Below are positions 1-64,000 of a stretch of DNA of 64,000 nucleotides, piece after piece. The notes beneath the pieces were generated by a model. That model was given only the letters and a program-made list of their open reading frames with translations, searched no databases and was not told where the DNA came from. The position numbers and the translations under genes were made by a program. The stretch lies in contig CAMOEI010000002.1 of NCBI GenBank assembly GCA_946612115.1, positions 1 to 64,000 of the forward strand. Reading direction: 5' to 3'. The stretch's first letter is position 1, and each line of letters opens with the position of its first letter. This stretch comes from an uncultured Caryophanales bacterium. Its GTDB lineage: Bacteria > Bacillota_I > Bacilli_A > RFN20 > CAG-826.

Positions 1-20
1 GGCTAATATCTGCCCGTCTA

Positions 21-46
21 TGAAAAACCACCGGATTGTCCGGTGG
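21..46 (-). terminator. Intrinsic terminator of the small membrane protein / GGDEF operon
   Basis: Read on the minus strand, an 8-bp GC-rich stem (28-35 with 39-46, 3-nt loop) is followed by five T residues. It lies just past the stop codon of the minus-strand gene that ends at 84. Nothing else is seen in bases 1-20. Confidence 0.75.
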
Positions 47-83
47 ATATTTATTAAAAGAAAAACAGCTTTCGCTGTAATTC

Positions 84-434
84 TTATTTCTTTAAATCCT
101 CAAGAAGTTCTCTCTTAAGGGCTTCTTTTTCTTCTTCACTTAAGCTGCTAACAGTGATTGGTTCTTTCTTAGTTGTTTTTCTGATGTAGAGAACTAATCC
201 AACGATGTTTGCTGCTAGGACAACAAATAGTGGAATGACAAATGCATATCCATATACGTCAAGGTGTCCGGCTAAATAAGCGAACATCCCTTGTCCTTGG
301 GCAAACGCTTGTATTTGCTCTGGTGTCTTACCTACGACATTGGCTAACATGACGATGTGAACAACAAATAAAAATGTCACAACAGCAATATCCAAAGCTC
401 CAAGAGCGATAAAGAGAATTTTTTTCTTATTCAT
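84..434 (-). CDS. Small two-TM membrane protein of unknown function
   Basis: A 116-residue protein not assigned to a family. It has a basic start (MNKKK), a hydrophobic helix at about residues 6-30, an extracytoplasmic stretch with a QAFAQGQG segment, a second helix at about 58-84, and a charged acidic/basic tail ending EDLKK. The topology (two helices, short polar C-terminus) suggests a small integral membrane protein. It lies 39 bp downstream of the GGDEF gene on the same strand and before the terminator at 21-46, so the two are probably co-transcribed. A link to c-di-GMP signalling is only suggested by that position. Confidence 0.6.
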   Translation of the reverse strand: MNKKKILFIALGALDIAVVTFLFVVHIVMLANVVGKTPEQIQAFAQGQGMFAYLAGHLDVYGYAFVIPLFVVLAANIVGLVLYIRKTTKKEPITVSSLSEEEKEALKRELLEDLKK

Positions 435-473
435 ACAGGTTATTTTATTCTAACTCGCAATTATAATCAATAC

Positions 474-1694
474 TTACTTGATTATCTCACCATTAAAGCA
501 AACAACATCTTTTCCTGATGCTTTTGCTTGATATAGATAATCATCGACAACTTTCATTTGTTCTTCAAAGCTAAATACTTTGACATTGTTGAGTAATAAT
601 CCACCAACAGAGATTGTAACAAAATCTTTTGGTGCCCCTTTTGGAGCGGTGATGTCTAACCCCTCAATTCCTTGCCTAACTCTTTCTAAATATATAGGTG
701 CTTCTTTGCTATTTTCTAATTCAAAAAATAGAAGGAATTCTTCGCCACCATATCTAAAGAAATCTAGGTTAGGAGATTTAAATTCATTTCTTATTGCGTC
801 ACATATTGATTTTAGGCAATAATCCCCGCCTAAATGTGAAAATTGATTATTATAAAGTCTAAAATCATCAATATCAAATAACACAATTAGTAGGTTAATG
901 TTTTCCTTTGATTCCCAACGTGTTTTATTCTCTTTTAAAAACTCTGTTAAAGCGTGTCTATTTTTGCAGTGTGTTAAAGCATCATAATACGCTCTATTGT
1001 GGAGTCTTTCGTTCTCCATTTCTTCTAGATATCTCTGGGACTCTGCGTAAAACAATAAGGATATAATCATGTAACACGCAAATGGATATATTAAAGCGAT
1101 CAATCCATAGTAGTAAATGGCCTTCATTCCATATGTATTAGAACAATACCACGCTGTTAGGACAATTCCGATTGAGGTTCCAATATCTAATACTGCCGCG
1201 TCAATCCAACACATTTGTTGAATCAAAAGAAGAATCGCAACAAAGATAATTCCTGCTGATAGAGATTCGCTTTGTGTGACAAACCCCATCTTAGCGTCAG
1301 AGAAGATGCAGGATAGCATATAGACTGCTGCACAAGTATAGATTACGATACCTGAAATTCTACAAACTATAAATGAAATCTTCTTATTTTGAATTAGTTT
1401 TGAAATTATGGTTAAAGCAATAGTGGTAATAGAGCCTGACACTATTATAAAGCTTCCAATAAATGCTGGAAGGCCATAAACGCCGATATAATTATTATTT
1501 GTTTCAATGTTTTGAAAAGTGAAAATACTACCAACAAGTAAGGCGATGACAATTGAGGCAATAAGATAAACACTTCCAAAAGAAAGAACTAAATTACGCT
1601 TAACTTCGCTAATATCTTTTTTGGTGAAGCGTTTTTCTTTGATGAACCTACTTGGGACTAGGAATGATAATGATTTAAATACTTTTCTTTTCAT
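474..1694 (-). CDS. Membrane-anchored GGDEF diguanylate cyclase
   Basis: Predicted to make the second messenger c-di-GMP from two GTP. The N-terminal half has about six hydrophobic helices. A GGDEF domain follows, with DALTHCKNRHAL at its start, the Mg-binding FDIDDF segment and an intact active-site loop RYGGEEF near residue 307. I chose the ATG at 1694 (406 residues) rather than the one at 1736, because a good minus-strand promoter (-35 at 1731-1736, -10 at 1708-1713) covers the upstream start. The resulting leader would be only a few bases, and no Shine-Dalgarno is visible. The membrane half matches no sensor family I know, so the signal is unknown. The gene is divergent from the larger GGDEF-EAL gene. 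Confidence 0.85.
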   Translation of the reverse strand: MKRKVFKSLSFLVPSRFIKEKRFTKKDISEVKRNLVLSFGSVYLIASIVIALLVGSIFTFQNIETNNNYIGVYGLPAFIGSFIIVSGSITTIALTIISKLIQNKKISFIVCRISGIVIYTCAAVYMLSCIFSDAKMGFVTQSESLSAGIIFVAILLLIQQMCWIDAAVLDIGTSIGIVLTAWYCSNTYGMKAIYYYGLIALIYPFACYMIISLLFYAESQRYLEEMENERLHNRAYYDALTHCKNRHALTEFLKENKTRWESKENINLLIVLFDIDDFRLYNNQFSHLGGDYCLKSICDAIRNEFKSPNLDFFRYGGEEFLLFFELENSKEAPIYLERVRQGIEGLDITAPKGAPKDFVTISVGGLLLNNVKVFSFEEQMKVVDDYLYQAKASGKDVVCFNGEIIK

Positions 1695-1707
1695 AAAATG
1701 TTTACTT

Positions 1708-1736
1708 ATTATATATAAAATAAGTAGGTTATACAA
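1708..1736 (-). promoter_or_regulatory. Sigma-70-type promoter for the GGDEF gene (minus strand)
   Basis: On the minus strand TTGTAT, 17 bp, TATAAT. Transcription would start a few bases before the ATG at 1694, giving a nearly leaderless mRNA. Confidence 0.6.
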
Positions 1737-1783
1737 TTTTAATTAAAATTAATATATATAAATATATTAACATTTTGTTCTTG

Positions 1784-1812
1784 TTGACCTATTTTGGACT
1801 ATTTCTTATAAT
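1784..1812 (+). promoter_or_regulatory. Sigma-70-type promoter for the GGDEF-EAL gene
   Basis: TTGACC, 17 bp, TATAAT, ending 42 bp upstream of the start at 1855. This is one of the best promoter matches in the window. Confidence 0.75.
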
Positions 1813-1854
1813 GTTCAATAACAAGTAATTTAAATATTAAATTAGACGAAGCCT

Positions 1855-4800
1855 ATGTACTATTCGTTAATTTCCATTGTTGCTTTAATTGTCATCTTAA
1901 TCATTAATTTTGACGTGCTTTTTGACAAGAATTATAAGGCCAACAACAAACAAGCCCTTCTTGCTTATAGAGTATTTTTATTTAGCTTAGCCATGTATTT
2001 GATAACCGATCTTTTATGGGGAATTTTAGATCCGTTAGAAAATAAAACATATGTTTTAATTGATACAGCTATTTATTTTATTAACATGGGTGTTGTTTTG
2101 TGGTCTTGGACATTCTTTAATATTAAATTTGTTAAAGGAACAAGAGCTTCCCAAATTGTAATTAGAACACTTGGTTATTTATTTTTAACCGGGGCATTTG
2201 TATTAGTTATTATTAACTTCTTTGAACCTGTTTTATTTAGTTATAGAACTAATGTTTATGTTCCGGCGACTTGGAGATATATTTTCTTGGGTGCTCAAAC
2301 TACTGTTTTCGCCATCTCTGCTGTCTATTCATTTGTTCATACATTATTAGAAAAAGGATATAAACGTGGGCAATACTTTACGATGACATTATTTGGAATT
2401 GTCATGGTGCTATTCATCGGTTTACAAACGTATTTCCCTCTTTATCCTTTCTACGCTGTTGGATTAGCTATTGGTTCTTCATTAATCCATATCTTTGTTG
2501 GTGTTTCCAACAAGATGATTATTTCTCTTGAGTTGGATCAAAGCCAAGCTCGTGAAAGTGCACAGGCAGTTGAGATTGAAGCCACCAAAGAATTAGCGTA
2601 TTTAGATCCGTTGACCGGAGTTAAAAATAAGCACGCTTATGTTGAGCTTGAAGCCAAAATGGATGTGATGATTAGAGAAGGAAAAATTGATAAATTCTCA
2701 TTTTTCATTTTTGATTTGAATGACCTTAAGCTTATTAATGATACTTATGGGCACAGCACTGGCGATGAATTTATTATTAATTCTTGTGAATTAATCAAGA
2801 AACATTTTCCTAATGTTGAAATCTATCGTTATGGTGGAGATGAATTTGTCACTATCCTTGAAGGAAATGCCTTTGATAATAGATTTAAATATTTAGAAGA
2901 ATTTAATAAAGAAATTGAAAACTCCAAAGAAGCAACGGATCCAATTGTTGCTGCTGGATTTTCTGATTTTGTTAAAGAAAAAGATAACACATTACGAAGT
3001 GTGTTCTTACGCGCTGACGAAAGAATGTATGCAAGAAAAAGAGCGCTTAAAGAGAGACATACATCTTTAAATATAGAAGAAGTTGGAAATTCATCTTCCG
3101 GTGCCTCTTTAATGGAAATTAGATATGGATTATATAACATGTTCTATCACAGTAGTGATTTATCACTACTCGACATGCTAAATAGTTCTTCTTGTGATGA
3201 GATTGTTGAGTTTGATATTAAGAACGACACCTTCAAACAGTTATATCATGTCGACGGAAAATACTTTATTCCGACTGTCGAAGTTTCTTATAAAGAACTT
3301 GTTGATTTTACAGTTAAGCACATTGTTCATCCAGATGATTTAGGTGCTTATTTAGGTTTAATGAAAATTGATGGATTCTTTGAAAGGTTAAAGAACTCGA
3401 GAATTCCAAATTTTGATTTTGCTCACTTTAGATATAAACTCCAAGACGGATCTTATCGATGGGTTGAACAAGTTGTGGTTACTGGAGAAGAATACGGCAT
3501 TTCTGAAGGTATTGTCAGAATGTATGTTTTTGATATCAATAACATCAAATCTAGACAGTTAGGAAAGATCTCTGAAGAATCTAGTTTATCCACGGTTGGA
3601 AGAGATTCAATTACTGGATTATATACAACAAAAGAGTTCTTCACTAAGGCTGAAGATATCCACAAAAATGAAAATAAAGTTAACTGGTGTTTAGTCACGG
3701 TTGACATTGAACACTTTAAGTTCTTCGATGAGTGGTTCGGAAGAGAAAGAGGAAACCAATTATTAGGTAAAATTGGAAATGAAATGAAGGAATTTGTCAA
3801 AAAATATGGCGGAGTTGCCGGTTATTTTGGACAAGATGACTTTGTTTTGTTTACTGAATTAAATATTCCTCATTTTGAAGAACTATATAATTCAATGCGT
3901 GACATTATTACCTCTTTTGGATTAACCGCAGGATTCTTGCCAGCTTTTGGTATTTCCGCCATTGATAAAGATATGGTCGTTGTTGATGCCTTTGATAGAG
4001 CGACCATTGCTTCCACAAACGCGAAAAAAGATATTAAGAATAGAATCCTTGTTTATAACTCTGAAATGCAGTTCCAACTCACAAATGAGTATCGTATTTT
4101 AACTGATTTCATGAAAGCTTTACAAAATGATGAGATCACCTTCTACTTACAACCTCAATGTGAGATTTCCACTGGTAAAATTGTTGGCGCCGAAGCGTTA
4201 GCGAGATGGATTAAAAAAGATGGAACTTTTGTCTCTAACGGAGAATTTATTCCAATTCTAGAAAAGTATGGATTCGTTACTGACCTCGATAAATTTATTT
4301 GGGACAAAGTCTGTAAATGGATTGGTAGTTATAATAGCACTCATAAGATTAAAACAGTTCCTATTTCAATCAATGTTTCACAAATCGATATTTTTAATAT
4401 TGATATTGAAAAGCATTTTGTTGAGTTATGTGAAAAATATAATGTTTCTAGAAAATCTCTCAAGATTGAAATTACTGAATCTGCCTACGCTGAAACAACG
4501 ACATTAGTTGATGAACTTGTTCATAAACTAAGAGCGGATGGTTTCATGGTTTTAATGGATGACTTTGGTAGTGGTTATTCATCTTTGAATATGCTTTCAT
4601 CTTTAAAACTTGATGCGATTAAATTAGACGCTAAATTCTTACAAATTCATGGAGCTGAGTTCTCTAAAGGCGTTCATATTCTTGAGTCTGTTGTTAATAT
4701 GGCTAAGACTATGTCTTTGCCAATCATTGTTGAAGGCGTTGAAACCAAAGAGCAAATCGACTTCTTAGAAAACCTTGGAGTGCGTTATATTCAAGGCTAT

Positions 4801-5673
4801 TACTTCTATAAACCAATGCCGATTGTTGATTTAGAAAAACTTATTGTCGATGAAAAGAATATCGATATGATGGGATTTGTCGCTAATAAGAACGAACAAT
4901 TTAGAATTAGAGAGTTCTTAGATAATAATGTCTATTCTGATTCTATGCTTAATAACATTATTGGTGCTGTTGCGATATATTCTTGCAGCAAGAATCACGT
5001 TGATATCGTGAGATTTAATCAACAATTTAGAGATACTGTCAATGTACCTGAATTTGCGGATAGATTAGAGAGTATTGAACAATTTATTCCAGAATCTCAA
5101 AGAAATGAGATCTTTAAGTCACTAAAAGAAGCAAAAGAAGATAAATTAAATGGTTCTACCGCTATCCTTAATTTCTTAAGAACTGATGGATTATATGCGA
5201 CATTTAAAATGCATTTCTATTACATCGGTAGAAAAGAAGGAACTGATAGATTCTATGGCTCCGCCACTAATGTATCTGAATTAGCGGATTTAGAAGATAC
5301 TAAAAAGCTTGTTTCTAAATATTCTAGTGATAACCTTATGTTTATTAATAGAATTAATAATAAATGGCATTATTCCGTCAGCAGCCATGCTTTAAGCGAT
5401 GTTGTAGGACTTTCTCCAGAAGCGTTAGAAAAAGAACTTAATGATGGCAGCTTTGCAAAAAGAGTTTCTCCTTCTAAAGATTTAAAAACATTTATGAAGG
5501 ATGTTGAAGCTATGTATAAGAAAGATAAGAAGTTTAATATTAAACGTGAATTTACTCTTATTGGTGCTCACCATAAGAAGATTAAAGTGGAAGCTCAAAT
5601 TACTTATGTCGGAGATGAAACGATCAATACAGCATACATGATGAGAACCAAACTTATCGAAGAAGAGAAATAA
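1855..5673 (+). CDS. 7TM-GGDEF-PAS-GGDEF(degenerate)-EAL-PAS c-di-GMP protein
   Basis: A 1272-residue bifunctional c-di-GMP enzyme. In order: about seven TM helices (1-220, resembling histidine-kinase 7TM sensors); a GGDEF domain with intact YRYGGDEF (residues 324-331); a PAS-like region near 450-570 (FRYKLQDGSYRWVEQ); a second, degenerate GGDEF with GQDDF in place of GGDEF; and an EAL domain starting near 745. The EAL motif is GAEALARW (E780), and INVS, IEITES, DDFGSGYSS, IKLD, VEGVET and QGYYF are all present, so the phosphodiesterase residues look complete. PAS-like sequence follows to the C-terminus. Cyclase and phosphodiesterase could therefore both be active, with the degenerate GGDEF acting as a GTP sensor; that role is inference from the family. 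No clear Shine-Dalgarno is seen. Confidence 0.92.
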   Translation: MYYSLISIVALIVILIINFDVLFDKNYKANNKQALLAYRVFLFSLAMYLITDLLWGILDPLENKTYVLIDTAIYFINMGVVLWSWTFFNIKFVKGTRASQIVIRTLGYLFLTGAFVLVIINFFEPVLFSYRTNVYVPATWRYIFLGAQTTVFAISAVYSFVHTLLEKGYKRGQYFTMTLFGIVMVLFIGLQTYFPLYPFYAVGLAIGSSLIHIFVGVSNKMIISLELDQSQARESAQAVEIEATKELAYLDPLTGVKNKHAYVELEAKMDVMIREGKIDKFSFFIFDLNDLKLINDTYGHSTGDEFIINSCELIKKHFPNVEIYRYGGDEFVTILEGNAFDNRFKYLEEFNKEIENSKEATDPIVAAGFSDFVKEKDNTLRSVFLRADERMYARKRALKERHTSLNIEEVGNSSSGASLMEIRYGLYNMFYHSSDLSLLDMLNSSSCDEIVEFDIKNDTFKQLYHVDGKYFIPTVEVSYKELVDFTVKHIVHPDDLGAYLGLMKIDGFFERLKNSRIPNFDFAHFRYKLQDGSYRWVEQVVVTGEEYGISEGIVRMYVFDINNIKSRQLGKISEESSLSTVGRDSITGLYTTKEFFTKAEDIHKNENKVNWCLVTVDIEHFKFFDEWFGRERGNQLLGKIGNEMKEFVKKYGGVAGYFGQDDFVLFTELNIPHFEELYNSMRDIITSFGLTAGFLPAFGISAIDKDMVVVDAFDRATIASTNAKKDIKNRILVYNSEMQFQLTNEYRILTDFMKALQNDEITFYLQPQCEISTGKIVGAEALARWIKKDGTFVSNGEFIPILEKYGFVTDLDKFIWDKVCKWIGSYNSTHKIKTVPISINVSQIDIFNIDIEKHFVELCEKYNVSRKSLKIEITESAYAETTTLVDELVHKLRADGFMVLMDDFGSGYSSLNMLSSLKLDAIKLDAKFLQIHGAEFSKGVHILESVVNMAKTMSLPIIVEGVETKEQIDFLENLGVRYIQGYYFYKPMPIVDLEKLIVDEKNIDMMGFVANKNEQFRIREFLDNNVYSDSMLNNIIGAVAIYSCSKNHVDIVRFNQQFRDTVNVPEFADRLESIEQFIPESQRNEIFKSLKEAKEDKLNGSTAILNFLRTDGLYATFKMHFYYIGRKEGTDRFYGSATNVSELADLEDTKKLVSKYSSDNLMFINRINNKWHYSVSSHALSDVVGLSPEALEKELNDGSFAKRVSPSKDLKTFMKDVEAMYKKDKKFNIKREFTLIGAHHKKIKVEAQITYVGDETINTAYMMRTKLIEEEK

Positions 5674-5712
5674 ATTGTTTATTTTTTTAAATAAAAAGTT
5701 AGAATAGTTAAG

Positions 5713-7014
5713 ATGATTGTTAAGACAGCGAAAATTAAGGATACAAAGAATCTCGTTGGTAGATTACCAGCGATTAGATTTACTGAACCTAAATATATCT
5801 ATTTAGCGATGGATAACGCTCGCTGTCCAAAAGCGGAACTTTATATTAAAGAAGGGGACCATGTGAATGAGTGCCAAGTTATTGGCATGAGACATGGACC
5901 ATTTTTTGAACAACCAATCCATGCGACTTGTTCCGGAACCTTTGTTGGATTAGAAAAGCATTTCCATAGAAATGGTAAACTAACCGATTTCATTAAAATT
6001 GAAAATGATTTTTTAGATACTTTAGATTCCTCAGTTAAAACAAGAACTCAAGAAGAAATAGACGCTTTAACTAAAGAAGATATGACTCAAATCCTAAAGG
6101 ATTGCGCTTCTGTTGGTCTAGGAGGATCTTCTTTCCCAACATATATTAAGTTCCAAACTGATAAACCAATTAATTTGATTCTTATTAATGGTATTGAATG
6201 TGAGCCATATATTACTGCAGATCATAGAATCATGCTTGAATACCCATATCGTATTGTCAATGCGATTAAATATGTGATGCACGCTTTTAAGTGCCCTCAC
6301 GCCAAGATTTGCATTAAATCTAAATATAAAGATATTAAAGAAGTTTACACTCAAGTTTTAAAAGAATTTGAAGGTAGTGGAATTGAACTTTGTTGTGTTG
6401 GTAATTTCTATCCTCAAGGATGGGAAGTGGCGATGATTAAAAGCGCGACCGGTATTCAATTAAAACCGGGTGAACTTCCTACTAATCGCGGAATCTTAAA
6501 TTTAAATGTTTCCACGATGGTTGGACTTTATAAGTCCATTAAATATAACATGCCTGTTATTAAAAGAGACATCACCATTACTGGAGATGGTATTAAGTAT
6601 CCTAAAAACTTTAGAGTAAGAGTGGGAACTTCTGTTAAAGAATTATTGGAAATTTGTGGTGGATATAAACACCCTGAAAAAGATAAAGTCTTTATTTTAG
6701 GTGGACCTATGATGGGGGTCAGTGTTCCTAGCGATGATGTCATCATTACTAAGACTGTTACTTCAGTAATTGTTTTAGATAAAACCGATTATGTTGAAAA
6801 TCCATGTGTTAGATGTGGAAGTTGCGTTTTAAGTTGCCCGGTTCATCTAGAACCAGTTCAAATCATGAACGCAGTAAAGACTTTAGATAAAGAAAGAATT
6901 AAAAAACTTGAACCACTTAGATGTATAGAATGTGGTTTATGCACATATACATGTACCTCAAAAATTCAAGTTACGGACTATATTAGAAAGGCAAAGATGA
7001 TTGCGAAATTATGA
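5713..7014 (+). CDS. rnfC: Rnf complex subunit RnfC
   Basis: Peripheral subunit of the Rnf ferredoxin:NAD+ oxidoreductase, which couples electron transfer to Na+ or H+ transport. At 433 residues it has the usual RnfC length. The N-terminal barrel-sandwich region is followed by the NADH/FMN-binding core (LINGIECEPY, LGGPMMG). Two [4Fe-4S] motifs lie at the C-terminus, CVRCGSCVLSCP and CIECGLCTYTC. It is the first gene of the operon. Its TGA stop overlaps the rnfD start as ATGA, which gives translational coupling and also shows that TGA is a stop codon here. A weak promoter-like TTGTTT/TAGAAT pair (5675-5705, 19-bp spacer) lies just upstream. Confidence 0.95.
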   Translation: MIVKTAKIKDTKNLVGRLPAIRFTEPKYIYLAMDNARCPKAELYIKEGDHVNECQVIGMRHGPFFEQPIHATCSGTFVGLEKHFHRNGKLTDFIKIENDFLDTLDSSVKTRTQEEIDALTKEDMTQILKDCASVGLGGSSFPTYIKFQTDKPINLILINGIECEPYITADHRIMLEYPYRIVNAIKYVMHAFKCPHAKICIKSKYKDIKEVYTQVLKEFEGSGIELCCVGNFYPQGWEVAMIKSATGIQLKPGELPTNRGILNLNVSTMVGLYKSIKYNMPVIKRDITITGDGIKYPKNFRVRVGTSVKELLEICGGYKHPEKDKVFILGGPMMGVSVPSDDVIITKTVTSVIVLDKTDYVENPCVRCGSCVLSCPVHLEPVQIMNAVKTLDKERIKKLEPLRCIECGLCTYTCTSKIQVTDYIRKAKMIAKL

Positions 7015-8150
7015 CAATAATTAAAGAGAGCGCACCTCATATTAGAAGTAAAGCTTCTGTCACACGCATGATGGTTGATGTTTTAATCGCATTAGCACCA
7101 ACACTTATTTTTGCTTTTGTTGTTTATCCTTTAAAAATGTTAGCTTTCTACTTACTATCATTATTTATAATGATTGGTTCTGAGTTCATCTATGTTGGAC
7201 TTAGAAACATGATGCCTAATGATGGCAAGAAGCATTCATTTAAAGAAAGATTTATCTATGCCTATAAAGGCAAATTTAGGTTAGAGAATGTTTTAACAGC
7301 GGCAATTACCGCGGTTATTTATACTCTCATCATGCCTGCAGGCGCACCAATATATGCTTTTGTTATTGGCGCATTAGCGGGAATCATTTTTGGCAAGTTA
7401 GTCTTCGGCGGATTAGGAAGTAATATCTTCAATCCTGCCGCGGTCGGAATGTTATTTGCCAAGATTTGTTTTGGTGGGTCATACCCTCCTAAATATGTTG
7501 ATACTTGGTATTTTGCTCAACCTGATGTCTCTGCTGGACCTAGCCCATTAAGTGGCTCTGCCGATTCTTCCTTGGTTAACTTTGTTAACAATATGGGTGA
7601 ATATTCACCATTAGACATGGTACTTGGTAGAATTCCAGGTACATTAGGTGAAGTTTATAAGATTACAATTATCGTTGGATTAATTTATCTATTAATTAGA
7701 AGAAGTGCAGATTACCGCATCGTCTTGTCTTATTTAGGAACATTTACTGTTTTAGCCTTAGTTGGTGGACTTTCAATTTACGCCTTAGATAAGAATGTGA
7801 ATCCATTTATGTTCACCTTATATAACTTATTAAGTGGTGGTGTGTTATTTGGAGCGGTTTTTATGCTAACTGATCCAGTAACGAGTCCAATTAATCCGCC
7901 TAGTAGGTATCTATATGGTATGGTTGCCGCGGTCTCGACAATCTTTATTAGATTCTTTGCCGCTTTACCTGAAGGTGTTGGATTCTCTATTTTGATCGCC
8001 AATATGGTTGCGTGTGTATTAGATCACTACGAATGGAGCAGCAGCAAATATACTTGGAAGAAATTCTTAGCGATGGGATTATTAATAGTTATTCCTGCTT
8101 TAGTTACTTTCTTAGCGATTTATTTTGGAGGTGTTTATAATGGCAAATAA
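7011..8150 (+). CDS. rnfD: Rnf complex subunit RnfD, flavinylation site altered
   Basis: Integral membrane subunit of Rnf (379 residues, about nine helices) that normally carries a covalent FMN on a threonine in a D-x-x-S-G-A-T-P-L motif. Family features seen are GSNIFNPAAVG, DMVLGRIPGTLGE and MLTDPVTSPINPPSRYLYG. Where the flavinylated threonine is expected, the sequence reads DVSAGPSPLSG, so serine 178 (codon at 7542) occupies the position before PL. Either serine is flavinylated or this site has changed. The gene overlaps rnfC by 4 bp and rnfG by 11 bp. Confidence 0.93.
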   Translation: MTIIKESAPHIRSKASVTRMMVDVLIALAPTLIFAFVVYPLKMLAFYLLSLFIMIGSEFIYVGLRNMMPNDGKKHSFKERFIYAYKGKFRLENVLTAAITAVIYTLIMPAGAPIYAFVIGALAGIIFGKLVFGGLGSNIFNPAAVGMLFAKICFGGSYPPKYVDTWYFAQPDVSAGPSPLSGSADSSLVNFVNNMGEYSPLDMVLGRIPGTLGEVYKITIIVGLIYLLIRRSADYRIVLSYLGTFTVLALVGGLSIYALDKNVNPFMFTLYNLLSGGVLFGAVFMLTDPVTSPINPPSRYLYGMVAAVSTIFIRFFAALPEGVGFSILIANMVACVLDHYEWSSSKYTWKKFLAMGLLIVIPALVTFLAIYFGGVYNGK

Positions 8151-8664
8151 AAAACATTATATTATCACCGCTGTTACTCTTGGAGTTATCGCTGCTAGTA
8201 GTGGAGCTCTTATTGGTGTGGCCAATTTAGTGACTCGAAATCAAATCGCACTTATTGAAAAAAATAAAATTAAAGCCGGAATTGTTGATATTTTTGGCGA
8301 ATTCGCGGTTATTTCTAAAGAAGAAAGTGTTTCTGATTATAAATACGTGAACTATGTTTATGAAGTATCTGGAGATAATGATCAATTCCTTGGATATGCA
8401 TATCGCACAAGCGGAAGTAACATGTACGGGAAGATCTCTTTATTAGTCGGATTTGCTTATGAAACTAAAGCATTAAAGAAATTCACAGTTGTTGTTAATG
8501 AACAAACATATGCCTCAACACTCGTTGATAAATATATCAATCCATTAAACGATAAAGAAATAAATATTGATGATGTTAGCTGTGGAGCGACTTATGGGGC
8601 TAAACTCGTTAGAGAAATGTTAAATGAGGCCACTCAAGCGTCTACTAAGAAGTGGAAGAATTAG
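8140..8664 (+). CDS. rnfG: Rnf complex subunit RnfG (covalent FMN)
   Basis: Membrane-anchored flavoprotein subunit of Rnf. I chose the ATG at 8140 (174 residues) over the one at 8125 because TTGGAGGT at 8125-8132 is a good Shine-Dalgarno with 7-bp spacing. A single N-terminal TM helix (about residues 7-28) precedes the FMN-binding domain. The FMN attachment motif appears as VSCGATYGAKLV, so the acceptor threonine of the usual S/T-G-A-T is kept, but its first residue is cysteine. The ApbE flavin transferase needed for loading is encoded downstream at 10503. Confidence 0.92.
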   Translation: MANKKHYIITAVTLGVIAASSGALIGVANLVTRNQIALIEKNKIKAGIVDIFGEFAVISKEESVSDYKYVNYVYEVSGDNDQFLGYAYRTSGSNMYGKISLLVGFAYETKALKKFTVVVNEQTYASTLVDKYINPLNDKEINIDDVSCGATYGAKLVREMLNEATQASTKKWKN

Positions 8665-8665
8665 T

Positions 8666-9388
8666 ATGGGAAAAGAAAAGGGAGCGACAAAAAGAAATTT
8701 TCTTAAGGGTATTGTTAATGAGAACCCACTTTTAGTGTCCATTCTTGGTACTTGTCCTGCTTTAGCTACTACTAAATCGGTTGAAGCAGCGATTGGTATG
8801 GGACTTCTTTTCACTATTGTTCTAGTTTGTTCAAATGTCTTAGTGTCATTACTTAGAAAACTTATTTCAGAAGAAATTAGAACCCCTGCTTATATTGTTA
8901 TCATCGCGACATTTGTTACAATCGTTAAAATGCTCACAAACGCCTTCTTGCCTGAATTATATTCAACCTTAGGAGTCTTTATTTCTCTTATCGTTGTTAA
9001 CTGTATTGTTTTAGGTAGGGCCGAGGCTTATGCGAGTAAAAATGGGGTCTTTGATTCCTTTATCGACGCGCTTGGAATGGGTGCAGGATATACATTAGCA
9101 ATTATGTTAATGGCGTTATTTAGAGAAATTCTTGGTACAGGAGCATTTGCCTTTGGCAAAATCTTCACATTTATTCCATATTTCAAATTACAAATTATTC
9201 CAGTCGGATATGAAATTTCTATTTTCCAAAATCCAGCAGGAGCCTTTATTGTTTTTGCAACTATCTTAGCGGTCATTGCCTTTATTAAGAATCGAAAGAC
9301 TGAACTTAAAACAATTAAGGAAAGAGAAGAGAAGATTAGAAAGCAACAAGAAGCTAAAGCTTTAGCTGCTCAAGGAGGTAATAAATAA
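8666..9388 (+). CDS. rnfE: Rnf complex subunit RnfE
   Basis: Integral membrane Rnf subunit (241 residues from the chosen start, six helices) that, with RnfA, forms the core carrying the intramembrane iron-sulfur centre. Typical segments are NPLLVSILGTCPALA, IVVNCIVLGRAEAYA and LGMGAGYTLA; the cysteines in TCPA and NCIV are the conserved ones. I chose the ATG at 8666, one base after the rnfG stop, with GGAAG upstream; an in-frame ATG at 8624 lies inside rnfG. A lysine/glutamate-rich cytoplasmic tail ends the protein. The stop overlaps rnfA by one base. Confidence 0.94.
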   Translation: MGKEKGATKRNFLKGIVNENPLLVSILGTCPALATTKSVEAAIGMGLLFTIVLVCSNVLVSLLRKLISEEIRTPAYIVIIATFVTIVKMLTNAFLPELYSTLGVFISLIVVNCIVLGRAEAYASKNGVFDSFIDALGMGAGYTLAIMLMALFREILGTGAFAFGKIFTFIPYFKLQIIPVGYEISIFQNPAGAFIVFATILAVIAFIKNRKTELKTIKEREEKIRKQQEAKALAAQGGNK

Positions 9389-9987
9389 TGAGTGTCTTTA
9401 TTTCATTTATTTTAGCGATTATCTCGAGCATGCTTATTGATAACGTTGTTTTATCTAGATTCTACGGTATTTGTCCTTTCTTAGGAGTTAGTAGAAAAGT
9501 TAAATCTTCTTTAGGAATGGGCATTGCTGTTGTCTTTGTTATCGTTTTAGCCACTGTTATTTGTTGGCCTTTATATAATTATGTTTTAGTTCCAGCTGGA
9601 ATTGCTTTTATGGATACAGTGGCGTATATCTTAGTTATCGCCTCATTAGTCCAACTTGTTGGACTCTTCATCAAAAAGTATTCGCCTTCTTTATATAAGA
9701 GTTTAGGAATTTATTTACCTTTAATTACCACAAACTGTGCGGTTTTAGGTGTTGCTCAAAGTAATACTGATCAAGGTTTAAATTTCTTACAATCTCTCGC
9801 TAATGGAGTTGGTACTTCAATTGGATTCTTACTCATTATTGTGACCTTTAGCTGCATTAGAACTAGATTAGAAAGCGCCAATACGCCTAAGGCGTTTAAA
9901 GGTTTGCCAATCGCCTTAATTACAGCGGCGATTATGGCTATTGCCTTTATGGGATTACAAGGATTATTCTCAGGTATTATCGTATGA
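9388..9987 (+). CDS. rnfA: Rnf complex subunit RnfA
   Basis: Homologous to RnfE and inverted in the membrane relative to it (199 residues, six helices). Conserved pieces are NVVLSRFYGICPFLGVS, ITTNCAVLGVA and a glycine-rich NGVGTSIGF segment. The cysteines in GICPF and NCAV are those that hold the shared Fe-S centre in this family. AAGGAGG precedes the ATG, which overlaps the rnfE stop. A 4-bp overlap (ATGA) couples it to the next small gene. Confidence 0.94.
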   Translation: MSVFISFILAIISSMLIDNVVLSRFYGICPFLGVSRKVKSSLGMGIAVVFVIVLATVICWPLYNYVLVPAGIAFMDTVAYILVIASLVQLVGLFIKKYSPSLYKSLGIYLPLITTNCAVLGVAQSNTDQGLNFLQSLANGVGTSIGFLLIIVTFSCIRTRLESANTPKAFKGLPIALITAAIMAIAFMGLQGLFSGIIV

Positions 9988-10181
9988 GTCAAACTGGTTA
10001 TTTAATTCTTGCAATTTCGATACTTGCTGTTCTAGTAGCAACATTTATTATTTCATTTGTTCTCTATAAGAGAACTCCTGTGCCAAAAGGCTGTGAAGAT
10101 ATTCAAATAAGTGAAGATAATTGTAGCGCGTGTTCTAGACATAACGAATGTGCTTTATATAAAGGAAAGGACGAGAAATAA
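9984..10181 (+). CDS. Small Cys-rich single-TM protein inside the Rnf operon
   Basis: 65 residues: one TM helix (about 6-28) followed by a short cytoplasmic tail with four cysteines spaced C-x9-C-x2-C-x5-C. It resembles in style the small Cys-rich membrane proteins of other metal or redox operons, but I do not recognise a named family. It sits between rnfA (4-bp overlap) and the unusually short rnfB (2-bp gap), so it is surely co-translated with Rnf. The four cysteines could bind an Fe-S cluster or metal, and it might replace part of what the shortened RnfB lacks; both ideas are inference. Confidence 0.75.
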   Translation: MSQTGYLILAISILAVLVATFIISFVLYKRTPVPKGCEDIQISEDNCSACSRHNECALYKGKDEK

Positions 10182-10183
10182 TT

Positions 10184-10501
10184 ATGGAAATTTTATATGC
10201 GATTCTCATTTTACTTGGTATAGGCGCACTTTTAGGATTGGGCTTAGCTATCGCTGCAAAAGTTTTACACGTTAAAGAAGATGAAAGAATTGAAGAAGTT
10301 GCTAAAAAACTTCCTAATTATAACTGCGGTAGTTGTGGCTACGCTGGATGTAAATCTCTAGCGGAAGCAATCGTTACTGGAAAAGAAGAAAACTTAAGAA
10401 AATGTAAACCAGGAAAAGAAGACGCAAACTTCAAACCTATTATCGAATATTTGGAGCAACATCCAAATAGTGATGGCACTAAAGTTAAAGTCCATCTTTA
10501 A
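10184..10501 (+). CDS. rnfB: Shortened RnfB lacking the ferredoxin domains
   Basis: Electron-entry subunit of Rnf. This version is only 105 residues: an N-terminal TM helix (3-27) and the four-cysteine Fe-S domain (NYNCGSCGYAGC, Cys 48, 51, 56 and 74). Standard RnfB continues with at least two ferredoxin-type CxxCxxCxxxC clusters and reaches well over 170 residues. Here a clean TAA ends the gene and the apbE ATG follows at once, so there is no leftover ferredoxin sequence and no visible frameshift. The truncation looks natural. Whether the missing clusters are encoded elsewhere cannot be seen here. Confidence 0.88.
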   Translation: MEILYAILILLGIGALLGLGLAIAAKVLHVKEDERIEEVAKKLPNYNCGSCGYAGCKSLAEAIVTGKEENLRKCKPGKEDANFKPIIEYLEQHPNSDGTKVKVHL

Positions 10502-10502
10502 T

Positions 10503-11468
10503 ATGAAAAGATTTTTATCTTTATTACCTATTATCGCCTTAACCTCATGTGTTTCTAACACTTTAGTGTTAGACAGTGAGATTTTTTGTTTTGGGGGAGT
10601 TCCAGTTGATATCACTCTTAATCAAGGTAATAAAGGAGATGTTAAAGAGTTAGAAAATATCACATACTCTATTGACGCTCTTAGTGATAATTATTTAGCT
10701 AGAGATATAAATAATGTTTATACATTAAATCACACTAATAACGCTGTAACTGCAAATGAAAGCCTATATGACTTAATTCAGAAGGCTAATAACGCTAAAG
10801 ATTATGATTCTGGAATTTATTTTAATCCCTTATGTGGATCATTATCTAAAGCCTGGAAAGAATCTTTGTCAGAAAACAAAGTTCTTTCTAATGAGGTTAT
10901 CGAAGAAGAACTAACTAAACTTGACAACTCAAACCTTGAATTTTTAGATAATAATCAAATTAAAAGAAATGGTGAAAGTGAAATTGATTTAGGCGGAATA
11001 GCCAAAGGCTACACTTTAGACATTGCTAAAGAATATTTAGTTAATAGAAATATTAAAAATTACTTAATTAACGCTGGTAGAAGTTCTTTATTAATTGGGG
11101 AAAAAGTTAATACCTCTAATGGATTATTTAGAGTCGGACTTCCAAAAGAAGAATATCCTAACCATCATATTAAAGTTAAAAATTGTTTTGTTTCTACAAG
11201 TGGAACAGCTGAACAAGGAAGAGTAATTGAAGGAGTTAAATATTCACATATTGTAAATCCTATTACTGGTAGTGCGATTAATAATTATGACGCAGTTATT
11301 GTTATTAGTGATGTCGGATATTTAGGTGATGTTTTATCCACCTCTATGATGATGTGCACAATTGACCAAATTAAGCAAATAGAGACAGATAAAAACGTTA
11401 AAGTAATAGTCATTAAAGATCACAAAATTGAATATAAAAATTCTAGTATCGAGGTCTATAGAAACTGA
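10503..11468 (+). CDS. apbE: ApbE-family FMN transferase lipoprotein
   Basis: Transfers FMN from FAD onto a Thr/Ser of RnfD and RnfG outside the membrane. The start at 10503 gives a lipoprotein signal ending LTSC; the longer in-frame start at 10470 lies within rnfB and is rejected. The core signatures are IDLGGIAKGYTLD (flavin/Mg site), NAGRS, VSTSGTAEQ, HIVNPITG and GDVLSTSMM. At 321 residues it is near the family length. Its place right after rnfB fits the known pairing of ApbE with Rnf. It overlaps the next gene by one base. Confidence 0.93.
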   Translation: MKRFLSLLPIIALTSCVSNTLVLDSEIFCFGGVPVDITLNQGNKGDVKELENITYSIDALSDNYLARDINNVYTLNHTNNAVTANESLYDLIQKANNAKDYDSGIYFNPLCGSLSKAWKESLSENKVLSNEVIEEELTKLDNSNLEFLDNNQIKRNGESEIDLGGIAKGYTLDIAKEYLVNRNIKNYLINAGRSSLLIGEKVNTSNGLFRVGLPKEEYPNHHIKVKNCFVSTSGTAEQGRVIEGVKYSHIVNPITGSAINNYDAVIVISDVGYLGDVLSTSMMMCTIDQIKQIETDKNVKVIVIKDHKIEYKNSSIEVYRN

Positions 11469-11845
11469 TGGATAAAAAGAAACTCAAAAACGACTTGATA
11501 TTGATTGGTTCCATTCTTTTAGTTGTGGTCATTAGTATTGTGATTTTAGCTTTAAATCGTGCAAAAACCCATTTATTTGCGAGAATTTCTGTCGCTAATC
11601 AAGTTGTTGAGACAGTTGATTTAGATAAAAAAGAAGATAGATATATTGAAGTTCAAGGTGTTAAAGGAATAGTTAAAATTCACACCAAGAATGGCGCTAT
11701 TGCGATAGTGGAATCTAATTGCCCTCATCAAGATTGCGTTCATATGGGTTATGTCTCAGAAGCAGGTAGACCAATAATCTGTACTTATAATCAAGTAGTT
11801 ATCACAATTATTGGCGCTTCAACAGTTAACGATGTGGAGCTTTAA
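11468..11845 (+). CDS. NusG domain II-type membrane protein of the Rnf operon
   Basis: 125 residues: an N-terminal TM helix (about 10-30) then a small beta-rich domain of the NusG_II type. This family is often found beside ApbE and the Gx transporter in Firmicutes Rnf operons. The motif CPHQDC (conserved as C-P-x-x-x-C) and a third cysteine (IICTYNQVVI) are present; they could form a redox or metal site. The TAA stop is one base from the next ATG. The precise function is unknown. Confidence 0.8.
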   Translation: MDKKKLKNDLILIGSILLVVVISIVILALNRAKTHLFARISVANQVVETVDLDKKEDRYIEVQGVKGIVKIHTKNGAIAIVESNCPHQDCVHMGYVSEAGRPIICTYNQVVITIIGASTVNDVEL

Positions 11846-11846
11846 G

Positions 11847-12365
11847 ATGAAGGTTCAAAAAATTGCTTTAATTGCTATATTAACCACTGCCACTGTTGTT
11901 ATTGGTATAGTGGAGTCTTTTATTCCATCTATTGGTATTCCAGGAATTAAACTTGGCTTAGCTAATATCATGATTTTAGTTACATTATATGAACTCGGAA
12001 TAGTAGAGGCTGTTTTTGTTGATTTTGTTAGAGTTATTCTAGTTAGTTTGATTAGAGGCTCATTTTTGTCTATGGGATTTGTAATGTCTTTAACTGGAGC
12101 GGTCATGTCATTAGGTATCATGATTCTATTTTATTTATTAATAAAAAAGTTTTCGATAATTGGTGTTTCAGTTGTTGGAGCGATATTCCATGTTGTTGGA
12201 CAAATCTTAATTGCGATGATTTATTTAGGTACAACTTATGTTTTATATTATTTGCCATTTATCGGTCTTAGCGCGGTTATCACTGGTGTTTTAGTTGGAA
12301 TTGCAGCGCAGTTAATAATTAGGACAAATGTTATTAAGAAATTGAAAGAAAGATATAACTTTTAG
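11847..12365 (+). CDS. Gx-type membrane transporter (annotated as heptaprenyl diphosphate synthase component I)
   Basis: 172 residues and about five TM helices. The pattern ESFIPSIGIPGIKLGLANIM near the N-terminus is characteristic of the Gx transporter / heptaprenyl synthase component I family, an ECF S-component-like membrane protein. I chose the ATG at 11847 because the longer frame from 11811 runs inside the NusG-II gene, and GTGGAG lies 9-13 bp upstream. Members regularly follow apbE and NusG-II in Rnf clusters, which suggests a flavin- or precursor-related transport role, but the substrate is not known. Confidence 0.82.
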   Translation: MKVQKIALIAILTTATVVIGIVESFIPSIGIPGIKLGLANIMILVTLYELGIVEAVFVDFVRVILVSLIRGSFLSMGFVMSLTGAVMSLGIMILFYLLIKKFSIIGVSVVGAIFHVVGQILIAMIYLGTTYVLYYLPFIGLSAVITGVLVGIAAQLIIRTNVIKKLKERYNF

Positions 12366-12395
12366 TATTATTAAAATAATAGAGGACCATATATT

Positions 12396-13967
12396 ATGAA
12401 AAAGTTCATTCGTAATTTACTATCTGGTTATTTGTTGATCTTTTTCTTATTAATTCTACAAATCTTAATCGTTATCGCTTATGAGAATTTTTTAGATGTT
12501 ATCTTAAGCGCTATAGGTATTGAAGATAGCATATGGGTAGTATTAATTACTTTACTCATTCACATTATTCAAGCAATTGTAGCAGTTATTTTATTCTTCA
12601 GAATACTTGTTAAAGATGAAGACCCTGAGTTTAAAATTGCTTGGTTAATCGGCTTATTGATTATGCCAGTATTCACCATGTTCATTTATCTGATTTTTGG
12701 TAATCACGGCATTAGAAAGAAAGACCGTAGAATTGTCGAGGCTAGCGAAGCTGCAAACCGTAAATATATTAATGGTGAAGGAAGAAACGAAGAACAATAT
12801 GTTGAAGGCTTAGGTCGCGCTCATAGTGTGTTTAACTATATTGAAAATACCGCTAAAGTGCCTGGACACATGAATAATAAAATAACCTACTATAAAACTG
12901 GAGAAGAATTTTTCCCTGAAATGATGAGATGTTTAAGATTAGCAAAAGAATTTATCTTTATTGAATTCTTTATTATTTCTGATGGAAAGCTTTGGGATGA
13001 GGTTCAAGAGATTTTAATTGAAAAAGCTAAAGAAGGAGTAGAGGTCAGATTAATCTATGATGACATGGGCTGCACTGGCACAATTGAGCCTTCAACTCCT
13101 AGAATTTTAGGCAAATACGGCATTAAATGTTATAAATTCCATCCATTTAGACCAATTTTAAGTGGTGCCTATAATAACAGAGATCATAGAAAAATTGTTG
13201 TTGTTGATCATCAATTTGGTTTTACAGGCGGAATGAATCTTGCTGATGAATATGGAAATATCATCGAAAGATTTGGATATTGGAAAGACACAATGGTGAA
13301 AATTGAAGGTAGTGCAATAAATAACCTCATTTCAACCTTCTTACAAAACTACGATATCGCTTGCGGACATGTCAGTAATTTCTCTATTTATTTAAAGCAT
13401 CCTTATAAAGAATATAAAGGTGAAGGCTATGTTATTCCTTTTGGAGATGGTCCTGGTGGAATTGATAATGCTTTAATTGGGGAACAAAACTATATCAACA
13501 TCTTGAATTACGCTCAAAAAGAAGTATTTATTTCTACACCTTATTTAGTTCCTACTTACCCGCTTGTTGATGCTTTAAGAAATGCCGCTCTTAGAGGAGT
13601 TAAAGTTCATTTAATTCTTCCAGGGATCCCTGATAAGAAGATGGTTTATTTAGTTGCTAAGAGTCACTTCAAATATTTATTACAAGCTTGCGTTAATATT
13701 TACTACTATAAGCCAGGATTTAATCATATGAAATCTGCCTTAGCAGATGATGAACTAGCGTTCGTAGGAACAATTAATTTCGATTTCAGAAGTCTAGTTC
13801 ACCATTTTGAATGTGGTATTGATTTATATAAGACTCCTTGTATGAAAGATATCAGAAAGGATTTTGAAGAGATGCTTTCGGTTTGTGAAAAGGTTCCTAC
13901 TGATTTCAAACTTAAAAAAGGAAGATTCCTTTGTACAATACTTAAACTCTTCTACCCATTACTGTAA
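12396..13967 (+). CDS. cls: Cardiolipin synthase, phospholipase D family
   Basis: Condenses two phosphatidylglycerol molecules into cardiolipin at the membrane. The 523-residue protein has two N-terminal TM helices (about 12-35 and 42-65) and two HKD motifs, HRKIVVVD in the first PLD domain and HMKSALAD in the second, each with the expected following FxGxxN-type segment (GFTGGMNLADEY; AFVGTINFDFRS). The length is typical. AGAGGA precedes the ATG. It starts 30 bp after the Rnf-linked genes and runs into the HAD gene with a 2-bp gap. Confidence 0.93.
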   Translation: MKKFIRNLLSGYLLIFFLLILQILIVIAYENFLDVILSAIGIEDSIWVVLITLLIHIIQAIVAVILFFRILVKDEDPEFKIAWLIGLLIMPVFTMFIYLIFGNHGIRKKDRRIVEASEAANRKYINGEGRNEEQYVEGLGRAHSVFNYIENTAKVPGHMNNKITYYKTGEEFFPEMMRCLRLAKEFIFIEFFIISDGKLWDEVQEILIEKAKEGVEVRLIYDDMGCTGTIEPSTPRILGKYGIKCYKFHPFRPILSGAYNNRDHRKIVVVDHQFGFTGGMNLADEYGNIIERFGYWKDTMVKIEGSAINNLISTFLQNYDIACGHVSNFSIYLKHPYKEYKGEGYVIPFGDGPGGIDNALIGEQNYINILNYAQKEVFISTPYLVPTYPLVDALRNAALRGVKVHLILPGIPDKKMVYLVAKSHFKYLLQACVNIYYYKPGFNHMKSALADDELAFVGTINFDFRSLVHHFECGIDLYKTPCMKDIRKDFEEMLSVCEKVPTDFKLKKGRFLCTILKLFYPLL

Positions 13968-13969
13968 TT

Positions 13970-14638
13970 ATGGTTTTCAATTTAAAAGAACTACGTAATA
14001 AACTCGCTAACACTGATGTGCTATTTTTTGATTTAGATGGAACTTTAATTGATACTGAACCTCTATATTTTAGATTCTGGAAAGAAGCTACTGAATTCTA
14101 TGGTAGAGAATTAAGTGATACCGAAGCTTTATCAATGAGAAGTAGAGACAATCAAAGCGCTAGAGCGTTTCTTACTGAAATCAGTAATGGAGTTCTAGAT
14201 TACGACTTAGTTAAAGCCAAAAGAATTGAGCTGATGAGTAAGTATTTGAAAGTCTATCCAATTCAATTGAAGCCATGCGCTAAAGAGTTTCTTAGAAAGA
14301 TGAAAAAGTTAGGCAAAACAATATATATTGTTACCTCTAATACAGTCGATAAGGCCGCTAGAATCATTAAGGAAATTGGTTTTACTAGTTTTGTCGATAA
14401 TATTATTTCCGCTAAAGATGTCGAAAGAGGCAAACCGCATCCAGATGTTTATTTAAAAGCAGCGGAAGTTGCTAATAAAAATATTAAAGATGTTATTGTC
14501 TTTGAAGATTCACCCAATGGACTAATTTCTTCATTTAATAGCGGGGCCTACACTGTGATGATTGAAGATATCGATGAATATAATCCTTCTATGAATTATG
14601 TTCATGCCGCTATTAAATCTTTTAAAGATATAATTTAA
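13970..14638 (+). CDS. HAD-superfamily phosphatase, beta-phosphoglucomutase-like
   Basis: 222 residues with all four HAD motifs: FFDLDGTLIDTEP (nucleophile D21, acid/base D23), VTSNT (motif II), the lysine in RGKPHPDVY (motif III) and VIVFEDSPNG (motif IV). The helical cap after motif I matches subfamily IA, which includes beta-phosphoglucomutase and phosphoglycolate-like phosphatases. Being just ahead of an amylase and in a starch-using genome, a beta-PGM or sugar-phosphate phosphatase role is reasonable but not proven; these subfamilies cannot be separated by eye. Confidence 0.8.
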   Translation: MVFNLKELRNKLANTDVLFFDLDGTLIDTEPLYFRFWKEATEFYGRELSDTEALSMRSRDNQSARAFLTEISNGVLDYDLVKAKRIELMSKYLKVYPIQLKPCAKEFLRKMKKLGKTIYIVTSNTVDKAARIIKEIGFTSFVDNIISAKDVERGKPHPDVYLKAAEVANKNIKDVIVFEDSPNGLISSFNSGAYTVMIEDIDEYNPSMNYVHAAIKSFKDII

Positions 14639-14646
14639 AACTGATT

Positions 14647-16650
14647 ATGAAAAAGACACTTCGCTTATTAATAACCTCGTTAATCGTCTTGACTCCTTTA
14701 ACTGCGTGTAGTAATGCCGCTCCTAGTGAACAAACTAGTAATGTGAGAGTCGAAAGTGTTTCATTAAATAAAAAAGAACTATCTTTACATGTTGGAGATG
14801 AGTTTACTTTAGTAGCAACTATTTCTCCAATTGATGCGACCAATAAATCAGTTAGATTCCAATCCTCAAATAATAGTGTTGCTACTATTTCTAGTAGTGG
14901 ACTAGTTGTCGCAAAAAAGATTGGAAAATCTTCTTTATCAGTTATTACTTTAGATGGTTCTAAAGCTGCGGTTTGTAAACTTACAGTTGTTGATGATAGT
15001 TCACCTGTTGATCCTGTTGATCCAGTAGATCCAGAAGAAGATCTATGCACAATATCTTTTAACTCTAATGGTGGAACTGGATATATGAGTCCAGTCACTG
15101 ATATTAATAGAGGTAGTCCATATACCGCTCCTAGCTGCAGTTTTACTCCACCAACAAATAAAGAATTTGCGGGTTGGAAAATAGATAACGCTGGCGCATT
15201 ATTACCGGTTGGTAACGTTATTTATATCACCGGCGATTGTGTTTTCTATGCGCAGTGGACTGATTCATATGACCCAGATAATCCTAATTATTTTGATGAG
15301 CATGATTTAACCATGCAAGATTATACGGTCTTACATTGTTGGAGCTGGAAGATGAGTGAAATTCAAGCTAATCTTGATAAAATCAAGAACGCTGGATTTA
15401 AGAGCATTCAAATCTCCCCAATGCAACCTCAATTAGATTATTATTACGATCCAAATTACGCCAAATGGGAAGACCAGTGGTGGAAGTTATATCAACCTCT
15501 TGGATTTACTATCGCAACGGGCAATAATCAAAACGTTTTAGGTAATAAAGATGATTTAAGAAATCTATGCTCTTCCGCTAGTCAAAAAGGCATCAAGATT
15601 ATCGTCGATGTTGTCGCTAACCATTTAGCGGGTGGAAACGATAAACAATTAAACTGGAATGTTCAAAATATTGAACCTGAAATCTATAACCAAAATTTAA
15701 TTCATACATTAGGAAATAAAACCGCTGCTCAAGATCCTACATACAATTCTCACACTGATTGGATAGTTCAAGGCGCGATTGGAGGATTCCCTGATTTACA
15801 AACTGAAAATCCAATTGTTCAAAATCGTGTTCTTTCATTATTGAAAGAATATATTGATGTTGGAGTCTCTGGATTTAGATTTGATGCTGCTAAACATATC
15901 GAAACCCCTGATGATGGAGAATACGCTAGTAATTTCTGGCCAACTGTTTTAAATGGGGCAACCGAATACGCTACAAATAAAGGAAAAGATAAACCATATT
16001 ATTACGGAGAAATTTTAACCACTCCTGGCACTAAGCGTAGTTTCGACTGGTATACAAAGTATATGTCAGTGACTGATGATGAAGAAGGAACTAAAGTCAT
16101 TGATGCGGTTAATAACCACGCTGTTGGTCCAGTTGCGTATACTTCTAGATATAAAACCACTTTAGAAGGTAAATATCTTATGCTATGGGGAGAATCTCAT
16201 GATACCTACGCTAATACTTGGGGTTATACAAAAGATATGGATCAAGAAGCAATTGATAAAGCTTATGTCTTACAAACTACTAGAGCAAGAGCGAACTCTT
16301 TATATTTCTCGCGCGCTACACATAATACGATTATAGGTACAGCAACTTCAGATGCCTATTCATCTAATCTAATCAAATGCGCAAATAACTTTCACTCTAA
16401 ATTAGTGAATTTAAAAGAGAATATCTTTGAAAGTGAAGGATGTTACGTTAATGAAAGAGGGACTAGAGGGATTGCTGTTATTAGAATGGCTAATACTTCT
16501 GGTAATGTCACTATTTCTCTACAAAATGTAAAAGAAGGAACGTACATAAATTTATTAGACGGTAAATCCTATACCGTTACAAATAAAACAGTTACTCTTT
16601 CTCTTGTGGACGATATTGCTTTATTAATTAGAAGCGATATTAATCAATAA
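14647..16650 (+). CDS. Secreted alpha-amylase lipoprotein: Big_2 + InlB repeat + GH13
   Basis: Hydrolyses alpha-1,4-glucans outside the cell. The 667 residues read: a lipoprotein signal (LTAC, Cys21), a Big_2 Ig-like domain (about 35-115), a PVDPVDPVDP linker, a Listeria-Bacteroides (InlB B) repeat with FNSNGGTG and FYAQW (132-205), then a GH13 barrel. The catalytic residues fit D413 (GFRFDAAKH), E455 (YYGEIL) and D519 (GESHD). The barrel is of the compact bacterial type with VDVVANH. It is the last gene before the terminator at 16672 and appears to share the Rnf-cls-HAD transcript. Confidence 0.92.
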   Translation: MKKTLRLLITSLIVLTPLTACSNAAPSEQTSNVRVESVSLNKKELSLHVGDEFTLVATISPIDATNKSVRFQSSNNSVATISSSGLVVAKKIGKSSLSVITLDGSKAAVCKLTVVDDSSPVDPVDPVDPEEDLCTISFNSNGGTGYMSPVTDINRGSPYTAPSCSFTPPTNKEFAGWKIDNAGALLPVGNVIYITGDCVFYAQWTDSYDPDNPNYFDEHDLTMQDYTVLHCWSWKMSEIQANLDKIKNAGFKSIQISPMQPQLDYYYDPNYAKWEDQWWKLYQPLGFTIATGNNQNVLGNKDDLRNLCSSASQKGIKIIVDVVANHLAGGNDKQLNWNVQNIEPEIYNQNLIHTLGNKTAAQDPTYNSHTDWIVQGAIGGFPDLQTENPIVQNRVLSLLKEYIDVGVSGFRFDAAKHIETPDDGEYASNFWPTVLNGATEYATNKGKDKPYYYGEILTTPGTKRSFDWYTKYMSVTDDEEGTKVIDAVNNHAVGPVAYTSRYKTTLEGKYLMLWGESHDTYANTWGYTKDMDQEAIDKAYVLQTTRARANSLYFSRATHNTIIGTATSDAYSSNLIKCANNFHSKLVNLKENIFESEGCYVNERGTRGIAVIRMANTSGNVTISLQNVKEGTYINLLDGKSYTVTNKTVTLSLVDDIALLIRSDINQ

Positions 16651-16671
16651 TAAATAATATATATAAGGAAT

Positions 16672-16698
16672 AATTAGGCGAAAAAAGCCTAATTTTTT
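16672..16698 (+). terminator. Intrinsic terminator after the amylase
   Basis: An 8-bp perfect stem (16672-16679 with 16687-16694), GAAAAAA loop and a T run. It ends the Rnf-to-amylase transcript and separates it from the RNA gene downstream. Confidence 0.85.
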
Positions 16699-16748
16699 CA
16701 TACAAAAAACAATAAAAAATAAATATTTAACAAAAAAATATAAAAAAT

Positions 16749-16771
16749 AAAGTAATACTTAGTATTACTTT
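16749..16771. promoter_or_regulatory. 23-bp perfect palindrome upstream of the RNA promoter
   Basis: AAAGTAATACT and its exact inverse complement flank a single central T. It ends 35 bp before the -35 box of the RNA gene, inside very A-rich DNA. It could be an operator or an UP-like element; no T tract follows that would make it a terminator. Confidence 0.5.
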
Positions 16772-16805
16772 GAAAAGTATTTTATAAAAAAATTAAAAAA
16801 ACCGC

Positions 16806-16834
16806 TTGACGAAAATAATAAAAAAGCACATACT
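16806..16834 (+). promoter_or_regulatory. Promoter of the large structured RNA
   Basis: TTGACG (16806-16811), 17 bp, CATACT (16829-16834). The predicted start is near 16841, right at the first hairpin of the RNA. The -35 is strong (5 of 6) and the -10 moderate (4 of 6). Upstream DNA is A-tract rich. Confidence 0.6.
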
Positions 16835-16902
16835 AGATGTCACCAACACCCGAAAGGGCAGTTGGGGAGAACTAAACAACGATAGTTGTTTAATAGGCTC
16901 GA

Positions 16903-17236
16903 GACTAGATAAGACAATCGCCGCCAAAGAAGTTGACACAGCGACAGTGAGATTAAAGAAGAAATTCAAAAGCTCACCAAAAATAAAGCGATTGCACTAG
17001 CACGAATGCTTAGCAATAAGTATTCAAGGTGATTCCTCCCTGCTTGCAGTGGATGATGAGTTAGAACTTAACATCGTAATGCCACCACCTGACACGAACG
17101 AAGAGGAATGAAGACGAAGGCTAATAACCCCGCCATAATGACCAGATCACGCTACAGTCAACTCAAAACGTGACGCAATCGATTGAAGAAATCTTCGGAA
17201 AATCAATCGTAGAAGCCTAAGGTCCTAAAGTTTAGC
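16903..17236 (+). repeat. RNA repeat unit 1
   Basis: Begins with GACTAGATAAG (16903-16913). Holds GATTGCACTAGCA (about 16990-17002), CCTC...TGG around a CTGC/GCAG hairpin, the GTTAGAACTTAAC hairpin closed by GAT/ATC (17055-17075), GACACGA (17091-17097), GGCTAATAAC (17119-17128) and a TCACG/CGTGA helix (17147-17173). Confidence 0.7.
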
Positions 17237-17552
17237 TCTAAAAAGATGACCAACCATTAACGACAACGTTGATAGTCAGGTTCCAGAATTAAATCTTCTG
17301 GTCAATGGTCGCAAAGAGCTGTCTCAATCGCAAGAAAGAGACAAACGGCAAACCTCCCTCCTAGAGTGGTCGCTGAGTTAGAACTTAACAGCTTAAAAAA
17401 CCACCGCCGGACACGATCAAAGAGGCAAAAACAAAATTCTAGAAGCTAATTGCTACTAGAGAAACCTAAATCTCATTACTCAACTCAAAGTGAGATGATA
17501 ACGGGCAAACTAGAAAAGGAAAACCCGCGAAGAAAAGGACTAAAGAGTTCAA
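17237..17552 (+). repeat. RNA repeat unit 2
   Basis: The most diverged unit at its start (AAGATGACC in place of GACTAGATAAG). It keeps GGTCAATGGTCGCA (17300-17313), CCTC...TGG, the GTTAGAACTTAAC hairpin now closed by GCT/AGC (17372-17392), GGACACGA (17409-17416), AGCTAATTGC (17444-17453) and an ATCTCA/TGAGAT helix (17470-17496). Confidence 0.7.
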
Positions 17553-17820
17553 GACTAGATAAGTCAACCAACTCCTCTAAATTGATATGGGAGTTCCATG
17601 GAATTAAAAAAAGTGGTCAATGGTTGCACTAGCAAAGGTTCCCTGAAAAGGTGAACATCGGTACGATCCTCACTGATAGCTTGCTATCACTGGTCGCTGC
17701 GTTAGAGTTTGACAGCGTAAACCCAGTACCGGACAAGACGAAAAGGATAACAGCCTCGAAGCTAATAACTAGAGGAAGCTGGCCACCAGTTCGCTAATCA
17801 GTTTAAAACGAACTGCCAAC
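17553..17820 (+). repeat. RNA repeat unit 3
   Basis: Begins GACTAGATAAG (17553-17563). Holds GGTCAATGGTTGCACTAGCA (17615-17634), a GAAA-tetraloop hairpin (17638-17656), CCTC...TGG around GATAGC/GCTATC, a GTTAGAGTTTGAC hairpin closed by GCT/AGC, GGACAAGA (17731-17738), AGCTAATAAC (17760-17769) and an AGTTCG/CGAACT helix (17788-17814). Confidence 0.7.
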
Positions 17821-17909
17821 AAGAAGCACCACCAGCCAAAAGGAACTTAACTTATACTTCTGTGTCGCAGGGATTCATCCCTGCCACAGGGCATCGGTTA
17901 AAAACAGTA

Positions 17910-17936
17910 GAGGCTATTCAGAGCCTCATTTTTTTT
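17910..17936 (+). terminator. Intrinsic terminator of the large RNA
   Basis: GAGGCT (17910-17915), a 6-nt loop and AGCCTC (17922-17927), then a run of eight T followed by a second T run. It lies 55 bp before the ZIP gene, so it could also act as an attenuator for that gene. Confidence 0.88.
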
Positions 17937-17990
17937 ACTTTTTTTTGCATATTATTTGCGTCTTTATAAGATAAAGCATTTAATAAAAGC

Positions 17991-18767
17991 ATGAGTCCAA
18001 TGATTATCCTTTGCTTATTTATCCCATTAATTGGCACCACTCTAGGTAGTGCAATGGTTTTCTTTTTAAAAAAAGAGATTAATCCTAAATTACAAAAGAT
18101 CTTAATGGGCTTTGCTAGTGGAGTAATGATCGCAGCTAGTATATGGAGTTTACTTCAACCTGCAATTGATCATTATGAAAAAGGCGACTTTAGAGCATGG
18201 CTAGTTCCTGCAATAGGTTTCCTTATTGGTGTAGGATTTTTACTTTTACTAGACTATGTCATTCCTCATATTCATATCAATAAAGGTGAAGAAGGAGTAA
18301 AAACAAATAAGATTGGCAAAACCGCAAAGATGATGTTTGCGGTTACATTACATAATGTTCCAGAAGGTTTAGCGGTTGGAGTAGTTATCTCTAGCGCCTT
18401 AACTCATAACATAAATGAAAGTGCGATGTTAGCTCTTGCGATTGGTATTGCTATTCAAAATTTCCCAGAAGGCGCGATTATCTCAATGCCTCTAAAAGAA
18501 GAAGGAATGAGCAAATTTAAGGCCTTTTTGCTAGGATTTTTATCAGGAGTAGTGGAACCAATAGCTTCATTATTTGCTCTTTTATTAACTGGAGTAGCGA
18601 ATGTTGTGCTTCCTTATGCATTAGCTTTTGCGGCAGGCGCGATGATCTATGTTGTTGTTGAAGAACTTATTCCAGAAGCTAATGAAGGACCTCATTCAAA
18701 TCTTGCCACTATCGGATTAGCAATAGGCTTTGTAATCATGATGGTTCTTGATGTTGCATTAAGTTAG
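17991..18767 (+). CDS. ZIP-family divalent metal transporter
   Basis: 258 residues with about eight TM helices. It imports Zn2+, Fe2+ or Mn2+ in related proteins. The metal-site signatures are HNVPEGLAVG in TM4 and NFPEGAIIS in TM5, both with the conserved P-E-G and histidine/glutamate ligands. A cytoplasmic loop with HIHINKGEEG separates the TM3 and TM4 segments. It follows the terminator of the large RNA by 55 bp. A poor TTGCAT/TAAGAT pair (17945-17972) could be its own promoter, and there is no strong Shine-Dalgarno. The exact metal cannot be decided from sequence. Confidence 0.9.
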   Translation: MSPMIILCLFIPLIGTTLGSAMVFFLKKEINPKLQKILMGFASGVMIAASIWSLLQPAIDHYEKGDFRAWLVPAIGFLIGVGFLLLLDYVIPHIHINKGEEGVKTNKIGKTAKMMFAVTLHNVPEGLAVGVVISSALTHNINESAMLALAIGIAIQNFPEGAIISMPLKEEGMSKFKAFLLGFLSGVVEPIASLFALLLTGVANVVLPYALAFAAGAMIYVVVEELIPEANEGPHSNLATIGLAIGFVIMMVLDVALS

Positions 18768-18769
18768 TT

Positions 18770-18796
18770 AGTGGACTGGTGTCCACTTTTTATTTA
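18770..18796 (+). terminator. Intrinsic terminator after the ZIP gene
   Basis: A 7-bp stem AGTGGAC/GTCCACT with a TGGT loop and TTTTT directly behind it. Confidence 0.8.
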
Positions 18797-18800
18797 TAAT
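18772..18800 (+). promoter_or_regulatory. Promoter of the surface nuclease gene
   Basis: TGGACT, 17 bp, TATAAT (18795-18800), overlapping the terminator hairpin. A start near 18807 would leave a short leader before the ATG at 18819. Confidence 0.45.
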
Positions 18801-18818
18801 GAGATAGAGGATTAGAAT

Positions 18819-20708
18819 ATGAAGAAACTAGTATTATTTTCGCCATTATTTATTGTTGCTTTGTCTTTACCAATAATGGTGCACACACCTGAAGATAACG
18901 TTAAGCCAGCGCAAGCTTTAAGTGTGTCTGGATGTAATAAAGTAAGTTTGCCATCGAAGCAAACCATTGATTTAAAACCTGTTTCTGACAATGACATCAG
19001 ATCTTATTATTCTTCTCTTAATTCTCTATCAGATTCAGAGCTTAAAGGGACTAATCTTCTAAAAAATTTAAAGACAATTCTCTATAACATGAATTATTAC
19101 AATTATGACGCTGTATGGAAGATATATGAAATCACGGATAGAAACTGGACATTATCTCCTGCTGATAGCACAACTTATGGAAGCTATGACAGCACAACAA
19201 AAATTATTACTAATTATGAATATGGCTCATCTAGTACTAATAGAAAAAATGACCCATATGTTAGAACTTTATATAGAGAAACTGCAGGTGGCAAAGATTT
19301 AATAAAAGAATGGGACTCTCATGATACTGGCACTAATAGAGAACATGTTTGGTGTCAATCTAGAGGATTTAAGGCCTCAACGGGCGCTACAGGACCTGCT
19401 GGTACTGATATTCATCATCTAATTAGTGGAGATGCTTATGTTAATAAAACAGTTCACAATAACACTCCTTATGGATATGTATCATCTGCAACTGGACAAG
19501 GTAATTTAGATAGTACTGTAAACAATAAGGTTGGTGTGGCTTTACATCAATCTTCGCAAGATGAATCAAGTGGCCATAAGGCATTTGAACCTGCTGACGA
19601 ATTTAAAGGTGACATTGCTAGAGCCATATTTTATATGGCTGCTAGATATAATAACTACGCAGGTGCTAGTACGTTAGATCCAACATTGTTTGAGGCGAAC
19701 CTAGTTCTTGCTAATTATTTAACTAGTGATGGAGACCATGAAGACTCTTCTCCAACTCACGCGGTCGCAATGGGTAAATTAAGTGATTTGCTTGAATGGA
19801 ATGTTCTTGATCCTGTTGATGAATATGAGATTCATAGAAATGATTTAATTTTTAGAAATTATCAGGGAAATAGAAATCCTTTTATCGATTTCCCTGAATG
19901 GGCCGAAGTAATCTGGGGAACTGGCAAAGACGGAGACGTTTTAGAGCCTGATCCGTCTAAAAAAGCTAATCCACAAACAGATAAGCTGCATGTTTATAAC
20001 CCAGCCCCATTACAAGTTTCAACAACTGATGCAATGGTTAACATCGTAACCGATACGTCGGTTCCTGGAGGAAAAACGGCTATTACAGCAGTTACAGCTG
20101 ATTCAAGCAGTATCACTTGGGCTTTTGCTGGTACTAATGATTGCGTTAGTATTAATAAAACAACAAGCAATAGTGGGGAACCTATTTTATTAACTGGTAT
20201 AAAATATGGAACAGCTAAATTAAGAGCAAGTGCAAAGGTTGAAGGCGAAGACTTATCAACGGTTATTGACATTACTGCTGATAAGGTAACTTCTTTGACG
20301 CTTTCTGATTACAAAGAAGAATTCAACATTAATGAAGAATTTAAGTGCCAAGATTTAGTTGTAACAGCAAATTACGAGCATGGTAAAAAAATTATTATTC
20401 CGTTTGGAGATTACACATACAATCATATTGATACATCTACCGAAGGAGAGTTAATTGTTAATGTTCGTTATGGTGGGCAAGTCGCTTCTTACCGAATTAA
20501 TGTTGTAAAACCTCCAGAAGAAAAGAAAATGCCTATTTGGATTTATATTGCTGCTGGAGCGGGTGCAGTTGTTCTTGTTATCGTCTTAACTATCATATTT
20601 GTTAATGGCAGTAAAAAGACTAGACGCAAGATGACTTCAGGGGCAAAAAAGATTGTAAAATCTGTAAGTAAATCATCAAGCAAAAAATCTTCAAAATCAA
20701 AAAAATAG
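18819..20708 (+). CDS. Surface endonuclease I (NucM/EndA-like) with Ig-like domains and C-terminal anchor
   Basis: A predicted secreted, membrane-anchored nuclease of 629 residues. A signal peptide (1-33) leads into an endonuclease I domain (about 60-370) with NREHVWCQS and GTDIHHLISGDAYVN, matching the family's NREHxWP and DxHHL active-site motifs. A Big_2-like domain (about 400-485) and a second Ig-like domain with LTLSDYKEEFNINEEF (about 487-565) follow. A TM helix near 572-596 is followed by a strongly basic Lys/Ser tail. Orientation puts the enzyme outside and the Lys-rich tail in the cytoplasm. A role in degrading external DNA for nucleotides is likely by family. Confidence 0.88.
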   Translation: MKKLVLFSPLFIVALSLPIMVHTPEDNVKPAQALSVSGCNKVSLPSKQTIDLKPVSDNDIRSYYSSLNSLSDSELKGTNLLKNLKTILYNMNYYNYDAVWKIYEITDRNWTLSPADSTTYGSYDSTTKIITNYEYGSSSTNRKNDPYVRTLYRETAGGKDLIKEWDSHDTGTNREHVWCQSRGFKASTGATGPAGTDIHHLISGDAYVNKTVHNNTPYGYVSSATGQGNLDSTVNNKVGVALHQSSQDESSGHKAFEPADEFKGDIARAIFYMAARYNNYAGASTLDPTLFEANLVLANYLTSDGDHEDSSPTHAVAMGKLSDLLEWNVLDPVDEYEIHRNDLIFRNYQGNRNPFIDFPEWAEVIWGTGKDGDVLEPDPSKKANPQTDKLHVYNPAPLQVSTTDAMVNIVTDTSVPGGKTAITAVTADSSSITWAFAGTNDCVSINKTTSNSGEPILLTGIKYGTAKLRASAKVEGEDLSTVIDITADKVTSLTLSDYKEEFNINEEFKCQDLVVTANYEHGKKIIIPFGDYTYNHIDTSTEGELIVNVRYGGQVASYRINVVKPPEEKKMPIWIYIAAGAGAVVLVIVLTIIFVNGSKKTRRKMTSGAKKIVKSVSKSSSKKSSKSKK

Positions 20709-20734
20709 TGAAGATTTTACGATAAAAATAAAGA

Positions 20735-20759
20735 AAATCGGAGTTTTTTCTCCGATTTT
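20735..20759. terminator. Bidirectional terminator between convergent genes
   Basis: AAAATCGGAG, T6 loop, CTCCGATTTT: the stem carries A runs on one side and T runs on the other, so it serves both the nuclease gene (+) and the esterase gene (-). Confidence 0.85.
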
Positions 20760-20769
20760 TCTATTAGAT

Positions 20770-22611
20770 TTATTCAGCAATTATTTTGTCTAGATATTGA
20801 TCAAGTAAGGCGTAGAGTTGTAAGTACTTATCATCAAATTTTCCAACTGTTTTACCTAACTCTTGAACCCCATCAGTGGAACTTGTATATTTGCTCCATT
20901 CAGGCAAACCTTCACCATTTGGATTGCCTGTTTTAATAAAGTTGGTCCAATAATTTACCATTATGTTAGACAAGTCTTTATCGCTTTTATCATATGCCCA
21001 GTCGTGGCCAACTTTATCAATATTTCCATATGCATAGATTATTTCTCCAGCGTGATATGTTCCGTGGAATTTATTCTCTTTGGTGAATTGATAGCGGTAA
21101 ACATCTTTTCCTTCATTTAATGCTGCGTTACTCCAGGAGTGATGTGGCATTATGAACCAATAAACCGAAATGATTTCATTAAACGCACTAAAAGCATCTT
21201 TTTTGATTTTGTCTTTATATAGGTCATAAATCTTTTGACCATATTCATCATCAAAATACATTTTTAGTCTAGATAAGATGTTTGAGGCATTAGTTGGCTG
21301 AAATAAGAAATTAGGAATAACAAATGCATCAGCTTCTTTAACGTTATAGCCATTTAATAAGGCTTCCTCATTAGAATTACCATTTAGATATGTTTGATAT
21401 GGATCTTCTACTAATGCGTAACCATCCATCATCATTCCCGAATTAGCGTATTGTGTATTTACTAATTTCTCTGCAGGTACTTTTCTTAAAGCATTGATAT
21501 CTTTACAATTAAATTCTTTTAGAATTTTAGCATATGTTTCATATGCTTGTTTTTCTGTTCTATACGTGTGTGGCGCTTTTTTAATTACTAAAGATGATGA
21601 TTCTCCTATTGCGCGCTTAAATAAGCCTGTTGCTAATGGAGAAACACATAACGCTGATACAGAACTACTTCCCGCGCTTTCTCCGGCGATAGTGATGTTA
21701 TTTTCATCTCCTCCAAAATTTGAGGCATTATCGTGAACCCACTTTAATGCAAATGCTTGATCTAATAAGCCATAGTTACCAGTAGTGGCGTGACCGGTCT
21801 CTTCTAAAGCTTCAGCTTTTAAATCTGGATGAGCTAAATATCCAAAGACACCTAAACGATATTGTATGGTAATCATGATGACTCCATGTTTAGCGAATGT
21901 TTCTCCATTAATATCGTCAGAAGATGAAGATCCAGTAGTTAAAGATCCTCCATGGATATAAACAAGAATTGGTAAATTAGTATCAGTGGTGTTTGGTTTC
22001 CAAATATTGAGATATAAACTGTTTTCACTAACATTTTGTAAAGGTTGCATTTTGTAATCTGGATGCCATCCTTTAGCAGCGTATATATCAATTAAGCTAT
22101 TTAAAATAGCAGGATTATCTTTTTGCATACTTCTCGGGCCGAAATATTTGCCATCTATTACATTATCCCAGGTATATTCTTTTGGCTCTTTCCATCTTTC
22201 TGCTTGAGCGTAAGGAATACCTCCATACATCTCAACAGATTTATCTTTATTGTAATATCCTTGGACTTTACCTTGGTTTAATTGCAAAACTTCTGTTTTT
22301 TCAATTTTTCCAGAATGATAAATAATGCTTTTACGTTCAATTGTAGGTTTATTAGTAAACAAGACCGCGACAGTCAATCCAACAAAGCCAACCCATGTTA
22401 ATAGCCTTACCCAAAACTTCTTATCTCTAAATAAAATTCTGATGGTGATGAACGTTGCTAAAACGATTCCTTCAATAAGCATGAACCACCATGGACCATT
22501 AGCGAGATCAAAATAAAACACTAATAAGGCGGTGATAATTGTTATCCCAATTGGAAAAATAATCCAAAACACTAAGTGCTTTTTCTTTTGATGATTCATC
22601 GTTTGTTCCAT
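20770..22611 (-). CDS. Membrane-anchored type-B carboxylesterase
   Basis: A 613-residue alpha/beta-hydrolase of the carboxylesterase type B (para-nitrobenzyl esterase) family, hydrolysing ester bonds. Unusually it starts with three or four TM helices (about 12-100) before the catalytic domain. The oxyanion motif YIHGGSLTTGS, the nucleophile elbow TIAGESAGSSS and the histidine region GTYHAGEIIYAYGN are in the correct order. The start at 22611 has AAGGAGAACGTT as a good Shine-Dalgarno. It lies 10 bp after the four-TM protein gene, so they form an operon. The substrate is unknown. Confidence 0.9.
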   Translation of the reverse strand: MEQTMNHQKKKHLVFWIIFPIGITIITALLVFYFDLANGPWWFMLIEGIVLATFITIRILFRDKKFWVRLLTWVGFVGLTVAVLFTNKPTIERKSIIYHSGKIEKTEVLQLNQGKVQGYYNKDKSVEMYGGIPYAQAERWKEPKEYTWDNVIDGKYFGPRSMQKDNPAILNSLIDIYAAKGWHPDYKMQPLQNVSENSLYLNIWKPNTTDTNLPILVYIHGGSLTTGSSSSDDINGETFAKHGVIMITIQYRLGVFGYLAHPDLKAEALEETGHATTGNYGLLDQAFALKWVHDNASNFGGDENNITIAGESAGSSSVSALCVSPLATGLFKRAIGESSSLVIKKAPHTYRTEKQAYETYAKILKEFNCKDINALRKVPAEKLVNTQYANSGMMMDGYALVEDPYQTYLNGNSNEEALLNGYNVKEADAFVIPNFLFQPTNASNILSRLKMYFDDEYGQKIYDLYKDKIKKDAFSAFNEIISVYWFIMPHHSWSNAALNEGKDVYRYQFTKENKFHGTYHAGEIIYAYGNIDKVGHDWAYDKSDKDLSNIMVNYWTNFIKTGNPNGEGLPEWSKYTSSTDGVQELGKTVGKFDDKYLQLYALLDQYLDKIIAE

Positions 22612-22621
22612 AACGTTCTCC

Positions 22622-23098
22622 TTATTTAATTAAATCTTCTAATTTTAATTCTCTCTTTTTGAAAAAGATTACAAAGAAGAAGTAGATTATACAGTTAACT
22701 AGTAAATACGATGCAATTGATAAAACTATTAACATTGAAGTTCGAATTGATATATCGTCAAATCTAACAAAATAGACTGAAACTCCTAAAGCGATTAGAC
22801 CTAATCCAAAGGCTGTCCCAACACTTATTGCAATTAAAGGGATATTGTTAATCGTATTGTTGTCATTAAACGCAATTTTGTAGAGGTTGGAATCCTTTTT
22901 TCCACCTTTCAAAAAAATTATTTCTTCTCCAACAAGGAAGAACATAGCCAAAGCCAAGGCAATTATATCGAGTAGTAATTCTTTAGGCTGCAATTTTATT
23001 ACTACGATTAATGAATAAATCATTAATCCTAAACTGAGCAAAACTATGAAACCCGATATTAATCGGTAGGTTAGATTCCTTCTTTCGGTAATATTCAT
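22622..23098 (-). CDS. Four-TM membrane protein of unknown function
   Basis: 158 residues with four hydrophobic helices (roughly 13-32, 40-57, 86-106 and 118-143) and a basic C-terminal tail containing KKRELKLEDL. No family is recognised. It is the first gene of a two-gene minus-strand operon with the membrane esterase, so it may assist or anchor that enzyme. The start at 23098 follows a region shared with the divergent importer promoter. Confidence 0.6.
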   Translation of the reverse strand: MNITERRNLTYRLISGFIVLLSLGLMIYSLIVVIKLQPKELLLDIIALALAMFFLVGEEIIFLKGGKKDSNLYKIAFNDNNTINNIPLIAISVGTAFGLGLIALGVSVYFVRFDDISIRTSMLIVLSIASYLLVNCIIYFFFVIFFKKRELKLEDLIK

Positions 23099-23137
23099 AT
23101 CACCTATTTTACTTTATGTAAGAGAGAAAATCACTCG

Positions 23138-23166
23138 TTGCGTTAAAAAATTTATAACATTATAAT
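23138..23166 (+). promoter_or_regulatory. Promoter of the maltodextrin importer operon
   Basis: TTGCGT (23138-23143), 17 bp, TATAAT (23161-23166). The same TTGCGT -35 with a 17-bp spacer recurs upstream of malQ at 59344, so the two starch loci may share control. Confidence 0.6.
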
Positions 23167-23226
23167 TTTTGTAAAGACGTATTTCTCGTTGGTAGAAATA
23201 TAACATTATTGAAGTAGGGAAAGCTT

Positions 23227-25014
23227 ATGAAAAGAAAAGTTTTTAATTTCTCTTTGTTGGCAAGCGTAAGTTTACTTGTTTTTGGTGTGACTGGACTTTC
23301 TAGTTGTGCTAACTCTTCAGTTGCCGTTCCACGCGTCAAACTTGAAGCGTCCACAATTAATATGGAAGTCGGTGATACAAAACCAATTAAACTATCTGTC
23401 CAAAAGGGATATGAGAACTATCAACAAAGATGGTTCACATCAAATGAGAACGTTGTTCACATCATTAACAGTTCAAAAGGTTATGTAGCCGCTGTTGGTG
23501 AAGGAAGTGCAACAGTTACCGCCGCTATTGCAGGCGCGTATGTTGATTGTACAGTTCTCGTTACAGATAACGGAGGAGATCCAAGTGCTGCGAGATTTAC
23601 ATTATCTCCAACATCGGTCTCAATCGAAGAAGGAAAAACCGCTCAATTAACATGGAATGTTAATCCTTCTAGTACAACCATTGCCTTCTCAGTAGACAAT
23701 TCTGCTGTTGCAACAGTTGATGAAATGGGACTTATTACAGGTGTTGCTGCTGGAAGCTGTGTTGTTACCGCAGTTGCATCTAATGGACTAACTAGAAGAT
23801 GTACCGTCACTGTTAAGGGCTCTGGTGGAGAAGGCGGAGGAGGCACTGATGATATCGGTGTTAGCTCCAACTTAGGATATACAGGATCATTATCTGTTGG
23901 TGCTCCTGAAAAACAAATGGCCTTCATGCAAGAACTCTTAAGAGACTTCAATAGATTAACCAATTCTTCAATTAAATTTGATGTCACTCAAGTCGAAGAA
24001 GGTAAAGGTGCTGCTCAATTCGCTAATGCGGGTGCTGCCCCAGCTATCTTCCCATACGCTAGTGACCAAATCGTCGATTTCCAAAACTTAGGTGCTTTAA
24101 CATCCCTACGTACCGATAATGTTAAATGGATTAGAGATAACATGCTCCCAGACGCTTTAACTGCAGCTAGAGTTGGTACCGCCACACTTGGTTACCCATT
24201 CACTTCAGATAATGGTGTTGTTATGTTCTATGACGGAAGTGTTGTTACTGATCCATCCTCCATTGATACGTTTGATGAATTATTACAACTCGCATCACAA
24301 AAAGGTCTCGAGGTTGACTTTAAGTTAACTGAAGGCTTCTATGCTGCTGGTGCTTTACACTCATATACCAAAGGTAAATCATTATATACTTTAACCCCAA
24401 CCAATACTGGTTACAAATCAACCGCTAACTTCAATAGTGAAGCAGGTAATAAGGCTATTAGAGTCTGTTATGACTTGCTCACCGATGATAGAGAAGTTAT
24501 CAGATTTGGTGATGGTGCCCCAGGTACCTCTGGTATTCTTGCAACAATCGTTGATACTTCTTATGTCCAATCCTTCAAAACATTAATGGGCAATAAGTAC
24601 GCTGTTGCACCTCTTCCTGCTGTTGATAACGAAGGAACAAGAATGGGTGCCTATTTAGGCTACAAATTCTATGGTGTTAACCAAACCCTTGATAACGACA
24701 GCAAGACTAAAGCACATGATGTTGCTAAATTCTTAGTCAGTGCATATTCTCAAACCAAGAGATTTAATAGATTCCAAAGCAAACCAACCATCACAAGCTT
24801 ACAAGCGATGGTCGCTAGTGAACCACATATTGCTGCGTTGAATGAACAAGCTAAATTCAATTCAACCGTCTTATTAACTGCCGCGGGCAGTGAATTATGG
24901 AGTGCAACTTCTAAAGCTTTAAATAAGATTTACGAAGAAACATTTACTCCAACCGATCAGAATTACACCAGCGTTCTCCAAGAACTCGATGCAACTCTTA
25001 AAGTGACAAAATAA
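23227..25014 (+). CDS. Maltodextrin-type solute-binding lipoprotein carrying two Big_2 domains
   Basis: 595 residues. A lipoprotein signal (LSSC) is followed by two Ig-like Big_2 domains (about 37-118 and 122-198), a Gly/Glu linker and an ABC-transporter solute-binding domain of the maltose/maltodextrin type (about 205-595). Landmarks of the binding domain are FMQELLRDFNRLTN, QVEEGKGAAQF, LGYPFTSDNGVVMFYDGSVV and MGAYLGYKFYGVNQ. Standard proteins of this family lack the Ig domains, which here would push the binder away from the membrane. It heads the importer operon (11 bp to the permease), so maltodextrin is the likely ligand. Confidence 0.9.
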   Translation: MKRKVFNFSLLASVSLLVFGVTGLSSCANSSVAVPRVKLEASTINMEVGDTKPIKLSVQKGYENYQQRWFTSNENVVHIINSSKGYVAAVGEGSATVTAAIAGAYVDCTVLVTDNGGDPSAARFTLSPTSVSIEEGKTAQLTWNVNPSSTTIAFSVDNSAVATVDEMGLITGVAAGSCVVTAVASNGLTRRCTVTVKGSGGEGGGGTDDIGVSSNLGYTGSLSVGAPEKQMAFMQELLRDFNRLTNSSIKFDVTQVEEGKGAAQFANAGAAPAIFPYASDQIVDFQNLGALTSLRTDNVKWIRDNMLPDALTAARVGTATLGYPFTSDNGVVMFYDGSVVTDPSSIDTFDELLQLASQKGLEVDFKLTEGFYAAGALHSYTKGKSLYTLTPTNTGYKSTANFNSEAGNKAIRVCYDLLTDDREVIRFGDGAPGTSGILATIVDTSYVQSFKTLMGNKYAVAPLPAVDNEGTRMGAYLGYKFYGVNQTLDNDSKTKAHDVAKFLVSAYSQTKRFNRFQSKPTITSLQAMVASEPHIAALNEQAKFNSTVLLTAAGSELWSATSKALNKIYEETFTPTDQNYTSVLQELDATLKVTK

Positions 25015-25024
25015 AAGGAAAGTT

Positions 25025-26554
25025 ATGACAACTATTCAATATTTGTCCTTGACCAAACCTCAACGAATCCTTGTTAATATCGGGAACTTCTTTAAGAATT
25101 TCGGTAAAGGCTTCGTTAACTTCTTTAGAGGTATTCCGGTCAAATTATTAAGACTATGGAACAAAGTTTCCGCTCCTTTCATGACGTTAATTGATGCGTG
25201 GAAAAAAGGAAACTGGATGGTCAGAGTCAACTTCTTTGTCTTTGGTTTTTACCAATTAACTCATAGAGAAATCGCGCGTGGCGTGCTTTATCTTCTTTAT
25301 GAAATAGTATTTATATGGTTCTTAGCAAGCACCGGATCTGCATATTTAGCAAAATTAGGTACACTTGGAACATTCTCAACTTCCTCGATGTATCTCGTTG
25401 ATCCAACTTATGGAGTTGCAGATGGTGCATTTAAAGGTGGAGATACTTCTTTCACCATTCTCCTTTATTCATTAGTGACATTCTTCTTAATGATTGTCTT
25501 CGTCGTTTTATGGTTCTTCTCTATTAGAGATGCGAAATCATTACACGATAATATTGCAGTTGGAAGACTCAGCAAGAATAGTCAATTCTTTAAAGACTTA
25601 GTCGATAGTAAATATCACGTCTTATTAATGGCTGTCCCACTTGTGGGACTTGTGGCCTTCACAATCATTCCAATCGTTTTCATGATTATTACTGGATTTA
25701 CCAACTATAACGGTAGTTCTAGAAGTATTCTTTATGACTGGGTTGGTTTTGACAACTACCGTATCCTTTTCTCTGGATTTGGTAGTGGTGGAGGAATTGT
25801 CTCAATCTTCTTTAAGATTTTGGCCTGGACTCTTTTGTGGGCTTTAATCGCCACATTCACCAACTATTTCTTAGGTATGGTTATCGCTCTTCTTATTAAC
25901 AAGAAAGGTATCAAACTTAAGAAATTATGGAGAACGGTGTTAATCTTTACAATCGCTGTTCCACAATTTGTTAGCTTAATGTTAATTAACCGTATGTTAT
26001 CTAACACCGGTTTCTTAACTAGAATCTTTGAACAATTTGGATGGGTGGCCACCAACCATAGCCCATTCGAATATAAGACACTTGCCCGTGTTATCATCAT
26101 TATTGTTAATATGTGGGTTGGTGTTCCTTACACGATGTTAATTTGTTCTGGTATTCTTATGAATATTCCTGAAGATTTATATGAATCCGCCAGAATTGAT
26201 GGCGCATCTCCATTTAAGATGTATACCGCCATCACTCTTCCATACATGTTGTTTATTACTGGACCATACCTATTGTCTCAATTCGTTGGTAACATTAATA
26301 ACTTCAATATCATCTACCTTTTGTCTGCAGGACGTCCAAGTTTTGGATTATCTTCAACATTAGGTTATGGTGATCCAGGAGAAACCGACTTACTTATTAC
26401 ATGGATCTATAAGATGTCCATGGAAAGCGGCGCTGAAAAGAATTACGCGATGGCATGTGTCCTTGGTGTTTTAGTCTTCTTAGTGATCGCTGTTTTATCC
26501 TTGATCTTCTATGGAAGAAGTAATGCGGTTAAAAATGAGGAGGACTTCGCATAA
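25025..26554 (+). CDS. malF: Maltodextrin ABC permease, MalF type
   Basis: 509 residues, integral membrane. The N-terminal 120 residues form a long amphipathic and membrane-embedded extension. The core has six helices and the EAA loop ESARIDGASPFKMYTAITLPYM, read here as SARIDGASPF and TLPYM, which docks on the ATPase. The sequence resembles MalF/GanP permeases, including an extended loop between early helices. GGAAAG precedes the ATG and the stop overlaps the next gene start by one base. The sugar specificity is inferred from its neighbours. Confidence 0.9.
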   Translation: MTTIQYLSLTKPQRILVNIGNFFKNFGKGFVNFFRGIPVKLLRLWNKVSAPFMTLIDAWKKGNWMVRVNFFVFGFYQLTHREIARGVLYLLYEIVFIWFLASTGSAYLAKLGTLGTFSTSSMYLVDPTYGVADGAFKGGDTSFTILLYSLVTFFLMIVFVVLWFFSIRDAKSLHDNIAVGRLSKNSQFFKDLVDSKYHVLLMAVPLVGLVAFTIIPIVFMIITGFTNYNGSSRSILYDWVGFDNYRILFSGFGSGGGIVSIFFKILAWTLLWALIATFTNYFLGMVIALLINKKGIKLKKLWRTVLIFTIAVPQFVSLMLINRMLSNTGFLTRIFEQFGWVATNHSPFEYKTLARVIIIIVNMWVGVPYTMLICSGILMNIPEDLYESARIDGASPFKMYTAITLPYMLFITGPYLLSQFVGNINNFNIIYLLSAGRPSFGLSSTLGYGDPGETDLLITWIYKMSMESGAEKNYAMACVLGVLVFLVIAVLSLIFYGRSNAVKNEEDFA

Positions 26555-27411
26555 TGGCTGAAAAGAATTTTGCTAGTAAGCGCTTTGCTGAAAAGAGCCA
26601 AAGGGTTCTCATTTACATCATTCTTACAGTAGTAAGTGTTATTTGGATTTTCCCATTCATTTACTTAATTTTCCAATCTTTCGCTGAAGTTGCTAACCCA
26701 AAGAGTATTTTCCCAGAGAGATGGACTTTCCAAAACTACTTAACATTATTCTCATCAACTTCAAAACCATTCTTGAGTTGGTGGCTTAATACATTCCTTA
26801 TCGCTTTAGCGACAGCGGTTTTACAAACAATCTTAGTCTTAATGACAGCGTATTCATTATCTAGACTTAGATTCTCTGGTCGTAAAGCGTTAATGAAATT
26901 AATTTTAGTCCTCGGCATGTTCCCTGGTTTCTTGGGAATGCTTGTTAACTACTATATTTTGCAGTTATTAGGATTAAACACTTCGATATTCTCCTTAATC
27001 GTTGTCTACGTGGCTTCTAGTGCGATGAGTTATTACATCGCTAAAGGATTCTTTGACACGGTTAGTAAATCTCTTGACGAAGCGGTCATGATTGATGGAG
27101 GAAGCAAGAATACTGTTTTCTGGAGAATTATCTTACCGCTTTCAAAACCAATCATCATTTACACAGTATTGGTCTCATTTACCGCTCCTTGGGGTGACTA
27201 CATGTTTGGTAGTTTTATCGCCAGTAGTAGTAGTGCGATTACCCCATACAATTACACCGTTGCTGTTGGTTTAAGCAGAATCACAGAAGCGAGTGAATAT
27301 GGTTTATTCTGCGCTGGTGCAGTAATGGTATCAATTCCGATTGCAGCGTTATTCTTCTGGCTACAACGTTACTACGTTGAGGGTATTGCCGGTGGCGCTG
27401 TTAAAGGATAA
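26554..27411 (+). CDS. malG: Maltodextrin ABC permease, MalG type
   Basis: 285 residues with six TM helices, the usual MalG length. The EAA motif is DEAVMIDGGSKNTVFWRI, followed by LPLSKP. AGGAGG stands at the expected distance from the ATG, which overlaps the MalF-type stop. It forms the heterodimeric channel with the preceding permease. The next gene, the ATPase, starts 15 bp downstream after AGGAGG. Confidence 0.92.
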   Translation: MAEKNFASKRFAEKSQRVLIYIILTVVSVIWIFPFIYLIFQSFAEVANPKSIFPERWTFQNYLTLFSSTSKPFLSWWLNTFLIALATAVLQTILVLMTAYSLSRLRFSGRKALMKLILVLGMFPGFLGMLVNYYILQLLGLNTSIFSLIVVYVASSAMSYYIAKGFFDTVSKSLDEAVMIDGGSKNTVFWRIILPLSKPIIIYTVLVSFTAPWGDYMFGSFIASSSSAITPYNYTVAVGLSRITEASEYGLFCAGAVMVSIPIAALFFWLQRYYVEGIAGGAVKG

Positions 27412-27426
27412 TAGGAGGAAGAATAT

Positions 27427-29982
27427 ATGGCTTCTTTAAAACTTGAACACATTTACAAAGTCTATCCTAACGGACATAAAGCCGTTACTGACTTTAACAT
27501 GAACATTAAAGATGGAGAATTCATCGTCTTCGTCGGTCCTTCTGGTTGTGGTAAATCAACAACCTTAAGAATGATCGCTGGACTTGAAGATATTTCTAGT
27601 GGTGAGCTTTATATCGGTGACACCTTAGTTAACGATATGCAACCAAAAGATAGAGATATCGCAATGGTCTTCCAAAACTACGCGTTATATCCACATATGA
27701 CTGTTTATGAAAATATGGCTTTTGGTCTTACACTTCGTAAAGTTCCAAGAACCATCATCCATGAAAAAGTTATGTGGGCGGCAGAAGTTTTAGGTTTAAA
27801 AGAATATTTAGACCGTAAACCAAAAGCGATGTCCGGTGGACAAAGACAACGTGTCTCCTTAGGAAGAGCGATTCTTCGTAATCCTAAAGTCATGCTTCTT
27901 GATGAACCATTATCTAACCTTGATGCGAAGTTAAGAGGTCAAATGAGAAGTATGATCTCTAAACTCCATCAACAATTAAAGACAACATTTATTTATGTTA
28001 CCCACGACCAAGTCGAAGCGATGACTCTTGGTACACGTGTTGTCGTTATGAAACTTGGACGTATTCAACAAGTTGATTCACCACAAAACTTATATGATCA
28101 CCCAATTAATAAATTCGTTGCAGGATTTATTGGCACACCTCAAATGAATTTCTTCAACGTCAGATTAAAAGACGCTGGAGATCATGTTGATGTTCTTTGG
28201 ACTGATTGTGAACAGCCTGCTCTTAAAATTACTCATGATTCAGTGTTAAAAGCTGAAAGAAAATATTTAAAAGGCGATATTGATATCACTTTAGGATTTA
28301 GATGTGAAGCGGTTTCCGCGGAAGATATTAAAGAAAACGATGATAATGTTGTTGATGTGACTATTTCTCACTTTGAAGAACTTGGTAATGAAACCTTAAT
28401 CTATGGTGACTTAAAAGAAATCGAAGGTTTAGGCGGAGAAAGTAAAACTGCAATTATTATTAAAGCCCCATCTAAGATGGGACATGTCCCAGGAGATGTC
28501 ATTAAAGCAAAGATTGACGTTAGTAGAATTCACTTATTCGACGCAAAAACTGAAATGACCATTATCCCACCTATCCCAGAAGCTAACGTCTTACCAGTTT
28601 CTATTGAAAATGAAAAGATGACACTTTTTGGAACAGTTAAAAAACCAGCGTCAATCCCTGTTGACTTTGTTAAAGACGGGACAATTGCTTTACCACTTAG
28701 CGCTTTATCACTAGGAGATGGAGCGATTGAAGGAAAAGTTTTACTTGTTGAAGACCACGGAGAAGAAGGACAATTAGCCTTACTCCAAGTTGAAGATAAG
28801 AAGATTTTCGCCTTTGTTCCTGAGGGCACTAAAGTCGGTGCAAAAGTTAAATATTGTGTTGACTATTCTAAAGCGACATTTAAAGATGCGGAAGGTAAAC
28901 TTCTCGCCTCACCTCTTCCAGATAGAGACAATTTAACTGCGACATTTGTCAATTTAAAGACTGCGCATGAAGTCACTCAAGATGATTCCTTCTTGAAAAT
29001 TCAAGAAGAGAGAATCAAAGCAGTGGAAGATAAATACGCTCCTATCTTTGAAGAATTTAATAAAGAAAAAGAAGAAAAATTACGCGAAGCAGGCGAAAAA
29101 CAAAATATAGCCATGGAGAACTTGGACGCTAAAGAAGCAGAGCTCGATGAAAAGAATAATGCTTTGAAAGCTGAACTAGCTAAAGCAAAAGAAGAATACA
29201 AGACTCAAATGGTGGAAATCAAAGCTCGCCATAAAGCCATTGAAAAGGAAGAAATTGGAAAGATTGAAGCAATGTATAAGAAGATGCTTCAAGATGAAAA
29301 CGATGACTTTAAACGCGCCATGATGAATAACAAAGACCCAGAGAGTAGAAGAAGTAGAAGAATGTCTCACGCGGTCTTTAAAGAGAGTTTCCCACAAATG
29401 AAGGCTAATGACCTTGAAAGAAAGACAAATTCTTTAGAATTTGACAAGGAAACCGAGATCAATGGAGCGAAAGCTAGATATTCTCAAAAGAAGAATTTAT
29501 TAAACGAAACCATTAAAGAAAATAAAAAGGCCTTTATGGAGGAAAACTATCCTCATAAGCTTTTAGAAAAAGAATATGCGGCCAAAGAAAAAGAGCTCCT
29601 CAAGAAGAAAGATGATGAATTATTACACGCAAAACTTATTTTCTTCTTCAAACAAGATGAGCATTACCAAATGATTCCTGATGATATCACCACAAAGATT
29701 ATTCAAGGATTAGGTAACCGCGTTTTCACTAAAATCTTTAGAATTGAAGTTCCTCATGATGGCTTTGTCGAAGAAGAAGGCGCTAATGAATATCAAGTCG
29801 TCGCTAATGTTAATTATGGTGACGTCGAGATGTATAAGTGTAACGGCGTAGCTTATGGCGAAAAAGTTACTGTCTACATCAAAAAAGAAAGAGAAATGGA
29901 AATCGGAGAAAAGATTCACTTACGTGCCGATTTAGTCAAATCTCAAATCTATGAGGATGAATTAAACATTAGGTTATATTAG
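27427..29982 (+). CDS. MsmX/MalK-type sugar ABC ATPase with a long coiled-coil extension
   Basis: An 851-residue ATPase, more than twice the usual ~370. Residues 1-240 are a normal ABC domain: Walker A GPSGCGKST (37-45), signature MSGGQRQR, Walker B VMLLDEP, and the H-loop VTHDQ. A TOBE region with FRCEAVSAEDI follows. The part from about 380 to 520 looks like added beta-rich (TOBE-like) sequence. Residues about 520-745 are highly charged and heptad-like (EEKLREAGEKQNIAME and similar), indicating a long coiled coil. The last 100 residues end KSQIYEDELNIRLY, again TOBE-like. There is no frameshift or internal stop. The extension's function is unknown; it could tether a partner or another ATPase copy. 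Confidence 0.88.
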   Translation: MASLKLEHIYKVYPNGHKAVTDFNMNIKDGEFIVFVGPSGCGKSTTLRMIAGLEDISSGELYIGDTLVNDMQPKDRDIAMVFQNYALYPHMTVYENMAFGLTLRKVPRTIIHEKVMWAAEVLGLKEYLDRKPKAMSGGQRQRVSLGRAILRNPKVMLLDEPLSNLDAKLRGQMRSMISKLHQQLKTTFIYVTHDQVEAMTLGTRVVVMKLGRIQQVDSPQNLYDHPINKFVAGFIGTPQMNFFNVRLKDAGDHVDVLWTDCEQPALKITHDSVLKAERKYLKGDIDITLGFRCEAVSAEDIKENDDNVVDVTISHFEELGNETLIYGDLKEIEGLGGESKTAIIIKAPSKMGHVPGDVIKAKIDVSRIHLFDAKTEMTIIPPIPEANVLPVSIENEKMTLFGTVKKPASIPVDFVKDGTIALPLSALSLGDGAIEGKVLLVEDHGEEGQLALLQVEDKKIFAFVPEGTKVGAKVKYCVDYSKATFKDAEGKLLASPLPDRDNLTATFVNLKTAHEVTQDDSFLKIQEERIKAVEDKYAPIFEEFNKEKEEKLREAGEKQNIAMENLDAKEAELDEKNNALKAELAKAKEEYKTQMVEIKARHKAIEKEEIGKIEAMYKKMLQDENDDFKRAMMNNKDPESRRSRRMSHAVFKESFPQMKANDLERKTNSLEFDKETEINGAKARYSQKKNLLNETIKENKKAFMEENYPHKLLEKEYAAKEKELLKKKDDELLHAKLIFFFKQDEHYQMIPDDITTKIIQGLGNRVFTKIFRIEVPHDGFVEEEGANEYQVVANVNYGDVEMYKCNGVAYGEKVTVYIKKEREMEIGEKIHLRADLVKSQIYEDELNIRLY

Positions 29983-29983
29983 T

Positions 29984-30784
29984 ATGAAAAAACTAACCTT
30001 ATTACTTTTAACACCTCTTCTTCTAACGAGTTGTGCTAATCAATCCGCTTCTTTTAAAGCGCTTAAAGCGAGAATAGACCAGATTGAAGACACTCATGAA
30101 CACCCATATTACAAAGTAGTTGGCTCATTAGATTTTAATGGAATGATTACTGAAATTAGTGATGATGATGGAACATTTGATAAAAATCCAACTGGAACAT
30201 CTTATGTTGCTAATTCTAGATACTATGAAGGTTTTTATAACCCATATACAACAGATTCAACTGTCTTAAATGAAGAAGATGTTGTCATATATGGTATGGC
30301 GTCTCGTTCATATTGGCTTAGAATGCCTCTTAGAATTACTAAGGATAACTTCTACGTTGAAATGCAAGCCGAAGGCGAGGTCGAAGAAAACCCAACCTGC
30401 GCCCATTATCAATTAGTTCACACTGTTTGTGCATGGATCGATTCTAGTGGTTCAGTTAATGCTTCCACCAATAGACCATATTATGAACTTTTACCAGATG
30501 GAGGCTTTGCCATCGGTGGTAGAAACGTTCATTCCAGAGTGACAATTGATAATTATCCTTATTACCTCAATTATGAAAAACATCCAGAATTAGGGGAGTG
30601 GGATGAACTAGAACCATTACCATGTTATAAGAGCTTTGTCGATGGTAGATTCGACATGAGATTCGAATATAACAAAGATGGTTGGCTTGTTAAAGAAACC
30701 CTTAAAACAAGCGATTATAATTACAACAAAACCACTGATGCGCAAGTCGCATTACGTTCCGTTTATTCCTATAAATTTAGCTAA
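29984..30784 (+). CDS. Lipoprotein of unknown function in the importer operon
   Basis: 266 residues with a clear lipoprotein signal (LLTSC). A short helical stretch (FKALKARIDQIEDTH) precedes a beta-rich domain with no motif I recognise. It starts one base after the ATPase stop and ends one base before the next gene, so it is part of the importer operon. An accessory role in sugar capture or in the surface complex is only an inference. Confidence 0.7.
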   Translation: MKKLTLLLLTPLLLTSCANQSASFKALKARIDQIEDTHEHPYYKVVGSLDFNGMITEISDDDGTFDKNPTGTSYVANSRYYEGFYNPYTTDSTVLNEEDVVIYGMASRSYWLRMPLRITKDNFYVEMQAEGEVEENPTCAHYQLVHTVCAWIDSSGSVNASTNRPYYELLPDGGFAIGGRNVHSRVTIDNYPYYLNYEKHPELGEWDELEPLPCYKSFVDGRFDMRFEYNKDGWLVKETLKTSDYNYNKTTDAQVALRSVYSYKFS

Positions 30785-30785
30785 T

Positions 30786-31454
30786 ATGAGAAATAAGATA
30801 TTACCTTTTATAATGGCAATATCGCTTCTCACATCATGCACACAGGAAAGATATTTAAGAAGCGATATTAAGAAATTTATCGCTTCTTTTTCTATTGAGA
30901 AATCTCAACAAACCTACTTAGAATGTAGCTACACAAGAGCAGACACTGAGACAGTTGGAGAAGACATTACTGAGGTAACAGAAACTAAGAGTATCAATGT
31001 CAAAGATAGCAACAATTTTCAATATGATTACACCAAAATTAAAAAGGAAAATGGGGTAGTCACCACCAACATTCATCAGTATTTAGAAAAAAATAATGAA
31101 AAATATTTTTTCGTCAGTGGAGAAGAAAAAAGTGAAAAATCACTCAGTGAAGTCGCCACAATTGTAAACAGTTTTTTCTATACTAGTAGTAGTGAAGGAA
31201 TCTACATCGGAGGAATGTTTGTTGGCGACACATTAAGAGATATCATCTATGATATTCAAGATAATGTAACGATTGATTCTGAGAATAAACTTTTAGTTTA
31301 TTCTTATGAACGCATTATGAAAGAGGGAAATGAGACTGTTACAATCTCTCAAGATTATCGAGCAAATGAGCTAGGAATGTTGGTCTCAAGCAACATGACA
31401 AAAGTCTCATCTAAATCGACATTTACTACAGTTATTACTGTGGAAAATATTTAA
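30786..31454 (+). CDS. Second lipoprotein of unknown function in the importer operon
   Basis: 222 residues from the ATG at 30786, which gives a lipoprotein signal (LLTSC). The longer in-frame start at 30678 lies inside the previous gene and lacks a signal. The mature part is charged, rich in Thr/Glu/Lys, and resembles LolA/LppX-type barrels only in general style (YDYTKIKKENGVVTTNIHQY; VNSFFY). It is not assigned to a family. It is the last gene before the promoter of the amylase operon. Confidence 0.68.
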   Translation: MRNKILPFIMAISLLTSCTQERYLRSDIKKFIASFSIEKSQQTYLECSYTRADTETVGEDITEVTETKSINVKDSNNFQYDYTKIKKENGVVTTNIHQYLEKNNEKYFFVSGEEKSEKSLSEVATIVNSFFYTSSSEGIYIGGMFVGDTLRDIIYDIQDNVTIDSENKLLVYSYERIMKEGNETVTISQDYRANELGMLVSSNMTKVSSKSTFTTVITVENI

Positions 31455-31472
31455 TTTTTTAGCGTCATTTTT

Positions 31473-31516
31473 TTCTTCATATGCGCGTTGACCTACGCGC
31501 GAAGAAGTTTTATACT
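31473..31516 (+). promoter_or_regulatory. Promoter of the amylase/pullulanase operon with an inverted repeat on the -35
   Basis: TTGACC (31488-31493), 17 bp, TATACT (31511-31516). An inverted repeat GCGCGT-TGACCT-ACGCGC (31483-31500) centres on the -35 box, with outer arms TTCTTC (31473-31478) and GAAGAA (31501-31506). A repressor bound there would block polymerase. AAAGGAG then precedes the ATG at 31559. Confidence 0.7.
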
Positions 31517-31558
31517 AATAGTAAGTATACTATTCACCCTTTTAAAAGGAGAGCCCTT

Positions 31559-34500
31559 ATGAGAAAGAAATTTTTTGTTCCTTTTATTCTCGCGTGCGTG
31601 ACGCTTTCGTCATGCTCGGGTAATTTAGTTGCTGTTAGTGGAAAGGCCCCGGCTGATAGTTTTACTTTAGAGCTCGAACCAACATCTTCAATCGCTGTTG
31701 GCGAATCTAAAACTTTAGTCCTTGGTGTCAATCCTGTTGAAGGTGCTGAACTTGGTGATGTTAAAGTCACTTGGGTCAATACCGACAACTCCATTCTTTC
31801 CGTTAGTGATTCAGATTCGACTGAACTCATCATTACCGGATTAGAAAGTGGAACTTCAACTATTACCGCTATCGTCGATGGTTCATTACAAGCCGCTAGC
31901 TGTAGAGTTACAGTTAATGGTAGTGGAAGCATCGATCCATCTATCGTTGTTAGTGATATCACTCTTAGCGATTCAACCAAAACATTCGATTATGTCGAAG
32001 GTGGAAATAACTCCTTCCCATTAATTGCTACTGTTCACTGTACACCTCAAACTGCGTCAGTCACAGTCAACTGGTATAGCACAGTCAAGTCTGTTGCTAC
32101 TGTTACTTCTAGAGGTAACCAAGCTGTTGTTAATGTTCTTGGTCCTGGAGAAACTAACATTGTCGCTAGCTATGGTTCAATTTTCGCAAGTTGTAAATTA
32201 AGCGTTAATAACGCAAGTGATCCTGCAACTGTTTCTGTTAGCTTAAATAAAACAACCTTAAGTCTTGAAGAAGGTGAAAGCGAAACATTAGTTGCAACAA
32301 CAAAAGGTAACGTCCAAATGACTAGATGGCAATCTGATCATCCAGAATTTGCTAGCGTTGATCAAGCTGGTAAAGTTACCGCCGTTAGTGCTGGTACTGC
32401 CACTATTAGCGTGACCGTTAGTGATGGAGATCAAATCAAGACCGCAACTTGTATTGTTAATGTCAAACCAACTGGACAAGCAAGTGAATATGAGGCTCAA
32501 CTTGCAACATGGAGTAAGAAAGGACACATTTATTTCCACTACTTAAGAGAACATGCCGATTACGATAACTGGGCGTTATGGATTTGGCAATCATTCCCAA
32601 GAAGCTTAGAGGGCAGCTTATGGGGTGCAAACGCAAGTCACTTCTCAGAAACAACTCCTATTAAACCTGAAAACATTCAAACATTTGGATACATGAAAAA
32701 ATCCGAATGTGGTGGAGAAGGTAGTGATATATATAGCGATGAATACGGAAGAATTATCGATGTCGATTTATTAGCAGACCCAATTAAAGGTGGTAAAACA
32801 GGTAATGATTCACCACTTGTTAGTAACTGGGAAAAACTCATGAAGACTGATATCGGTTTCTTAGTTGTCGATCAAACCAAGATGACTGGTGAAACCATGT
32901 GGACCTCTGATGGATCTGGAGAAACCTTCATCAAAAAACTCGGAACATATTTAACCGAGGGTAAAGAAAGTTACTTACACGTTTACTGTGTTGAAGGTAA
33001 CGTTAGCAATTACACCACTAGTAGTGGTAAACAAGTGGTTAATAATCCAACCCTTGAACCAAACACTAATGGTAAATATAGAAGTAAAGATGACACAACT
33101 TTATTAACTAGAGATGATTATGGAGCAGGAGTTGCAACCTCAACTTCCTTCAAAGAAGATCGTCCAGGTGTTGGTTATCAAATCTTTGTTCCATCTTACG
33201 CTGATAGTGATGGAGACGGATTTGGCGATTTAAGAGGTATCATCAACAAACTCGATTACATTAAAAATGATGTTGGAGCGGAAGTCTTATGGCTCACTCC
33301 AATTCAAGAATCCAATAGCTATCACGGCTATGATGTTACTGATTACTACAAGATCGATAGCAGATTCGGAACGATTGAAGACTATCAAGAACTCATTTAC
33401 AAAGCTCATAAACTTGGAATGAAAGTCTTGATGGATATGGTTATTAACCATACTTCAAAGAGTAACGTCTTATTTAAGAAATCTGAAGCCGCTGTTGAAG
33501 AAGTCATTAACGGAAAGACTATTTCCTACCGTGATATGTATATTTGGAAATATAAAGATGACGATGTGATGGTCTGGGATCAAACCGGAAAGAGCACAAC
33601 AGTCGGACTAGATAACTTTGTTAGCAAGAAAGTTACTGATAAAGATTGCTCTGCTCAATGGTTCCAAGATGGCACAAGTGATTACTACTACTTCGGTAAA
33701 TTCGGTAGTGGTATGGCGGAACTTAACTATAACTGTCAAGCTACTAGAGACTATATGACCGATATGTGTAAATATTGGTTAAGCTTCGGCTTAGATGGCT
33801 TCCGTCTTGATGCGATTAAACACATCTACTTATTAGGTGAACTTAACCCAGATCTTAAGACTTTAATTTCTGGTCACGATGTGACTTACGATGTTGGCTT
33901 TAAGACTTACTGGAATGAAGAAATGGGCAAAGAAGACACTGTTCCAAATGATTACTCCTATGATAGAGACATGAACGTCTTATTCTGGAAACAATTTGCT
34001 GGATCGATTAAAGCTTCTTATCCAAATTGTTTCTTAGTCGGTGAAAACTTCGATGGTTGGAACGAAAGAATGGCTCCATTCTATAAATCAATGGATTCTC
34101 AATTTGATTTCTCCACCTACTATCACTTAAACGAATTAAAAGAAGAAAGTATTGCTTACGATGTTGGTACTTCATTAAACGAATACGCGAAATACCGTAG
34201 TGATCTCATTAATGGCGCTTATACATCTAACCACGACGTTGCTAGAATGCTCAACCACGCGGCCGCTCACGATGATAGTGTTAATTCTAAATATTCTGGA
34301 GGAGACGGCATCCATCACAAAGAGATTACCTTAGAGAATACGATGGGTGGACCTGGACGTAATGTTGAATACGCTAATGATATGGCAAGATATTACGCAG
34401 CGATGACCATTCTCACTCCTGGAGTTAGCTGGATCTATTACGGAGATGAAATCGGAATGTCTGGTAATATCGCTGATAAGATGCCAGATAGTCAAGGAAG

Positions 34501-34954
34501 AGTCTTTGATGATCACGGCAATAACATCGATAGATGGTATCGTCAACCAATGAAATGGGATAACGAAAAAGGTGGTCCAAACGGCACGGTTGATTATATC
34601 TTCGGCGGTATTGAAGTCCTTTGGGATAAATATAACAAGAACGAATTACAAACTGTTGATGAACAAAAACTCGCCGCTGGATCAATGCTCAATTACTTCA
34701 AAGCACTTTGTGCAGTGAAAAATAATGATCGTTATCCAACATATGGTTTCATTTCCGGAGCCGGAACATTCTCTGGAGATCAAACCGTGAAATTTGATGT
34801 TTCCGATGGTTCAAGAAATGTCACCGTCTTCATCAACAATAGTAGCAGCGCAAAAGGCTTCTCAATGCAAGGATATTCCTTACTAGGCTGCTCACAAGGT
34901 GGCAGCGCTAATAGCTGCCCAGCCCATGGCTTTGTTGTCATGGTGAAAAACTAA
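31559..34954 (+). CDS. Surface GH13 glucanase lipoprotein with three Big_2 domains and a CBM41-like domain
   Basis: 1131 residues starting at the ATG at 31559 (Shine-Dalgarno AAAGGAG; the frame upstream to 31481 overlaps the promoter). Order: lipoprotein signal (LSSC), three Big_2 Ig domains (about 30-310), a pullulanase-associated CBM41-like domain with IYFHYLREHADYDNWALWIW (about 325-470), then a GH13 domain. The catalytic triad is D751 (GFRLDAIKH), E829 (VGEN) and D893 (TSNHD). The signature VMDMVINHTS-type strand is present as MDMVINHTS. The substrate specificity may be alpha-amylase or neopullulanase. It leads a five-gene operon ending at 44562. Confidence 0.9.
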   Translation: MRKKFFVPFILACVTLSSCSGNLVAVSGKAPADSFTLELEPTSSIAVGESKTLVLGVNPVEGAELGDVKVTWVNTDNSILSVSDSDSTELIITGLESGTSTITAIVDGSLQAASCRVTVNGSGSIDPSIVVSDITLSDSTKTFDYVEGGNNSFPLIATVHCTPQTASVTVNWYSTVKSVATVTSRGNQAVVNVLGPGETNIVASYGSIFASCKLSVNNASDPATVSVSLNKTTLSLEEGESETLVATTKGNVQMTRWQSDHPEFASVDQAGKVTAVSAGTATISVTVSDGDQIKTATCIVNVKPTGQASEYEAQLATWSKKGHIYFHYLREHADYDNWALWIWQSFPRSLEGSLWGANASHFSETTPIKPENIQTFGYMKKSECGGEGSDIYSDEYGRIIDVDLLADPIKGGKTGNDSPLVSNWEKLMKTDIGFLVVDQTKMTGETMWTSDGSGETFIKKLGTYLTEGKESYLHVYCVEGNVSNYTTSSGKQVVNNPTLEPNTNGKYRSKDDTTLLTRDDYGAGVATSTSFKEDRPGVGYQIFVPSYADSDGDGFGDLRGIINKLDYIKNDVGAEVLWLTPIQESNSYHGYDVTDYYKIDSRFGTIEDYQELIYKAHKLGMKVLMDMVINHTSKSNVLFKKSEAAVEEVINGKTISYRDMYIWKYKDDDVMVWDQTGKSTTVGLDNFVSKKVTDKDCSAQWFQDGTSDYYYFGKFGSGMAELNYNCQATRDYMTDMCKYWLSFGLDGFRLDAIKHIYLLGELNPDLKTLISGHDVTYDVGFKTYWNEEMGKEDTVPNDYSYDRDMNVLFWKQFAGSIKASYPNCFLVGENFDGWNERMAPFYKSMDSQFDFSTYYHLNELKEESIAYDVGTSLNEYAKYRSDLINGAYTSNHDVARMLNHAAAHDDSVNSKYSGGDGIHHKEITLENTMGGPGRNVEYANDMARYYAAMTILTPGVSWIYYGDEIGMSGNIADKMPDSQGRVFDDHGNNIDRWYRQPMKWDNEKGGPNGTVDYIFGGIEVLWDKYNKNELQTVDEQKLAAGSMLNYFKALCAVKNNDRYPTYGFISGAGTFSGDQTVKFDVSDGSRNVTVFINNSSSAKGFSMQGYSLLGCSQGGSANSCPAHGFVVMVKN

Positions 34955-34967
34955 GGAGGATACGAAG

Positions 34968-35798
34968 ATGAAAAAGATTATCGCATTATTACCTCTTCTC
35001 TTCTTAGTTGGTTGTAGCCAAGCTAAGACCTCTGTCGTTTCTAGTAAAGAAGCCTTACAAGAAGCGATGTATCAAGTTTCCTACGATAGTAGAGGACTCG
35101 CTACCATCTCAAAGAAATCCGTTGGAGAAGGTAGCCACATCACCTATTTAATGATGTCTAAATATGGACAAATCAACGTCGATGGGACTCAAGTTAAAGG
35201 CGTCGATGTCGACGAAATGTTCTTAGAAAACTGTATCGTTTATAAGAGTGAAGCTGGTGCAGCTTTACCGGCTGATAGCACTGTCACTAGTGATTTATAT
35301 GGAGTCACCTTCAGAGGTTGGTTCCAATATAACGATAAAGTCTACCCAGATAAGCTCACTACTGTTCCAGCAGTTAGCGGTCAAAAAGTCTTTGCAATCT
35401 TTGATGGCCCAACTGGTGGAGGCGGAAGCTCTGGAGGAGAAGGATCTGGTGGTGGATCTGGTGGAGGCACTGTCAGTACTGGATTTGGTATCTTAGTTAA
35501 TGACACTCCTGTCCAAGCTACTTATAAAGGCACTAATATGGACGGCAAAGAAGAATATCTTGCTAGTAGAGTCACCATCAACCAAGGAGATGTCTTCTCA
35601 TTATATGACTTCTCTAATGGTGGAACTTGGGCGGTCTCTCCAAATGCTTGGTCGTTTGGCGATTCAGGTACAGGCACTGTTTGGAAGGAATATATCAGAA
35701 TGGGAACAACTTCCTATACTGCACTTAAGTCCTTCACAGCAGACTTCTACATTCAATTACAGTATCAAAACGATACCTTATATATCGAACTTAAATAA
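34968..35798 (+). CDS. Lipoprotein with Gly/Ser linker, probably surface glucan-binding
   Basis: 276 residues. A lipoprotein signal (LVGC), a first domain with an InlB-type end (FRGWFQYNDKVYPDK, then VFAIFDG), a flexible Gly/Ser/Glu linker (about 146-166), and a C-terminal beta-rich domain with many aromatic residues (WAVSPNAWSFGDSG; ADFYIQLQYQND). The domain layout and position between two starch enzymes suggest carbohydrate binding, but I do not recognise the C-terminal family. AGGAGG precedes the ATG, 13 bp after the GH13 gene. Confidence 0.72.
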   Translation: MKKIIALLPLLFLVGCSQAKTSVVSSKEALQEAMYQVSYDSRGLATISKKSVGEGSHITYLMMSKYGQINVDGTQVKGVDVDEMFLENCIVYKSEAGAALPADSTVTSDLYGVTFRGWFQYNDKVYPDKLTTVPAVSGQKVFAIFDGPTGGGGSSGGEGSGGGSGGGTVSTGFGILVNDTPVQATYKGTNMDGKEEYLASRVTINQGDVFSLYDFSNGGTWAVSPNAWSFGDSGTGTVWKEYIRMGTTSYTALKSFTADFYIQLQYQNDTLYIELK

Positions 35799-35835
35799 TT
35801 AACATCAACAACTCGTAAAAATGGAGGTATAGTCC

Positions 35836-38800
35836 ATGAAAAAACAACTAATTCCTTTAGGCTTATGTCTTCTCGGTGCAACCGCGATGGTTTTACCGAC
35901 AGCTTTAACTAAGCCAGGAGTGGAGAGTTGTGAAGAAGCTTTAGATGATCCAATTACTTATGAAACTCCTAAAGAAGTTAAATTGAGTGAATTTAGACAA
36001 GTTAGAGCGGAAGAAGAGATGAAAATCCCTTCGAAAGTCACTCTTCACTACATCAACGATGACGCAGAATGTGAAACTCGTAGATTTTATACCTGGGTCA
36101 CAGGATATGACGGAATCGAAAGAAAACCTGACACGATTAGCGCAACTAAAATCGATATCACATTAGATTTTGATGAGATTAAAAATTACGAGAATATGCC
36201 AAGTCTCTTCTTCATTATTAAGAAGGCTGGTACTTGGGCAGGTCAATCAGAAGACGTCGAGCTTAAATATGAAAGATTCCAAGAGCAGATGCAAGACATC
36301 GGTGAAGGAAAATATTCCTTAGAACTTTGGCTCATTCCTGGAGAAGGTAGTGCGATTGAATTCTGCATTTCTGAAGAAGAAACAAAAATTCCAAAAATCG
36401 CTACTGCAAAATTCACAGATTGGAAGACTATTCACTGTGTGAGTAGTGATCCTTCTACTCATCCTCTTTGGTACAAAGTTTACGCTTTTGATAAGGTTTA
36501 TTTAAATGCGACCCCACAAGCTCAAGCCAATATGAAAGAGTATTACCTCTTTAAAGAAGGTAACCCAACAACAAGTGAGTTTGATATCGTCTTAAATAAC
36601 ACCGCCAAGATTAATGTTCAATATTATATTGAATCCAAATATCCTGGCTATGAAGATAAACCAGAAAGAAAAGCCTTTGTCAGTTACGAGTACTTATATA
36701 AAACAAGTCGATTCACCCAATACTATACCTATACTGGTGATGACCTTGGAATGACCTACACTCCTGAAAAGACCACCTTCAAAGTTTGGTCTCCAATTTC
36801 TGCGAATGTCTTGGTGAAAATCTACGACTCAGGAAAACCGAGATCTCTATATCCTCAAGAAGGTATCGATAGCGGTGAAACCCACTCCATGTACTATACC
36901 GGAAGTGGTGTTTGGGAGCTCACTGTTATTGGAGATTTAAAAGACAAATACTATACCTATCAAGTCACTAATCCAAATGGTACAAATATCGAAGCGATGG
37001 ATCCATACGCTAAAGCGTGTGGTATTAATGGTGTTCGTGGTTATATCTATGACCACAACGCTCCAGAAGCTAATCCAGAAGATTGGAATAATGTTCCTAC
37101 TATTTGGGATGGCAAAGCTGGATATGACATTAAAACACCAAATGAATTAACCCCTTATGAAATCCATATTAGAGATTTAACAATGGATGATACTTGGCAA
37201 GGTACATCTACTAGAGGTACATACGCAGCTTTCGCTGAAAAGGGAACAACTTATAGTGAAAGATATGGTAATAAAGACTATACAGTTAAGACCGGCTTCG
37301 ATCATATCGAAGAATTAGGCGTTAACGCTATTCAAATCTTACCAATGTTTGATCATGACGATGATGAAAGACCTGGCAAGATGAAATTTAACTGGGGATA
37401 TAACCCACTTAACTACAATTGTGTTGAAGGTGGTTACTCCTCAAATCCTGAAGATCCATTAAATAGAATCGTTGAATTCAAAAACTTAGTTAAACAATAT
37501 GCGAATAACGCAAATCACACTAGAGTGATTATGGATGTTGTTTATAACCATGTCTCTAGCGCTGCGTCATCTTGCTTTACTAAGATTATGCCTAAGTATT
37601 ATTTCAGATACGACAGTAACTGGAATTACACCGATGGTAGTGGATGTTCTAACGAAGTGAAAACTGAAGCCCCAATGATGAGCAAATACATTGTCGACTC
37701 ATTAAAATGGTGGGCTAGTGAATATAAGATTAAAGGTTTCCGTTTCGACTTAATGGGATTAATCGATACTGAAACTATTAAAGCCGCTAGAAAAGCTTTA
37801 AATAACATCGATCCAGATATCTTTATCTATGGAGAAGGATGGACCTCAATTGCTGGATATAATGGAGATCCTGGCACCTATGGTGCAGACTCCGCAAATA
37901 TCTATTCCAAACTCTATCCTGATATCGCTAGTGGATATGTTGGAGCATTTAACGATAGCGGTAGAGATTCTATCCGTGGTGGAAACGACCATGGATATGG
38001 CACAAATAACTCCTATCCAAGTTGGGGTTATGTTACCCAAGGCAAAAATGATGGCGCTGGTAAAATTGGGGCAATTTACGATATGTTCCAAGGCGTCCAT
38101 AGTGGAAAGGGTGGAAACCCAAATCAATGCATTAACTATGTTAGCTGTCACGATAACTACACAGTCTGGGATCAATTAAGATATTGTATGGCTGAAAAAG
38201 GTTACACTGATAGAACTAGTACTTTATATGACAATAGTGGTCGCCCAGTTAAGGGTGGAGAACCTGCTATTAGCGAAGTTGTTAGTGGCTCTATTATGGC
38301 GCACGGCATCGTTATGGCGTCTAACGGAGTAGCCTTCATTCAAGGTGGAGAAGAAATTTATCGTACAAAGACAATTTCTAAGACCGCTAACGACGCTCAA
38401 GGCATTAAAGCTACCCCAGAATATGAAGAATTGATGGCTGGTGGAGCGGAAGCCTATGTCCGTCCATTCCCAGATTATGAAACTTATGTCGATCCTAAAG
38501 AAAGACAAGTTGAAGCTTTATCTACTGGTGAAGTAAGAATGTATGGAGATACCGAAATAGTCTCCCATAACTCTTATAAACTCCCAGATAGCATCAACTC
38601 ATTTAAATGGGATCGTAAAATCCATGTTGGTAACTGCATTACCTATAACTATAAAGAAACATGGCAAAAGATGGTTGAAGTTCATAAGACTAACACCAAA
38701 TTTGACTACAATACCTATCAAACCGCTGGATTCTCCAAGTGGGAAGGTAATGGTTCTGTTGGTATGTTTAACCCAGGCGGAATCCATATCGCAATTTTCT

Positions 38801-38940
38801 CACGTGATGGTGGTTCTTTAGAAACTGGTAATATCACTTCAACATTTAAATCCAAAGATTATTCAATTTCCGCATCTGACGGTAAATACTATTTAAATGC
38901 CTATAGGTACACGATTGTGGCCTGGCCAAAATGGAATTAA
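35836..38940 (+). CDS. pulA: Secreted type I pullulanase (GH13 with CBM41 and CBM48)
   Basis: Cleaves alpha-1,6 branch points of pullulan and amylopectin. 1034 residues with a signal peptide but no lipobox. CBM41-like sequence occupies about 55-290, a CBM48 (TTFKVWSPISANVLVKIY) about 300-400, then the GH13 barrel. The type I hallmark YNWGYDP appears as FNWGYNP. The catalytic residues fit D638 (FRFDLMG), E667 (YGEGW) and D773 (SCHDNYT). VIMDVVYNHVSS is also present. TGGAGG precedes the ATG. No C-terminal anchor is seen, so it may be released or held by its binding modules. Confidence 0.93.
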   Translation: MKKQLIPLGLCLLGATAMVLPTALTKPGVESCEEALDDPITYETPKEVKLSEFRQVRAEEEMKIPSKVTLHYINDDAECETRRFYTWVTGYDGIERKPDTISATKIDITLDFDEIKNYENMPSLFFIIKKAGTWAGQSEDVELKYERFQEQMQDIGEGKYSLELWLIPGEGSAIEFCISEEETKIPKIATAKFTDWKTIHCVSSDPSTHPLWYKVYAFDKVYLNATPQAQANMKEYYLFKEGNPTTSEFDIVLNNTAKINVQYYIESKYPGYEDKPERKAFVSYEYLYKTSRFTQYYTYTGDDLGMTYTPEKTTFKVWSPISANVLVKIYDSGKPRSLYPQEGIDSGETHSMYYTGSGVWELTVIGDLKDKYYTYQVTNPNGTNIEAMDPYAKACGINGVRGYIYDHNAPEANPEDWNNVPTIWDGKAGYDIKTPNELTPYEIHIRDLTMDDTWQGTSTRGTYAAFAEKGTTYSERYGNKDYTVKTGFDHIEELGVNAIQILPMFDHDDDERPGKMKFNWGYNPLNYNCVEGGYSSNPEDPLNRIVEFKNLVKQYANNANHTRVIMDVVYNHVSSAASSCFTKIMPKYYFRYDSNWNYTDGSGCSNEVKTEAPMMSKYIVDSLKWWASEYKIKGFRFDLMGLIDTETIKAARKALNNIDPDIFIYGEGWTSIAGYNGDPGTYGADSANIYSKLYPDIASGYVGAFNDSGRDSIRGGNDHGYGTNNSYPSWGYVTQGKNDGAGKIGAIYDMFQGVHSGKGGNPNQCINYVSCHDNYTVWDQLRYCMAEKGYTDRTSTLYDNSGRPVKGGEPAISEVVSGSIMAHGIVMASNGVAFIQGGEEIYRTKTISKTANDAQGIKATPEYEELMAGGAEAYVRPFPDYETYVDPKERQVEALSTGEVRMYGDTEIVSHNSYKLPDSINSFKWDRKIHVGNCITYNYKETWQKMVEVHKTNTKFDYNTYQTAGFSKWEGNGSVGMFNPGGIHIAIFSRDGGSLETGNITSTFKSKDYSISASDGKYYLNAYRYTIVAWPKWN

Positions 38941-38953
38941 GGAGGGCATGAAT

Positions 38954-39913
38954 ATGAAAAAGAATGTATTATTTGTTGCTTCCTTATTAGCTGCTAGTGT
39001 TCTTACTGGATGTGCTCCAGCGACTTATTCATCTAGTTTTGCTAATGATTTAAAAGTCACTGAAGTTGAACTCGATGTCACTTACTATAAAGCAAGTGAA
39101 GCTGGTGAACAATTTACAATTACCCCAACCATTCACTATAGAGATGATAAAGAAGTCAAAGTCGGACAAAAGTGGATTTCTAGCAATGAAAAAGTTGCTA
39201 CTGTTGATAATGGAGTGGTCACTACTTTAATGGGTGGTCACTGCAATATCTCCTTTATTGCTGGAATGAAAATGGCGAGTTGTTATGTCCAGGTTCCAAA
39301 AGATGACGCACCAACGCCTGGAGGAGATACCCCTGTTACCCCTGGTGAATTCCAAATTTCTTTAGATAAAGAAGAATTAACATTAAAACCTACTGAAACA
39401 TATACATTACGCGCAACTACAAGTGAAGCCGCTGAAGTTATTTGGACTTCAACTAATGAAGCGGTTGCCACAGTTAGTAATGGTGTCGTTTCTGCATTAA
39501 GTGAAGGAACAACAACTATTGTTGCTTCCGCTAATGGAAAATACGCTAGATGTGAAGTTACAGTTAGTGATGAAGAATTTGACCCAGGTCAACCTCAAGA
39601 CGAAGATATGACTGTTAAAGTTTACTTCTTCATCGACTATAACAACGTTGATGATGAAGACACTACTGGCAAAAAACTCTTATCGTTCTTCTGGTGGTAT
39701 GAAGATCGTCCAATCGCTGAAAGTGGTAAGGTACCTCCTACCCCAAGTGTTGCCCCTGATAAGGCATTCCCATATTTCGCGGGTTGGTCTGATCACTCAT
39801 TAGTCGATAGCAAGAGTCAATTAATTGACTTAAGTACATATGTTATTGGAAGTAGATCCTATATCTATATCTATGGTATTTGGACCGACAATCAAGGAGG
39901 TTTATTAGGCTAA
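38954..39913 (+). CDS. Lipoprotein with Ig-like (Big_2) domains
   Basis: 319 residues from the ATG at 38954, which gives a lipoprotein signal (LTGC) and sits 8-9 bp behind AAGGAGGG; an ATG two codons upstream (38948) is also possible. Two Big_2-type domains (about 25-110 and 135-215) carry the family pattern IWTSTNEAVATVSNGVV. The last 100 residues contain paired tryptophans and tyrosines (FFWWYEDRP; FPYFAGWSDH) and end in a short InlB-like stretch. A display or binding role on the surface is inferred from its operon. Confidence 0.78.
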   Translation: MKKNVLFVASLLAASVLTGCAPATYSSSFANDLKVTEVELDVTYYKASEAGEQFTITPTIHYRDDKEVKVGQKWISSNEKVATVDNGVVTTLMGGHCNISFIAGMKMASCYVQVPKDDAPTPGGDTPVTPGEFQISLDKEELTLKPTETYTLRATTSEAAEVIWTSTNEAVATVSNGVVSALSEGTTTIVASANGKYARCEVTVSDEEFDPGQPQDEDMTVKVYFFIDYNNVDDEDTTGKKLLSFFWWYEDRPIAESGKVPPTPSVAPDKAFPYFAGWSDHSLVDSKSQLIDLSTYVIGSRSYIYIYGIWTDNQGGLLG

Positions 39914-39914
39914 T

Positions 39915-42900
39915 ATGAAAAAGATTAAATTTCTCATTCCTCTCGCCTTATTTGGTTTGATGCTTTCTAGCTGCGACGCTAATGAGCTGAGAAAGAATTA
40001 TTCTCAATCCGATTTAGATATCGATACTCCTTGGGTAGATTATTATCTACCTGCAACTGGAGTAGAGTTCGCTGAAGGAGAAGAATTCCTCCAATTAAAT
40101 AAAGGTGAAACACATAATTATAACTATTCATTATCACCTAGTGGAGCAACTTCAAACTCTCTAGTTTGGAGTAGTGATGAACAAAGTGTGGCAACAGTTG
40201 ATAATGGTTTACTTACCGCCGTTGGAGCAGGTGAGGCAACTATTAAAGTCAGTTCTCCAGAAGAGATGTTTGATCCTGTTGAACTCAGCGTTGTTGTTAA
40301 TGTCCCATTAGAAGATTTCTCAGTCTCTGTTCCTGATAAATTTGACTGGGAAGTCAGTCAACCATTAGAAGTTACTTATACCCCTAACGATACAACTTAT
40401 CGCGATTTAGTATTTTCTATTGAAAATCCAAGCGAAGAAGATGTCGTTAGTGTTGATAATGAAGGAGTAATTCATACTACTAGAGCTAATGGCACCGCTA
40501 CTTTAAGAGTCCATAGTGACTATTTAGGTGCGGAAAAAGATAAAACATATCCAATCGTTGTTCAAAACGTTCCAATCAACTCTTTAGCGGTTGATTATGA
40601 AGAAGGTCAAGAACACACCAATTATTTAGAAGTTGATGAAGCAATGAAATTTAAATATGTCATCACTCCAGATAATGCTTCTGACTATGTCAGATATGGT
40701 GTCAAATTTGTTTCTAGTGATGAAAGCGTTTTAACTATTGACCCTGCAACTGGAGTTGCTAGAGGTGTTAACCCTGGTACCGCTAATGTTTCAGTAGTCT
40801 GTAAAGATACAACTTCTACTCCAAAAGAAATTACTGTTTATCAATCTTCAGTTACTTCTTTAAGCGAAGTTCATTTAGATGATGAAGTTTTATCTAATGA
40901 TGAAACTAATCCTCTTACTACAAGATTACATTTTAATGCAAATTACACTAATGCAGCGGGAAGTGGAACACTTAATGATAAAGTTCCAAATAGATGGACA
41001 GTTAGTTATTCTTCTGATGACGAAGAAATCGTCACAGTTGATAATACTGGATTAGTTGAAGCTAAAAACCCAGGAACCGCTAATGTTAAAGTTACAGTTA
41101 GTGATGGAGAACACACTCTTGAACAAGAAAAAGAAGTCAGTGTTTACATGGTTTCTAAATCTGTGAAGATTAATTCTTCATCCTCTGTTTTATATACTGA
41201 TACTTCATTAGAATTAACCGCGAGTATCACTCCTACTAATGTTAGTGATGATACAATCGCCTGGTCAGTTGAACCTGCTGGAGTGGTTACTTTAGAACCT
41301 AACGGTAAATCTGTCACTGTTACAAGTGTTGAAGATGAACTCGATGAACCAGCAGTGGTCACAATTACCGCAAGTAATGAAGCTGCTGCTCATGGTGGAG
41401 TGACTGGTTCATTTGAATTAACTGTTAAAGAAAGAGCGGTTAATTTTGAAGCAGGTACTATGTACCTCGTTGGTAATAGAGCCTTTAATACTGGCACTTC
41501 CGCAAGTGGACATACTAGCTGGTATACCGCAGATGGTAGCAACCCAAGAGCGGCAAGATATGCTTATACCTTTGCTACTGAATGTTACGATCCAGATATA
41601 ACCAACCAATATAAGGGAACATTACATTTACATGAAGGCGATGAATTTAGATTCTTTGTTGGAAGTGATTATTACGTCCCATTATTTGAAAGTGGCATTG
41701 ATGATCAAGGCAACCCATGGACTGCCTATCACATCCAACACACTGATGGAGCGTTCATTACTGAAAAATTGTCGTTAAAAGACGCTACTAATGCTGAAAC
41801 TAATATCGTTGTTAACGAAACTGGTTATTATGACTTCTACGCAAAGCGTTACGCTAAAGCGGATAGCAATGACTGGTATCAATTATATATTTGTGAAACA
41901 CCTGCTATCGAAGTCGAGATTGCAAATGCATCTATGGGACTTGATGATACCTTCACAATCAAACCAGTTAATGTTATTGGTGAAGTTAGTTACAACGTTA
42001 CTGAAAATACCGCTAATGCTGAATTCGAAGATGGCGTTATTACCGCCACAGGAGATGAAGGTAGAGTGGTAGTTTCCGTTAACGATAGTAGAGAAGGCAC
42101 ACCAGTTGTTGTTACTGTTAATATCGTTGATGGTGCAAGTGGAGTTTCTAAAACGATTTATGTCAATGGAAACGGACACGCCAATAAAGATAGTGCTAAA
42201 TTATTCGCACGCACTTGGGCAGAAAGTAGTTCAACAATCTTACCAAGAGACAATGAATTTACATTAGTCACTGGACAAAGCATTGTTTATTCAGTTTCTA
42301 TTCCAGTTGAACATAATATGATTGTTATTGTTAGAGAAAGCCCATTAGCGACACATCTAGTTTGGGAAGGCGAATATTTCTGGGGACAAACCCAAGACTT
42401 AAATATCCCAACTGATGGTAAAGATATGTTTGTCTCTACTGGTTATAAGACTGTTGGAGAAGGCGAAGAGGCCAAAGAATTCCTCTCTGGAGTTTGGGAT
42501 GTCTTTGATCCGAATACAGTTTACGAAGAAGAAAAAGTCTTTGAAAAAGATCGCCCATATATTATCGGTTCTAGTGATTATTCAACAGGAACCTCAACTA
42601 TTGGCACAGGTTGGACTGTAGCGCAATCTTACAAAGTCACTGAGACTGAAGATGATCCAAGTTATTACACACAATTTGTCGCAGATATCACATTCCGTGA
42701 AAACGATGAATGGAGAGGCTTATACGGAAACGGCACTTCACTCGTTGATGGTAATCAAGGATGGATTAGTAATGTTCAATCAACTGAAGGTGCCTTTAGT
42801 GGAACCGATCCAGAAATGACATTGTTAGCGAATAGCAACATTAAGGTTAACAAACCTGGAACATATCACATTTGTATCAAAGTCTTACTCAACGATGGTG

Positions 42901-44552
42901 GATGGCAGATTTATGTTAAATCTAACGAAGAACCAACACCTGTTGAAGGTCCATTTGTTCAATATCATCGTGGAGAAGAATGGATTAAAGAAGATTTAGT
43001 TGAAAATCCAGGCAATCCAAACGAATACATGGGTTCTCTTGAGCTCAACGCTAATGAAGAATTTGTCTTCTTTGTTGGTGAAGAAGATTGGAGACACTAC
43101 GAGAATAAGAAAGCAGGTTCTGCAGATGAAGTTGTTGCCGGTATAGTTGACCCAACTAATTTCATGGCGAGTGTTGCAGGAACATATACCTTCTATGTTG
43201 AAAAAGCAGAACACGGACAAGTATTTATTGCATATACCGCTCCAGTAGTCCCACCAGTGGAACCAGATTTACATACTTTGTATTTCACAAACAATAAGGG
43301 ATTTAGTGGAGACGCATACGTTTACGCATTTAAGGGAAGTGTGGCAAACGCCGAATTCCCAGGTGTGGCAATGACTTATGTTGAGAAAGATCAATTTAAC
43401 GCAGATGTTTATAGCGCATCAATTGATTACGCTTTATATGACACTGTTATCTTCTCGATGGTTGATGGTGGCACAAAGATTCAAACAAAGGATATCGCTA
43501 TTTCTGAATTTGGTAGTGAACATGATGGAGCGTATTATCTAGATACCGCTGATGAGCAAGGTCATTATGATTGTGGCTTCTATAAGTTCGAACATTACGA
43601 GCCAACTCCAGAAGAACCAGAATTAACAAGCATCACATTAAGTGGAACATATAAAATAACCTTTGAACTTAATGAAGAGTTCACGCATGAAGGTTTAGTG
43701 GTCACCGCTCATTATTCTCAAGAGAAAGCTGATGAAGTAGTTACTTCTAGTGCAACATTCTCTAATCCAGATATGACAACCGCTGGTAAAAAGACCATCA
43801 CTGTTAGCTACTCTGATACATATGGAGAAGCAAGTACCACCTATGAAATCACTGTTAATGGTAGTGAACCAGTTGATCCAGATGAAATTACAATTTATTT
43901 CACTAATAACTGGAAATGGACAGCTGTTAATGCTTATGTTTTCAAAGGCGGAACTCCAAAAACTGCTTGGCCAGGAGAAGCAATGACTAAAGTCGGCAGA
44001 AACAGTGACTTAGATGACATCTATAGTTTCACAGTGGATAAATCTGAATTTGATACATTAATTATCAATAACGGTTTAGGCGGAGACGCCAATCAAACAG
44101 TGGATATTGATTTAACTAATGTTGAAACTAACCAAGCTTACTATTGTAGTGGAAGAGAAACGCCACTAGATGACACTACAAAAGTCACAGTTGGAACATG
44201 GACATTCTCTGCTGACGCCATCATTGACGAAGCAGATGTTATGAAGATCTATGTAACAAATAGTCAATACTGGAACAATTTGAAAGTTTATATTTTCAAT
44301 AATGAAACCAAAGCCGAAAAAGCTGGTTGGCCAGGCGTTGAATTAAAATATGAATATACCAATGATCAAAGTCAAGGTGTCTATTCATTCGAAATCTATA
44401 CCGTTAATTACGACGCTTTCATTGTCAATGGTAGCGGCGGACAAACTATCGATATCTTGCTAAGTTATCTTACTGGTGGTAATAACTCGGTTTGGATTAA
44501 AGATACCAAAGTCGGCGACAAATACGAAGTTGGATATTGGAAAAAATCTTAA
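39915..44552 (+). CDS. Giant Ig-repeat lipoprotein with three C-terminal CBM26 starch-binding modules
   Basis: 1545 residues, no catalytic domain seen. A lipoprotein signal (LSSC) is followed by about five to six Ig-like Big_2 domains (to ~510), then several beta-rich modules beginning with patterns such as MYLVGNRAFNTG, IYVNGNGHANKD, PYIIGSSDYSTG and FVQYHRGEEW (510-1110). Three modules match CBM26, with their start patterns at residues about 1120 (LYFTNNKGFSGDAYVYAF), 1325 (IYFTNNWKW with AWPGEAM) and 1442 (IYVTNSQYWNN with GWPGVEL). A Big_3-like domain (TSITLSGTYKITFELNEEF) lies between the first two. It probably presents starch to the enzymes of the operon. It is the last gene before the terminator at 44562. 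Confidence 0.88.
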   Translation: MKKIKFLIPLALFGLMLSSCDANELRKNYSQSDLDIDTPWVDYYLPATGVEFAEGEEFLQLNKGETHNYNYSLSPSGATSNSLVWSSDEQSVATVDNGLLTAVGAGEATIKVSSPEEMFDPVELSVVVNVPLEDFSVSVPDKFDWEVSQPLEVTYTPNDTTYRDLVFSIENPSEEDVVSVDNEGVIHTTRANGTATLRVHSDYLGAEKDKTYPIVVQNVPINSLAVDYEEGQEHTNYLEVDEAMKFKYVITPDNASDYVRYGVKFVSSDESVLTIDPATGVARGVNPGTANVSVVCKDTTSTPKEITVYQSSVTSLSEVHLDDEVLSNDETNPLTTRLHFNANYTNAAGSGTLNDKVPNRWTVSYSSDDEEIVTVDNTGLVEAKNPGTANVKVTVSDGEHTLEQEKEVSVYMVSKSVKINSSSSVLYTDTSLELTASITPTNVSDDTIAWSVEPAGVVTLEPNGKSVTVTSVEDELDEPAVVTITASNEAAAHGGVTGSFELTVKERAVNFEAGTMYLVGNRAFNTGTSASGHTSWYTADGSNPRAARYAYTFATECYDPDITNQYKGTLHLHEGDEFRFFVGSDYYVPLFESGIDDQGNPWTAYHIQHTDGAFITEKLSLKDATNAETNIVVNETGYYDFYAKRYAKADSNDWYQLYICETPAIEVEIANASMGLDDTFTIKPVNVIGEVSYNVTENTANAEFEDGVITATGDEGRVVVSVNDSREGTPVVVTVNIVDGASGVSKTIYVNGNGHANKDSAKLFARTWAESSSTILPRDNEFTLVTGQSIVYSVSIPVEHNMIVIVRESPLATHLVWEGEYFWGQTQDLNIPTDGKDMFVSTGYKTVGEGEEAKEFLSGVWDVFDPNTVYEEEKVFEKDRPYIIGSSDYSTGTSTIGTGWTVAQSYKVTETEDDPSYYTQFVADITFRENDEWRGLYGNGTSLVDGNQGWISNVQSTEGAFSGTDPEMTLLANSNIKVNKPGTYHICIKVLLNDGGWQIYVKSNEEPTPVEGPFVQYHRGEEWIKEDLVENPGNPNEYMGSLELNANEEFVFFVGEEDWRHYENKKAGSADEVVAGIVDPTNFMASVAGTYTFYVEKAEHGQVFIAYTAPVVPPVEPDLHTLYFTNNKGFSGDAYVYAFKGSVANAEFPGVAMTYVEKDQFNADVYSASIDYALYDTVIFSMVDGGTKIQTKDIAISEFGSEHDGAYYLDTADEQGHYDCGFYKFEHYEPTPEEPELTSITLSGTYKITFELNEEFTHEGLVVTAHYSQEKADEVVTSSATFSNPDMTTAGKKTITVSYSDTYGEASTTYEITVNGSEPVDPDEITIYFTNNWKWTAVNAYVFKGGTPKTAWPGEAMTKVGRNSDLDDIYSFTVDKSEFDTLIINNGLGGDANQTVDIDLTNVETNQAYYCSGRETPLDDTTKVTVGTWTFSADAIIDEADVMKIYVTNSQYWNNLKVYIFNNETKAEKAGWPGVELKYEYTNDQSQGVYSFEIYTVNYDAFIVNGSGGQTIDILLSYLTGGNNSVWIKDTKVGDKYEVGYWKKS

Positions 44553-44561
44553 TCGATCAAT

Positions 44562-44587
44562 AGGAGCGACAACCTCGCTCCTTTCTA
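44562..44587 (+). terminator. Intrinsic terminator of the starch operon
   Basis: AGGAGCGA, CAACC loop, TCGCTCCT and a short T-rich tail, 10 bp after the stop codon. Confidence 0.75.
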
Positions 44588-44602
44588 TATAGGAGAAATA
44601 CT

Positions 44603-45148
44603 ATGAAAATGTTATTAGTGTTCGCGGACGGCTTTGAAGATGTTGAAGCTATCACTACCCGTGATGTGCTCATAAGAGCAGGGATAGAAGTTGATGATGT
44701 CACTATTAATCGCAACGGAGAAGTCATCGCCTCACATAAAATCCATTTAAAGGGCTTAAAAAGGCTCTCTACGACCAATTTAGGCGATTATAGTGGAATT
44801 ATCCTTCCAGGTGGAGTTAGAGGCGTAAATAACCTCATTAATAATGATGAAGTCATTAAGGCTGTTAGAGTCTTTGCAATAGCGGACCGTTTAGTGTGTG
44901 CGATATGCGCTGCTCCAATGGTCTTATCTGATGCAGGTGTATTAGATAAAAAGAGATATACTTGCTATCCAGGATGTGAAGAAGGACTAAGAGGAAACTA
45001 CACCGGAGAAGAAGTTGTAGTGGACGGTAATCTCATTACTGCAAGAAGTATGATGTATAGCATCCCGTTTGGATTAGCGATTGTTGAAAAGCTCTTAGGT
45101 AAAGAAAAGCGAGATCAGATCTATAATCAAATCGCTGGCATTAAGTAA
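44603..45148 (+). CDS. DJ-1/PfpI family protein
   Basis: 181 residues. It shows the DJ-1 fold pattern MKMLLVFADGFEDVEAITT at the N-terminus (with the conserved Glu) and the nucleophile elbow AICAAPMVL around a cysteine, followed by a C-terminal SRMM-like RSMMYSIPFGLAIVE helix. Members act as deglycases, chaperones or thiazole-related enzymes, so the exact role is open. TAGGAGAAA precedes the ATG. It is transcribed alone between two terminators. Confidence 0.9.
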   Translation: MKMLLVFADGFEDVEAITTRDVLIRAGIEVDDVTINRNGEVIASHKIHLKGLKRLSTTNLGDYSGIILPGGVRGVNNLINNDEVIKAVRVFAIADRLVCAICAAPMVLSDAGVLDKKRYTCYPGCEEGLRGNYTGEEVVVDGNLITARSMMYSIPFGLAIVEKLLGKEKRDQIYNQIAGIK

Positions 45149-45166
45149 GAGGCTGAAGCTTAATAA

Positions 45167-45216
45167 AAAAAGTGGTGTTCGGAACTATTAATGGTTCTAC
45201 AAGAACATCACTTTTT
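45167..45216. terminator. Bidirectional terminator between DJ-1 and PIN genes
   Basis: A 14-bp stem (45167-45180 with 45203-45216, one G-T pair) with A and T runs on its flanks. The T run serves DJ-1 and the complement of the A run serves the toxin gene on the minus strand. The stop codon region of the toxin begins at 45215. Confidence 0.8.
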
Positions 45217-45664
45217 ATTTAAGCATATTTATAGTGAGAAATTGTTCGGGGGTCAAAATCAATAGATCACTTTTTTCAAAATCTTTTACGTTATTTGTTA
45301 CAAGACATTTGATTGAGTGAATCTTGGCGGTTTTTTCTATTACTGCATCCTCATAATCATTAATCGGGCTATTAAGCGATTTTTTTGCATATGACGGTAA
45401 TAGTGGAAGAACATAGAATATATTAAAAAGATGATCTATAAACTCTTTCTTCTTTATTTCATCACTAACATATTTTCTTAATATGTAATAAATATCGGTG
45501 ATTTGTTTTGAAGAAATGCAAGCTTTTATTACACCAGTAGAAATATATCTTAATAGATATTGCGATGGTTTATAATCGTAATCACGATTAGTTAAAGCAT
45601 CAACAATGACATTAGTGTCGACAAAAATAGAATTAGATAAATTACTCTCTAGGAATGTCTTCAT
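45215..45664 (-). CDS. PIN-domain toxin
   Basis: 149 residues. PIN-domain RNase signatures are IFVDTNVIVDALTNRD (first acidic residue), YEDAVIEKTA (middle acidic residues) and LVTNNVKDFEKSDLLILTPEQFL at the C-terminus with its acidic residue. Such proteins cleave RNA and are held inactive by the partner antitoxin. The toxin start overlaps the antitoxin end by 23 bp, the usual arrangement. Confidence 0.85.
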   Translation of the reverse strand: MKTFLESNLSNSIFVDTNVIVDALTNRDYDYKPSQYLLRYISTGVIKACISSKQITDIYYILRKYVSDEIKKKEFIDHLFNIFYVLPLLPSYAKKSLNSPINDYEDAVIEKTAKIHSIKCLVTNNVKDFEKSDLLILTPEQFLTINMLK

Positions 45665-45848
45665 CTTCTAACACCTCATTAGGCAACATTCCAAAAAAAG
45701 ATTCGGTTTTTAATAAAAGAGAATTACTTTTTGGACATAAAAATACAGAAGGTTGCCCTTTATGTTTAATTTCAATTTCTTCCTCTAACGCTAGTTTTAG
45801 GTATTTTCCTAGGTTTTCTTTAAATTCAGTTGCGGTAATAGTGCACAT
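45642..45848 (-). CDS. Antitoxin, Phd/YefM-like
   Basis: 68 residues from the ATG at 45848, chosen because GGAGG lies 6-10 bp upstream (minus strand); the frame upstream to 45878 is probably untranslated. The pattern ITATEFKENLGKYLKLALEE followed by EIEIKHKGQPSVFLCP matches the Phd/YefM N-terminal DNA-binding fold. The C-terminal acidic tail (EVLEDEDIPRE) would bind the toxin. Two copies of TCGTGCGATT upstream may be its operator. Confidence 0.82.
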   Translation of the reverse strand: MCTITATEFKENLGKYLKLALEEEIEIKHKGQPSVFLCPKSNSLLLKTESFFGMLPNEVLEDEDIPRE

Positions 45849-45887
45849 AAGTTTACCTCCAACATTAGTATAGAACATAATGTTTAC

Positions 45888-45919
45888 AATCGCACGATTA
45901 AGTTAATATAATCGCACGA
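45888..45919 (-). repeat. Direct repeats upstream of the toxin-antitoxin genes
   Basis: AATCGCACGA occurs at 45888-45897 and 45910-45919 (22-bp period). On the minus strand they lie upstream of a TATACT box (about 45869-45874) that may drive the antitoxin gene. They are placed to serve as autoregulatory operator sites. Confidence 0.45.
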
Positions 45920-45940
45920 AAACTGAGTTTTAAAATAAAA

Positions 45941-45967
45941 TTAGCAATCTCTCTTGCAGAGTGCTAA
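45941..45967 (+). promoter_or_regulatory. CIRCE element 1
   Basis: TTAGCAATC, 9 bp, GAGTGCTAA: the HrcA operator with one mismatch in the left arm. It overlaps the -35 region of the clpB promoter. Confidence 0.85.
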
Positions 45968-45981
45968 ATTGATGCTATAAT
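45954..45981 (+). promoter_or_regulatory. clpB promoter
   Basis: TTGCAG (45954-45959), 16 bp, TATAAT (45976-45981), located between and overlapping the two CIRCE elements. Confidence 0.75.
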
Positions 45982-45985
45982 ATAG

Positions 45986-46012
45986 TTAGCACTTGGATAG
46001 TGAGAGTGCTAA
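45986..46012 (+). promoter_or_regulatory. CIRCE element 2
   Basis: TTAGCACTT, 9 bp, GAGTGCTAA: the second HrcA operator, covering the transcription start and early leader. AAAGGAGG follows before the ATG. Confidence 0.9.
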
Positions 46013-46027
46013 AAGGAGGTATTTATT

Positions 46028-48139
46028 ATGTCAATGAATGCACCTATTGATTATAGTCAAGATGAAAACATCTTAGAGAAATTTGGCCGTAACATTAATG
46101 ATGAAGTCAAAAAAGGAAAGATCGATCCTGTTATCGGTCGAGATGAAGAAATTAGAAAAATCATTGAGATTTTAGCTAGAAAAACTAAAAACAATGTCAT
46201 TCTTTTGGGTGAACCTGGCGTTGGCAAAACCGCAATTCTAGAAGGACTAGCGGAGCGTATTGTCAAAGATGATGTTCCTAATACATTAAAAGATAAAGAG
46301 ATATATGAATTAGATATGGGCGCCCTTGTCGCAGGTGCGAAATATCGTGGAGAATTTGAAGAAAGACTAAAAGCGGTCTTGAACAAAATCAAAGCTTCAG
46401 AAGGAAAAATCATTCTTTTTATCGATGAAATTCACCTCATCGTTGGAGCAGGTAGAACTGATGGGGCGTTAGATGCTTCTAATATGCTTAAACCAATGCT
46501 CGCTAGAGGAGAAATCGACTGTATTGGAGCGACTACCCTAAATGAGTATCGTCAATATATCGAAAAAGACCGTGCGTTAGAAAGAAGATTTCAACCTGTT
46601 TTGATTAATGAACCAAGTGTCGAAGATACGATTAGTATTTTACGTGGATTGAAAAATAGATTTGAATCCTATCACGGAGTGAGAATTACTGATTCTGCCT
46701 TAATCGCTGCAGCGACTTTATCAAATAGATATTTAACTAGTAGATTTCTTCCTGATAAAGCAATTGACCTAGTGGATGAAGCTTGTGCCTCAATCAAAGT
46801 GGAAATCGAATCGATGCCAAGTGAGTTAGATGAACTTGAAAGACATATTAGACAATTAGAGATTGAAAAGATTGCTCTTTCTAAGGAAAAAGATGCTTCT
46901 AGTGTCAAACGATTAGAAGAAGTAGAAAGTGAATTATCTAAACTCAAAGAGCAAGATAAAGAACTCACTGAGAAATGGAAGAAAGAAAAATCAGAAATCG
47001 ATAAGGCTAAAGAGATTAAAACTAAACTTGAAAAAGCGCGTTTTGATTTAGATGTGGCGTTATCTCATTCTGAATATGAAAAAGCTGGTAAACTCCAATA
47101 TCAAGAAATTCCTACCTTGGAAAAGAAACTTAAGGAGTTAAGCATTGATGAAAATAACCGCTTAATCTCTGAAGTTGTGGATGAATCTAGCATCGCTAAA
47201 ATCATCTCAAAGATGACAAAGATTCCTTTAAGTAAGATTGAAAAGGGAGAAAAAGAAAAAGTTCTTAATTTAAAAGAAACTCTATCTAAACGAGTTATTG
47301 GTCAAGATGAAGCTTTAACTTTAGTTAGTGAAGCAATTCTCCGTCAAAGAGCGGGTATAAAAGATAGCAATAGACCAATTGGTAGTTTCTTATTCTTAGG
47401 ACCTACTGGAGTTGGTAAAACTGAAGTCGCTCGTGCATTAGCGGAAGCTCTATTCGATAGTGAATCTCACATCATTAGAATTGATATGAGTGAATATATG
47501 GAGAAATATAGCACTTCTAGACTAATTGGTGCCCCACCAGGATATGTCGGTTATGAAGAGGGTGGACAATTAACTGAAAAAGTTAGAAGAAATCCATATT
47601 CAATCGTCTTATTCGATGAAATTGAAAAAGCCCATCCAGAAGTCTTTAACTTGTTACTTCAAGTTCTTGATGATGGTCGATTAACTGACTCTCAAGGTAG
47701 AGTGGTGGATTTCCGTAATACGATTATCATTATGACTTCTAATTTAGGTAGTGATTTACTTTTAGAAGGACATAAAGAACAAGTTGAAGAATTACTTCAT
47801 AGAACATTCAAACCTGAATTCCTAAATAGAATTGATGAAATCGTCTATTTCTCGCCTCTAGATAAAGATGTTCAAAGAAAAGTCGTTAAGAAGATGCTTG
47901 GTTTATTAACTAATAGACTTAAAGAATCTTATTATGAAGTTAGTTTTACTGACAAAGTAGTGGATTATATCCTTGATAGCGCGTTCTCTATTACTTATGG
48001 AGCTAGACCAATTAAGAGATTTATCCAAAATAAGATTGAAACCTTATTAGCAAACAAGATTATCTCTAATGAACTTGAGATCAACACAAGTTACGTTGTT
48101 GATTATCAAAATAATGAATTAGTTATCACAAAGAAATAA
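46028..48139 (+). CDS. clpB: ClpB disaggregase lacking the N-terminal domain
   Basis: A heat-shock AAA+ protein that pulls apart protein aggregates with DnaK. 703 residues, compared with about 860 in full-length ClpB, because the ClpN domain is missing. AAA-1 has GEPGVGKT and ILFIDEIH. The coiled-coil M-domain (about 265-400) that identifies ClpB rather than ClpC is present. AAA-2 has [22 protein letters not shown] and GARPIKR. Two CIRCE sites upstream predict HrcA repression. The short form resembles ClpB known from mollicutes and from internal starts elsewhere. Confidence 0.95.
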
Positions 48140-48149
48140 GATATCAAGA

Positions 48150-48191
48150 CCACCTCAAATGTAGTCATGCTACAATAGGGGTGGCTTTTTT
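48150..48191 (+). terminator. Intrinsic terminator after clpB
   Basis: CCACCTC (48150-48156) pairs with GGGGTGG (48178-48184) around an inner TGTAG/CTACA hairpin, followed by six T. The next gene begins directly after it. Confidence 0.85.
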
Positions 48192-48193
48192 AT

Positions 48194-49258
48194 ATGATGG
48201 AAAAAAAGAAAATTACCTTAATAGTCTCATTAACATTAATCTCCTCGATATGTGTAGGTGCTTTATTAAGTGTCTATTTCACTTTTCTACATCACTATAA
48301 AGGGAAGATAGTAAAGAATGATTGGTCAGAAACTGACACTTTTGATATCAAAAAGATTAAGACGATTAAAAAAGAAAAAGACAAAGATTTTGTCATTTTA
48401 AATCTCGCTGATATACAAATATGTGATTTAGAAAATTTCTTTAATAAAGAAACAATTCATAAAGAAATCAATTATTTAGTGGAAAAAACTCATCCAGATT
48501 TAATCACTTTAACTGGAGATCAAACTTGGAGTAATGAGAATTTAATGTCCACAAAATCAATTATCTCTTGGTTAGATTCTTATAAGATTCCTTACGCTCC
48601 AGTATTTGGTAATCACGATTATGGGAATAAACCTAATTCAGCGGTGTGTGATATTAACTATCTATGTGATTTATATGAAAGCGGGAAGTATTCATTATTT
48701 TCTAGAGGGCCATCTAATTTAGGTTCAATTGGTAACTATGTTTTTAACATCGTGGAAGAAAACCAAATAGTGAAAACCGTCTACATGCTCAATAATGGAA
48801 CAGTGGACTCTTTCACTAGTGAACAGATGAAATGGATGAAGTGGACTAGTGAAGGAATTAAAGCATATAACAATGATATTTATTCAAGTGGAATGGTGTT
48901 CATGCATAAACCAATTCCAGAATTTAGAACTGCTTATCAACATTATTTAGTGGATCACTCAACAAGTGTTGGAATTCCATATATCAATTGGAGTCTATCT
49001 GGAGTGGATGGGCATCAATTATTTGATTTATCAAAAGATGTTAATATCACTGATATTGTTGCCGGACATCAACATGGGAATAGTTTTACTTTTAATTATC
49101 AAAACATCAGATTAACCAGCGCCTTAAAAACTGGTGAATGTGGTGGATATTACGAGGATAAAGAAATCTACCTTAAAGGAGCGAGTACTTTCACTATTAG
49201 AAACGATAAAGTGAATATAAATAGAGTGTTTGTTCCTAGAAACACATTTAAAATGTAA
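48194..49258 (+). CDS. Membrane-anchored calcineurin-like metallophosphatase
   Basis: 354 residues. An N-terminal TM helix (about 8-28) is followed by a phosphoesterase domain with its metal motifs in order: LADIQICD (D-x-Q in place of D-x-H), LTGDQTW, VFGNHDYGN, FMHKPIPEF and GHQHGNSF. The pattern LADIQ is typical of the Dcr2/Siz1-like purple acid phosphatase group. The substrate is unknown. The gene begins right after the clpB terminator; two ATG codons (48194 and 48197) are possible and neither has a strong Shine-Dalgarno. Confidence 0.88.
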   Translation: MMEKKKITLIVSLTLISSICVGALLSVYFTFLHHYKGKIVKNDWSETDTFDIKKIKTIKKEKDKDFVILNLADIQICDLENFFNKETIHKEINYLVEKTHPDLITLTGDQTWSNENLMSTKSIISWLDSYKIPYAPVFGNHDYGNKPNSAVCDINYLCDLYESGKYSLFSRGPSNLGSIGNYVFNIVEENQIVKTVYMLNNGTVDSFTSEQMKWMKWTSEGIKAYNNDIYSSGMVFMHKPIPEFRTAYQHYLVDHSTSVGIPYINWSLSGVDGHQLFDLSKDVNITDIVAGHQHGNSFTFNYQNIRLTSALKTGECGGYYEDKEIYLKGASTFTIRNDKVNINRVFVPRNTFKM

Positions 49259-49267
49259 TCAATTTAG

Positions 49268-49421
49268 ACAAAATAAAATGAGAGTCATCTCCTTGGGGCC
49301 AATCCCCTCAGCTGCACTCTCTACCATTCGGCAGTGTACCTTTTTATGGGCCCTGCTGCCTCTTTGCCATTCTTTTCAAAACGTCCAGTGAAGTGACCAT
49401 GACCCATGGTATTGCCTGGCT
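49268..49421 (-). ncRNA. Small structured RNA, copy 1 (minus strand favoured)
   Basis: About 154 nt, matched by a homologous copy at 50279-50430. Shared identical blocks include the GAGAGT/ACTCTC helix (49280-49285 with 49316-49321), a GGGG/CCCC hairpin and TGTACC. A central helix differs but still pairs: GGCAG/CTGCC (49330-49334 with 49356-49360) here versus ATGG/CCAT in copy 2. On the minus strand both copies begin near an aligned -10/-35 pair and end with the ACTCTC helix followed by ATTTTATTTTG. No Rfam family is recognised; the orientation is inferred. Confidence 0.55.
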
Positions 49422-49427
49422 ACTTTT

Positions 49428-49457
49428 ATTTTAGAGCACATTCTTCCTTAGTTTCAA
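49428..49457 (-). promoter_or_regulatory. Possible promoter of small RNA copy 1
   Basis: On the minus strand TTGAAA, 18 bp, TAAAAT. The -10 aligns with that of copy 2 relative to the RNA. Confidence 0.45.
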
Positions 49458-49476
49458 TAAGATTTGAGAAAATATT

Positions 49477-49497
49477 GACCTGCATAGCAGGTCTTTT
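49477..49497 (+). terminator. Hairpin GACCTGC-ATA-GCAGGTC with T tail
   Basis: A 7-bp perfect stem, 3-nt loop and TTTT. The same scaffold (GACCTAC-ATA-GTAGGTC) ends malQ at 60853, and a decayed form without T tail lies at 50480-50494. It could terminate or attenuate transcription entering the next gene. Confidence 0.6.
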
Positions 49498-49604
49498 ATA
49501 AATAACAAAAAAAATTTAGGAAATTTTTAAAAAAATCCGAAAAATCGCCCTATTAAATAATGAGAGGAATCGTTTGTCTCTCAAGTATTAAGGAGGCCAT
49601 CTAT

Positions 49605-50132
49605 ATGTCTGACGGAATAAATATTAAATATAGAAAAAATGCGGTAAACAACTTGCTTAAGTACAAATACAAAAAATACCAATCGTATGATATCAAATTG
49701 AAAAATGTTAATTTGATGGGTATCAATTTATTAATAAGACTACCGATGTTTCGCAAAAACTATCTGTTTGTTGATAGCGACACTCTATTTGACCTAATGC
49801 AGGACAAGGGAGGAAAAGGAAAACATAATTATCACGGCTTAACTCCTGAAATCATTCTTGATGTTCTTTCTGATGTAGAGCACCCAATTTGTATTTATGA
49901 AGAAGATTATAAAAAGTACGCAATTATTTCATCAACAAAAGTGGAGTCAGGAGAACCGTTGATGCTCATTATTCAAATTGACGCCCCACTATATAACAAC
50001 CCAAAAGCAGAAGAATATAAGTTTGTAACAATGTTCCCGAAATCAAAAGCAGATAATCTAATTCAAAGGAAATTAGAAGAACATAAAGTTTTGTATCTTA
50101 ACTATTTAGCAAAAATGAAGAAAGGTAATTAA
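49605..50132 (+). CDS. PBECR/MuF-C-like nuclease-fold protein
   Basis: 175 residues from the ATG at 49605, chosen because AGGAGG lies 8 bp upstream; the upstream frame to 49560 covers leader sequence. The central part (HNYHGLTPEIILDVLSDVEH, then PICIYEED and LMLIIQIDAP) resembles the phage MuF C-terminal / PBECR domain, a barnase-EndoU-RelE-like fold often found as a toxin or polyvalent-protein module. No signal peptide is seen. The assignment rests on pattern memory and is tentative. Its 5' leader resembles the one of the gene at 61004. Confidence 0.6.
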   Translation: MSDGINIKYRKNAVNNLLKYKYKKYQSYDIKLKNVNLMGINLLIRLPMFRKNYLFVDSDTLFDLMQDKGGKGKHNYHGLTPEIILDVLSDVEHPICIYEEDYKKYAIISSTKVESGEPLMLIIQIDAPLYNNPKAEEYKFVTMFPKSKADNLIQRKLEEHKVLYLNYLAKMKKGN

Positions 50133-50183
50133 GAGATTCAGTCAGTTTTCATACATAAAAATAATTATCAAGCAAAAATAAAG

Positions 50184-50229
50184 AAAAAAGACTGATACAA
50201 ATTCAAAATGAAAATGTGCAGTCTTTTTT
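50184..50229 (+). terminator. Intrinsic terminator after the PBECR-like gene
   Basis: An 11-bp stem AAAAAAGACTG/CAGTCTTTTTT (50184-50194 with 50219-50229). Confidence 0.8.
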
Positions 50230-50278
50230 GAGTAATACTAAATACCGAATGGCTTATACTTGAATAGAAATAATTTAG

Positions 50279-50430
50279 ACAAAATAAAATGAGAGTCATC
50301 TCATCGGGGCTCCCCCTCAGCTGCACTCTCTACCGTTCAATGGTGTACCTTTTTATGGGCCTAGCCATATCTCCGACATTCTTTTATAAAACGCCTAGAC
50401 TAGTTGGGTGACTAGCACCGCTATCTAGCT
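50279..50430 (-). ncRNA. Small structured RNA, copy 2 (minus strand favoured)
   Basis: Homologous to 49268-49421; the first ~30 bp on the plus strand are identical. It keeps GAGAGT/ACTCTC and GGGG/CCCC and shows different but still paired helices: ATGG/CCAT in the centre, and CTAGA/TCTAG enclosing CTAGT/ACTAG (50394-50427), in place of CCAG/CTGG enclosing CCATG/CATGG in copy 1. The 491-bp interval 50133-50623 otherwise holds only the terminator at 50184 and the leader of the next gene. Confidence 0.55.
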
Positions 50431-50436
50431 ATTGTC

Positions 50437-50465
50437 ATGTTAATATTTTTTCTTGAATCAATCAA
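50437..50465 (-). promoter_or_regulatory. Possible promoter of small RNA copy 2
   Basis: On the minus strand TTGATT, 17 bp, TAACAT. The -35 is moderate and the -10 weak, but the position matches copy 1. Confidence 0.4.
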
Positions 50466-50565
50466 GTTTTTTAAAATAGACCTACTCTGTAGGTAATTAA
50501 TAGAACAACTTCTTGGTTATTAATTATAATTAAAAAAGTAGTTTTTCTTTATTTGTCTTGGAGTA

Positions 50566-50581
50566 TACAATAATTATTGTA
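50566..50581. promoter_or_regulatory. 16-bp perfect palindrome upstream of the TasA-like/CBM26 gene
   Basis: TACAATAA followed by its inverse complement TTATTGTA, 43 bp before the ATG, inside the region expected to hold the promoter. It is a candidate operator for the SipW-type operon. Confidence 0.45.
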
Positions 50582-50623
50582 CAGATATGGCGATTTATCT
50601 CGTCATGAAAGGATAAGACAGAT

Positions 50624-51877
50624 ATGAAAAAGAAATCAATCTTTCTTTTGGCCTCTGTTGCAATGTCTGCCGCATTAGTCGGTGGTACTTTTGCTGCATG
50701 GGCTGTTACTGACAATGCTGACCCTTTTAGCATTAAAGTCAGTACAGGTAACGTCACAACAGACGGAACTCAATATGTCACTCTTGAATGGGGTGCGTCT
50801 CAAAAGATGGGTAACGTCTCAAATCTTGAATTAGGAACAGTTCGTAAGGCAGGTGTTCTTGATTTAAGAGCAAACACAAATAGTAAAGATGATCCTGATG
50901 GAACATTAAGCTTTGCTATTACTGGCGGAGAACACATCTCTTCTAAACTCCATGTCGATGTTTATAAGACAGAGTTAGCAGCTGATAGCGATGGAGTTAT
51001 TTCTCAAGCTACCATTGACGCTGCAGTTGCTGCTGATAAGAAATTAAGTTTCACCAATGGCAAAGTTGTCGTTCCAGTTACTAAAAACGACAATGCGAAT
51101 ATCTTTACCGTTGCAGTCTACTTAGACAGTGAGACAACCGCCGCTCAATACGATTCAATGAATGGTGAACAAGCATACGTTGAATTTGATTGGGGACCAG
51201 GTAGTGATGTTTTAACTAAAGCAACTTATTACGCTAAAGGATTCAATGGCACACCTAATGCATATGCATGGTCAACAAGTCAAGCTGGTACACAAGAGAA
51301 TGCAAAATTCCCAGGTGTTGCAATGACCGAAGTAGTTCCAGGTTCTGGAGTTTACACCGTTGAAATCCCAGCAACATTTGCTAATGTCATCTTCTCTTAC
51401 GACGATGATTATAGCGACGAAACCAATAGACAACAATCTGGCGACTTAGTTATCTCCAGTGTCTTCGTCAATCAAAAAGACATGTTTGCATATGATGCGA
51501 CAGTTGAAGGCGTTAAAGGTGTTATTTCTAAATACGACGCAAGCGAAGTCAAAGTTCCAACATATTATTTAGTTGGTGATTTCACCGATGATGATTGGGC
51601 ACAACTTGATCAATACAAGATGACCGTTGTTCCAGGCAAGACTGATGAATATCAAATCACTGGTGTCGCTTTATTAGCTGGCGCAAAGATTAAGGTTGTT
51701 GAATCATTAAGTAATACTTGGTATAACAACGCGACAACATGGGATAATTGTGGATTTACTATTTCCGATGATGAAGATAGAAATATCGTTGTCACCGCTG
51801 CTGGTACATATACAATCCACTTCGACTTGACTCCAGGTGGAGCAGGTAACTATATCGACCTTACCAAAACTGCATAA
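50624..51877 (+). CDS. TasA/camelysin-like SipW-substrate protein with CBM26 starch-binding module
   Basis: 417 residues. The N-terminus (SAALVGGTFAAWAVTDNADP) matches the SipW-cognate signal class found on TasA/CalY fibre proteins, where cleavage precedes the first strand. A TasA-like beta-rich domain (about 28-190) follows. Then comes a CBM26 module with YYAKGFNGTPNAYAWST and KFPGVAM (200-290). The last module (about 308-417) has TYYLVGDFTDDDWAQ and resembles SusE/F-type starch-binding domains. No lipobox, LPXTG or TM anchor is seen. AAAGGA stands upstream. The gene directly precedes a SipW-type signal peptidase. Confidence 0.82.
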   Translation: MKKKSIFLLASVAMSAALVGGTFAAWAVTDNADPFSIKVSTGNVTTDGTQYVTLEWGASQKMGNVSNLELGTVRKAGVLDLRANTNSKDDPDGTLSFAITGGEHISSKLHVDVYKTELAADSDGVISQATIDAAVAADKKLSFTNGKVVVPVTKNDNANIFTVAVYLDSETTAAQYDSMNGEQAYVEFDWGPGSDVLTKATYYAKGFNGTPNAYAWSTSQAGTQENAKFPGVAMTEVVPGSGVYTVEIPATFANVIFSYDDDYSDETNRQQSGDLVISSVFVNQKDMFAYDATVEGVKGVISKYDASEVKVPTYYLVGDFTDDDWAQLDQYKMTVVPGKTDEYQITGVALLAGAKIKVVESLSNTWYNNATTWDNCGFTISDDEDRNIVVTAAGTYTIHFDLTPGGAGNYIDLTKTA

Positions 51878-51889
51878 TTATCAAATTAT

Positions 51890-51920
51890 TGGGATGGGCC
51901 CATTCATTTGGGCCCTCCCA
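51890..51920 (+). other. GC-rich hairpin between the fibre-protein gene and the peptidase gene
   Basis: TGGGA-T-GGGCCC, 8-nt loop, GGGCCC-TCCCA: 11 GC-rich pairs in AT-rich DNA without a T tail. It is better explained as an mRNA stabiliser or processing site than as a terminator. It would keep the first cistron's mRNA and reduce the peptidase. Confidence 0.6.
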
Positions 51921-51936
51921 TGCTCTATTGACTGCT

Positions 51937-52980
51937 ATGAAAAACGAAAATCTTGGTAAAAATAAAAAGACCACTAAATGGAAGATTATCGACATAGTTA
52001 GTTGGATCCTTGTTATCGCGTTATTTGCAACATCATTAACTTTGTTAATTTCTAGAAAAGCTAATGGCAGACTAGACATCTTTGGTTCTAGATATGACAC
52101 AGTTCTCACAACTTCAATGGCGTCTCGAAATGAAGAGCATGCAGAGTTTTTAAAGGGAACGAGTCAAATCCAAAAGATGGATGTTGTTAGAAGCAAAACC
52201 GTTAACAAAAAAACAAAATTAAAAGTTAAAGATGTCGTGCTGTTTAATAATCCATATATTGGAGTGGACATGCACAGAATCGTCGATATTAAAGTCGAAC
52301 AACAAGATGAGATTTATCTTAAGAAGACCACAGTCAGTGAAAGTGGTGGGATTAATCTTTTAGATGGTAATGCAGCTATCTATACGAACACCATTCACTT
52401 CACTCAAGCAGAGTTTGATATCTATTCTAAAGAACAACTCTTCTCAAATAAGTATGTTTTCTCCATTGATAAAGCTGAACAAGCTTATTCCCATGAAGTT
52501 AAACAAATTGGTGAGAAATATTGCCACACGATTACATTAACTAAGGCGAACGCGAAAGCTTGTGAAATCACAATGGTTCCTAAAGGTGGATATGATTACT
52601 CCCTTGAGACCATCAAAGAAATTAGAATCAACTCTACTTATGGAGAACTTAAACTTAATGGAAAAGATTTCACTGTTAGCGAAGATGAAAACATTCTTCA
52701 ATGTATTAGGAATACATCATATCTCTATGAGATAAGAGGGGACGCTGCTAAAACAAGCGATGGATGGTTCTCAATTGATAAAATCTACTCTAGAGTAGAT
52801 AAGGTCATCCCAAAAGCGGGATATATGACAAGATTCTTTACATCGAGTCCAGGAATCATCTTACTTATTGGACTTGGTCTTATCATCTTAGCGGGAGACT
52901 TCTTAATCGACTTCTTAGATAAGAAAGACAAAAAACAATCTGAAGAAAAGGAAACTAAAGAAACAAATGAGAAAAACTAA
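51937..52980 (+). CDS. sipW: SipW-type (ER-type, Ser-His) signal peptidase I
   Basis: 347 residues from the ATG at 51937 (the frame from 51889 spans the hairpin). TM helices lie near residues 18-38 and 306-327. The peptidase boxes are TTSM (Ser60), DVVLFNN, DMHRIVDI (His113 in place of the bacterial Lys, as in SipW) and IRGDAAKTSDG (GD268-269 and D275). About 140 residues separate the His box from the GD box, far more than usual. No Shine-Dalgarno is visible. It is predicted to cleave the flanking SipW-class proteins at 50624 and 52967. Confidence 0.82.
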   Translation: MKNENLGKNKKTTKWKIIDIVSWILVIALFATSLTLLISRKANGRLDIFGSRYDTVLTTSMASRNEEHAEFLKGTSQIQKMDVVRSKTVNKKTKLKVKDVVLFNNPYIGVDMHRIVDIKVEQQDEIYLKKTTVSESGGINLLDGNAAIYTNTIHFTQAEFDIYSKEQLFSNKYVFSIDKAEQAYSHEVKQIGEKYCHTITLTKANAKACEITMVPKGGYDYSLETIKEIRINSTYGELKLNGKDFTVSEDENILQCIRNTSYLYEIRGDAAKTSDGWFSIDKIYSRVDKVIPKAGYMTRFFTSSPGIILLIGLGLIILAGDFLIDFLDKKDKKQSEEKETKETNEKN

Positions 52981-54709
52981 GATCTTTATGTTATCTAGTT
53001 TATCTATTATGGGCGTTAGTTTGCTCGTTGGCTCAACATTTGCCAAATGGGCTGTCACCGATAACGCCGATCCTTTTGTCATGACTGTTTCAGTTGGAGG
53101 TTTACCAGTTGAAGCTGGTTATTATCTCACATTTGAAAGCGATAATTATTCTCCTAGCGGTTCTCATGCGATTAAATTTGATAGTAGTGACGAAGATAAA
53201 GCAAAGAAACTCAATGTCACTATCGCGGATAACACTAGTGCGAGAATTTATTATTTCAATGGTAATACCTATGAGAAAGATAAAACCCCATTCCCATTCA
53301 CTATGGGAGAAACTCACGGCTTTGTCTCTTTAAGTAGTGATACATTGACTTTTAACACAGATAGAAGTGGAAATGTTTTCTCCTTCTATTTAACTAATGA
53401 AGACAAGCTTTATGTTGATGATGAAACATATAAAGATTTTGATGGTTACTATGTGACATATCAAGATGAAGCTTACGCCTTCAAATCATCTAATAAACTG
53501 ACATCATTTGAAAGTGGAGATAACCTCGCTACTGGTAGTTTTGATTTTGAGACCTCTAAGAGCTTTAAGGTTGAACATTTTAATGGAAGAAGAGGAATTA
53601 TCTCATCTCCATTTAAACAAGCCGCTAATTACCCTAATTTCTTATCTTCATCTTATGATGATGAATTGATGACTATTAAAGACGCTGCGACATATAAATT
53701 GATGGTCTCTAGAGGAGATAATCATGTTTATTTCGCTAATGAGTCACTAAGTAGTCTAAGTGGTTATTACATTCTTTACGCTCCAGATTATAGCTATAAG
53801 ACCGGCGTGAGAATGGAAGACATCACTGGAGTAAATATCGCTGAAGCATCTATTGATGTCGCTGCGAACACCACAATCAAGATTAAGTATGTTGACGCTG
53901 TTAATGATGTCGTCAGTGGTAATTATAAACAAGCAGGAACTCCTTCTTATTTAGACACCCTAGATCAAAGTGAAACATTAACATTTAATAAAGCAGATAA
54001 ATATGACTTCTATCTAAAGGATAGTGGAGAAATCTACACTGCGATTGGTAGTTATCAAACTGTTTATTTAGACGCAGGTGGAACTTCACTTTGGGAAAAA
54101 CCAATTCAAGGTAAGATGATTTACTTTACCAATAACCAAAATTGGTCTGAAGTTAAGATCCACATGTGGAAAGATGGTGGAGAAACAACTTCTTGGCCAG
54201 GTGAAGATATGACTTATCTCTGTGATAATGATTACGGACAAGGTATTTATTATTACGAAGTTCCATCTCAATATGACAAAGTCATATTCAATAATGGTAG
54301 TGGAACTCAAACAGTGGATACGCCTATTTCTTCAGTTAGCGATGGAACGTTATTCTATCCAGATGGAACGGAAGACAGCAAATATAAAGTTAGTAACATT
54401 ACATACAAATCTCCAAGAGTGGGACCATTATTCTACGCTTGGGTTTGGGAATACGGAAAAGATGGTAGATGGGTTGAATTGACCGCCAGCGCAACTAAGG
54501 TTGGTAAATATGAAATGACCGTTCATAGTTATGAAGATATGTTAGTCTTCGCTAGATGCGCTTGGGCACCAACACAAAGTGATGGCAGTGAACTTAACGA
54601 TTCTACTTATGTCTGGAACAAGACTATTGATACCTCAATTCCTGGAGACGGATATTGCTACACAATGACCGACTGGAATGAAGGCGATTGGAGTTCTAAT
54701 CCAATTTAG
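52967..54709 (+). CDS. Second SipW-substrate protein with CBM26 module
   Basis: 580 residues. The signal region (LLVGSTFAKWAVTDNADPFV) closely matches that of the 50624 product, with the shared AVTDNADPF. Three repeated beta-rich segments follow (about 45-380), each with a YYL/YYV start and a strand such as GYYVTYQDEAYAF. A CBM26 module (MIYFTNNQNWSEVKIHMW; SWPGEDM) occupies 382-465, and a last module with FYAWVWEYGKDGRWVEL completes the protein. The start overlaps the peptidase stop by 14 bp, which couples their translation. Confidence 0.8.
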   Translation: MRKTKIFMLSSLSIMGVSLLVGSTFAKWAVTDNADPFVMTVSVGGLPVEAGYYLTFESDNYSPSGSHAIKFDSSDEDKAKKLNVTIADNTSARIYYFNGNTYEKDKTPFPFTMGETHGFVSLSSDTLTFNTDRSGNVFSFYLTNEDKLYVDDETYKDFDGYYVTYQDEAYAFKSSNKLTSFESGDNLATGSFDFETSKSFKVEHFNGRRGIISSPFKQAANYPNFLSSSYDDELMTIKDAATYKLMVSRGDNHVYFANESLSSLSGYYILYAPDYSYKTGVRMEDITGVNIAEASIDVAANTTIKIKYVDAVNDVVSGNYKQAGTPSYLDTLDQSETLTFNKADKYDFYLKDSGEIYTAIGSYQTVYLDAGGTSLWEKPIQGKMIYFTNNQNWSEVKIHMWKDGGETTSWPGEDMTYLCDNDYGQGIYYYEVPSQYDKVIFNNGSGTQTVDTPISSVSDGTLFYPDGTEDSKYKVSNITYKSPRVGPLFYAWVWEYGKDGRWVELTASATKVGKYEMTVHSYEDMLVFARCAWAPTQSDGSELNDSTYVWNKTIDTSIPGDGYCYTMTDWNEGDWSSNPI

Positions 54710-54723
54710 AAAGGAGTAAAGAA

Positions 54724-55731
54724 GTGAAAAAGAAATTTATTTTTCCAATTTTAACTTTAACTCTTTTCGGTGTGTCTTTATCAGGTTGTCGAAAAGAAGG
54801 AGGTAAAAAACCAACGCCTCCTACTCCACCAGTAGTAGAATTTACCATTACTTTAGATAAATCTAACCTTTCACTAAAAGAAGGAGAACAATCTCAATTA
54901 GTGGCCACTACAAGTGAACCTGCCACAGTTACTTGGTCAACTTCTAGTGAAGAGTTTGCAACTGTTACTCAAGAAGGTCTAGTATATGCGGTTAAAGAAG
55001 GTAATGCGACTATTACCGCAAGTGCGAATAATAAGTCCGCTACTTGTCTTGTAACAATTACAAAAGAAGTCGTTCCTCCAGGACCTGGAGAATTTACCAT
55101 TACTTTAGATTATGCTCGATTACAACTAAAAGTTGGGGAGCATCAACAAATCACTGCAACTACAAGCGAACCTGCTACTGTCTCATGGACAAGTTCAAAA
55201 GAAAACGTTGCTTCTGTTGTTGATGGCTATATCACTGCCTTAGAAGAAGGAACAACCACAATTACTGCAAGTGCAAATGGTGAATCTGCAACCTGTGAAG
55301 TTGAAGTCAAACCAGTTACTCCTCCAACTCCAGTTGATACCCCAATTACTTTAGCGTGGGGCACAAAAACTTTAGTGGATATTGATGATTTACAAAACGG
55401 AGAAGAAAAAGGACCATATGTTGTTGGTTTATTAGCAACCCAATCTTCTAGTGAACTCTTTAGTGGTTCTTTCTCAGTTAGTCTTACCAGTGCAGAAACT
55501 GGTGCATATAAGATTATTGATTATCTCTATGTCAATGTTTATGAATCCGCAACTAAAGAAGGAAAAGTTTTAGAAATTAATGACACTACAGAGAAGTACG
55601 CAGAAGCAGTAGTTTCTGTAAGTGGTAACGAAGAAAAGAAACTCTATTTCTTCATCGGAATAAAACAAGTTCCAGCCTACATTTTCTCTGAATTTGAAGG
55701 ATACGTTTCTCTTGAAGTAGATTGGAGTTAG
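54724..55731 (+). CDS. Lipoprotein with two Big_2 domains (GTG start)
   Basis: 335 residues with a GTG start, supported by AAAGGAG 6-7 bp upstream. A lipoprotein signal (LSGC) and a proline/threonine linker (PTPPTPP) are followed by two Big_2 domains (about 38-115 and 124-200) with the pattern VTWSTSSEEFATVTQEG. The C-terminal 120 residues (SSELFSGSFSVSLTSAETGAY; FFIGIKQVPAYIF) match no family I know, though the length and edges suggest another beta domain. It closes the SipW operon. Confidence 0.78.
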   Translation: MKKKFIFPILTLTLFGVSLSGCRKEGGKKPTPPTPPVVEFTITLDKSNLSLKEGEQSQLVATTSEPATVTWSTSSEEFATVTQEGLVYAVKEGNATITASANNKSATCLVTITKEVVPPGPGEFTITLDYARLQLKVGEHQQITATTSEPATVSWTSSKENVASVVDGYITALEEGTTTITASANGESATCEVEVKPVTPPTPVDTPITLAWGTKTLVDIDDLQNGEEKGPYVVGLLATQSSSELFSGSFSVSLTSAETGAYKIIDYLYVNVYESATKEGKVLEINDTTEKYAEAVVSVSGNEEKKLYFFIGIKQVPAYIFSEFEGYVSLEVDWS

Positions 55732-55753
55732 TCCAAGCATTTGAAAAATAATT

Positions 55754-55777
55754 GGCCACTTTGAAGTGGTCTTTTTT
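55754..55777 (+). terminator. Intrinsic terminator of the SipW operon
   Basis: GGCCACT (55754-55760), TTGA loop, AGTGGTC (55765-55771) and six T. Confidence 0.88.
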
Positions 55778-55805
55778 GTTGAATTATTAAACATAGTTTA
55801 ATAAG

Positions 55806-55832
55806 TTAGCACTCTCAAGTTGAAAGTGCTTG
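55806..55832 (+). promoter_or_regulatory. Imperfect CIRCE-like element before a surface-protein gene
   Basis: TTAGCACTC, 9 bp, AAGTGCTTG. The left arm is perfect and the right arm has three mismatches to GAGTGCTAA. It overlaps the -35 box of the following promoter. Confidence 0.5.
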
Positions 55833-55860
55833 AAACACACACACACACATGCGATATAGT
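55830..55860 (+). promoter_or_regulatory. Promoter with a (CA)7 tract in its spacer
   Basis: TTGAAA (55830-55835), a 19-bp spacer and TATAGT (55855-55860). 14 of the 19 spacer bases are (CA)7. Loss of one CA would restore the ideal 17 bp. A TATAAT at 55867-55872 is an alternative -10, but has no matching -35. Confidence 0.65.
55836..55849 (+). repeat. (CA)7 dinucleotide tract
   Basis: Seven CA units between -35 and -10. It is the only dinucleotide tract of this length noticed in the window. Slipped-strand length change would alter promoter spacing. Confidence 0.85.
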
Positions 55861-55866
55861 AGTTTC

Positions 55867-55883
55867 TATAATCCAGGATTATA
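55867..55883. promoter_or_regulatory. 17-bp palindrome near the transcription start
   Basis: TATAATCC-A-GGATTATA, a perfect inverted repeat, 22 bp before the ATG and just ahead of the Shine-Dalgarno AGGAGG. It could be an operator or a leader hairpin. Confidence 0.5.
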
Positions 55884-55905
55884 CGAATTTTAGGAGGCAA
55901 CGCTT

Positions 55906-57444
55906 ATGAAGAAAAGTGTTTTCAAATCTTTAATCGGCGTCGCGATGGCGACGATGGTTTTGGGTGGTGCGTTTGGTGTTGCCTCTAATGTTGATAAAGA
56001 ACCTGCAAAAGCGGAAGCTGCTGCACAGAGAGCAACTGGGGTTTATGTTGAAGACCAGCAAAGCGGGAATTATCGAGTTCTCTCAATAGAAAGCATCACA
56101 TTTAACACCGCATCTGGTTATAGCAGATCTGATTGGGAGGCTTTTTTGACAGAAGAGTATGGTGCAAGAAAGTCTTATGACACTACTAAAGCAAGTACTT
56201 TTCCAACAACTAAAGGATGGTCTTATTTAAACTCTGAAACATCGAAATATCTAATTTGTCCAAACGGATCAAATTCTACATTCAATTTTGAAATGCCAAA
56301 TTGGGTTACTGACGTAAGCTTTAAAATTGTAGGTAACAACTATTCGTCCTGGTTGGGAGATCCTGTTCGCATTCATTCTGGCTGGCAGTGGGGATATTAT
56401 TTGAACATCTATGTAAATAATACCCAACTATATTTTGCTACTGGATCAACCGAGTATTATAAGGACTGGGGAGACGTTTCTTATACTGCTAAAGCAGTTA
56501 GTGGTGGTTCCGTTATCGAGACAATAGATTCATTTAGCTCTCCAAAATACTACTTGCCTGCATATGCATATAACATGTTTGGATATACTTTTGGTGGCTG
56601 GTACAAAGAACAATCTTTGACAAATAAAGCTGCTATTGTGACTTCTAGTACATTACAATTATTCGCTAAGCAAACACTTAACAAAGTTGCGTTCTTATCT
56701 GGAACTATGAATGGATGGAATGCGTCTGATGATAATTATCTTATGATGCCTGCCGAGAATTCTCAGTACAGGATTGTTACCGCTTTAGCAAAAGATGTTG
56801 AATTTAAAGTAGTTTTAAATAATGGTTGGCATGGTTGGAGTCAAGTAGACCAATCAAGTAATGTTGTAAAAAATGGAAGCATCGTTCAGGGCAATGATCC
56901 TGATACAACTGGATTTAGAATTAAAGTTGCTGTTGCTGGAACATACGAAATCTATATTAAGACAACAGTTGACACAAATAAAATTTGGATCCAACAAGAT
57001 TCGGTTACCGAAGCAAAAGCCTATGCTGTTGAATTCCTTACAACCATTACTTGTAGTGGACAAGGTTCAGTTACATTCCAAATTAATAAGTGGAACAAAG
57101 TTGGTTCTGAAACCATTAGTATGGAATATAAATTTGAACAATTAACTCAAGGCGCAAAACATCTAATGGATGGCACAACATCAACAAGTGATACAGATAT
57201 TCTCAATGCAAGAGAAAGATATGATGAAGTACTTGGTAAACATGGTTATGGCACTGAACCTGGTCAATATCATGACTTTATGGGAAGAAAGCCAGCACCA
57301 AGAGGTGTGATCAATCCTGCTATTCGCGATTTAACAAATGGCAATGTAAACAATTCAAACATTTGGATAATTGTTATATCGGTAATTACAGTCGCAGGAG
57401 TTTCAGCGTTCTTCTTCCTCAAAAAGAGAAAAGAAGACAAATAA
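55906..57444 (+). CDS. Surface protein with C-terminal TM anchor, starch-binding-like module
   Basis: 512 residues. A signal peptide (about 1-37) precedes a large N-terminal beta domain (40-190), an InlB-like stretch (YTFGGWYKEQSL), and a module beginning VAFLSGTMNGWNASDDNYLM (about 263-365) that resembles starch-binding or CBM48-like folds. A C-terminal helical module with RYDEVLGKHGYG and FMGRKPAPR is shared with the product at 57842. A TM helix (about 483-503) and the basic end KKRKEDK anchor it. AGGAGG stands before the ATG. Its promoter may be phase-variable. Confidence 0.8.
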   Translation: MKKSVFKSLIGVAMATMVLGGAFGVASNVDKEPAKAEAAAQRATGVYVEDQQSGNYRVLSIESITFNTASGYSRSDWEAFLTEEYGARKSYDTTKASTFPTTKGWSYLNSETSKYLICPNGSNSTFNFEMPNWVTDVSFKIVGNNYSSWLGDPVRIHSGWQWGYYLNIYVNNTQLYFATGSTEYYKDWGDVSYTAKAVSGGSVIETIDSFSSPKYYLPAYAYNMFGYTFGGWYKEQSLTNKAAIVTSSTLQLFAKQTLNKVAFLSGTMNGWNASDDNYLMMPAENSQYRIVTALAKDVEFKVVLNNGWHGWSQVDQSSNVVKNGSIVQGNDPDTTGFRIKVAVAGTYEIYIKTTVDTNKIWIQQDSVTEAKAYAVEFLTTITCSGQGSVTFQINKWNKVGSETISMEYKFEQLTQGAKHLMDGTTSTSDTDILNARERYDEVLGKHGYGTEPGQYHDFMGRKPAPRGVINPAIRDLTNGNVNNSNIWIIVISVITVAGVSAFFFLKKRKEDK

Positions 57445-57457
57445 TTAAAGTGATTCC

Positions 57458-57501
57458 AACTATAGAGTCCAATATATAACCCCCGGACCTTACCTATAGT
57501 T
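57458..57501 (+). other. Long hairpin in the 3' region of the surface-protein gene
   Basis: AACTATAG-A-GTCC (57458-57470) pairs with GGAC (57485-57488) and CTATAGTT (57494-57501). Its loop CCCCCGGACC (57480-57489) is also complementary to GGTTCGGGGG at 57612-57621, with one G-T pair. Confidence 0.5.
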
Positions 57502-57509
57502 TGAATAGA

Positions 57510-57537
57510 AGAGTGGACTAATAATCTACTCTTTTTT
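57510..57537 (+). terminator. Intrinsic terminator after the 55906 gene
   Basis: AGAGTGGA, 7-nt loop, TCTACTCT and a T run. Confidence 0.8.
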
Positions 57538-57683
57538 ATTGATGTAGTGAAATATTTTTCTTGTCATATTTATTCTTATAAATTAGAATAACGTCGTATA
57601 TATTTTTAAAAGGTTCGGGGGAATATTAGTTTAATTTTCGTAACAGAAAGTTTTACAAAAAAAGAAACTTTTAGAATATAGAC

Positions 57684-57784
57684 AGGAAACTAAGCAAGAT
57701 TGCCTACTAGTAGGCAAATTTCTTGGCATTCTTTAAGAATCTTCTTTTGATTACCTTCTTAAAGGACATAACCAGTTGTTTCCT
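57684..57784 (+). promoter_or_regulatory. Structured leader with a three-way junction, possible riboswitch
   Basis: AGGAAAC (57684-57690) pairs with GTTTCCT (57778-57784) and encloses two long hairpins. One is CAAGA...TTGCCTA-CTAG-TAGGCAA...TCTTG (57695-57725) and the other CTTTAAGAA/TTCTTAAAG (57731-57764). A further hairpin GAACTTAA/TTAAGTTC (57802-57830) lies just before the ATG at 57842. The leader is about 150 nt or longer and matches no riboswitch I know. The rest of 57538-57683 is AT-rich; apart from a weak AAAGTTT/AAACTTT hairpin I see nothing in it. Confidence 0.55.
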
Positions 57785-57841
57785 ATCCTACTAAAAGGAA
57801 TGAACTTAACGTTGGTTATTGATTAAGTTCAACAAGAAATT

Positions 57842-59275
57842 ATGAAAATTAGAAAATCGTTATTAATTGGTTGTCTTACAGCTTTTTTAGGCATTGGCGC
57901 GGCCGTTGGTGCTGGTGTTAGTGCAGAAAAAGCTCCTATAAAAGTGGCAGAAGCTACAATGGATGTATATTTTACAAGACCAACTGACAAGGGCGATGAT
58001 TGGAAAGGAACTTTGTATATTCATTACTGGGGAAGTAGTGAAACACAATGGCCAGGAAATGCGCTCGTTCACGCTTACAATAACGATCAAAATCAACAAG
58101 TTATGAAAGCAACTATTCCAGATGGAACAACTGGCATGATTTTTAATGCTGGTAATGGAAAAGACCAAACTGCAAACATTACTACAAATATTGCAAATAA
58201 CAAGGGCTTCTATATTAGTGGTGGAGATTACAAAAATAGAACTGTTGAAACTTGGGATGTCCAGTTTTATACATTAGCATTTAATGCTAATGGTGGAACA
58301 GGTTCAATGGCCTCACACAATGCTGTTAGAGACATTAACTGGGGTGTGCCAGATAATGAGTTTACAAGAGCAGGATATGAATTTACTGGTTGGAACACTG
58401 CGGCAAATGGTAAAGGCACAGCGTATGCAGTTGGCAGCACAATCACTAAAAACACACAAGCTGCTGGATCAACTTTAACTTTGTATGCTCAATGGAAGCA
58501 AATTCAATATCATGTTGTTGGAAATAACAAAGGAAACTGGAGTCCATCTGGACCCGGTGCTGTATTATTTGAAGCGTCTGGAGCAGGACAATACAAAGCT
58601 GAAAATCTTACTTTTATAAGTGGAGAACAGTGGAAGATTATTAAAGGAAGCGATGGTTGGGTTGAATCAGGTTATAATACCAACAAGGATATCTTTGATA
58701 CATACATGTATGTATCTGGCGGAAATGTTAATGTTACCGCCGCTGGTGCCGCGTTTAGATATAGTATCTATATCAACATCAATCCTTCAACTTACGAAAT
58801 TACAGAAATTTGGGTCGCATTCTTCTATAATGCAGAAAAATTTGCAACAGAATTAATGAGCAACACTGATAGTATTTGTGCATCTAATCAAGGACACAAT
58901 GCATCGGCATTAAAACCTGTTTGGGCATCTATGTATGCAGATTTATCTAATTATCCGCAATCTGAAATTAACAAATTAAAGAACGCAGATGCCAAAGAGG
59001 ATGGTTCCACAATTGAACAAGGCATGGCAAGATATGATAAAATCTGCAAGATTTATGGTACTGCCTTGGAACAATCACCAAAGACATATAGTTACAATTT
59101 CTTAGGAAGAAATAGTGCTAATAAACAATCAATGCCATCAATTCTTCCTGGATTAGTTGATAGCAATGGCAATATTAGTAACGGTTCATACATTTGGATT
59201 ATCGTTGTTTCTGCAGTTGCAGTTGCATCAGTTGGAGCGTTCTTCTTCATCAAAAAGAGAAAAGAAGATAAATAA
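57842..59275 (+). CDS. CBM26 surface protein with InlB repeat and shared C-terminal anchor module
   Basis: 477 residues. A signal peptide (1-36), a CBM26 module (about 39-125: VYFTRPTDKGDDWKGTLYIHYW; here WKGTLYIHYW and QWPGNAL), an InlB B repeat (FNANGGTGSMASHNAV to LYAQW, 142-217), a beta module with YHVVGNNKGNWSPSG, then a helical module with FATELMSNTDSICAS and ARYDKICKIYGT, ending in a TM helix and KKRKEDK. The last two parts match the 55906 product, so the two are paralogous in anchoring. No strong Shine-Dalgarno is adjacent to the ATG. The structured leader may control it. Confidence 0.82.
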   Translation: MKIRKSLLIGCLTAFLGIGAAVGAGVSAEKAPIKVAEATMDVYFTRPTDKGDDWKGTLYIHYWGSSETQWPGNALVHAYNNDQNQQVMKATIPDGTTGMIFNAGNGKDQTANITTNIANNKGFYISGGDYKNRTVETWDVQFYTLAFNANGGTGSMASHNAVRDINWGVPDNEFTRAGYEFTGWNTAANGKGTAYAVGSTITKNTQAAGSTLTLYAQWKQIQYHVVGNNKGNWSPSGPGAVLFEASGAGQYKAENLTFISGEQWKIIKGSDGWVESGYNTNKDIFDTYMYVSGGNVNVTAAGAAFRYSIYININPSTYEITEIWVAFFYNAEKFATELMSNTDSICASNQGHNASALKPVWASMYADLSNYPQSEINKLKNADAKEDGSTIEQGMARYDKICKIYGTALEQSPKTYSYNFLGRNSANKQSMPSILPGLVDSNGNISNGSYIWIIVVSAVAVASVGAFFFIKKRKEDK

Positions 59276-59297
59276 TAAAATTAACTAGATGTTAATA

Positions 59298-59329
59298 AAG
59301 CGGTCTGAATAAGGCTGCTTTTAATTTTT
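59298..59329 (+). terminator. Intrinsic terminator after the CBM26 surface protein
   Basis: AAGCGGTC/GGCTGCTT (59298-59305 with 59313-59320, two G-T pairs), followed by a T-rich stretch. Confidence 0.7.
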
Positions 59330-59343
59330 GTCCCATTTACTTA

Positions 59344-59372
59344 TTGCGTTATTTTTCGCGTAATAATAATAT
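59344..59372 (+). promoter_or_regulatory. malQ promoter
   Basis: TTGCGT (59344-59349), 17 bp, TAATAT (59367-59372). The -35 is the same as in the importer promoter at 23138. GAAGGA lies upstream of the ATG at 59397. Confidence 0.6.
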
Positions 59373-59396
59373 TTTAATGTTGAAGGAAAAATAGTT

Positions 59397-60827
59397 ATGA
59401 ATAAGAAATTAGGAATATTACTTTCAGTGAGCTCTCTTCCTGGAAATCATGGGATTGGGGATTTTGGAGATTCTTGCTATAAATTCATTGATTGGCTTAA
59501 GAAAAACCAATACACCTATTGGCAGGTTTTACCTCTTAACCCATTAGGGCCAGGATATTCTCCATATATGTCTACTTGCTCTAATGCTTTAGAGTATCGG
59601 TATATTTCATTAGATTATCTAGTCAAAGAAGGATATTTAAAATCCGCTCCTAGATTTCAAAAGGATAGCGAGGCTGTTAACTTCTTTGAAGTTGGAGAAT
59701 ATAAAAAAGCGCTACTTTGGAAAGCGTTTAAAAAGTTCTATAAAAAACATCCGGAAACTCTACATAAATTTAAATTTAGACAACCATGGGTTAGTAGTTA
59801 CGCAACATTTGAAGTGTTCAAGTGGCATAATGACAACAAGCAGTGGAATGAATGGGGTCCTTGGTATCGAGATTATTACTTCACCCATAGCAATCCTCCA
59901 AAGCACTTAATGGAAGAAATTAACTTTGTAATTTATCTTCAATATGTCGCTTTAAAACAGTGGAAGAAAGTTCTTAGATATGCGAAGAAAAAAGGAATTA
60001 CATTAATTTGTGATATGCCTTTCTATGTTGGTTTTGATGGAGTGGAATGCTGGCTACATAGAGATCAATTCTCCATTGGACTAGATAACAAATTATTCGA
60101 AGTTGGAGGAGTGGGACCTGACGCTTTCTCTGATGTTGGTCAATTATGGGGAACCCCAATTTATAACTTCGCCAAAATGAAGGAAGATAACTATAAGTTA
60201 TTAATTGATAGAATTGGTTATTTAATGAACTTATGTGATTATTTACGTATCGACCACTTTAGAGCGTTTGATACTTACTATGTCATCCCTGCTGATAAAG
60301 ATGATGCGAGAATCGGAGAATGGAAACTAGGTCCAGGTGCAGATTTCTTTAATGAACTATATAAGAAATATCCAAAGATTAACTTAATTGCGGAAGATTT
60401 AGGGGATTTAAGACCTGAAGTTTTGAAGCTTAGAGATCAATTTAATCTCCCAGGAATGTTTATCTCTGAATTCACTATTTTTGATTTGAAAAACGAATCC
60501 ACGAATAGACAATTAGTCTATCCAGGCACTCATGATAACGAGACTTTATATGGCTGGTATTTAAACTTAAAAGAAGAACAACTTCAATTCATTGAAAATA
60601 GATTAAATCATCATGAAAGAAGTACCTTATATGATGCGATTGTTAAATACATCTACACGATTCCGTCATTAATGACTATCTTCCAACTACAAGACATTTT
60701 GAAGTTAGATAATAAAGCGAGGATGAACTACCCAGGTACAGTGGGTTCTCCTAACTGGATGTGGAAGGTTAAAGACTTCTCTTGGATGAAAGAAGTTAAA
60801 TACCCAGACTACAAGTGGTTTGAGTAA
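59397..60827 (+). CDS. malQ: 4-alpha-glucanotransferase (amylomaltase, GH77)
   Basis: Disproportionates maltodextrins inside the cell, moving glucan chains between acceptors and releasing glucose. 476 residues, no signal peptide. Family segments are LSVSSLPGNHGIGDFG and YWQVLPLNPLGPGYSPYMS, here split: LPGNHGIGDFG and WQVLPLNPLGPGYSPY. The catalytic residues fit D286 (LRIDHFRAF), E333 (IAEDLG) and D380 (GTHDNET). It works with GlgP and GlgB encoded downstream on imported maltodextrins. It has its own promoter and terminator. Confidence 0.95.
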   Translation: MNKKLGILLSVSSLPGNHGIGDFGDSCYKFIDWLKKNQYTYWQVLPLNPLGPGYSPYMSTCSNALEYRYISLDYLVKEGYLKSAPRFQKDSEAVNFFEVGEYKKALLWKAFKKFYKKHPETLHKFKFRQPWVSSYATFEVFKWHNDNKQWNEWGPWYRDYYFTHSNPPKHLMEEINFVIYLQYVALKQWKKVLRYAKKKGITLICDMPFYVGFDGVECWLHRDQFSIGLDNKLFEVGGVGPDAFSDVGQLWGTPIYNFAKMKEDNYKLLIDRIGYLMNLCDYLRIDHFRAFDTYYVIPADKDDARIGEWKLGPGADFFNELYKKYPKINLIAEDLGDLRPEVLKLRDQFNLPGMFISEFTIFDLKNESTNRQLVYPGTHDNETLYGWYLNLKEEQLQFIENRLNHHERSTLYDAIVKYIYTIPSLMTIFQLQDILKLDNKARMNYPGTVGSPNWMWKVKDFSWMKEVKYPDYKWFE

Positions 60828-60852
60828 TAATTGATAAATATTTTAAAAATTA

Positions 60853-60875
60853 GACCTACATAGTAGGTCTTTTTT
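60853..60875 (+). terminator. Intrinsic terminator after malQ
   Basis: GACCTAC-ATA-GTAGGTC and six T; the scaffold recurs at 49477. Confidence 0.88.
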
Positions 60876-61003
60876 CTTGTACAAAAATATTTTTTAAAAA
60901 TTCCTGAAAAATGGCCTAAGGAAATACTTTGTATTTCCATAAATAAATAAGAGGGCTCCACAAATTATATAAGCCCTTTGTTTTATATATAGGAGGCCAT
61001 TGT

Positions 61004-61354
61004 ATGGCAAAACAACACAAAAGATCTTACCCAGCAAAAAAGAAAGAAATTAGATTTCATAAAGTTGAAGTGAAAAGTAAAAAAGCGAAATCTTTTATGA
61101 TGTGGCACCCTGCCTATGTATTTTTAGAAAATGATAACATTTTCATTTATGTTACTTTGACACATTCGGATGATGTTGAAGGGGTCACACTTATTAAACT
61201 TAGAAAAAATCCAAATCCTAAGGATAAACGAGATTCTTACTATGTCGCCGAGATTAAAGAAGACAAAAGGAATGAATTCAGCAAGATTAAAAAGGGCTGG
61301 GAGTTAGATGAGAGTGATGATAGAGATATTAGAAAAATGTTTAAAAAAAGATGA
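61004..61354 (+). CDS. Small basic protein of unknown function
   Basis: 116 residues, lysine-rich, without signal or TM. The first 35 residues are basic (KRSYPAKKKEIRFHK); the middle is beta-rich (WHPAYVFLENDNIFIYVTLTH), followed by LIKLRKNPNPKDKRDSYYV. I cannot name the family, though similar short proteins occur beside PBECR-type genes as far as I recall. The leader resembles that of the gene at 49605: a GACCT-C-ATA terminator, A/T-rich stretch, hairpin, then AGGAGGCCAT before the ATG. The stop codon overlaps the 3' end of a minus-strand small RNA. Confidence 0.65.
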   Translation: MAKQHKRSYPAKKKEIRFHKVEVKSKKAKSFMMWHPAYVFLENDNIFIYVTLTHSDDVEGVTLIKLRKNPNPKDKRDSYYVAEIKEDKRNEFSKIKKGWELDESDDRDIRKMFKKR

Positions 61355-61425
61355 TTCCGCCAGTCGAACAATTTCTTGATCGATTTTTCGGCGTGGGAGG
61401 ACTAAGCTCCACCAAATCACCTTGT
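61343..61425 (-). ncRNA. Tandem small RNA, copy A (minus strand)
   Basis: About 83 nt. On the minus strand AAGGTGATT (plus 61415-61423) pairs with AATCATCT (61349-61356) using a G-U pair that is valid only on this strand. It encloses a GGAG/CTCC-type hairpin and a CGCC/GGCG stem capped by CGATCAA/TTGTTCG, and ends in TTTTTTT. A homologous unit lies 119 bp away with different but still paired bases. Confidence 0.65.
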
Positions 61426-61431
61426 GAGAAT

Positions 61432-61460
61432 ATTAAACCATTGTGCATCCTATTATTCAA
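61432..61460 (-). promoter_or_regulatory. Promoter of small RNA copy A
   Basis: On the minus strand TTGAAT, 17 bp, TTTAAT. Its geometry is identical to that of copy B. Confidence 0.55.
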
Positions 61461-61461
61461 T

Positions 61462-61541
61462 AAAAAAAGATGATTCCGCCGGTCGAACAAACTCTTGTTC
61501 AAATTTGGCGCTGGAGATCTAGCTCCTTCAAATCACCTTGT
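61462..61541 (-). ncRNA. Tandem small RNA, copy B (minus strand)
   Basis: About 80 nt. It has the same outer helix AAGGTGATT/AATCATCT, GGAG-CTAGAT-CTCC, and a CGCC/GGCG stem capped by GAACAA/TTGTTC where copy A has CGATCAA/TTGTTCG. It ends in TTTTTTT. Each copy carries its own promoter and terminator, so the pair looks like duplicated sRNA genes. Confidence 0.65.
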
Positions 61542-61547
61542 AGAAAC

Positions 61548-61576
61548 ATTAAATCACTAAGTGTTTTGGTTTTCAA
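61548..61576 (-). promoter_or_regulatory. Promoter of small RNA copy B
   Basis: On the minus strand TTGAAA, 17 bp, TTTAAT. Confidence 0.55.
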
Positions 61577-61612
61577 ATAAAACAGCGTTGTCACTTAATT
61601 AGAATGATTTTT

Positions 61613-61642
61613 ATTTTCTAGAAAATTAAAAATAAATATAAT
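61613..61642 (+). promoter_or_regulatory. glgB promoter region with palindrome
   Basis: A perfect 14-bp palindrome ATTTTCTAGAAAAT (61613-61626) stands where the -35 would be, and TATAAT follows at 61637-61642. The glgB ATG is only 6 bp after the -10, so the mRNA may be leaderless. Confidence 0.5.
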
Positions 61643-61648
61643 AAGTGT

Positions 61649-63460
61649 ATGGCATACGGATTAATATACGATTACTTAATGGGCCAAACAATCGAAGCAT
61701 ACACCTACTTCGGCGCTCATTTCACAAAACAAAACGGCAAAGATGGAGTGGTTTTCAGACTCTACGCTCCAATGGCCAGTGATGTCTCAGTTATCGGTGA
61801 TTTTAATAACTGGAGCATGTACGAACACAAGATGAATAAAATCGATGATTCTGGAGTCTGGGAATTATTTATTCCAGGCTTGAGCAATTATCAAGCATAT
61901 AAATTCCATTTCAAAAATGCGAAAGGCGAATATGTCGATCGTGTTGACCCATGCGCATTCTTTAGTGAGATTGCTCCATCAACATGTTCTAGATTATTTG
62001 ACTATCGCAATTTTATTTGGCATGACGAAAAATTCTTATCTCAAAGAGATAGAAACTTTGATCGTCCAATGAGCATCTATGAGATGCATGTTGGTTCTTG
62101 GCTTAAAAAAGACCGTTTCTCTTCTTATGAAGAGGTTGCGGATGTCTTAATTCCTTATATTCAAGGAATGGGCTTTACACACGTTGAATTTATGCCGATA
62201 GTGGCCCACCCATTTACTGGTAGCTGGGGATATCAAGCAACTGGATTTTATTCAGTTGATCCTAGATATGGAAATCCACATCAATTAATGTCTTTTATCG
62301 ATAGGCTTCACCAAGCCGGTATTGGAGTTATTTTAGATTTCGCTCCTGTACATTTCGCTAGCGACCCATGGGCTCTCGCGGAATATGATGGAAGCTGTTT
62401 ATTTGAATATTCTAATGAACACAGAGTCTCTCCTTGGGGATCTTTACAATTCGATTTAGGAAAAGACCCGGTTAGAAGCTTTTTGATGAGCGCGATGAAT
62501 TACTTTGTCACTGAATACCACATTGATGGTATTAGAATTGACGCGGTTAGTAATATCATCTTCTATAATGGTGATAAGACCAAAGGAAGAAATGAAGGAG
62601 CGATTGAGTTTATTAAAAGACTTAATGCAAAAATGCATATCGCTCATGACAAAGTCATGATGATCGCGGAAGATAGCTCTGATTTCCCAGGAGTTACTAA
62701 ACCAACCGAACAAGACGGCTTAGGATTTGACTATAAATGGGATTTAGGCTGGATGAATGATACTTTAAAGTATTACGCCTTAGATCCAGTTTATAAAAAG
62801 TATGACCATAATAAATTAACTTTCTCAATGGCTTATTTCTATAGCGATAATTTCTTACTTCCATTCTCTCACGATGAAGTCGTCCACGGAAAAGGAACAC
62901 TTCTTAATAAGATGTGGGGAGATTATTATCAGAAGTTTGCCTTATTAAGAAATTTAATTACATATCAATTCGCTCACCCAGGAAAGAAACTTAATTTCAT
63001 GGGTAATGAATTCGCTAGTTTTGATGAGTGGAATGAAAATAAATCTCTCCCATGGGATTTAAAGCGTTTCCCTGCTCATGATAGCATCTCAAGATTATAT
63101 AAAGACCTCAACCTCATTTATCGAGCGCATAAAGCAATGTATGTTCAAGAATATAATCCAAACACCTTTAAATGGTTGATTGTCGATAATAAAAATGATT
63201 CAGTGTTTGCATTCACTCGTAGAGTGGATGATGAAGTAATGATCTTTGTCTTTAATATGACTCCAAATTATTACGACAACTTTGGAATTCCTGTGGAAGT
63301 CGAAGGCGAATACACTGAAATCTTTAATAGCGATAAAGATATCTATGGTGGAGATAACCAATATAATGGTCTACCTATTGGTAGCTTCGGTGGATATTTC
63401 ACCATTAAACTTCCTTCTTTAGGGGCCTGTATCTTTAAGCTCACTAAAAAAGCAAAATAA
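61649..63460 (+). CDS. glgB: 1,4-alpha-glucan branching enzyme (GH13)
   Basis: Makes alpha-1,6 branches during glycogen synthesis. 603 residues: an N-terminal CBM48-like domain with VVFRLYAPMASDVSVIGDFNNW (about 30-115; shown in part as DVSVIGDFNNW), then a GH13 barrel with YEMHVGSW, FMPIVAHPFTGSWGYQ and the catalytic residues D298 (GIRIDAVS), E341 (IAEDSS) and D409 (SHDEVVHGKG). The family's extra N1 domain is absent, as in other short GlgB. A later in-frame ATG at 61679 is possible. It is followed 34 bp on by glgP. Confidence 0.95.
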   Translation: MAYGLIYDYLMGQTIEAYTYFGAHFTKQNGKDGVVFRLYAPMASDVSVIGDFNNWSMYEHKMNKIDDSGVWELFIPGLSNYQAYKFHFKNAKGEYVDRVDPCAFFSEIAPSTCSRLFDYRNFIWHDEKFLSQRDRNFDRPMSIYEMHVGSWLKKDRFSSYEEVADVLIPYIQGMGFTHVEFMPIVAHPFTGSWGYQATGFYSVDPRYGNPHQLMSFIDRLHQAGIGVILDFAPVHFASDPWALAEYDGSCLFEYSNEHRVSPWGSLQFDLGKDPVRSFLMSAMNYFVTEYHIDGIRIDAVSNIIFYNGDKTKGRNEGAIEFIKRLNAKMHIAHDKVMMIAEDSSDFPGVTKPTEQDGLGFDYKWDLGWMNDTLKYYALDPVYKKYDHNKLTFSMAYFYSDNFLLPFSHDEVVHGKGTLLNKMWGDYYQKFALLRNLITYQFAHPGKKLNFMGNEFASFDEWNENKSLPWDLKRFPAHDSISRLYKDLNLIYRAHKAMYVQEYNPNTFKWLIVDNKNDSVFAFTRRVDDEVMIFVFNMTPNYYDNFGIPVEVEGEYTEIFNSDKDIYGGDNQYNGLPIGSFGGYFTIKLPSLGACIFKLTKKAK

Positions 63461-63494
63461 TATTTATATATTTATATAAAGGGGTAATTTTTCT

Positions 63495-64000
63495 ATGTTT
63501 TCTTCAAAAGCAAATTTTAAAAGAGAATTTCAAGCTCGTTTACTTGAACGATATGGTGTTGAAGTGGCGACGAGCTGTCCGAATGAACAATACACAATTT
63601 TAGGAGAGATGGTTCGTGACTATGCGAACATCAATCTTAAAAATACCCACGAGCAAAGTGCGGTTAAGGGAAAAAGAACATTAATCTATTTCTCAATGGA
63701 ATTTTTAATTGGACGTTTACTCAATAATAATATTCAAAATTTAGACATTTATAACGTTGTCAAAGAAGGCTTAGACGACTTAGGTATTGATTTAAATACT
63801 TTAGAAGATGAAGAAAGTGACGCAGGTCTTGGTAATGGTGGATTAGGTCGACTTGCCGCCTGTTTCCTTGATTCAATCGCTTCTTTAGGCTATTTAGGAC
63901 ATGGCAACTGTATCCGTTATCAATATGGCTTCTTCCGTCAAAAGATTGCAGACGGCAAACAAAAAGAACTTCCAGACCAATGGTTAACAAACGGTAATGT
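63495..64000 (+). CDS. glgP: Glycogen/maltodextrin phosphorylase (GT35), truncated by the window end
   Basis: Releases glucose-1-phosphate from alpha-1,4-glucans using a pyridoxal phosphate cofactor. The start at 63495 has AAAGGGG 10-18 bp upstream. The 168 visible residues show YFSMEFLIGRLL, the glycine-rich DAGLGNGGLGRLAACFLDS and IRYQYGFFRQKI, all strongly conserved in GT35. The rest, including the PLP lysine, lies beyond 64000. It shares its direction with glgB and is probably co-transcribed with it. Confidence 0.93.
   Translation, partial: MFSSKANFKREFQARLLERYGVEVATSCPNEQYTILGEMVRDYANINLKNTHEQSAVKGKRTLIYFSMEFLIGRLLNNNIQNLDIYNVVKEGLDDLGIDLNTLEDEESDAGLGNGGLGRLAACFLDSIASLGYLGHGNCIRYQYGFFRQKIADGKQKELPDQWLTNGN

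Follow-up and report, generated by a model that had tools for sequence, protein, structure and literature searches.

The whole stretch of DNA analysed here, 64,000 nucleotides long and called the window below, carries an RNA gene of ~1.1 kb at positions 16841-17936, between an alpha-amylase gene that ends at 16650 and a ZIP transporter gene that starts at 17991. A preliminary description had proposed a structured RNA of about this length, composed of three tandem homologous units and lying in an interval without a plausible protein gene, with a promoter before it and a terminator after it. All of this was borne out: the three-unit organisation holds in about 40 homologous loci, there is no plausible open reading frame within 16651-17990, where the longest forward frame is 64 amino acids, and promoter and terminator are both present. 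The parts of the gene are as follows.

16806..16834, forward strand: sigma-70-type promoter, TTGACG (16806-16811) and CATACT (16829-16834) with a 17-nt spacer; predicted start near 16841
16841..16892, forward strand: 5' leader, a variable hairpin and a GAUA-loop hairpin (16874-16880/16885-16891)
16893..17232, forward strand: unit 1, with arm A (P1 16903-08/16997-17001, P2 16913-20/16989-95), a cow-rumen-1 domain, hairpin B (17146-51/17169-74) and a PK3 acceptor (17228-17232)
17233..17549, forward strand: unit 2, with P1 (17234-38/17316-20), P2 (17245-51/17307-12), a cow-rumen-1 domain, hairpin B (17470-76/17490-96) and a PK3 acceptor (17545-17549)
17550..17847, forward strand: unit 3, with P1 (17548-58/17629-37), P2 (17563-70/17621-27), a cow-rumen-1 domain with an extra stem (17674-79/17684-89), hairpin C (17754-61/17769-75), hairpin B (17787-93/17809-15) and a PK3 acceptor (17843-17847)
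17848..17936, forward strand: 3' tail and intrinsic terminator, stem 17910-15/17922-27 (GAGGCT/AGCCTC) and T-run 17929-36 (T8)

The limits of the gene were examined in an alignment of 37 of the 39 complete three-unit loci, those with enough flanking sequence, in which the conserved block runs from promoter through terminator and the flanks are unconserved. A TTGAC/TTGCA-17-[g/c]ATACT-like promoter recurs in nearly every aligned locus. The GAUA-loop hairpin of the leader (helix 4 of the structure tested below) is paired in 99.6% of cells, shows double-sided change in six of its seven pairs and contributes three covarying pairs to the tree-null covariation analysis. At the other end the tail sequence is conserved across loci and a terminator is retained, while its stem varies in sequence. 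Judged from its sequence, the gene is a stand-alone non-coding transcription unit, bounded by a strong promoter and a terminator of its own; its transcription is an inference, made in the absence of expression data.

A reading frame conserved in homologues would have refuted the RNA interpretation, and none was found. No forward frame is conserved across the homologous loci, 1-nt events make up 174 of the 266 deletions in the alignment and the alignment entropy lacks three-base or codon periodicity, and for these reasons a protein gene was rejected. An antisense frame of at least 45 amino acids, covering one column in 71% of rows, also lacks periodicity and was judged to be a by-product of the conserved sequence.

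The preliminary description had suggested a cmscan search against Rfam and had noted that a hit to a known class would count against a novel RNA. GOLLD, ROOL, OLE, HEARO and raiA were unmatched, but a known family, RF02946 or cow-rumen-1, was found once in each unit.

17046..17106, forward strand: cow-rumen-1 (RF02946) match in unit 1, 72.5 bits
17363..17425, forward strand: cow-rumen-1 (RF02946) match in unit 2, 72.2 bits
17687..17746, forward strand: cow-rumen-1 (RF02946) match in unit 3, 75.3 bits

These three matches are independent, extend over the whole 61-nt model and have E values of 4e-16 to 4e-15. Membership of the family by gathering score is met (72-75 bits against 53.4), while the whole gene exceeds the family as defined; because the match is to a 61-nt fragment of each unit, it leaves the whole gene unexplained. 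Rfam types RF02946 as a lone ~61-nt small RNA (Gene; sRNA), and these loci do not fit that typing, since 117 of the 143 matches in the order sit in triplets within three-unit loci, 15 more lie in five-unit loci, and conservation spans ~1.1 kb. Here the 61-nt element is one part of a ~320-nt unit that occurs three times, and the Rfam model lacks the arm, hairpin B, the leader, the tail and the three pseudoknots PK1, PK2 and PK3. Besides RF02946, no convincing Rfam family was found in 16800-17960 even at E <= 10, only sub-threshold chance matches; ROOL, GOLLD and OLE gave no match in the window at gathering score and none at E <= 10 in that interval, and the same relaxed search there found no self-splicing intron, HEARO or raiA. 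Neither cow-rumen-1 nor RF02946 is mentioned in the literature searched, a search that did not take in the presumed original description of the family. The large RNA was previously unrecognised, the database "small RNA" being only a piece of each module, and it represents a new class of large RNA in which a known 61-nt Rfam motif occurs three times.

RF02946 occurs in 44 of the 279 genomes of the order, all of them in one family and spread over ten genera. The matches fall into 51 arrays: 39 are three-unit and three are five-unit arrays, two consist of two units, and seven are single units. Contig ends truncate both of the two-unit arrays as well as two of the seven singles. Motif spacings in the 39 three-unit loci are about 290-376 nt, and in the window the direct repeats are spaced by 313-324 nt, much as first described (315-325 nt). 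When searched over the class, RF02946 returned only the same family, as did a 138-position model run over class and phylum samples, whose remaining matches (20-22 bits, E 0.04-0.08 per genome) are taken as chance. Those named records that state a source are metagenome-assembled genomes of Bacilli from the rumen, reticulum and omasum. One complete three-unit RNA (L148:616-1768) lies on a contig of a rumen genome labelled Alphaproteobacteria, probably a misbinned contig.

With the 3' tail alone as a probe the RNA was detected in further genomes; within the genus it was found in 11 of 13 good genomes. In one genome (G219) nothing but two tails of the RNA is present, each truncated by a contig end, and part of the apparent absences is thus attributable to assembly breaks or loci at contig ends. 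Ten loci lie within 350 nt of a contig end where 2.0 are expected, a fivefold excess which suggests multiple near-identical or strain-variable copies. The loci cut in this way include L077, L078, L082, L089, L096, L048, L057 and L054. Two individual arrays are unusual: one of two copies in a single genome (L097:6020-6899, genome G169) is without the conserved 3' tail and terminator and is possibly decaying, and on contig 53 of genome G211 (L068) a three-unit and a five-unit array stand in tandem with motifs ~1.7 kb apart.

The secondary structure of the RNA rests on covariation, without which above background the original proposal would have failed. In an alignment with a median pairwise identity of 66%, 21 column pairs covary at E <= 0.05 against a null in which substitutions were shuffled on the tree, every one of these pairs being Watson-Crick or GU compatible. 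A written structure of 234 pairs, including PK1 and PK2, was scored on a separate alignment of 38 loci and was paired in 91.2% of cells, compared with 81.0 +/- 0.2% after shuffling and at most 41.4% when slid. Double-sided change is seen in 138 of the 234 pairs (86 +/- 4 in shuffles) and the covariation score is 0.328 (0.148 +/- 0.003 shuffled, at most 0.074 slid); the slid control is generous to the structure, which was derived from the same sequences. Some minor helices fail the test and are not to be believed, namely the first hairpin of the 5' leader and helices 9, 18 and 22. The compensatory stems quoted in the preliminary description are all in the sequence: TCACG/CGTGA, ATCTCA/TGAGAT and AGTTCG/CGAACT, and GATG/CATC against GCTG/CAGC around GTTAGAACTTAAC. 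For the last of these the compensatory change stands but the name "GTTAGAACTTAAC hairpin" does not: the element is better regarded as a short helix or loop that, through the same nucleotides, pairs with a downstream strand in PK3 as well. On the sequence evidence we hold it to be practically certain that three homologous modules follow one another in the RNA, in the fixed order 1-2-3.

Each module contains three pseudoknots.

17027-30 x 17087-90, forward strand: PK1 of unit 1, an H-type pseudoknot that crosses the CCUC/GAGG helix
17346-49 x 17406-09 and 17659-62 x 17728-31, forward strand: equivalents of PK1 in units 2 and 3
16931-37 x 17157-63, forward strand: PK2 of unit 1, arm-A loop with hairpin-B loop
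17268-72 x 17480-84 and 17580-85 x 17798-803, forward strand: equivalents of PK2 in units 2 and 3
17065-69 x 17228-32, forward strand: PK3 of unit 1, pairing of the cow-rumen-1 loop with the final strand of the unit
17382-86 x 17545-49 and 17706-10 x 17843-47, forward strand: equivalents of PK3 in units 2 and 3

All three show coordinated changes that are repeated on the tree. PK1 joins a strand preceding CCUC to one preceding GACA; the 4-bp strand is found in 38/45, 44/45 and 38/42 units (84-98% of units) and in 5/5 monomers, against only 5-11% with shuffled upstream sequence, and its outer pair is G-C, A-U, C-G or U-A across units and monomers (covariation E < 0.02). PK2 is formed between GUUGA in the arm loop and UCAAC in the loop of hairpin B, with 94.7, 97.9 and 97.3% of cells paired in units 1, 2 and 3. 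Its double-sided changes, such as GUUGAC/GUCAAC to GUUAAC/GUUAAC, occur in units 1 and 3 and not in unit 2, where it is nearly invariant. In PK3 the loop is ARYUU and the partner closes the unit, which for unit 3 means the 3' tail. Here 98.2% of cells are paired, with 60 double-sided cells where shuffles give 19.6 +/- 4.2 and slid versions at most nine, and when strands were swapped among genomes none of 2000 trials reached the observed value in any of the units. Within one genome, PK3 strands taken from different units fit less well (21-79%) than those of the same unit (84-95%), so that these contacts are unit-specific.

The covarying contacts found all map inside single units of the chain, and covariation detected no base pairing between units beyond the shared junctions; a compact trimeric particle is therefore an inference. 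Covariation cannot reveal whether a contact joins parts of one chain or two different chains, and for ROOL and GOLLD, loop contacts that covariation had first brought to light turned out to be intermolecular (PMC12286853). Were contacts of the present RNA to lie between chains, they would need to link corresponding units in two molecules.

In units 1 and 2 the three loop nucleotides 17066-17068 and their equivalents covary both with PK3 and with a local helix e (helices 14 and 27 of the tested structure), and the two pairings are mutually exclusive. The region with two covariation partners is 17059-17069 in the window, with its equivalents. A switch, base triples or linked haplotypes are all possible explanations, the first two because the same loop nucleotides covary also with the local helix. 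If it were a switch, the RNA could be a sensor in which the cow-rumen-1 loop of units 1 and 2 alternates between helix e and PK3 upon binding of a ligand or partner. We consider this quite unlikely: the double covariation could also arise from linked, co-inherited haplotypes or base triples, unit 3 has no good helix e, and no constant downstream gene that might be controlled was found.

The history of the units was read from a tree of 116 units from the three-unit loci. Units sort by position and not by genome, without exception (39/39, 39/39 and 38/38), even though the nodes of units 1 and 2 have low local support (0.30 and 0.45). Units at the same position in different genomes are 67-74% identical, compared with 50-54% for different positions in one genome, and unit 3 is the most conserved, with a mean of 74% identity between genomes. 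This sorting implies that the trimer predates the divergence of the genera, unless it has spread horizontally as a unit, and we read the tree as evidence of an ancient trimer with position-specialised units that do not homogenise. Concerted evolution of the units was ruled out on the same tree, subject to the weak local support just given. The three five-unit arrays all read 1-2-1-2-3, suggesting that modules 1-2 form an extendable repeat, which module 3 and the tail terminate.

Single-unit paralogues occur in five genomes and form their own clade in the unit tree (L065, L076, L083, L084 and L093). The best preserved (L076) is ~330 nt long and has its own promoter and terminator. PK3 was seen by inspection in all five, with a compensated pair in L084, while a recognisable PK2 arm is absent from two (L065 and L093). 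The single-unit copies in G206 and G104, which are of two different genera, adjoin comFA-comFC-secA-like genes. Convergent to the single-unit RNA is, in two genomes, a gene for a small basic protein of ~105-112 amino acids without a Pfam match (L076:6265-6603, reverse strand, with an equivalent frame of cluster c47 in L093). Tandem duplication of a single-module RNA, like the surviving paralogue, is the probable origin of the three-module form.

Similar repeated modules with highly conserved loops, provided with their own promoter and terminator and extended to five units in some alleles, are also what might be expected of a multi-site binding RNA, a sponge or a 6S/CsrB-like regulator in which each unit docks the same protein and three copies provide avidity or stoichiometric sequestration. 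We rate this as possible but unlikely, since the units are not interchangeable, carrying position-specific conserved sequence with no sign of homogenisation, and since ~320 nt and three pseudoknots exceed the needs of a simple binding site.

The surroundings of the gene bear on whether it acts in cis. In the window and in several homologues a gene on the same strand begins shortly after the terminator, and ZIP-like neighbours recur in some genera, as would suit a tandem riboswitch-like leader that controls the gene after it, which in the window encodes the ZIP metal transporter. Across the loci, however, no constant class of same-strand downstream gene was found: neighbours vary among genera in kind and in strand, often lying on the opposite one, and synteny is clearly retained only within genus g26 and one subgroup of g1. 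In four congeneric genomes the closest homologues of the ZIP gene (76-78% identity) have no such RNA within 1.5 kb, on which ground a link to the ZIP gene was rejected, and a cis-acting leader now seems extremely improbable. With neighbours that are not constant and stand in both orientations, a role in trans is likely. Elsewhere in the window, at 23227-25014, is a lipoprotein resembling an ABC sugar-binding protein, with apparent N-terminal Ig-like repeats, an unusual combination, as read from its translation only.

A mobile or rapidly copied element, like those phages that carry ROOL or GOLLD, would account for the variable copy number, the excess of loci at contig ends, typical of multi-copy or strain-variable sequence, and the differing places of the RNA in congeneric genomes. 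Most copies are nevertheless flanked by chromosomal housekeeping genes, synteny is kept in g26, and phage and plasmid collections and three IMG/VR pattern scans gave no match, although these used exact patterns and could miss diverged viral relatives. An origin in a phage, plasmid or virus was rejected within that limit, and we regard a mobile-element RNA as very unlikely.

Our preferred reading, to which we assign a probability of roughly 0.6, is that of a large trans-acting RNA of three pseudoknotted modules that serves as a structural scaffold, alone or with protein, its function being inferred. Each module comprises a branched arm, a cow-rumen-1 domain closed by PK1, the contact of arm and hairpin B in PK2 and the contact of loop and closing strand in PK3. 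Since in units 1 and 2 the strand that accepts PK3 continues directly into the P1 helix of the following module, PK3 of one module may stack coaxially on the next P1 and couple the modules rigidly, giving a rigid pseudo-threefold particle. The RNA would act as a structural scaffold, by itself or with bound protein, as OLE, ROOL and GOLLD are thought to do. Direct evidence for this scaffold, be it of expression, folding, oligomerisation or a partner, is lacking. Taken separately, a trans-acting scaffold or ribonucleoprotein role falls a little short of an even chance, and assembly from RNA only is unlikely. Equally doubtful is a covalent hetero-trimer in the full sense, a duplicated single-module RNA whose specialised copies form a pseudo-symmetric RNA-only particle lengthened by insertion of 1-2; exact symmetry is made less likely by how strictly the units are specialised.

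Through this analysis an orphan 61-nt Rfam entry becomes part of a ~1.1-kb RNA, for which there is now a model of nine pseudoknots backed by covariation, along with a single-module paralogue and longer alleles. It opens the question of whether large RNAs gain quaternary structure by duplication and fusion of subunits, as proteins do, and the RNAs of one, three and five modules make this directly testable in vitro. We know of no other bacterial RNA made of position-specialised tandem modules, and of very few of such size and complexity.

Among known RNAs, the raiA-motif or ModT RNA is a compact, conserved, trans-acting non-coding RNA of Bacillota (PMC11706538). It gave no match to the present RNA at E <= 10. 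It is a single unit of ~200 nt with two pseudoknots. OLE is likewise a large conserved RNA of Bacillota, dimeric as RNA and part of a membrane ribonucleoprotein (PMC12286853, PMC11332333). It has no Rfam match to the RNA described here. To our knowledge it has no internal tandem architecture. ROOL, also found in the rumen (PMC12286853), and GOLLD are the most similar in being stand-alone bacterial RNAs that are large, ornate, pseudoknotted and of unknown function, although neither matches in sequence or structure. They are encoded by phages or prophages, often near tRNA islands, a setting not seen here, where the gene is chromosomal among housekeeping neighbours, without a phage or IMG/VR match and without a tRNA in the window. 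ROOL and GOLLD self-assemble from identical chains, whereas this RNA has three non-identical copies in one chain; if it does form a covalent hetero-trimer, gene fusion would have replaced quaternary assembly, making it an RNA counterpart of proteins with fused subunits.

Follow-up and report, generated by a model that had tools for sequence, protein, structure and literature searches.

Surface capture of starch by multiple modules is known from the Bacteroides Sus system, in which SusE and SusF are outer-membrane lipoproteins around a porin and do not form fibres. At a Gram-positive surface, the Ruminococcus bromii amylosome provides CBM26-based adherence to starch (available sections of PMC9112005) and uses cohesin-dockerin pairs. 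In Bacillus subtilis, a SipW-type signal peptidase is encoded in one operon with its substrates, the jelly-roll fibre subunit TasA and a partner, TapA, whose N-terminus (AFHDI) is near-identical to that of TasA (AFNDI) and which the available sections of PMC10151520 describe as able to donate a strand. Other filaments and tubes include type 1 and Csu chaperone-usher pili, with a base-shaft-tip logic, and, from archaea, bundling pili (7ueg) and the cannulae of Pyrodictium (7uii, 9h8b). The FimH tip of the former accepts a strand, and we know of no starch modules or SipW locus for the latter.

The window analyzed here, 64,000 nucleotides of a contig from an uncultured Caryophanales bacterium, holds a locus that invites comparison with all of these (Table 1). 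Three ORFs in the ORF listing, P0001 to P0003, run in the same direction, and P0004 is the fourth gene of the unit, starting 14 bp past P0003 and lying upstream of a terminator-like hairpin. As in TasA-SipW-TapA, a SipW-type peptidase is encoded among its candidate substrates, a predicted jelly-roll subunit and a partner with a near-identical N-terminus. Unlike in that system, CBM26 and SusE/F-type modules sit on the subunits, an acceptor-type domain is part of a lipoprotein, the setting is a starch-use locus, and no sequence match to TasA/M73 was found. Unlike chaperone-usher pili, no chaperone or usher was noticed in Pfam scans of the neighbors, and unlike the amylosome, a Pfam scan of P0001 to P0004 found no cohesin or dockerin.

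A hair-like fibre akin to those of Bacillus biofilms, with starch-grabbing modules on its units and end piece, is apparently made by this rumen-type gut bacterium from genes that lie beside those for starch digestion. No account of such a system was found in the titles and abstract openings of literature on SipW, TasA, CBM26, and starch-binding pilins.

Table 1. Features of the proposed fibre locus and its surroundings (window positions)
Feature	Position	Strand	Basis
ABC importer permeases and MalK-like ATPase	25025..29982	+	domain match
Alpha-amylase with Big_2 domains	31481..34954	+	domain match
1545-aa surface protein: Big_2 repeats, three CBM26	39915..44552	+	domain matches
P0001, candidate shaft subunit; SipW-like signal and donor segment, then TasA-like domain, CBM26, and SusE/F-type domain	50624..51877	+	ORF, Pfam
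P0001 mature N-terminus/proposed donor strand, AWAVTDNADPFSIKVST	50696..50746	+	matches same-locus end piece in relatives, permutation test
P0001 TasA-like domain	50756..51202	+	homology to P0004 C-terminal domain
P0001 CBM26	51236..51400	+	Pfam, alignment
P0001 SusE/SusF-type starch-binding domain (predicted)	51569..51826	+	Pfam; VIA
Intercistronic hairpin 3' of shaft gene, without U-tract	51890..51920	+	folding energy; conservation
P0002, SipW/Sec11-type signal peptidase	51937..52980	+	profile matches, catalytic boxes
P0003, candidate tip (end piece); SipW-like signal and donor segment, then three repeats of ~105 aa, CBM26, and a module at the C-terminus	52967..54709	+	ORF, Pfam, profile comparison
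P0003 proposed donor strand, KWAVTDNADPFVMTVSV	53045..53095	+	sole P0003 stretch matching TasA-like profile; locus-matched N-termini
P0003 CBM26	54119..54319	+	Pfam, profile match
P0004, candidate lipoprotein base; lipobox LSGC and two Big_2 domains, with a proposed TasA-like acceptor domain at the C-terminus	54724..55731	+	ORF, Pfam, model
P0004 TasA-like domain (modelled)	55321..55731	+	pLDDT 84.7, pTM 0.79; Foldseek and VIA matches
Hairpin resembling a terminator, with T-run; proposed operon end	55754..55771	+	sequence
Associated surface protein with a weak match to the X25 pullulanase module and a TM segment at the C-terminus	55906..57444	+	ORF, Pfam
Associated surface protein, CBM-like N-terminus judged by eye, C-terminal TM segment	57842..59275	+	ORF, Pfam
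4-Alpha-glucanotransferase (MalQ)	59397..60827	+	Pfam GH77
GlgB-like branching enzyme	61649..63460	+	domain match
Glycogen phosphorylase (GlgP), 5' part; gene continues past window	63495..63998	+	ORF, domain match

Signal peptidase and flanking proteins

Judged by its sequence, P0002 is a SipW/Sec11-type signal peptidase of the Ser-His-Asp rather than the Ser-Lys kind (S76, H129, and D285 in ORF numbering). The S, HR, and GDA boxes were invariant across 9 aligned proteins, an insert of ~110 residues separates the His and Asp boxes, and the best solved relatives of its profile were SEC11A (E 9e-5) and SEC11C (E 0.001). P0002 matched the NCBIfam SipW equivalog NF046067 (E 3.7e-12) with 46.2 bits, far short of its cut-off of 190 bits. 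Between two possible start codons, the ATG at 51937 is likelier because the TTG at 51889 sits directly ahead of a hairpin.

A preliminary description of this DNA had placed such a Ser/His enzyme between two proteins with SipW-class signals and CBM26 modules, and all three elements were recovered. The signal and mature start read AWAVTDNADPF in P0001 (residues 25 to 35) and KWAVTDNADPF in P0003 (residues 27 to 37), leaving WAVTDNADPF as the common mature N-terminus. Against a Pfam cut-off of 28.1 bits, the CBM26 modules scored 35.7 in P0001 (residues 205 to 259) and 55.6 in P0003 (residues 385 to 451), the latter having as its nearest solved relatives Amy16 and Amy10 of R. bromii. In alignments, with positions counted from motif starts, P0001 keeps Y214 and W216 with F229 replacing the W of WPG, and P0003 keeps W401 and W410 with H399 replacing Y; we take these positions to be ligand residues. 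The SipW-type processing route proposed earlier, in which P0002 would perform the cleavage, is supported, as are the starch-binding modules, which lie in a starch locus.

P0001 also has a SusF_SusE Pfam match (28.7 bits, cut-off 27.5). The model of this C-terminal domain, of moderate local confidence, matched SusF (4fe9) with a VIA Z of 11.0 over 98 residues (rmsd 2.6) and SusE/SusF starch-binding domains at Z 10 to 11. P0003 is built differently: past its first ~16 mature residues, it consists of three tandem repeats of ~105 residues, the CBM26, and a C-terminal module. Its match to the TasA-like profile was limited to the first 16 residues (hhalign probability 90.5 over 16 columns), and the repeats gave no hhalign match to that profile. 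The earlier label of "two TasA-like proteins" therefore suits P0001, through homology to a modelled domain of P0004, and is rejected for P0003, which by profile comparison has a donor-like N-terminus and no such domain.

Fold of the TasA-like domain

P0004 is a predicted lipoprotein whose C-terminal domain is homologous to the P0001 domain once the donor segment is removed from the latter (hhalign probability 97.2, E 4.6e-11). Among the top 10 Foldseek rows for the P0004 domain, 8 belonged to proteins that form filaments or tubes. Three of these were from cannulae (two chains) and a related tube, two from FimG, and one each from bundling pili (E 4.3e-4), the TasA fibre, and a Csu pilin (CsuA/B). 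The modelled domain resembles donor-strand filament subunits best, foremost the archaeal bundling pili and cannulae. The preliminary description had made its reading depend on structural similarity of the N-terminal domains to TasA, and this P0001 homologue did match the TasA fibre 8aur (Foldseek probability 1.00, TMq 0.59). VIA gave the same pair a Z of 7.2 (rmsd 3.8, 133 of 136 residues), in a range of 7 to 8 that may reflect a common arrangement, with integrin and other sandwiches reaching 6 to 7 against this domain.

Structure prediction of P0001 itself, also suggested earlier, was informative for one end of the protein. Its own model, built with two sequences, was poor (mean pLDDT 48.5); only the SusE/F-like C-terminal domain gave a clear structural match, whereas the low-confidence N-domain matched viral jelly rolls, and the TasA fibre was absent from the match lists of that model. 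A TasA-like fold for the P0001 N-terminal domain is supported via the modelled P0004 domain.

The suggested HMM search for TasA/CalY membership returned nothing: Peptidase_M73 (PF12389) had no Pfam match in the window's own genome and none among 12 aligned members at E up to 10. A profile search against solved donor-strand proteins gave no match. An hhalign comparison with proteins retrieved via PF12389 matches (25 loci, 18 ORFs listed from them) was not significant, a weak negative because some of that set are only loosely M73-like. With Pfam, profile, and hhalign comparisons all negative, P0001 was rejected as TasA/M73 by sequence. PF12389 occurred in 12 of 149 class genomes, 0 of these in the window's family. 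TasA-like proteins adjoin their SipW gene in the window and in relatives. SipW genes also accompany the camelysins of Bacillus cereus, according to the available sections of PMC10151520, so that one could read these proteins as camelysin/M73-like secreted proteases. With neither an M73 match nor an HExxH motif in any of P0001 to P0004, that reading was rejected as scarcely credible.

Locus-matched N-termini and proposed assembly

If the common N-terminus is a donor strand, shaft and end piece should agree locus by locus. In 12 of 20 class I loci, with segment starts placed by hand from N-terminal sequences, shaft and end piece of one locus matched each other over their first 20 mature residues (mean score 45.8 versus 19.3). 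The remaining eight (L059, L060, L062, L067, L071, L085, L166, and L171) were left out because a partner or an N-terminus was absent or incomplete. None of 20,000 permutations was as good, the own partner ranked best in 11 of 12 loci, and the result held with one locus per genus (8 loci, p 5e-5). Permutation tests found no locus matching for signal peptides (p 0.64) or residues 21 to 42 (p 0.09), and confinement of the match to the first 20 mature residues is as expected of a shared donor strand.

The same segment starts right after the cleavage region, and SipW and its substrates might co-vary as well. P0001 and P0003 could accordingly be separate, non-polymerizing starch-binding proteins, secreted or at the surface, with only the SipW-type signal in common and a mature N-terminus that is part of SipW recognition; the evidence for their starch modules and for SipW is good, whereas polymerization is what we infer. 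We consider this unlikely, as the match spans ~20 mature residues and excludes the signal peptide, a third SipW-cluster protein ("plain") of 8 of these loci does not share the N-terminus (p 0.56), and the domain that accompanies this segment shows the fold of donor-strand filaments.

A starch-capture fibre built by donor-strand exchange is the probable explanation. SipW would cut P0001 and P0003, exposing near-identical N-terminal strands. P0001, having both donor strand and TasA-like domain, could polymerize, each subunit showing one CBM26 and one SusE/F-type module. P0003, with a donor strand and no TasA-like domain, would be able only to close one end, displaying several modules there; this donating tip would be the reverse of FimH. 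P0004, with a C-terminal TasA-like domain and no SipW-type donor segment, would only accept a strand, and its lipid anchor would fix the fibre base to the membrane. Starch would be kept close to the amylase and a maltodextrin importer, with MalQ, GlgB, and GlgP working intracellularly.

More tentatively, the locus may represent a three-part, chaperone-free donor-strand pilus for food capture in monoderm gut bacteria, a Gram-positive counterpart of Sus recurring in several genera of one family: an acceptor-only lipoprotein base, a donor-and-acceptor shaft with starch modules, and a donor-only, multimodule tip, with shaft and tip sharing a donor-strand code per locus. If true, SipW-TasA-type filaments would serve as polysaccharide-capture organelles as well as biofilm scaffolds, and uncultured rumen and gut Bacilli would reach starch by a route besides Sus or amylosomes. 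Locus-matched donor segments provide a computational test of donor-strand pairing usable on other SipW loci.

Starch genes, hairpins, and distribution

Around the proposed fibre locus lie genes for amylase, MalQ, GlgB, GlgP, and an ABC transporter. Because TasA acts in the biofilm matrix (available sections of PMC9674648) and glgB and glgP are adjacent, the fibre could instead be a TasA-like matrix fibre serving cohesion, its modules binding alpha-glucan from the cell or its neighbors. This seems quite improbable beside the alpha-amylase, MalK-type importer, and MalQ of the same locus, and in other genera the block adjoins amylase or importer genes. By a split of SipW-like loci that is our own, from profile score and neighbors, starch or glycogen genes were nearby in 11 of 20 class I loci versus 2 of 26 others; loci of genus g24 had no starch genes in the flanks examined.

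The 71-nt stretch with the intercistronic hairpin folds at −26.7 kcal/mol (z −3.6). By a criterion set after stems had been inspected (a minimum of 7 pairs, 5 or more of them G-C), 13 of 15 loci had an equivalent hairpin 3' of the shaft gene, versus 1 of 26 control gaps. Such a hairpin could raise shaft dosage.

A survey for the three-gene block, as advised earlier, showed that it recurs in other genera, which also have the P0001 type of shaft architecture, yet is patchy (2 of 19 among the genus genomes listed). These similar loci, the hairpin, the SusE-type module, and the lipoprotein with its acceptor-type domain go beyond the preliminary description. Conservation does not extend to the lipoprotein base: in the sister, the corresponding protein has a CBM26 and a SipW-like signal instead. 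The "shaft2" domain of other loci had no hhalign match to TasA-like profiles (probabilities 0.9 and 4.0). At two loci (L058 and L165), the "end piece" has a sandwich resembling the shaft2 protein, and some loci have both a plain and a shaft2 protein.

The gene block and its signal peptidase

The three genes reported in the preliminary description, encoding a peptidase and the two proteins flanking it, are real open reading frames, but a fourth gene in the same unit had been overlooked. All four are read in the same direction.

Features of the block and its surroundings in the window
Feature	Position	Description
MuF_C protein	49560-50132	190 aa, MuF_C phage domain, immediately upstream of operon
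Four-gene block	50624-55731	P0001, P0002, P0003, P0004
P0001		417 aa, proposed shaft subunit, first gene of block
P0002	ATG at 51937	SipW/Sec11-type signal peptidase
P0003		580 aa, proposed end piece, start overlaps peptidase gene by 14 bases
P0004	from 54724	335 aa, proposed lipoprotein base, begins 14 bases after P0003
Terminator-like hairpin	55754-55771	with T-run, downstream of P0004
Surface protein	55906-57444	starch-module-like regions, C-terminal TM and basic tail
Surface protein	57842-59275	starch-module-like regions, C-terminal TM and basic tail
Alpha-amylase		in locus
CBM48 protein		in locus
ABC permeases and MalK-like ATPase		in locus
1545-aa protein		in locus, three CBM26
MalQ, GlgB, a phosphorylase		in locus

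Judged by its sequence, P0002 is a SipW/Sec11-type enzyme outside the narrow Bacillus equivalog. Its Ser, His-Arg, and Gly-Asp-Ala boxes are invariant in an alignment with eight relatives, human SEC11A and SEC11C are among the solved structures matched by the peptidase profile, and the NCBIfam SipW model matches with an E value of 3.7e-12, yet far under that model's cutoff. Between their His and Asp boxes, P0002 and the peptidase of the sister block (L093:4382-5665) have an insert of ~110 residues that is absent from the other seven aligned; a weak DUF6727 match touches this region of the sister peptidase. By eye, the sister's tail, C-terminal of the second transmembrane segment, resembles a degenerate CBM26, with no Pfam match at E 0.1. 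The peptidase start codon has no clear Shine-Dalgarno sequence, which is compatible with low peptidase expression; P0001 and P0004 have AAGGA/AAGGAG upstream.

A predicted TasA-like fold and locus-matched N-termini

Past its signal, P0001 has no TasA or M73 sequence match in Pfam, NCBIfam, or the PDB, and a model built from two sequences was poor (pLDDT 48.5). With the first ~20 mature residues removed, the N-terminal domain of P0001 shows homology over 135 columns to the domain at the C-terminus of P0004 and of the sister counterpart (hhalign probability 97.2, E value 4.6e-11). Aligned with four relatives, the P0004 domain gave a good model (pLDDT 84.7, pTM 0.79). Among its best 10 Foldseek matches in 350,542 chains, 8 were subunits of filaments or tubes: archaeal bundling pili, two cannula chains and one related tube, two FimG entries, the TasA fiber, and a Csu pilin. 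Comparison with the TasA fiber gave a VIA Z of 7.2 over 133 of 136 residues. Because a score of this size may mirror a common arrangement and integrin and other sandwiches score close behind, the claim is limited to a TasA-like fold rather than TasA membership, predicted from moderate fold scores for P0004 and extended to P0001 through homology.

P0003 does not bear out the earlier description of two TasA-like proteins, as the TasA-like profile matches it solely in the first 16 mature residues (probability 90.5). After the signal come three tandem repeats (pairs 1-3 and 2-3, probabilities 94.4 and 96.1; pair 1-2, only 13.5), CBM26, and a C-terminal module. P0003 thus relates to P0001 as TapA does to TasA: the N-termini are nearly identical and the rest of the two proteins differs, as described for TapA and TasA in PMC10151520.

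If the N-termini are donor strands, both partners of a locus would have to fit one groove and should therefore match locus by locus. Across 12 loci with both partners intact, local alignment scores for the first 20 mature residues averaged 45.8 within loci versus 19.3 between (0 of 20,000 permutations), and the own partner scored best in 11 of 12 rows. In these 12 loci no locus-wise match was found for signal peptides (P = 0.64), residues 21 to 42 (P = 0.09), or residues 43 to 64 (P = 0.40). When each genus was represented by a single locus (8 loci), the first 20 residues gave a P value of 5e-5 and residues 21 to 42 then gave 0.018. The main alternative is that these are separate starch-binding proteins with a SipW signal in common. 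A third, "plain" TasA-like protein of the SipW cluster does not share the segment (8 loci, P = 0.56), an argument against recognition by SipW as the sole cause of the match, if SipW cleaves this protein too. Counting against a fiber are the lack of TasA sequence membership, the moderate fold scores, the poor P0001 model, and the presence at two loci of an "end piece" with a sandwich like that of shaft2, a further SipW-cluster protein.

Proposed assembly of a starch-binding fiber

In a fiber, P0001 would supply both donor and acceptor, P0003 only a donor, and P0004 only an acceptor, together with a lipobox (LSGC, residues 19 to 22) and Big_2 spacers. The simplest order would be membrane, P0004, many P0001, and P0003, so that starch modules would line the shaft and also sit at its outer end. 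Of this model, the base is the weakest element, because in the sister the counterpart of P0004 carries a SipW-like signal and CBM26 in place of the lipobox. By a stem criterion fixed after inspection, the gap that follows the shaft gene contains a GC-rich stem in 13 of 15 loci, compared with 1 of 26 control gaps of the same loci. The stems differ in sequence in most loci and mostly lack a U-run; such a hairpin likely stabilizes shaft mRNA, which would favor a large number of shaft subunits for each peptidase and end piece.

The CBM26 modules noted earlier in both flanking proteins hold up, each exceeding the Pfam cutoff, with Ruminococcus bromii Amy16 (E value 1.1e-17) and Amy10 as the closest solved structures. 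The C-terminal domain of P0001 belongs to the SusE/SusF type (Pfam, 28.7 bits; VIA Z 11.0 to SusF, 98 residues, root mean square deviation 2.6). LPXTG matches in the two downstream surface proteins were subthreshold only, and several similar genes precede malQ in many relatives.

Distribution in relatives

Among 224 genomes of the family, 80 gave SipW-like matches at 1e-15, and the score exceeded 150 bits in 18. The peptidase occurs in only 2 of 19 listed genomes of the window's genus, so the block is patchy. Starch or glycogen genes were found in the flank examined at 11 of 20 loci of the window's type (class I, window included, assigned by score and neighbors; L170 counted through its CBM26 amylase) versus 2 of 26 other SipW-like loci; class I loci of one genus, g24, had none in that flank. 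The P0001 architecture of SipW-like signal, TasA-like region, and CBM26 recurs in two more genera (L170 and L176). The sister block has the same gene layout as rumen MAG RUG14851, and another class I peptidase locus comes from horse feces; within the stretch examined, these sister and horse-feces loci were the only 2 of 18 malQ loci with a class I peptidase. The remaining malQ-scan matches were MAGs labeled Bacilli, Bacillales, or Erysipelotrichaceae, many of them with names that refer to rumen, reticulum, or feces.

The family also has another type of SipW-like locus (L172 to L175, L177, L178, and many of L057 to L082), nearly always without starch genes, which encodes an N-terminally extended SipW, small SipW-signal proteins, and a membrane protein of ~600 aa; several also encode a lipoprotein with collagen-like stretches.
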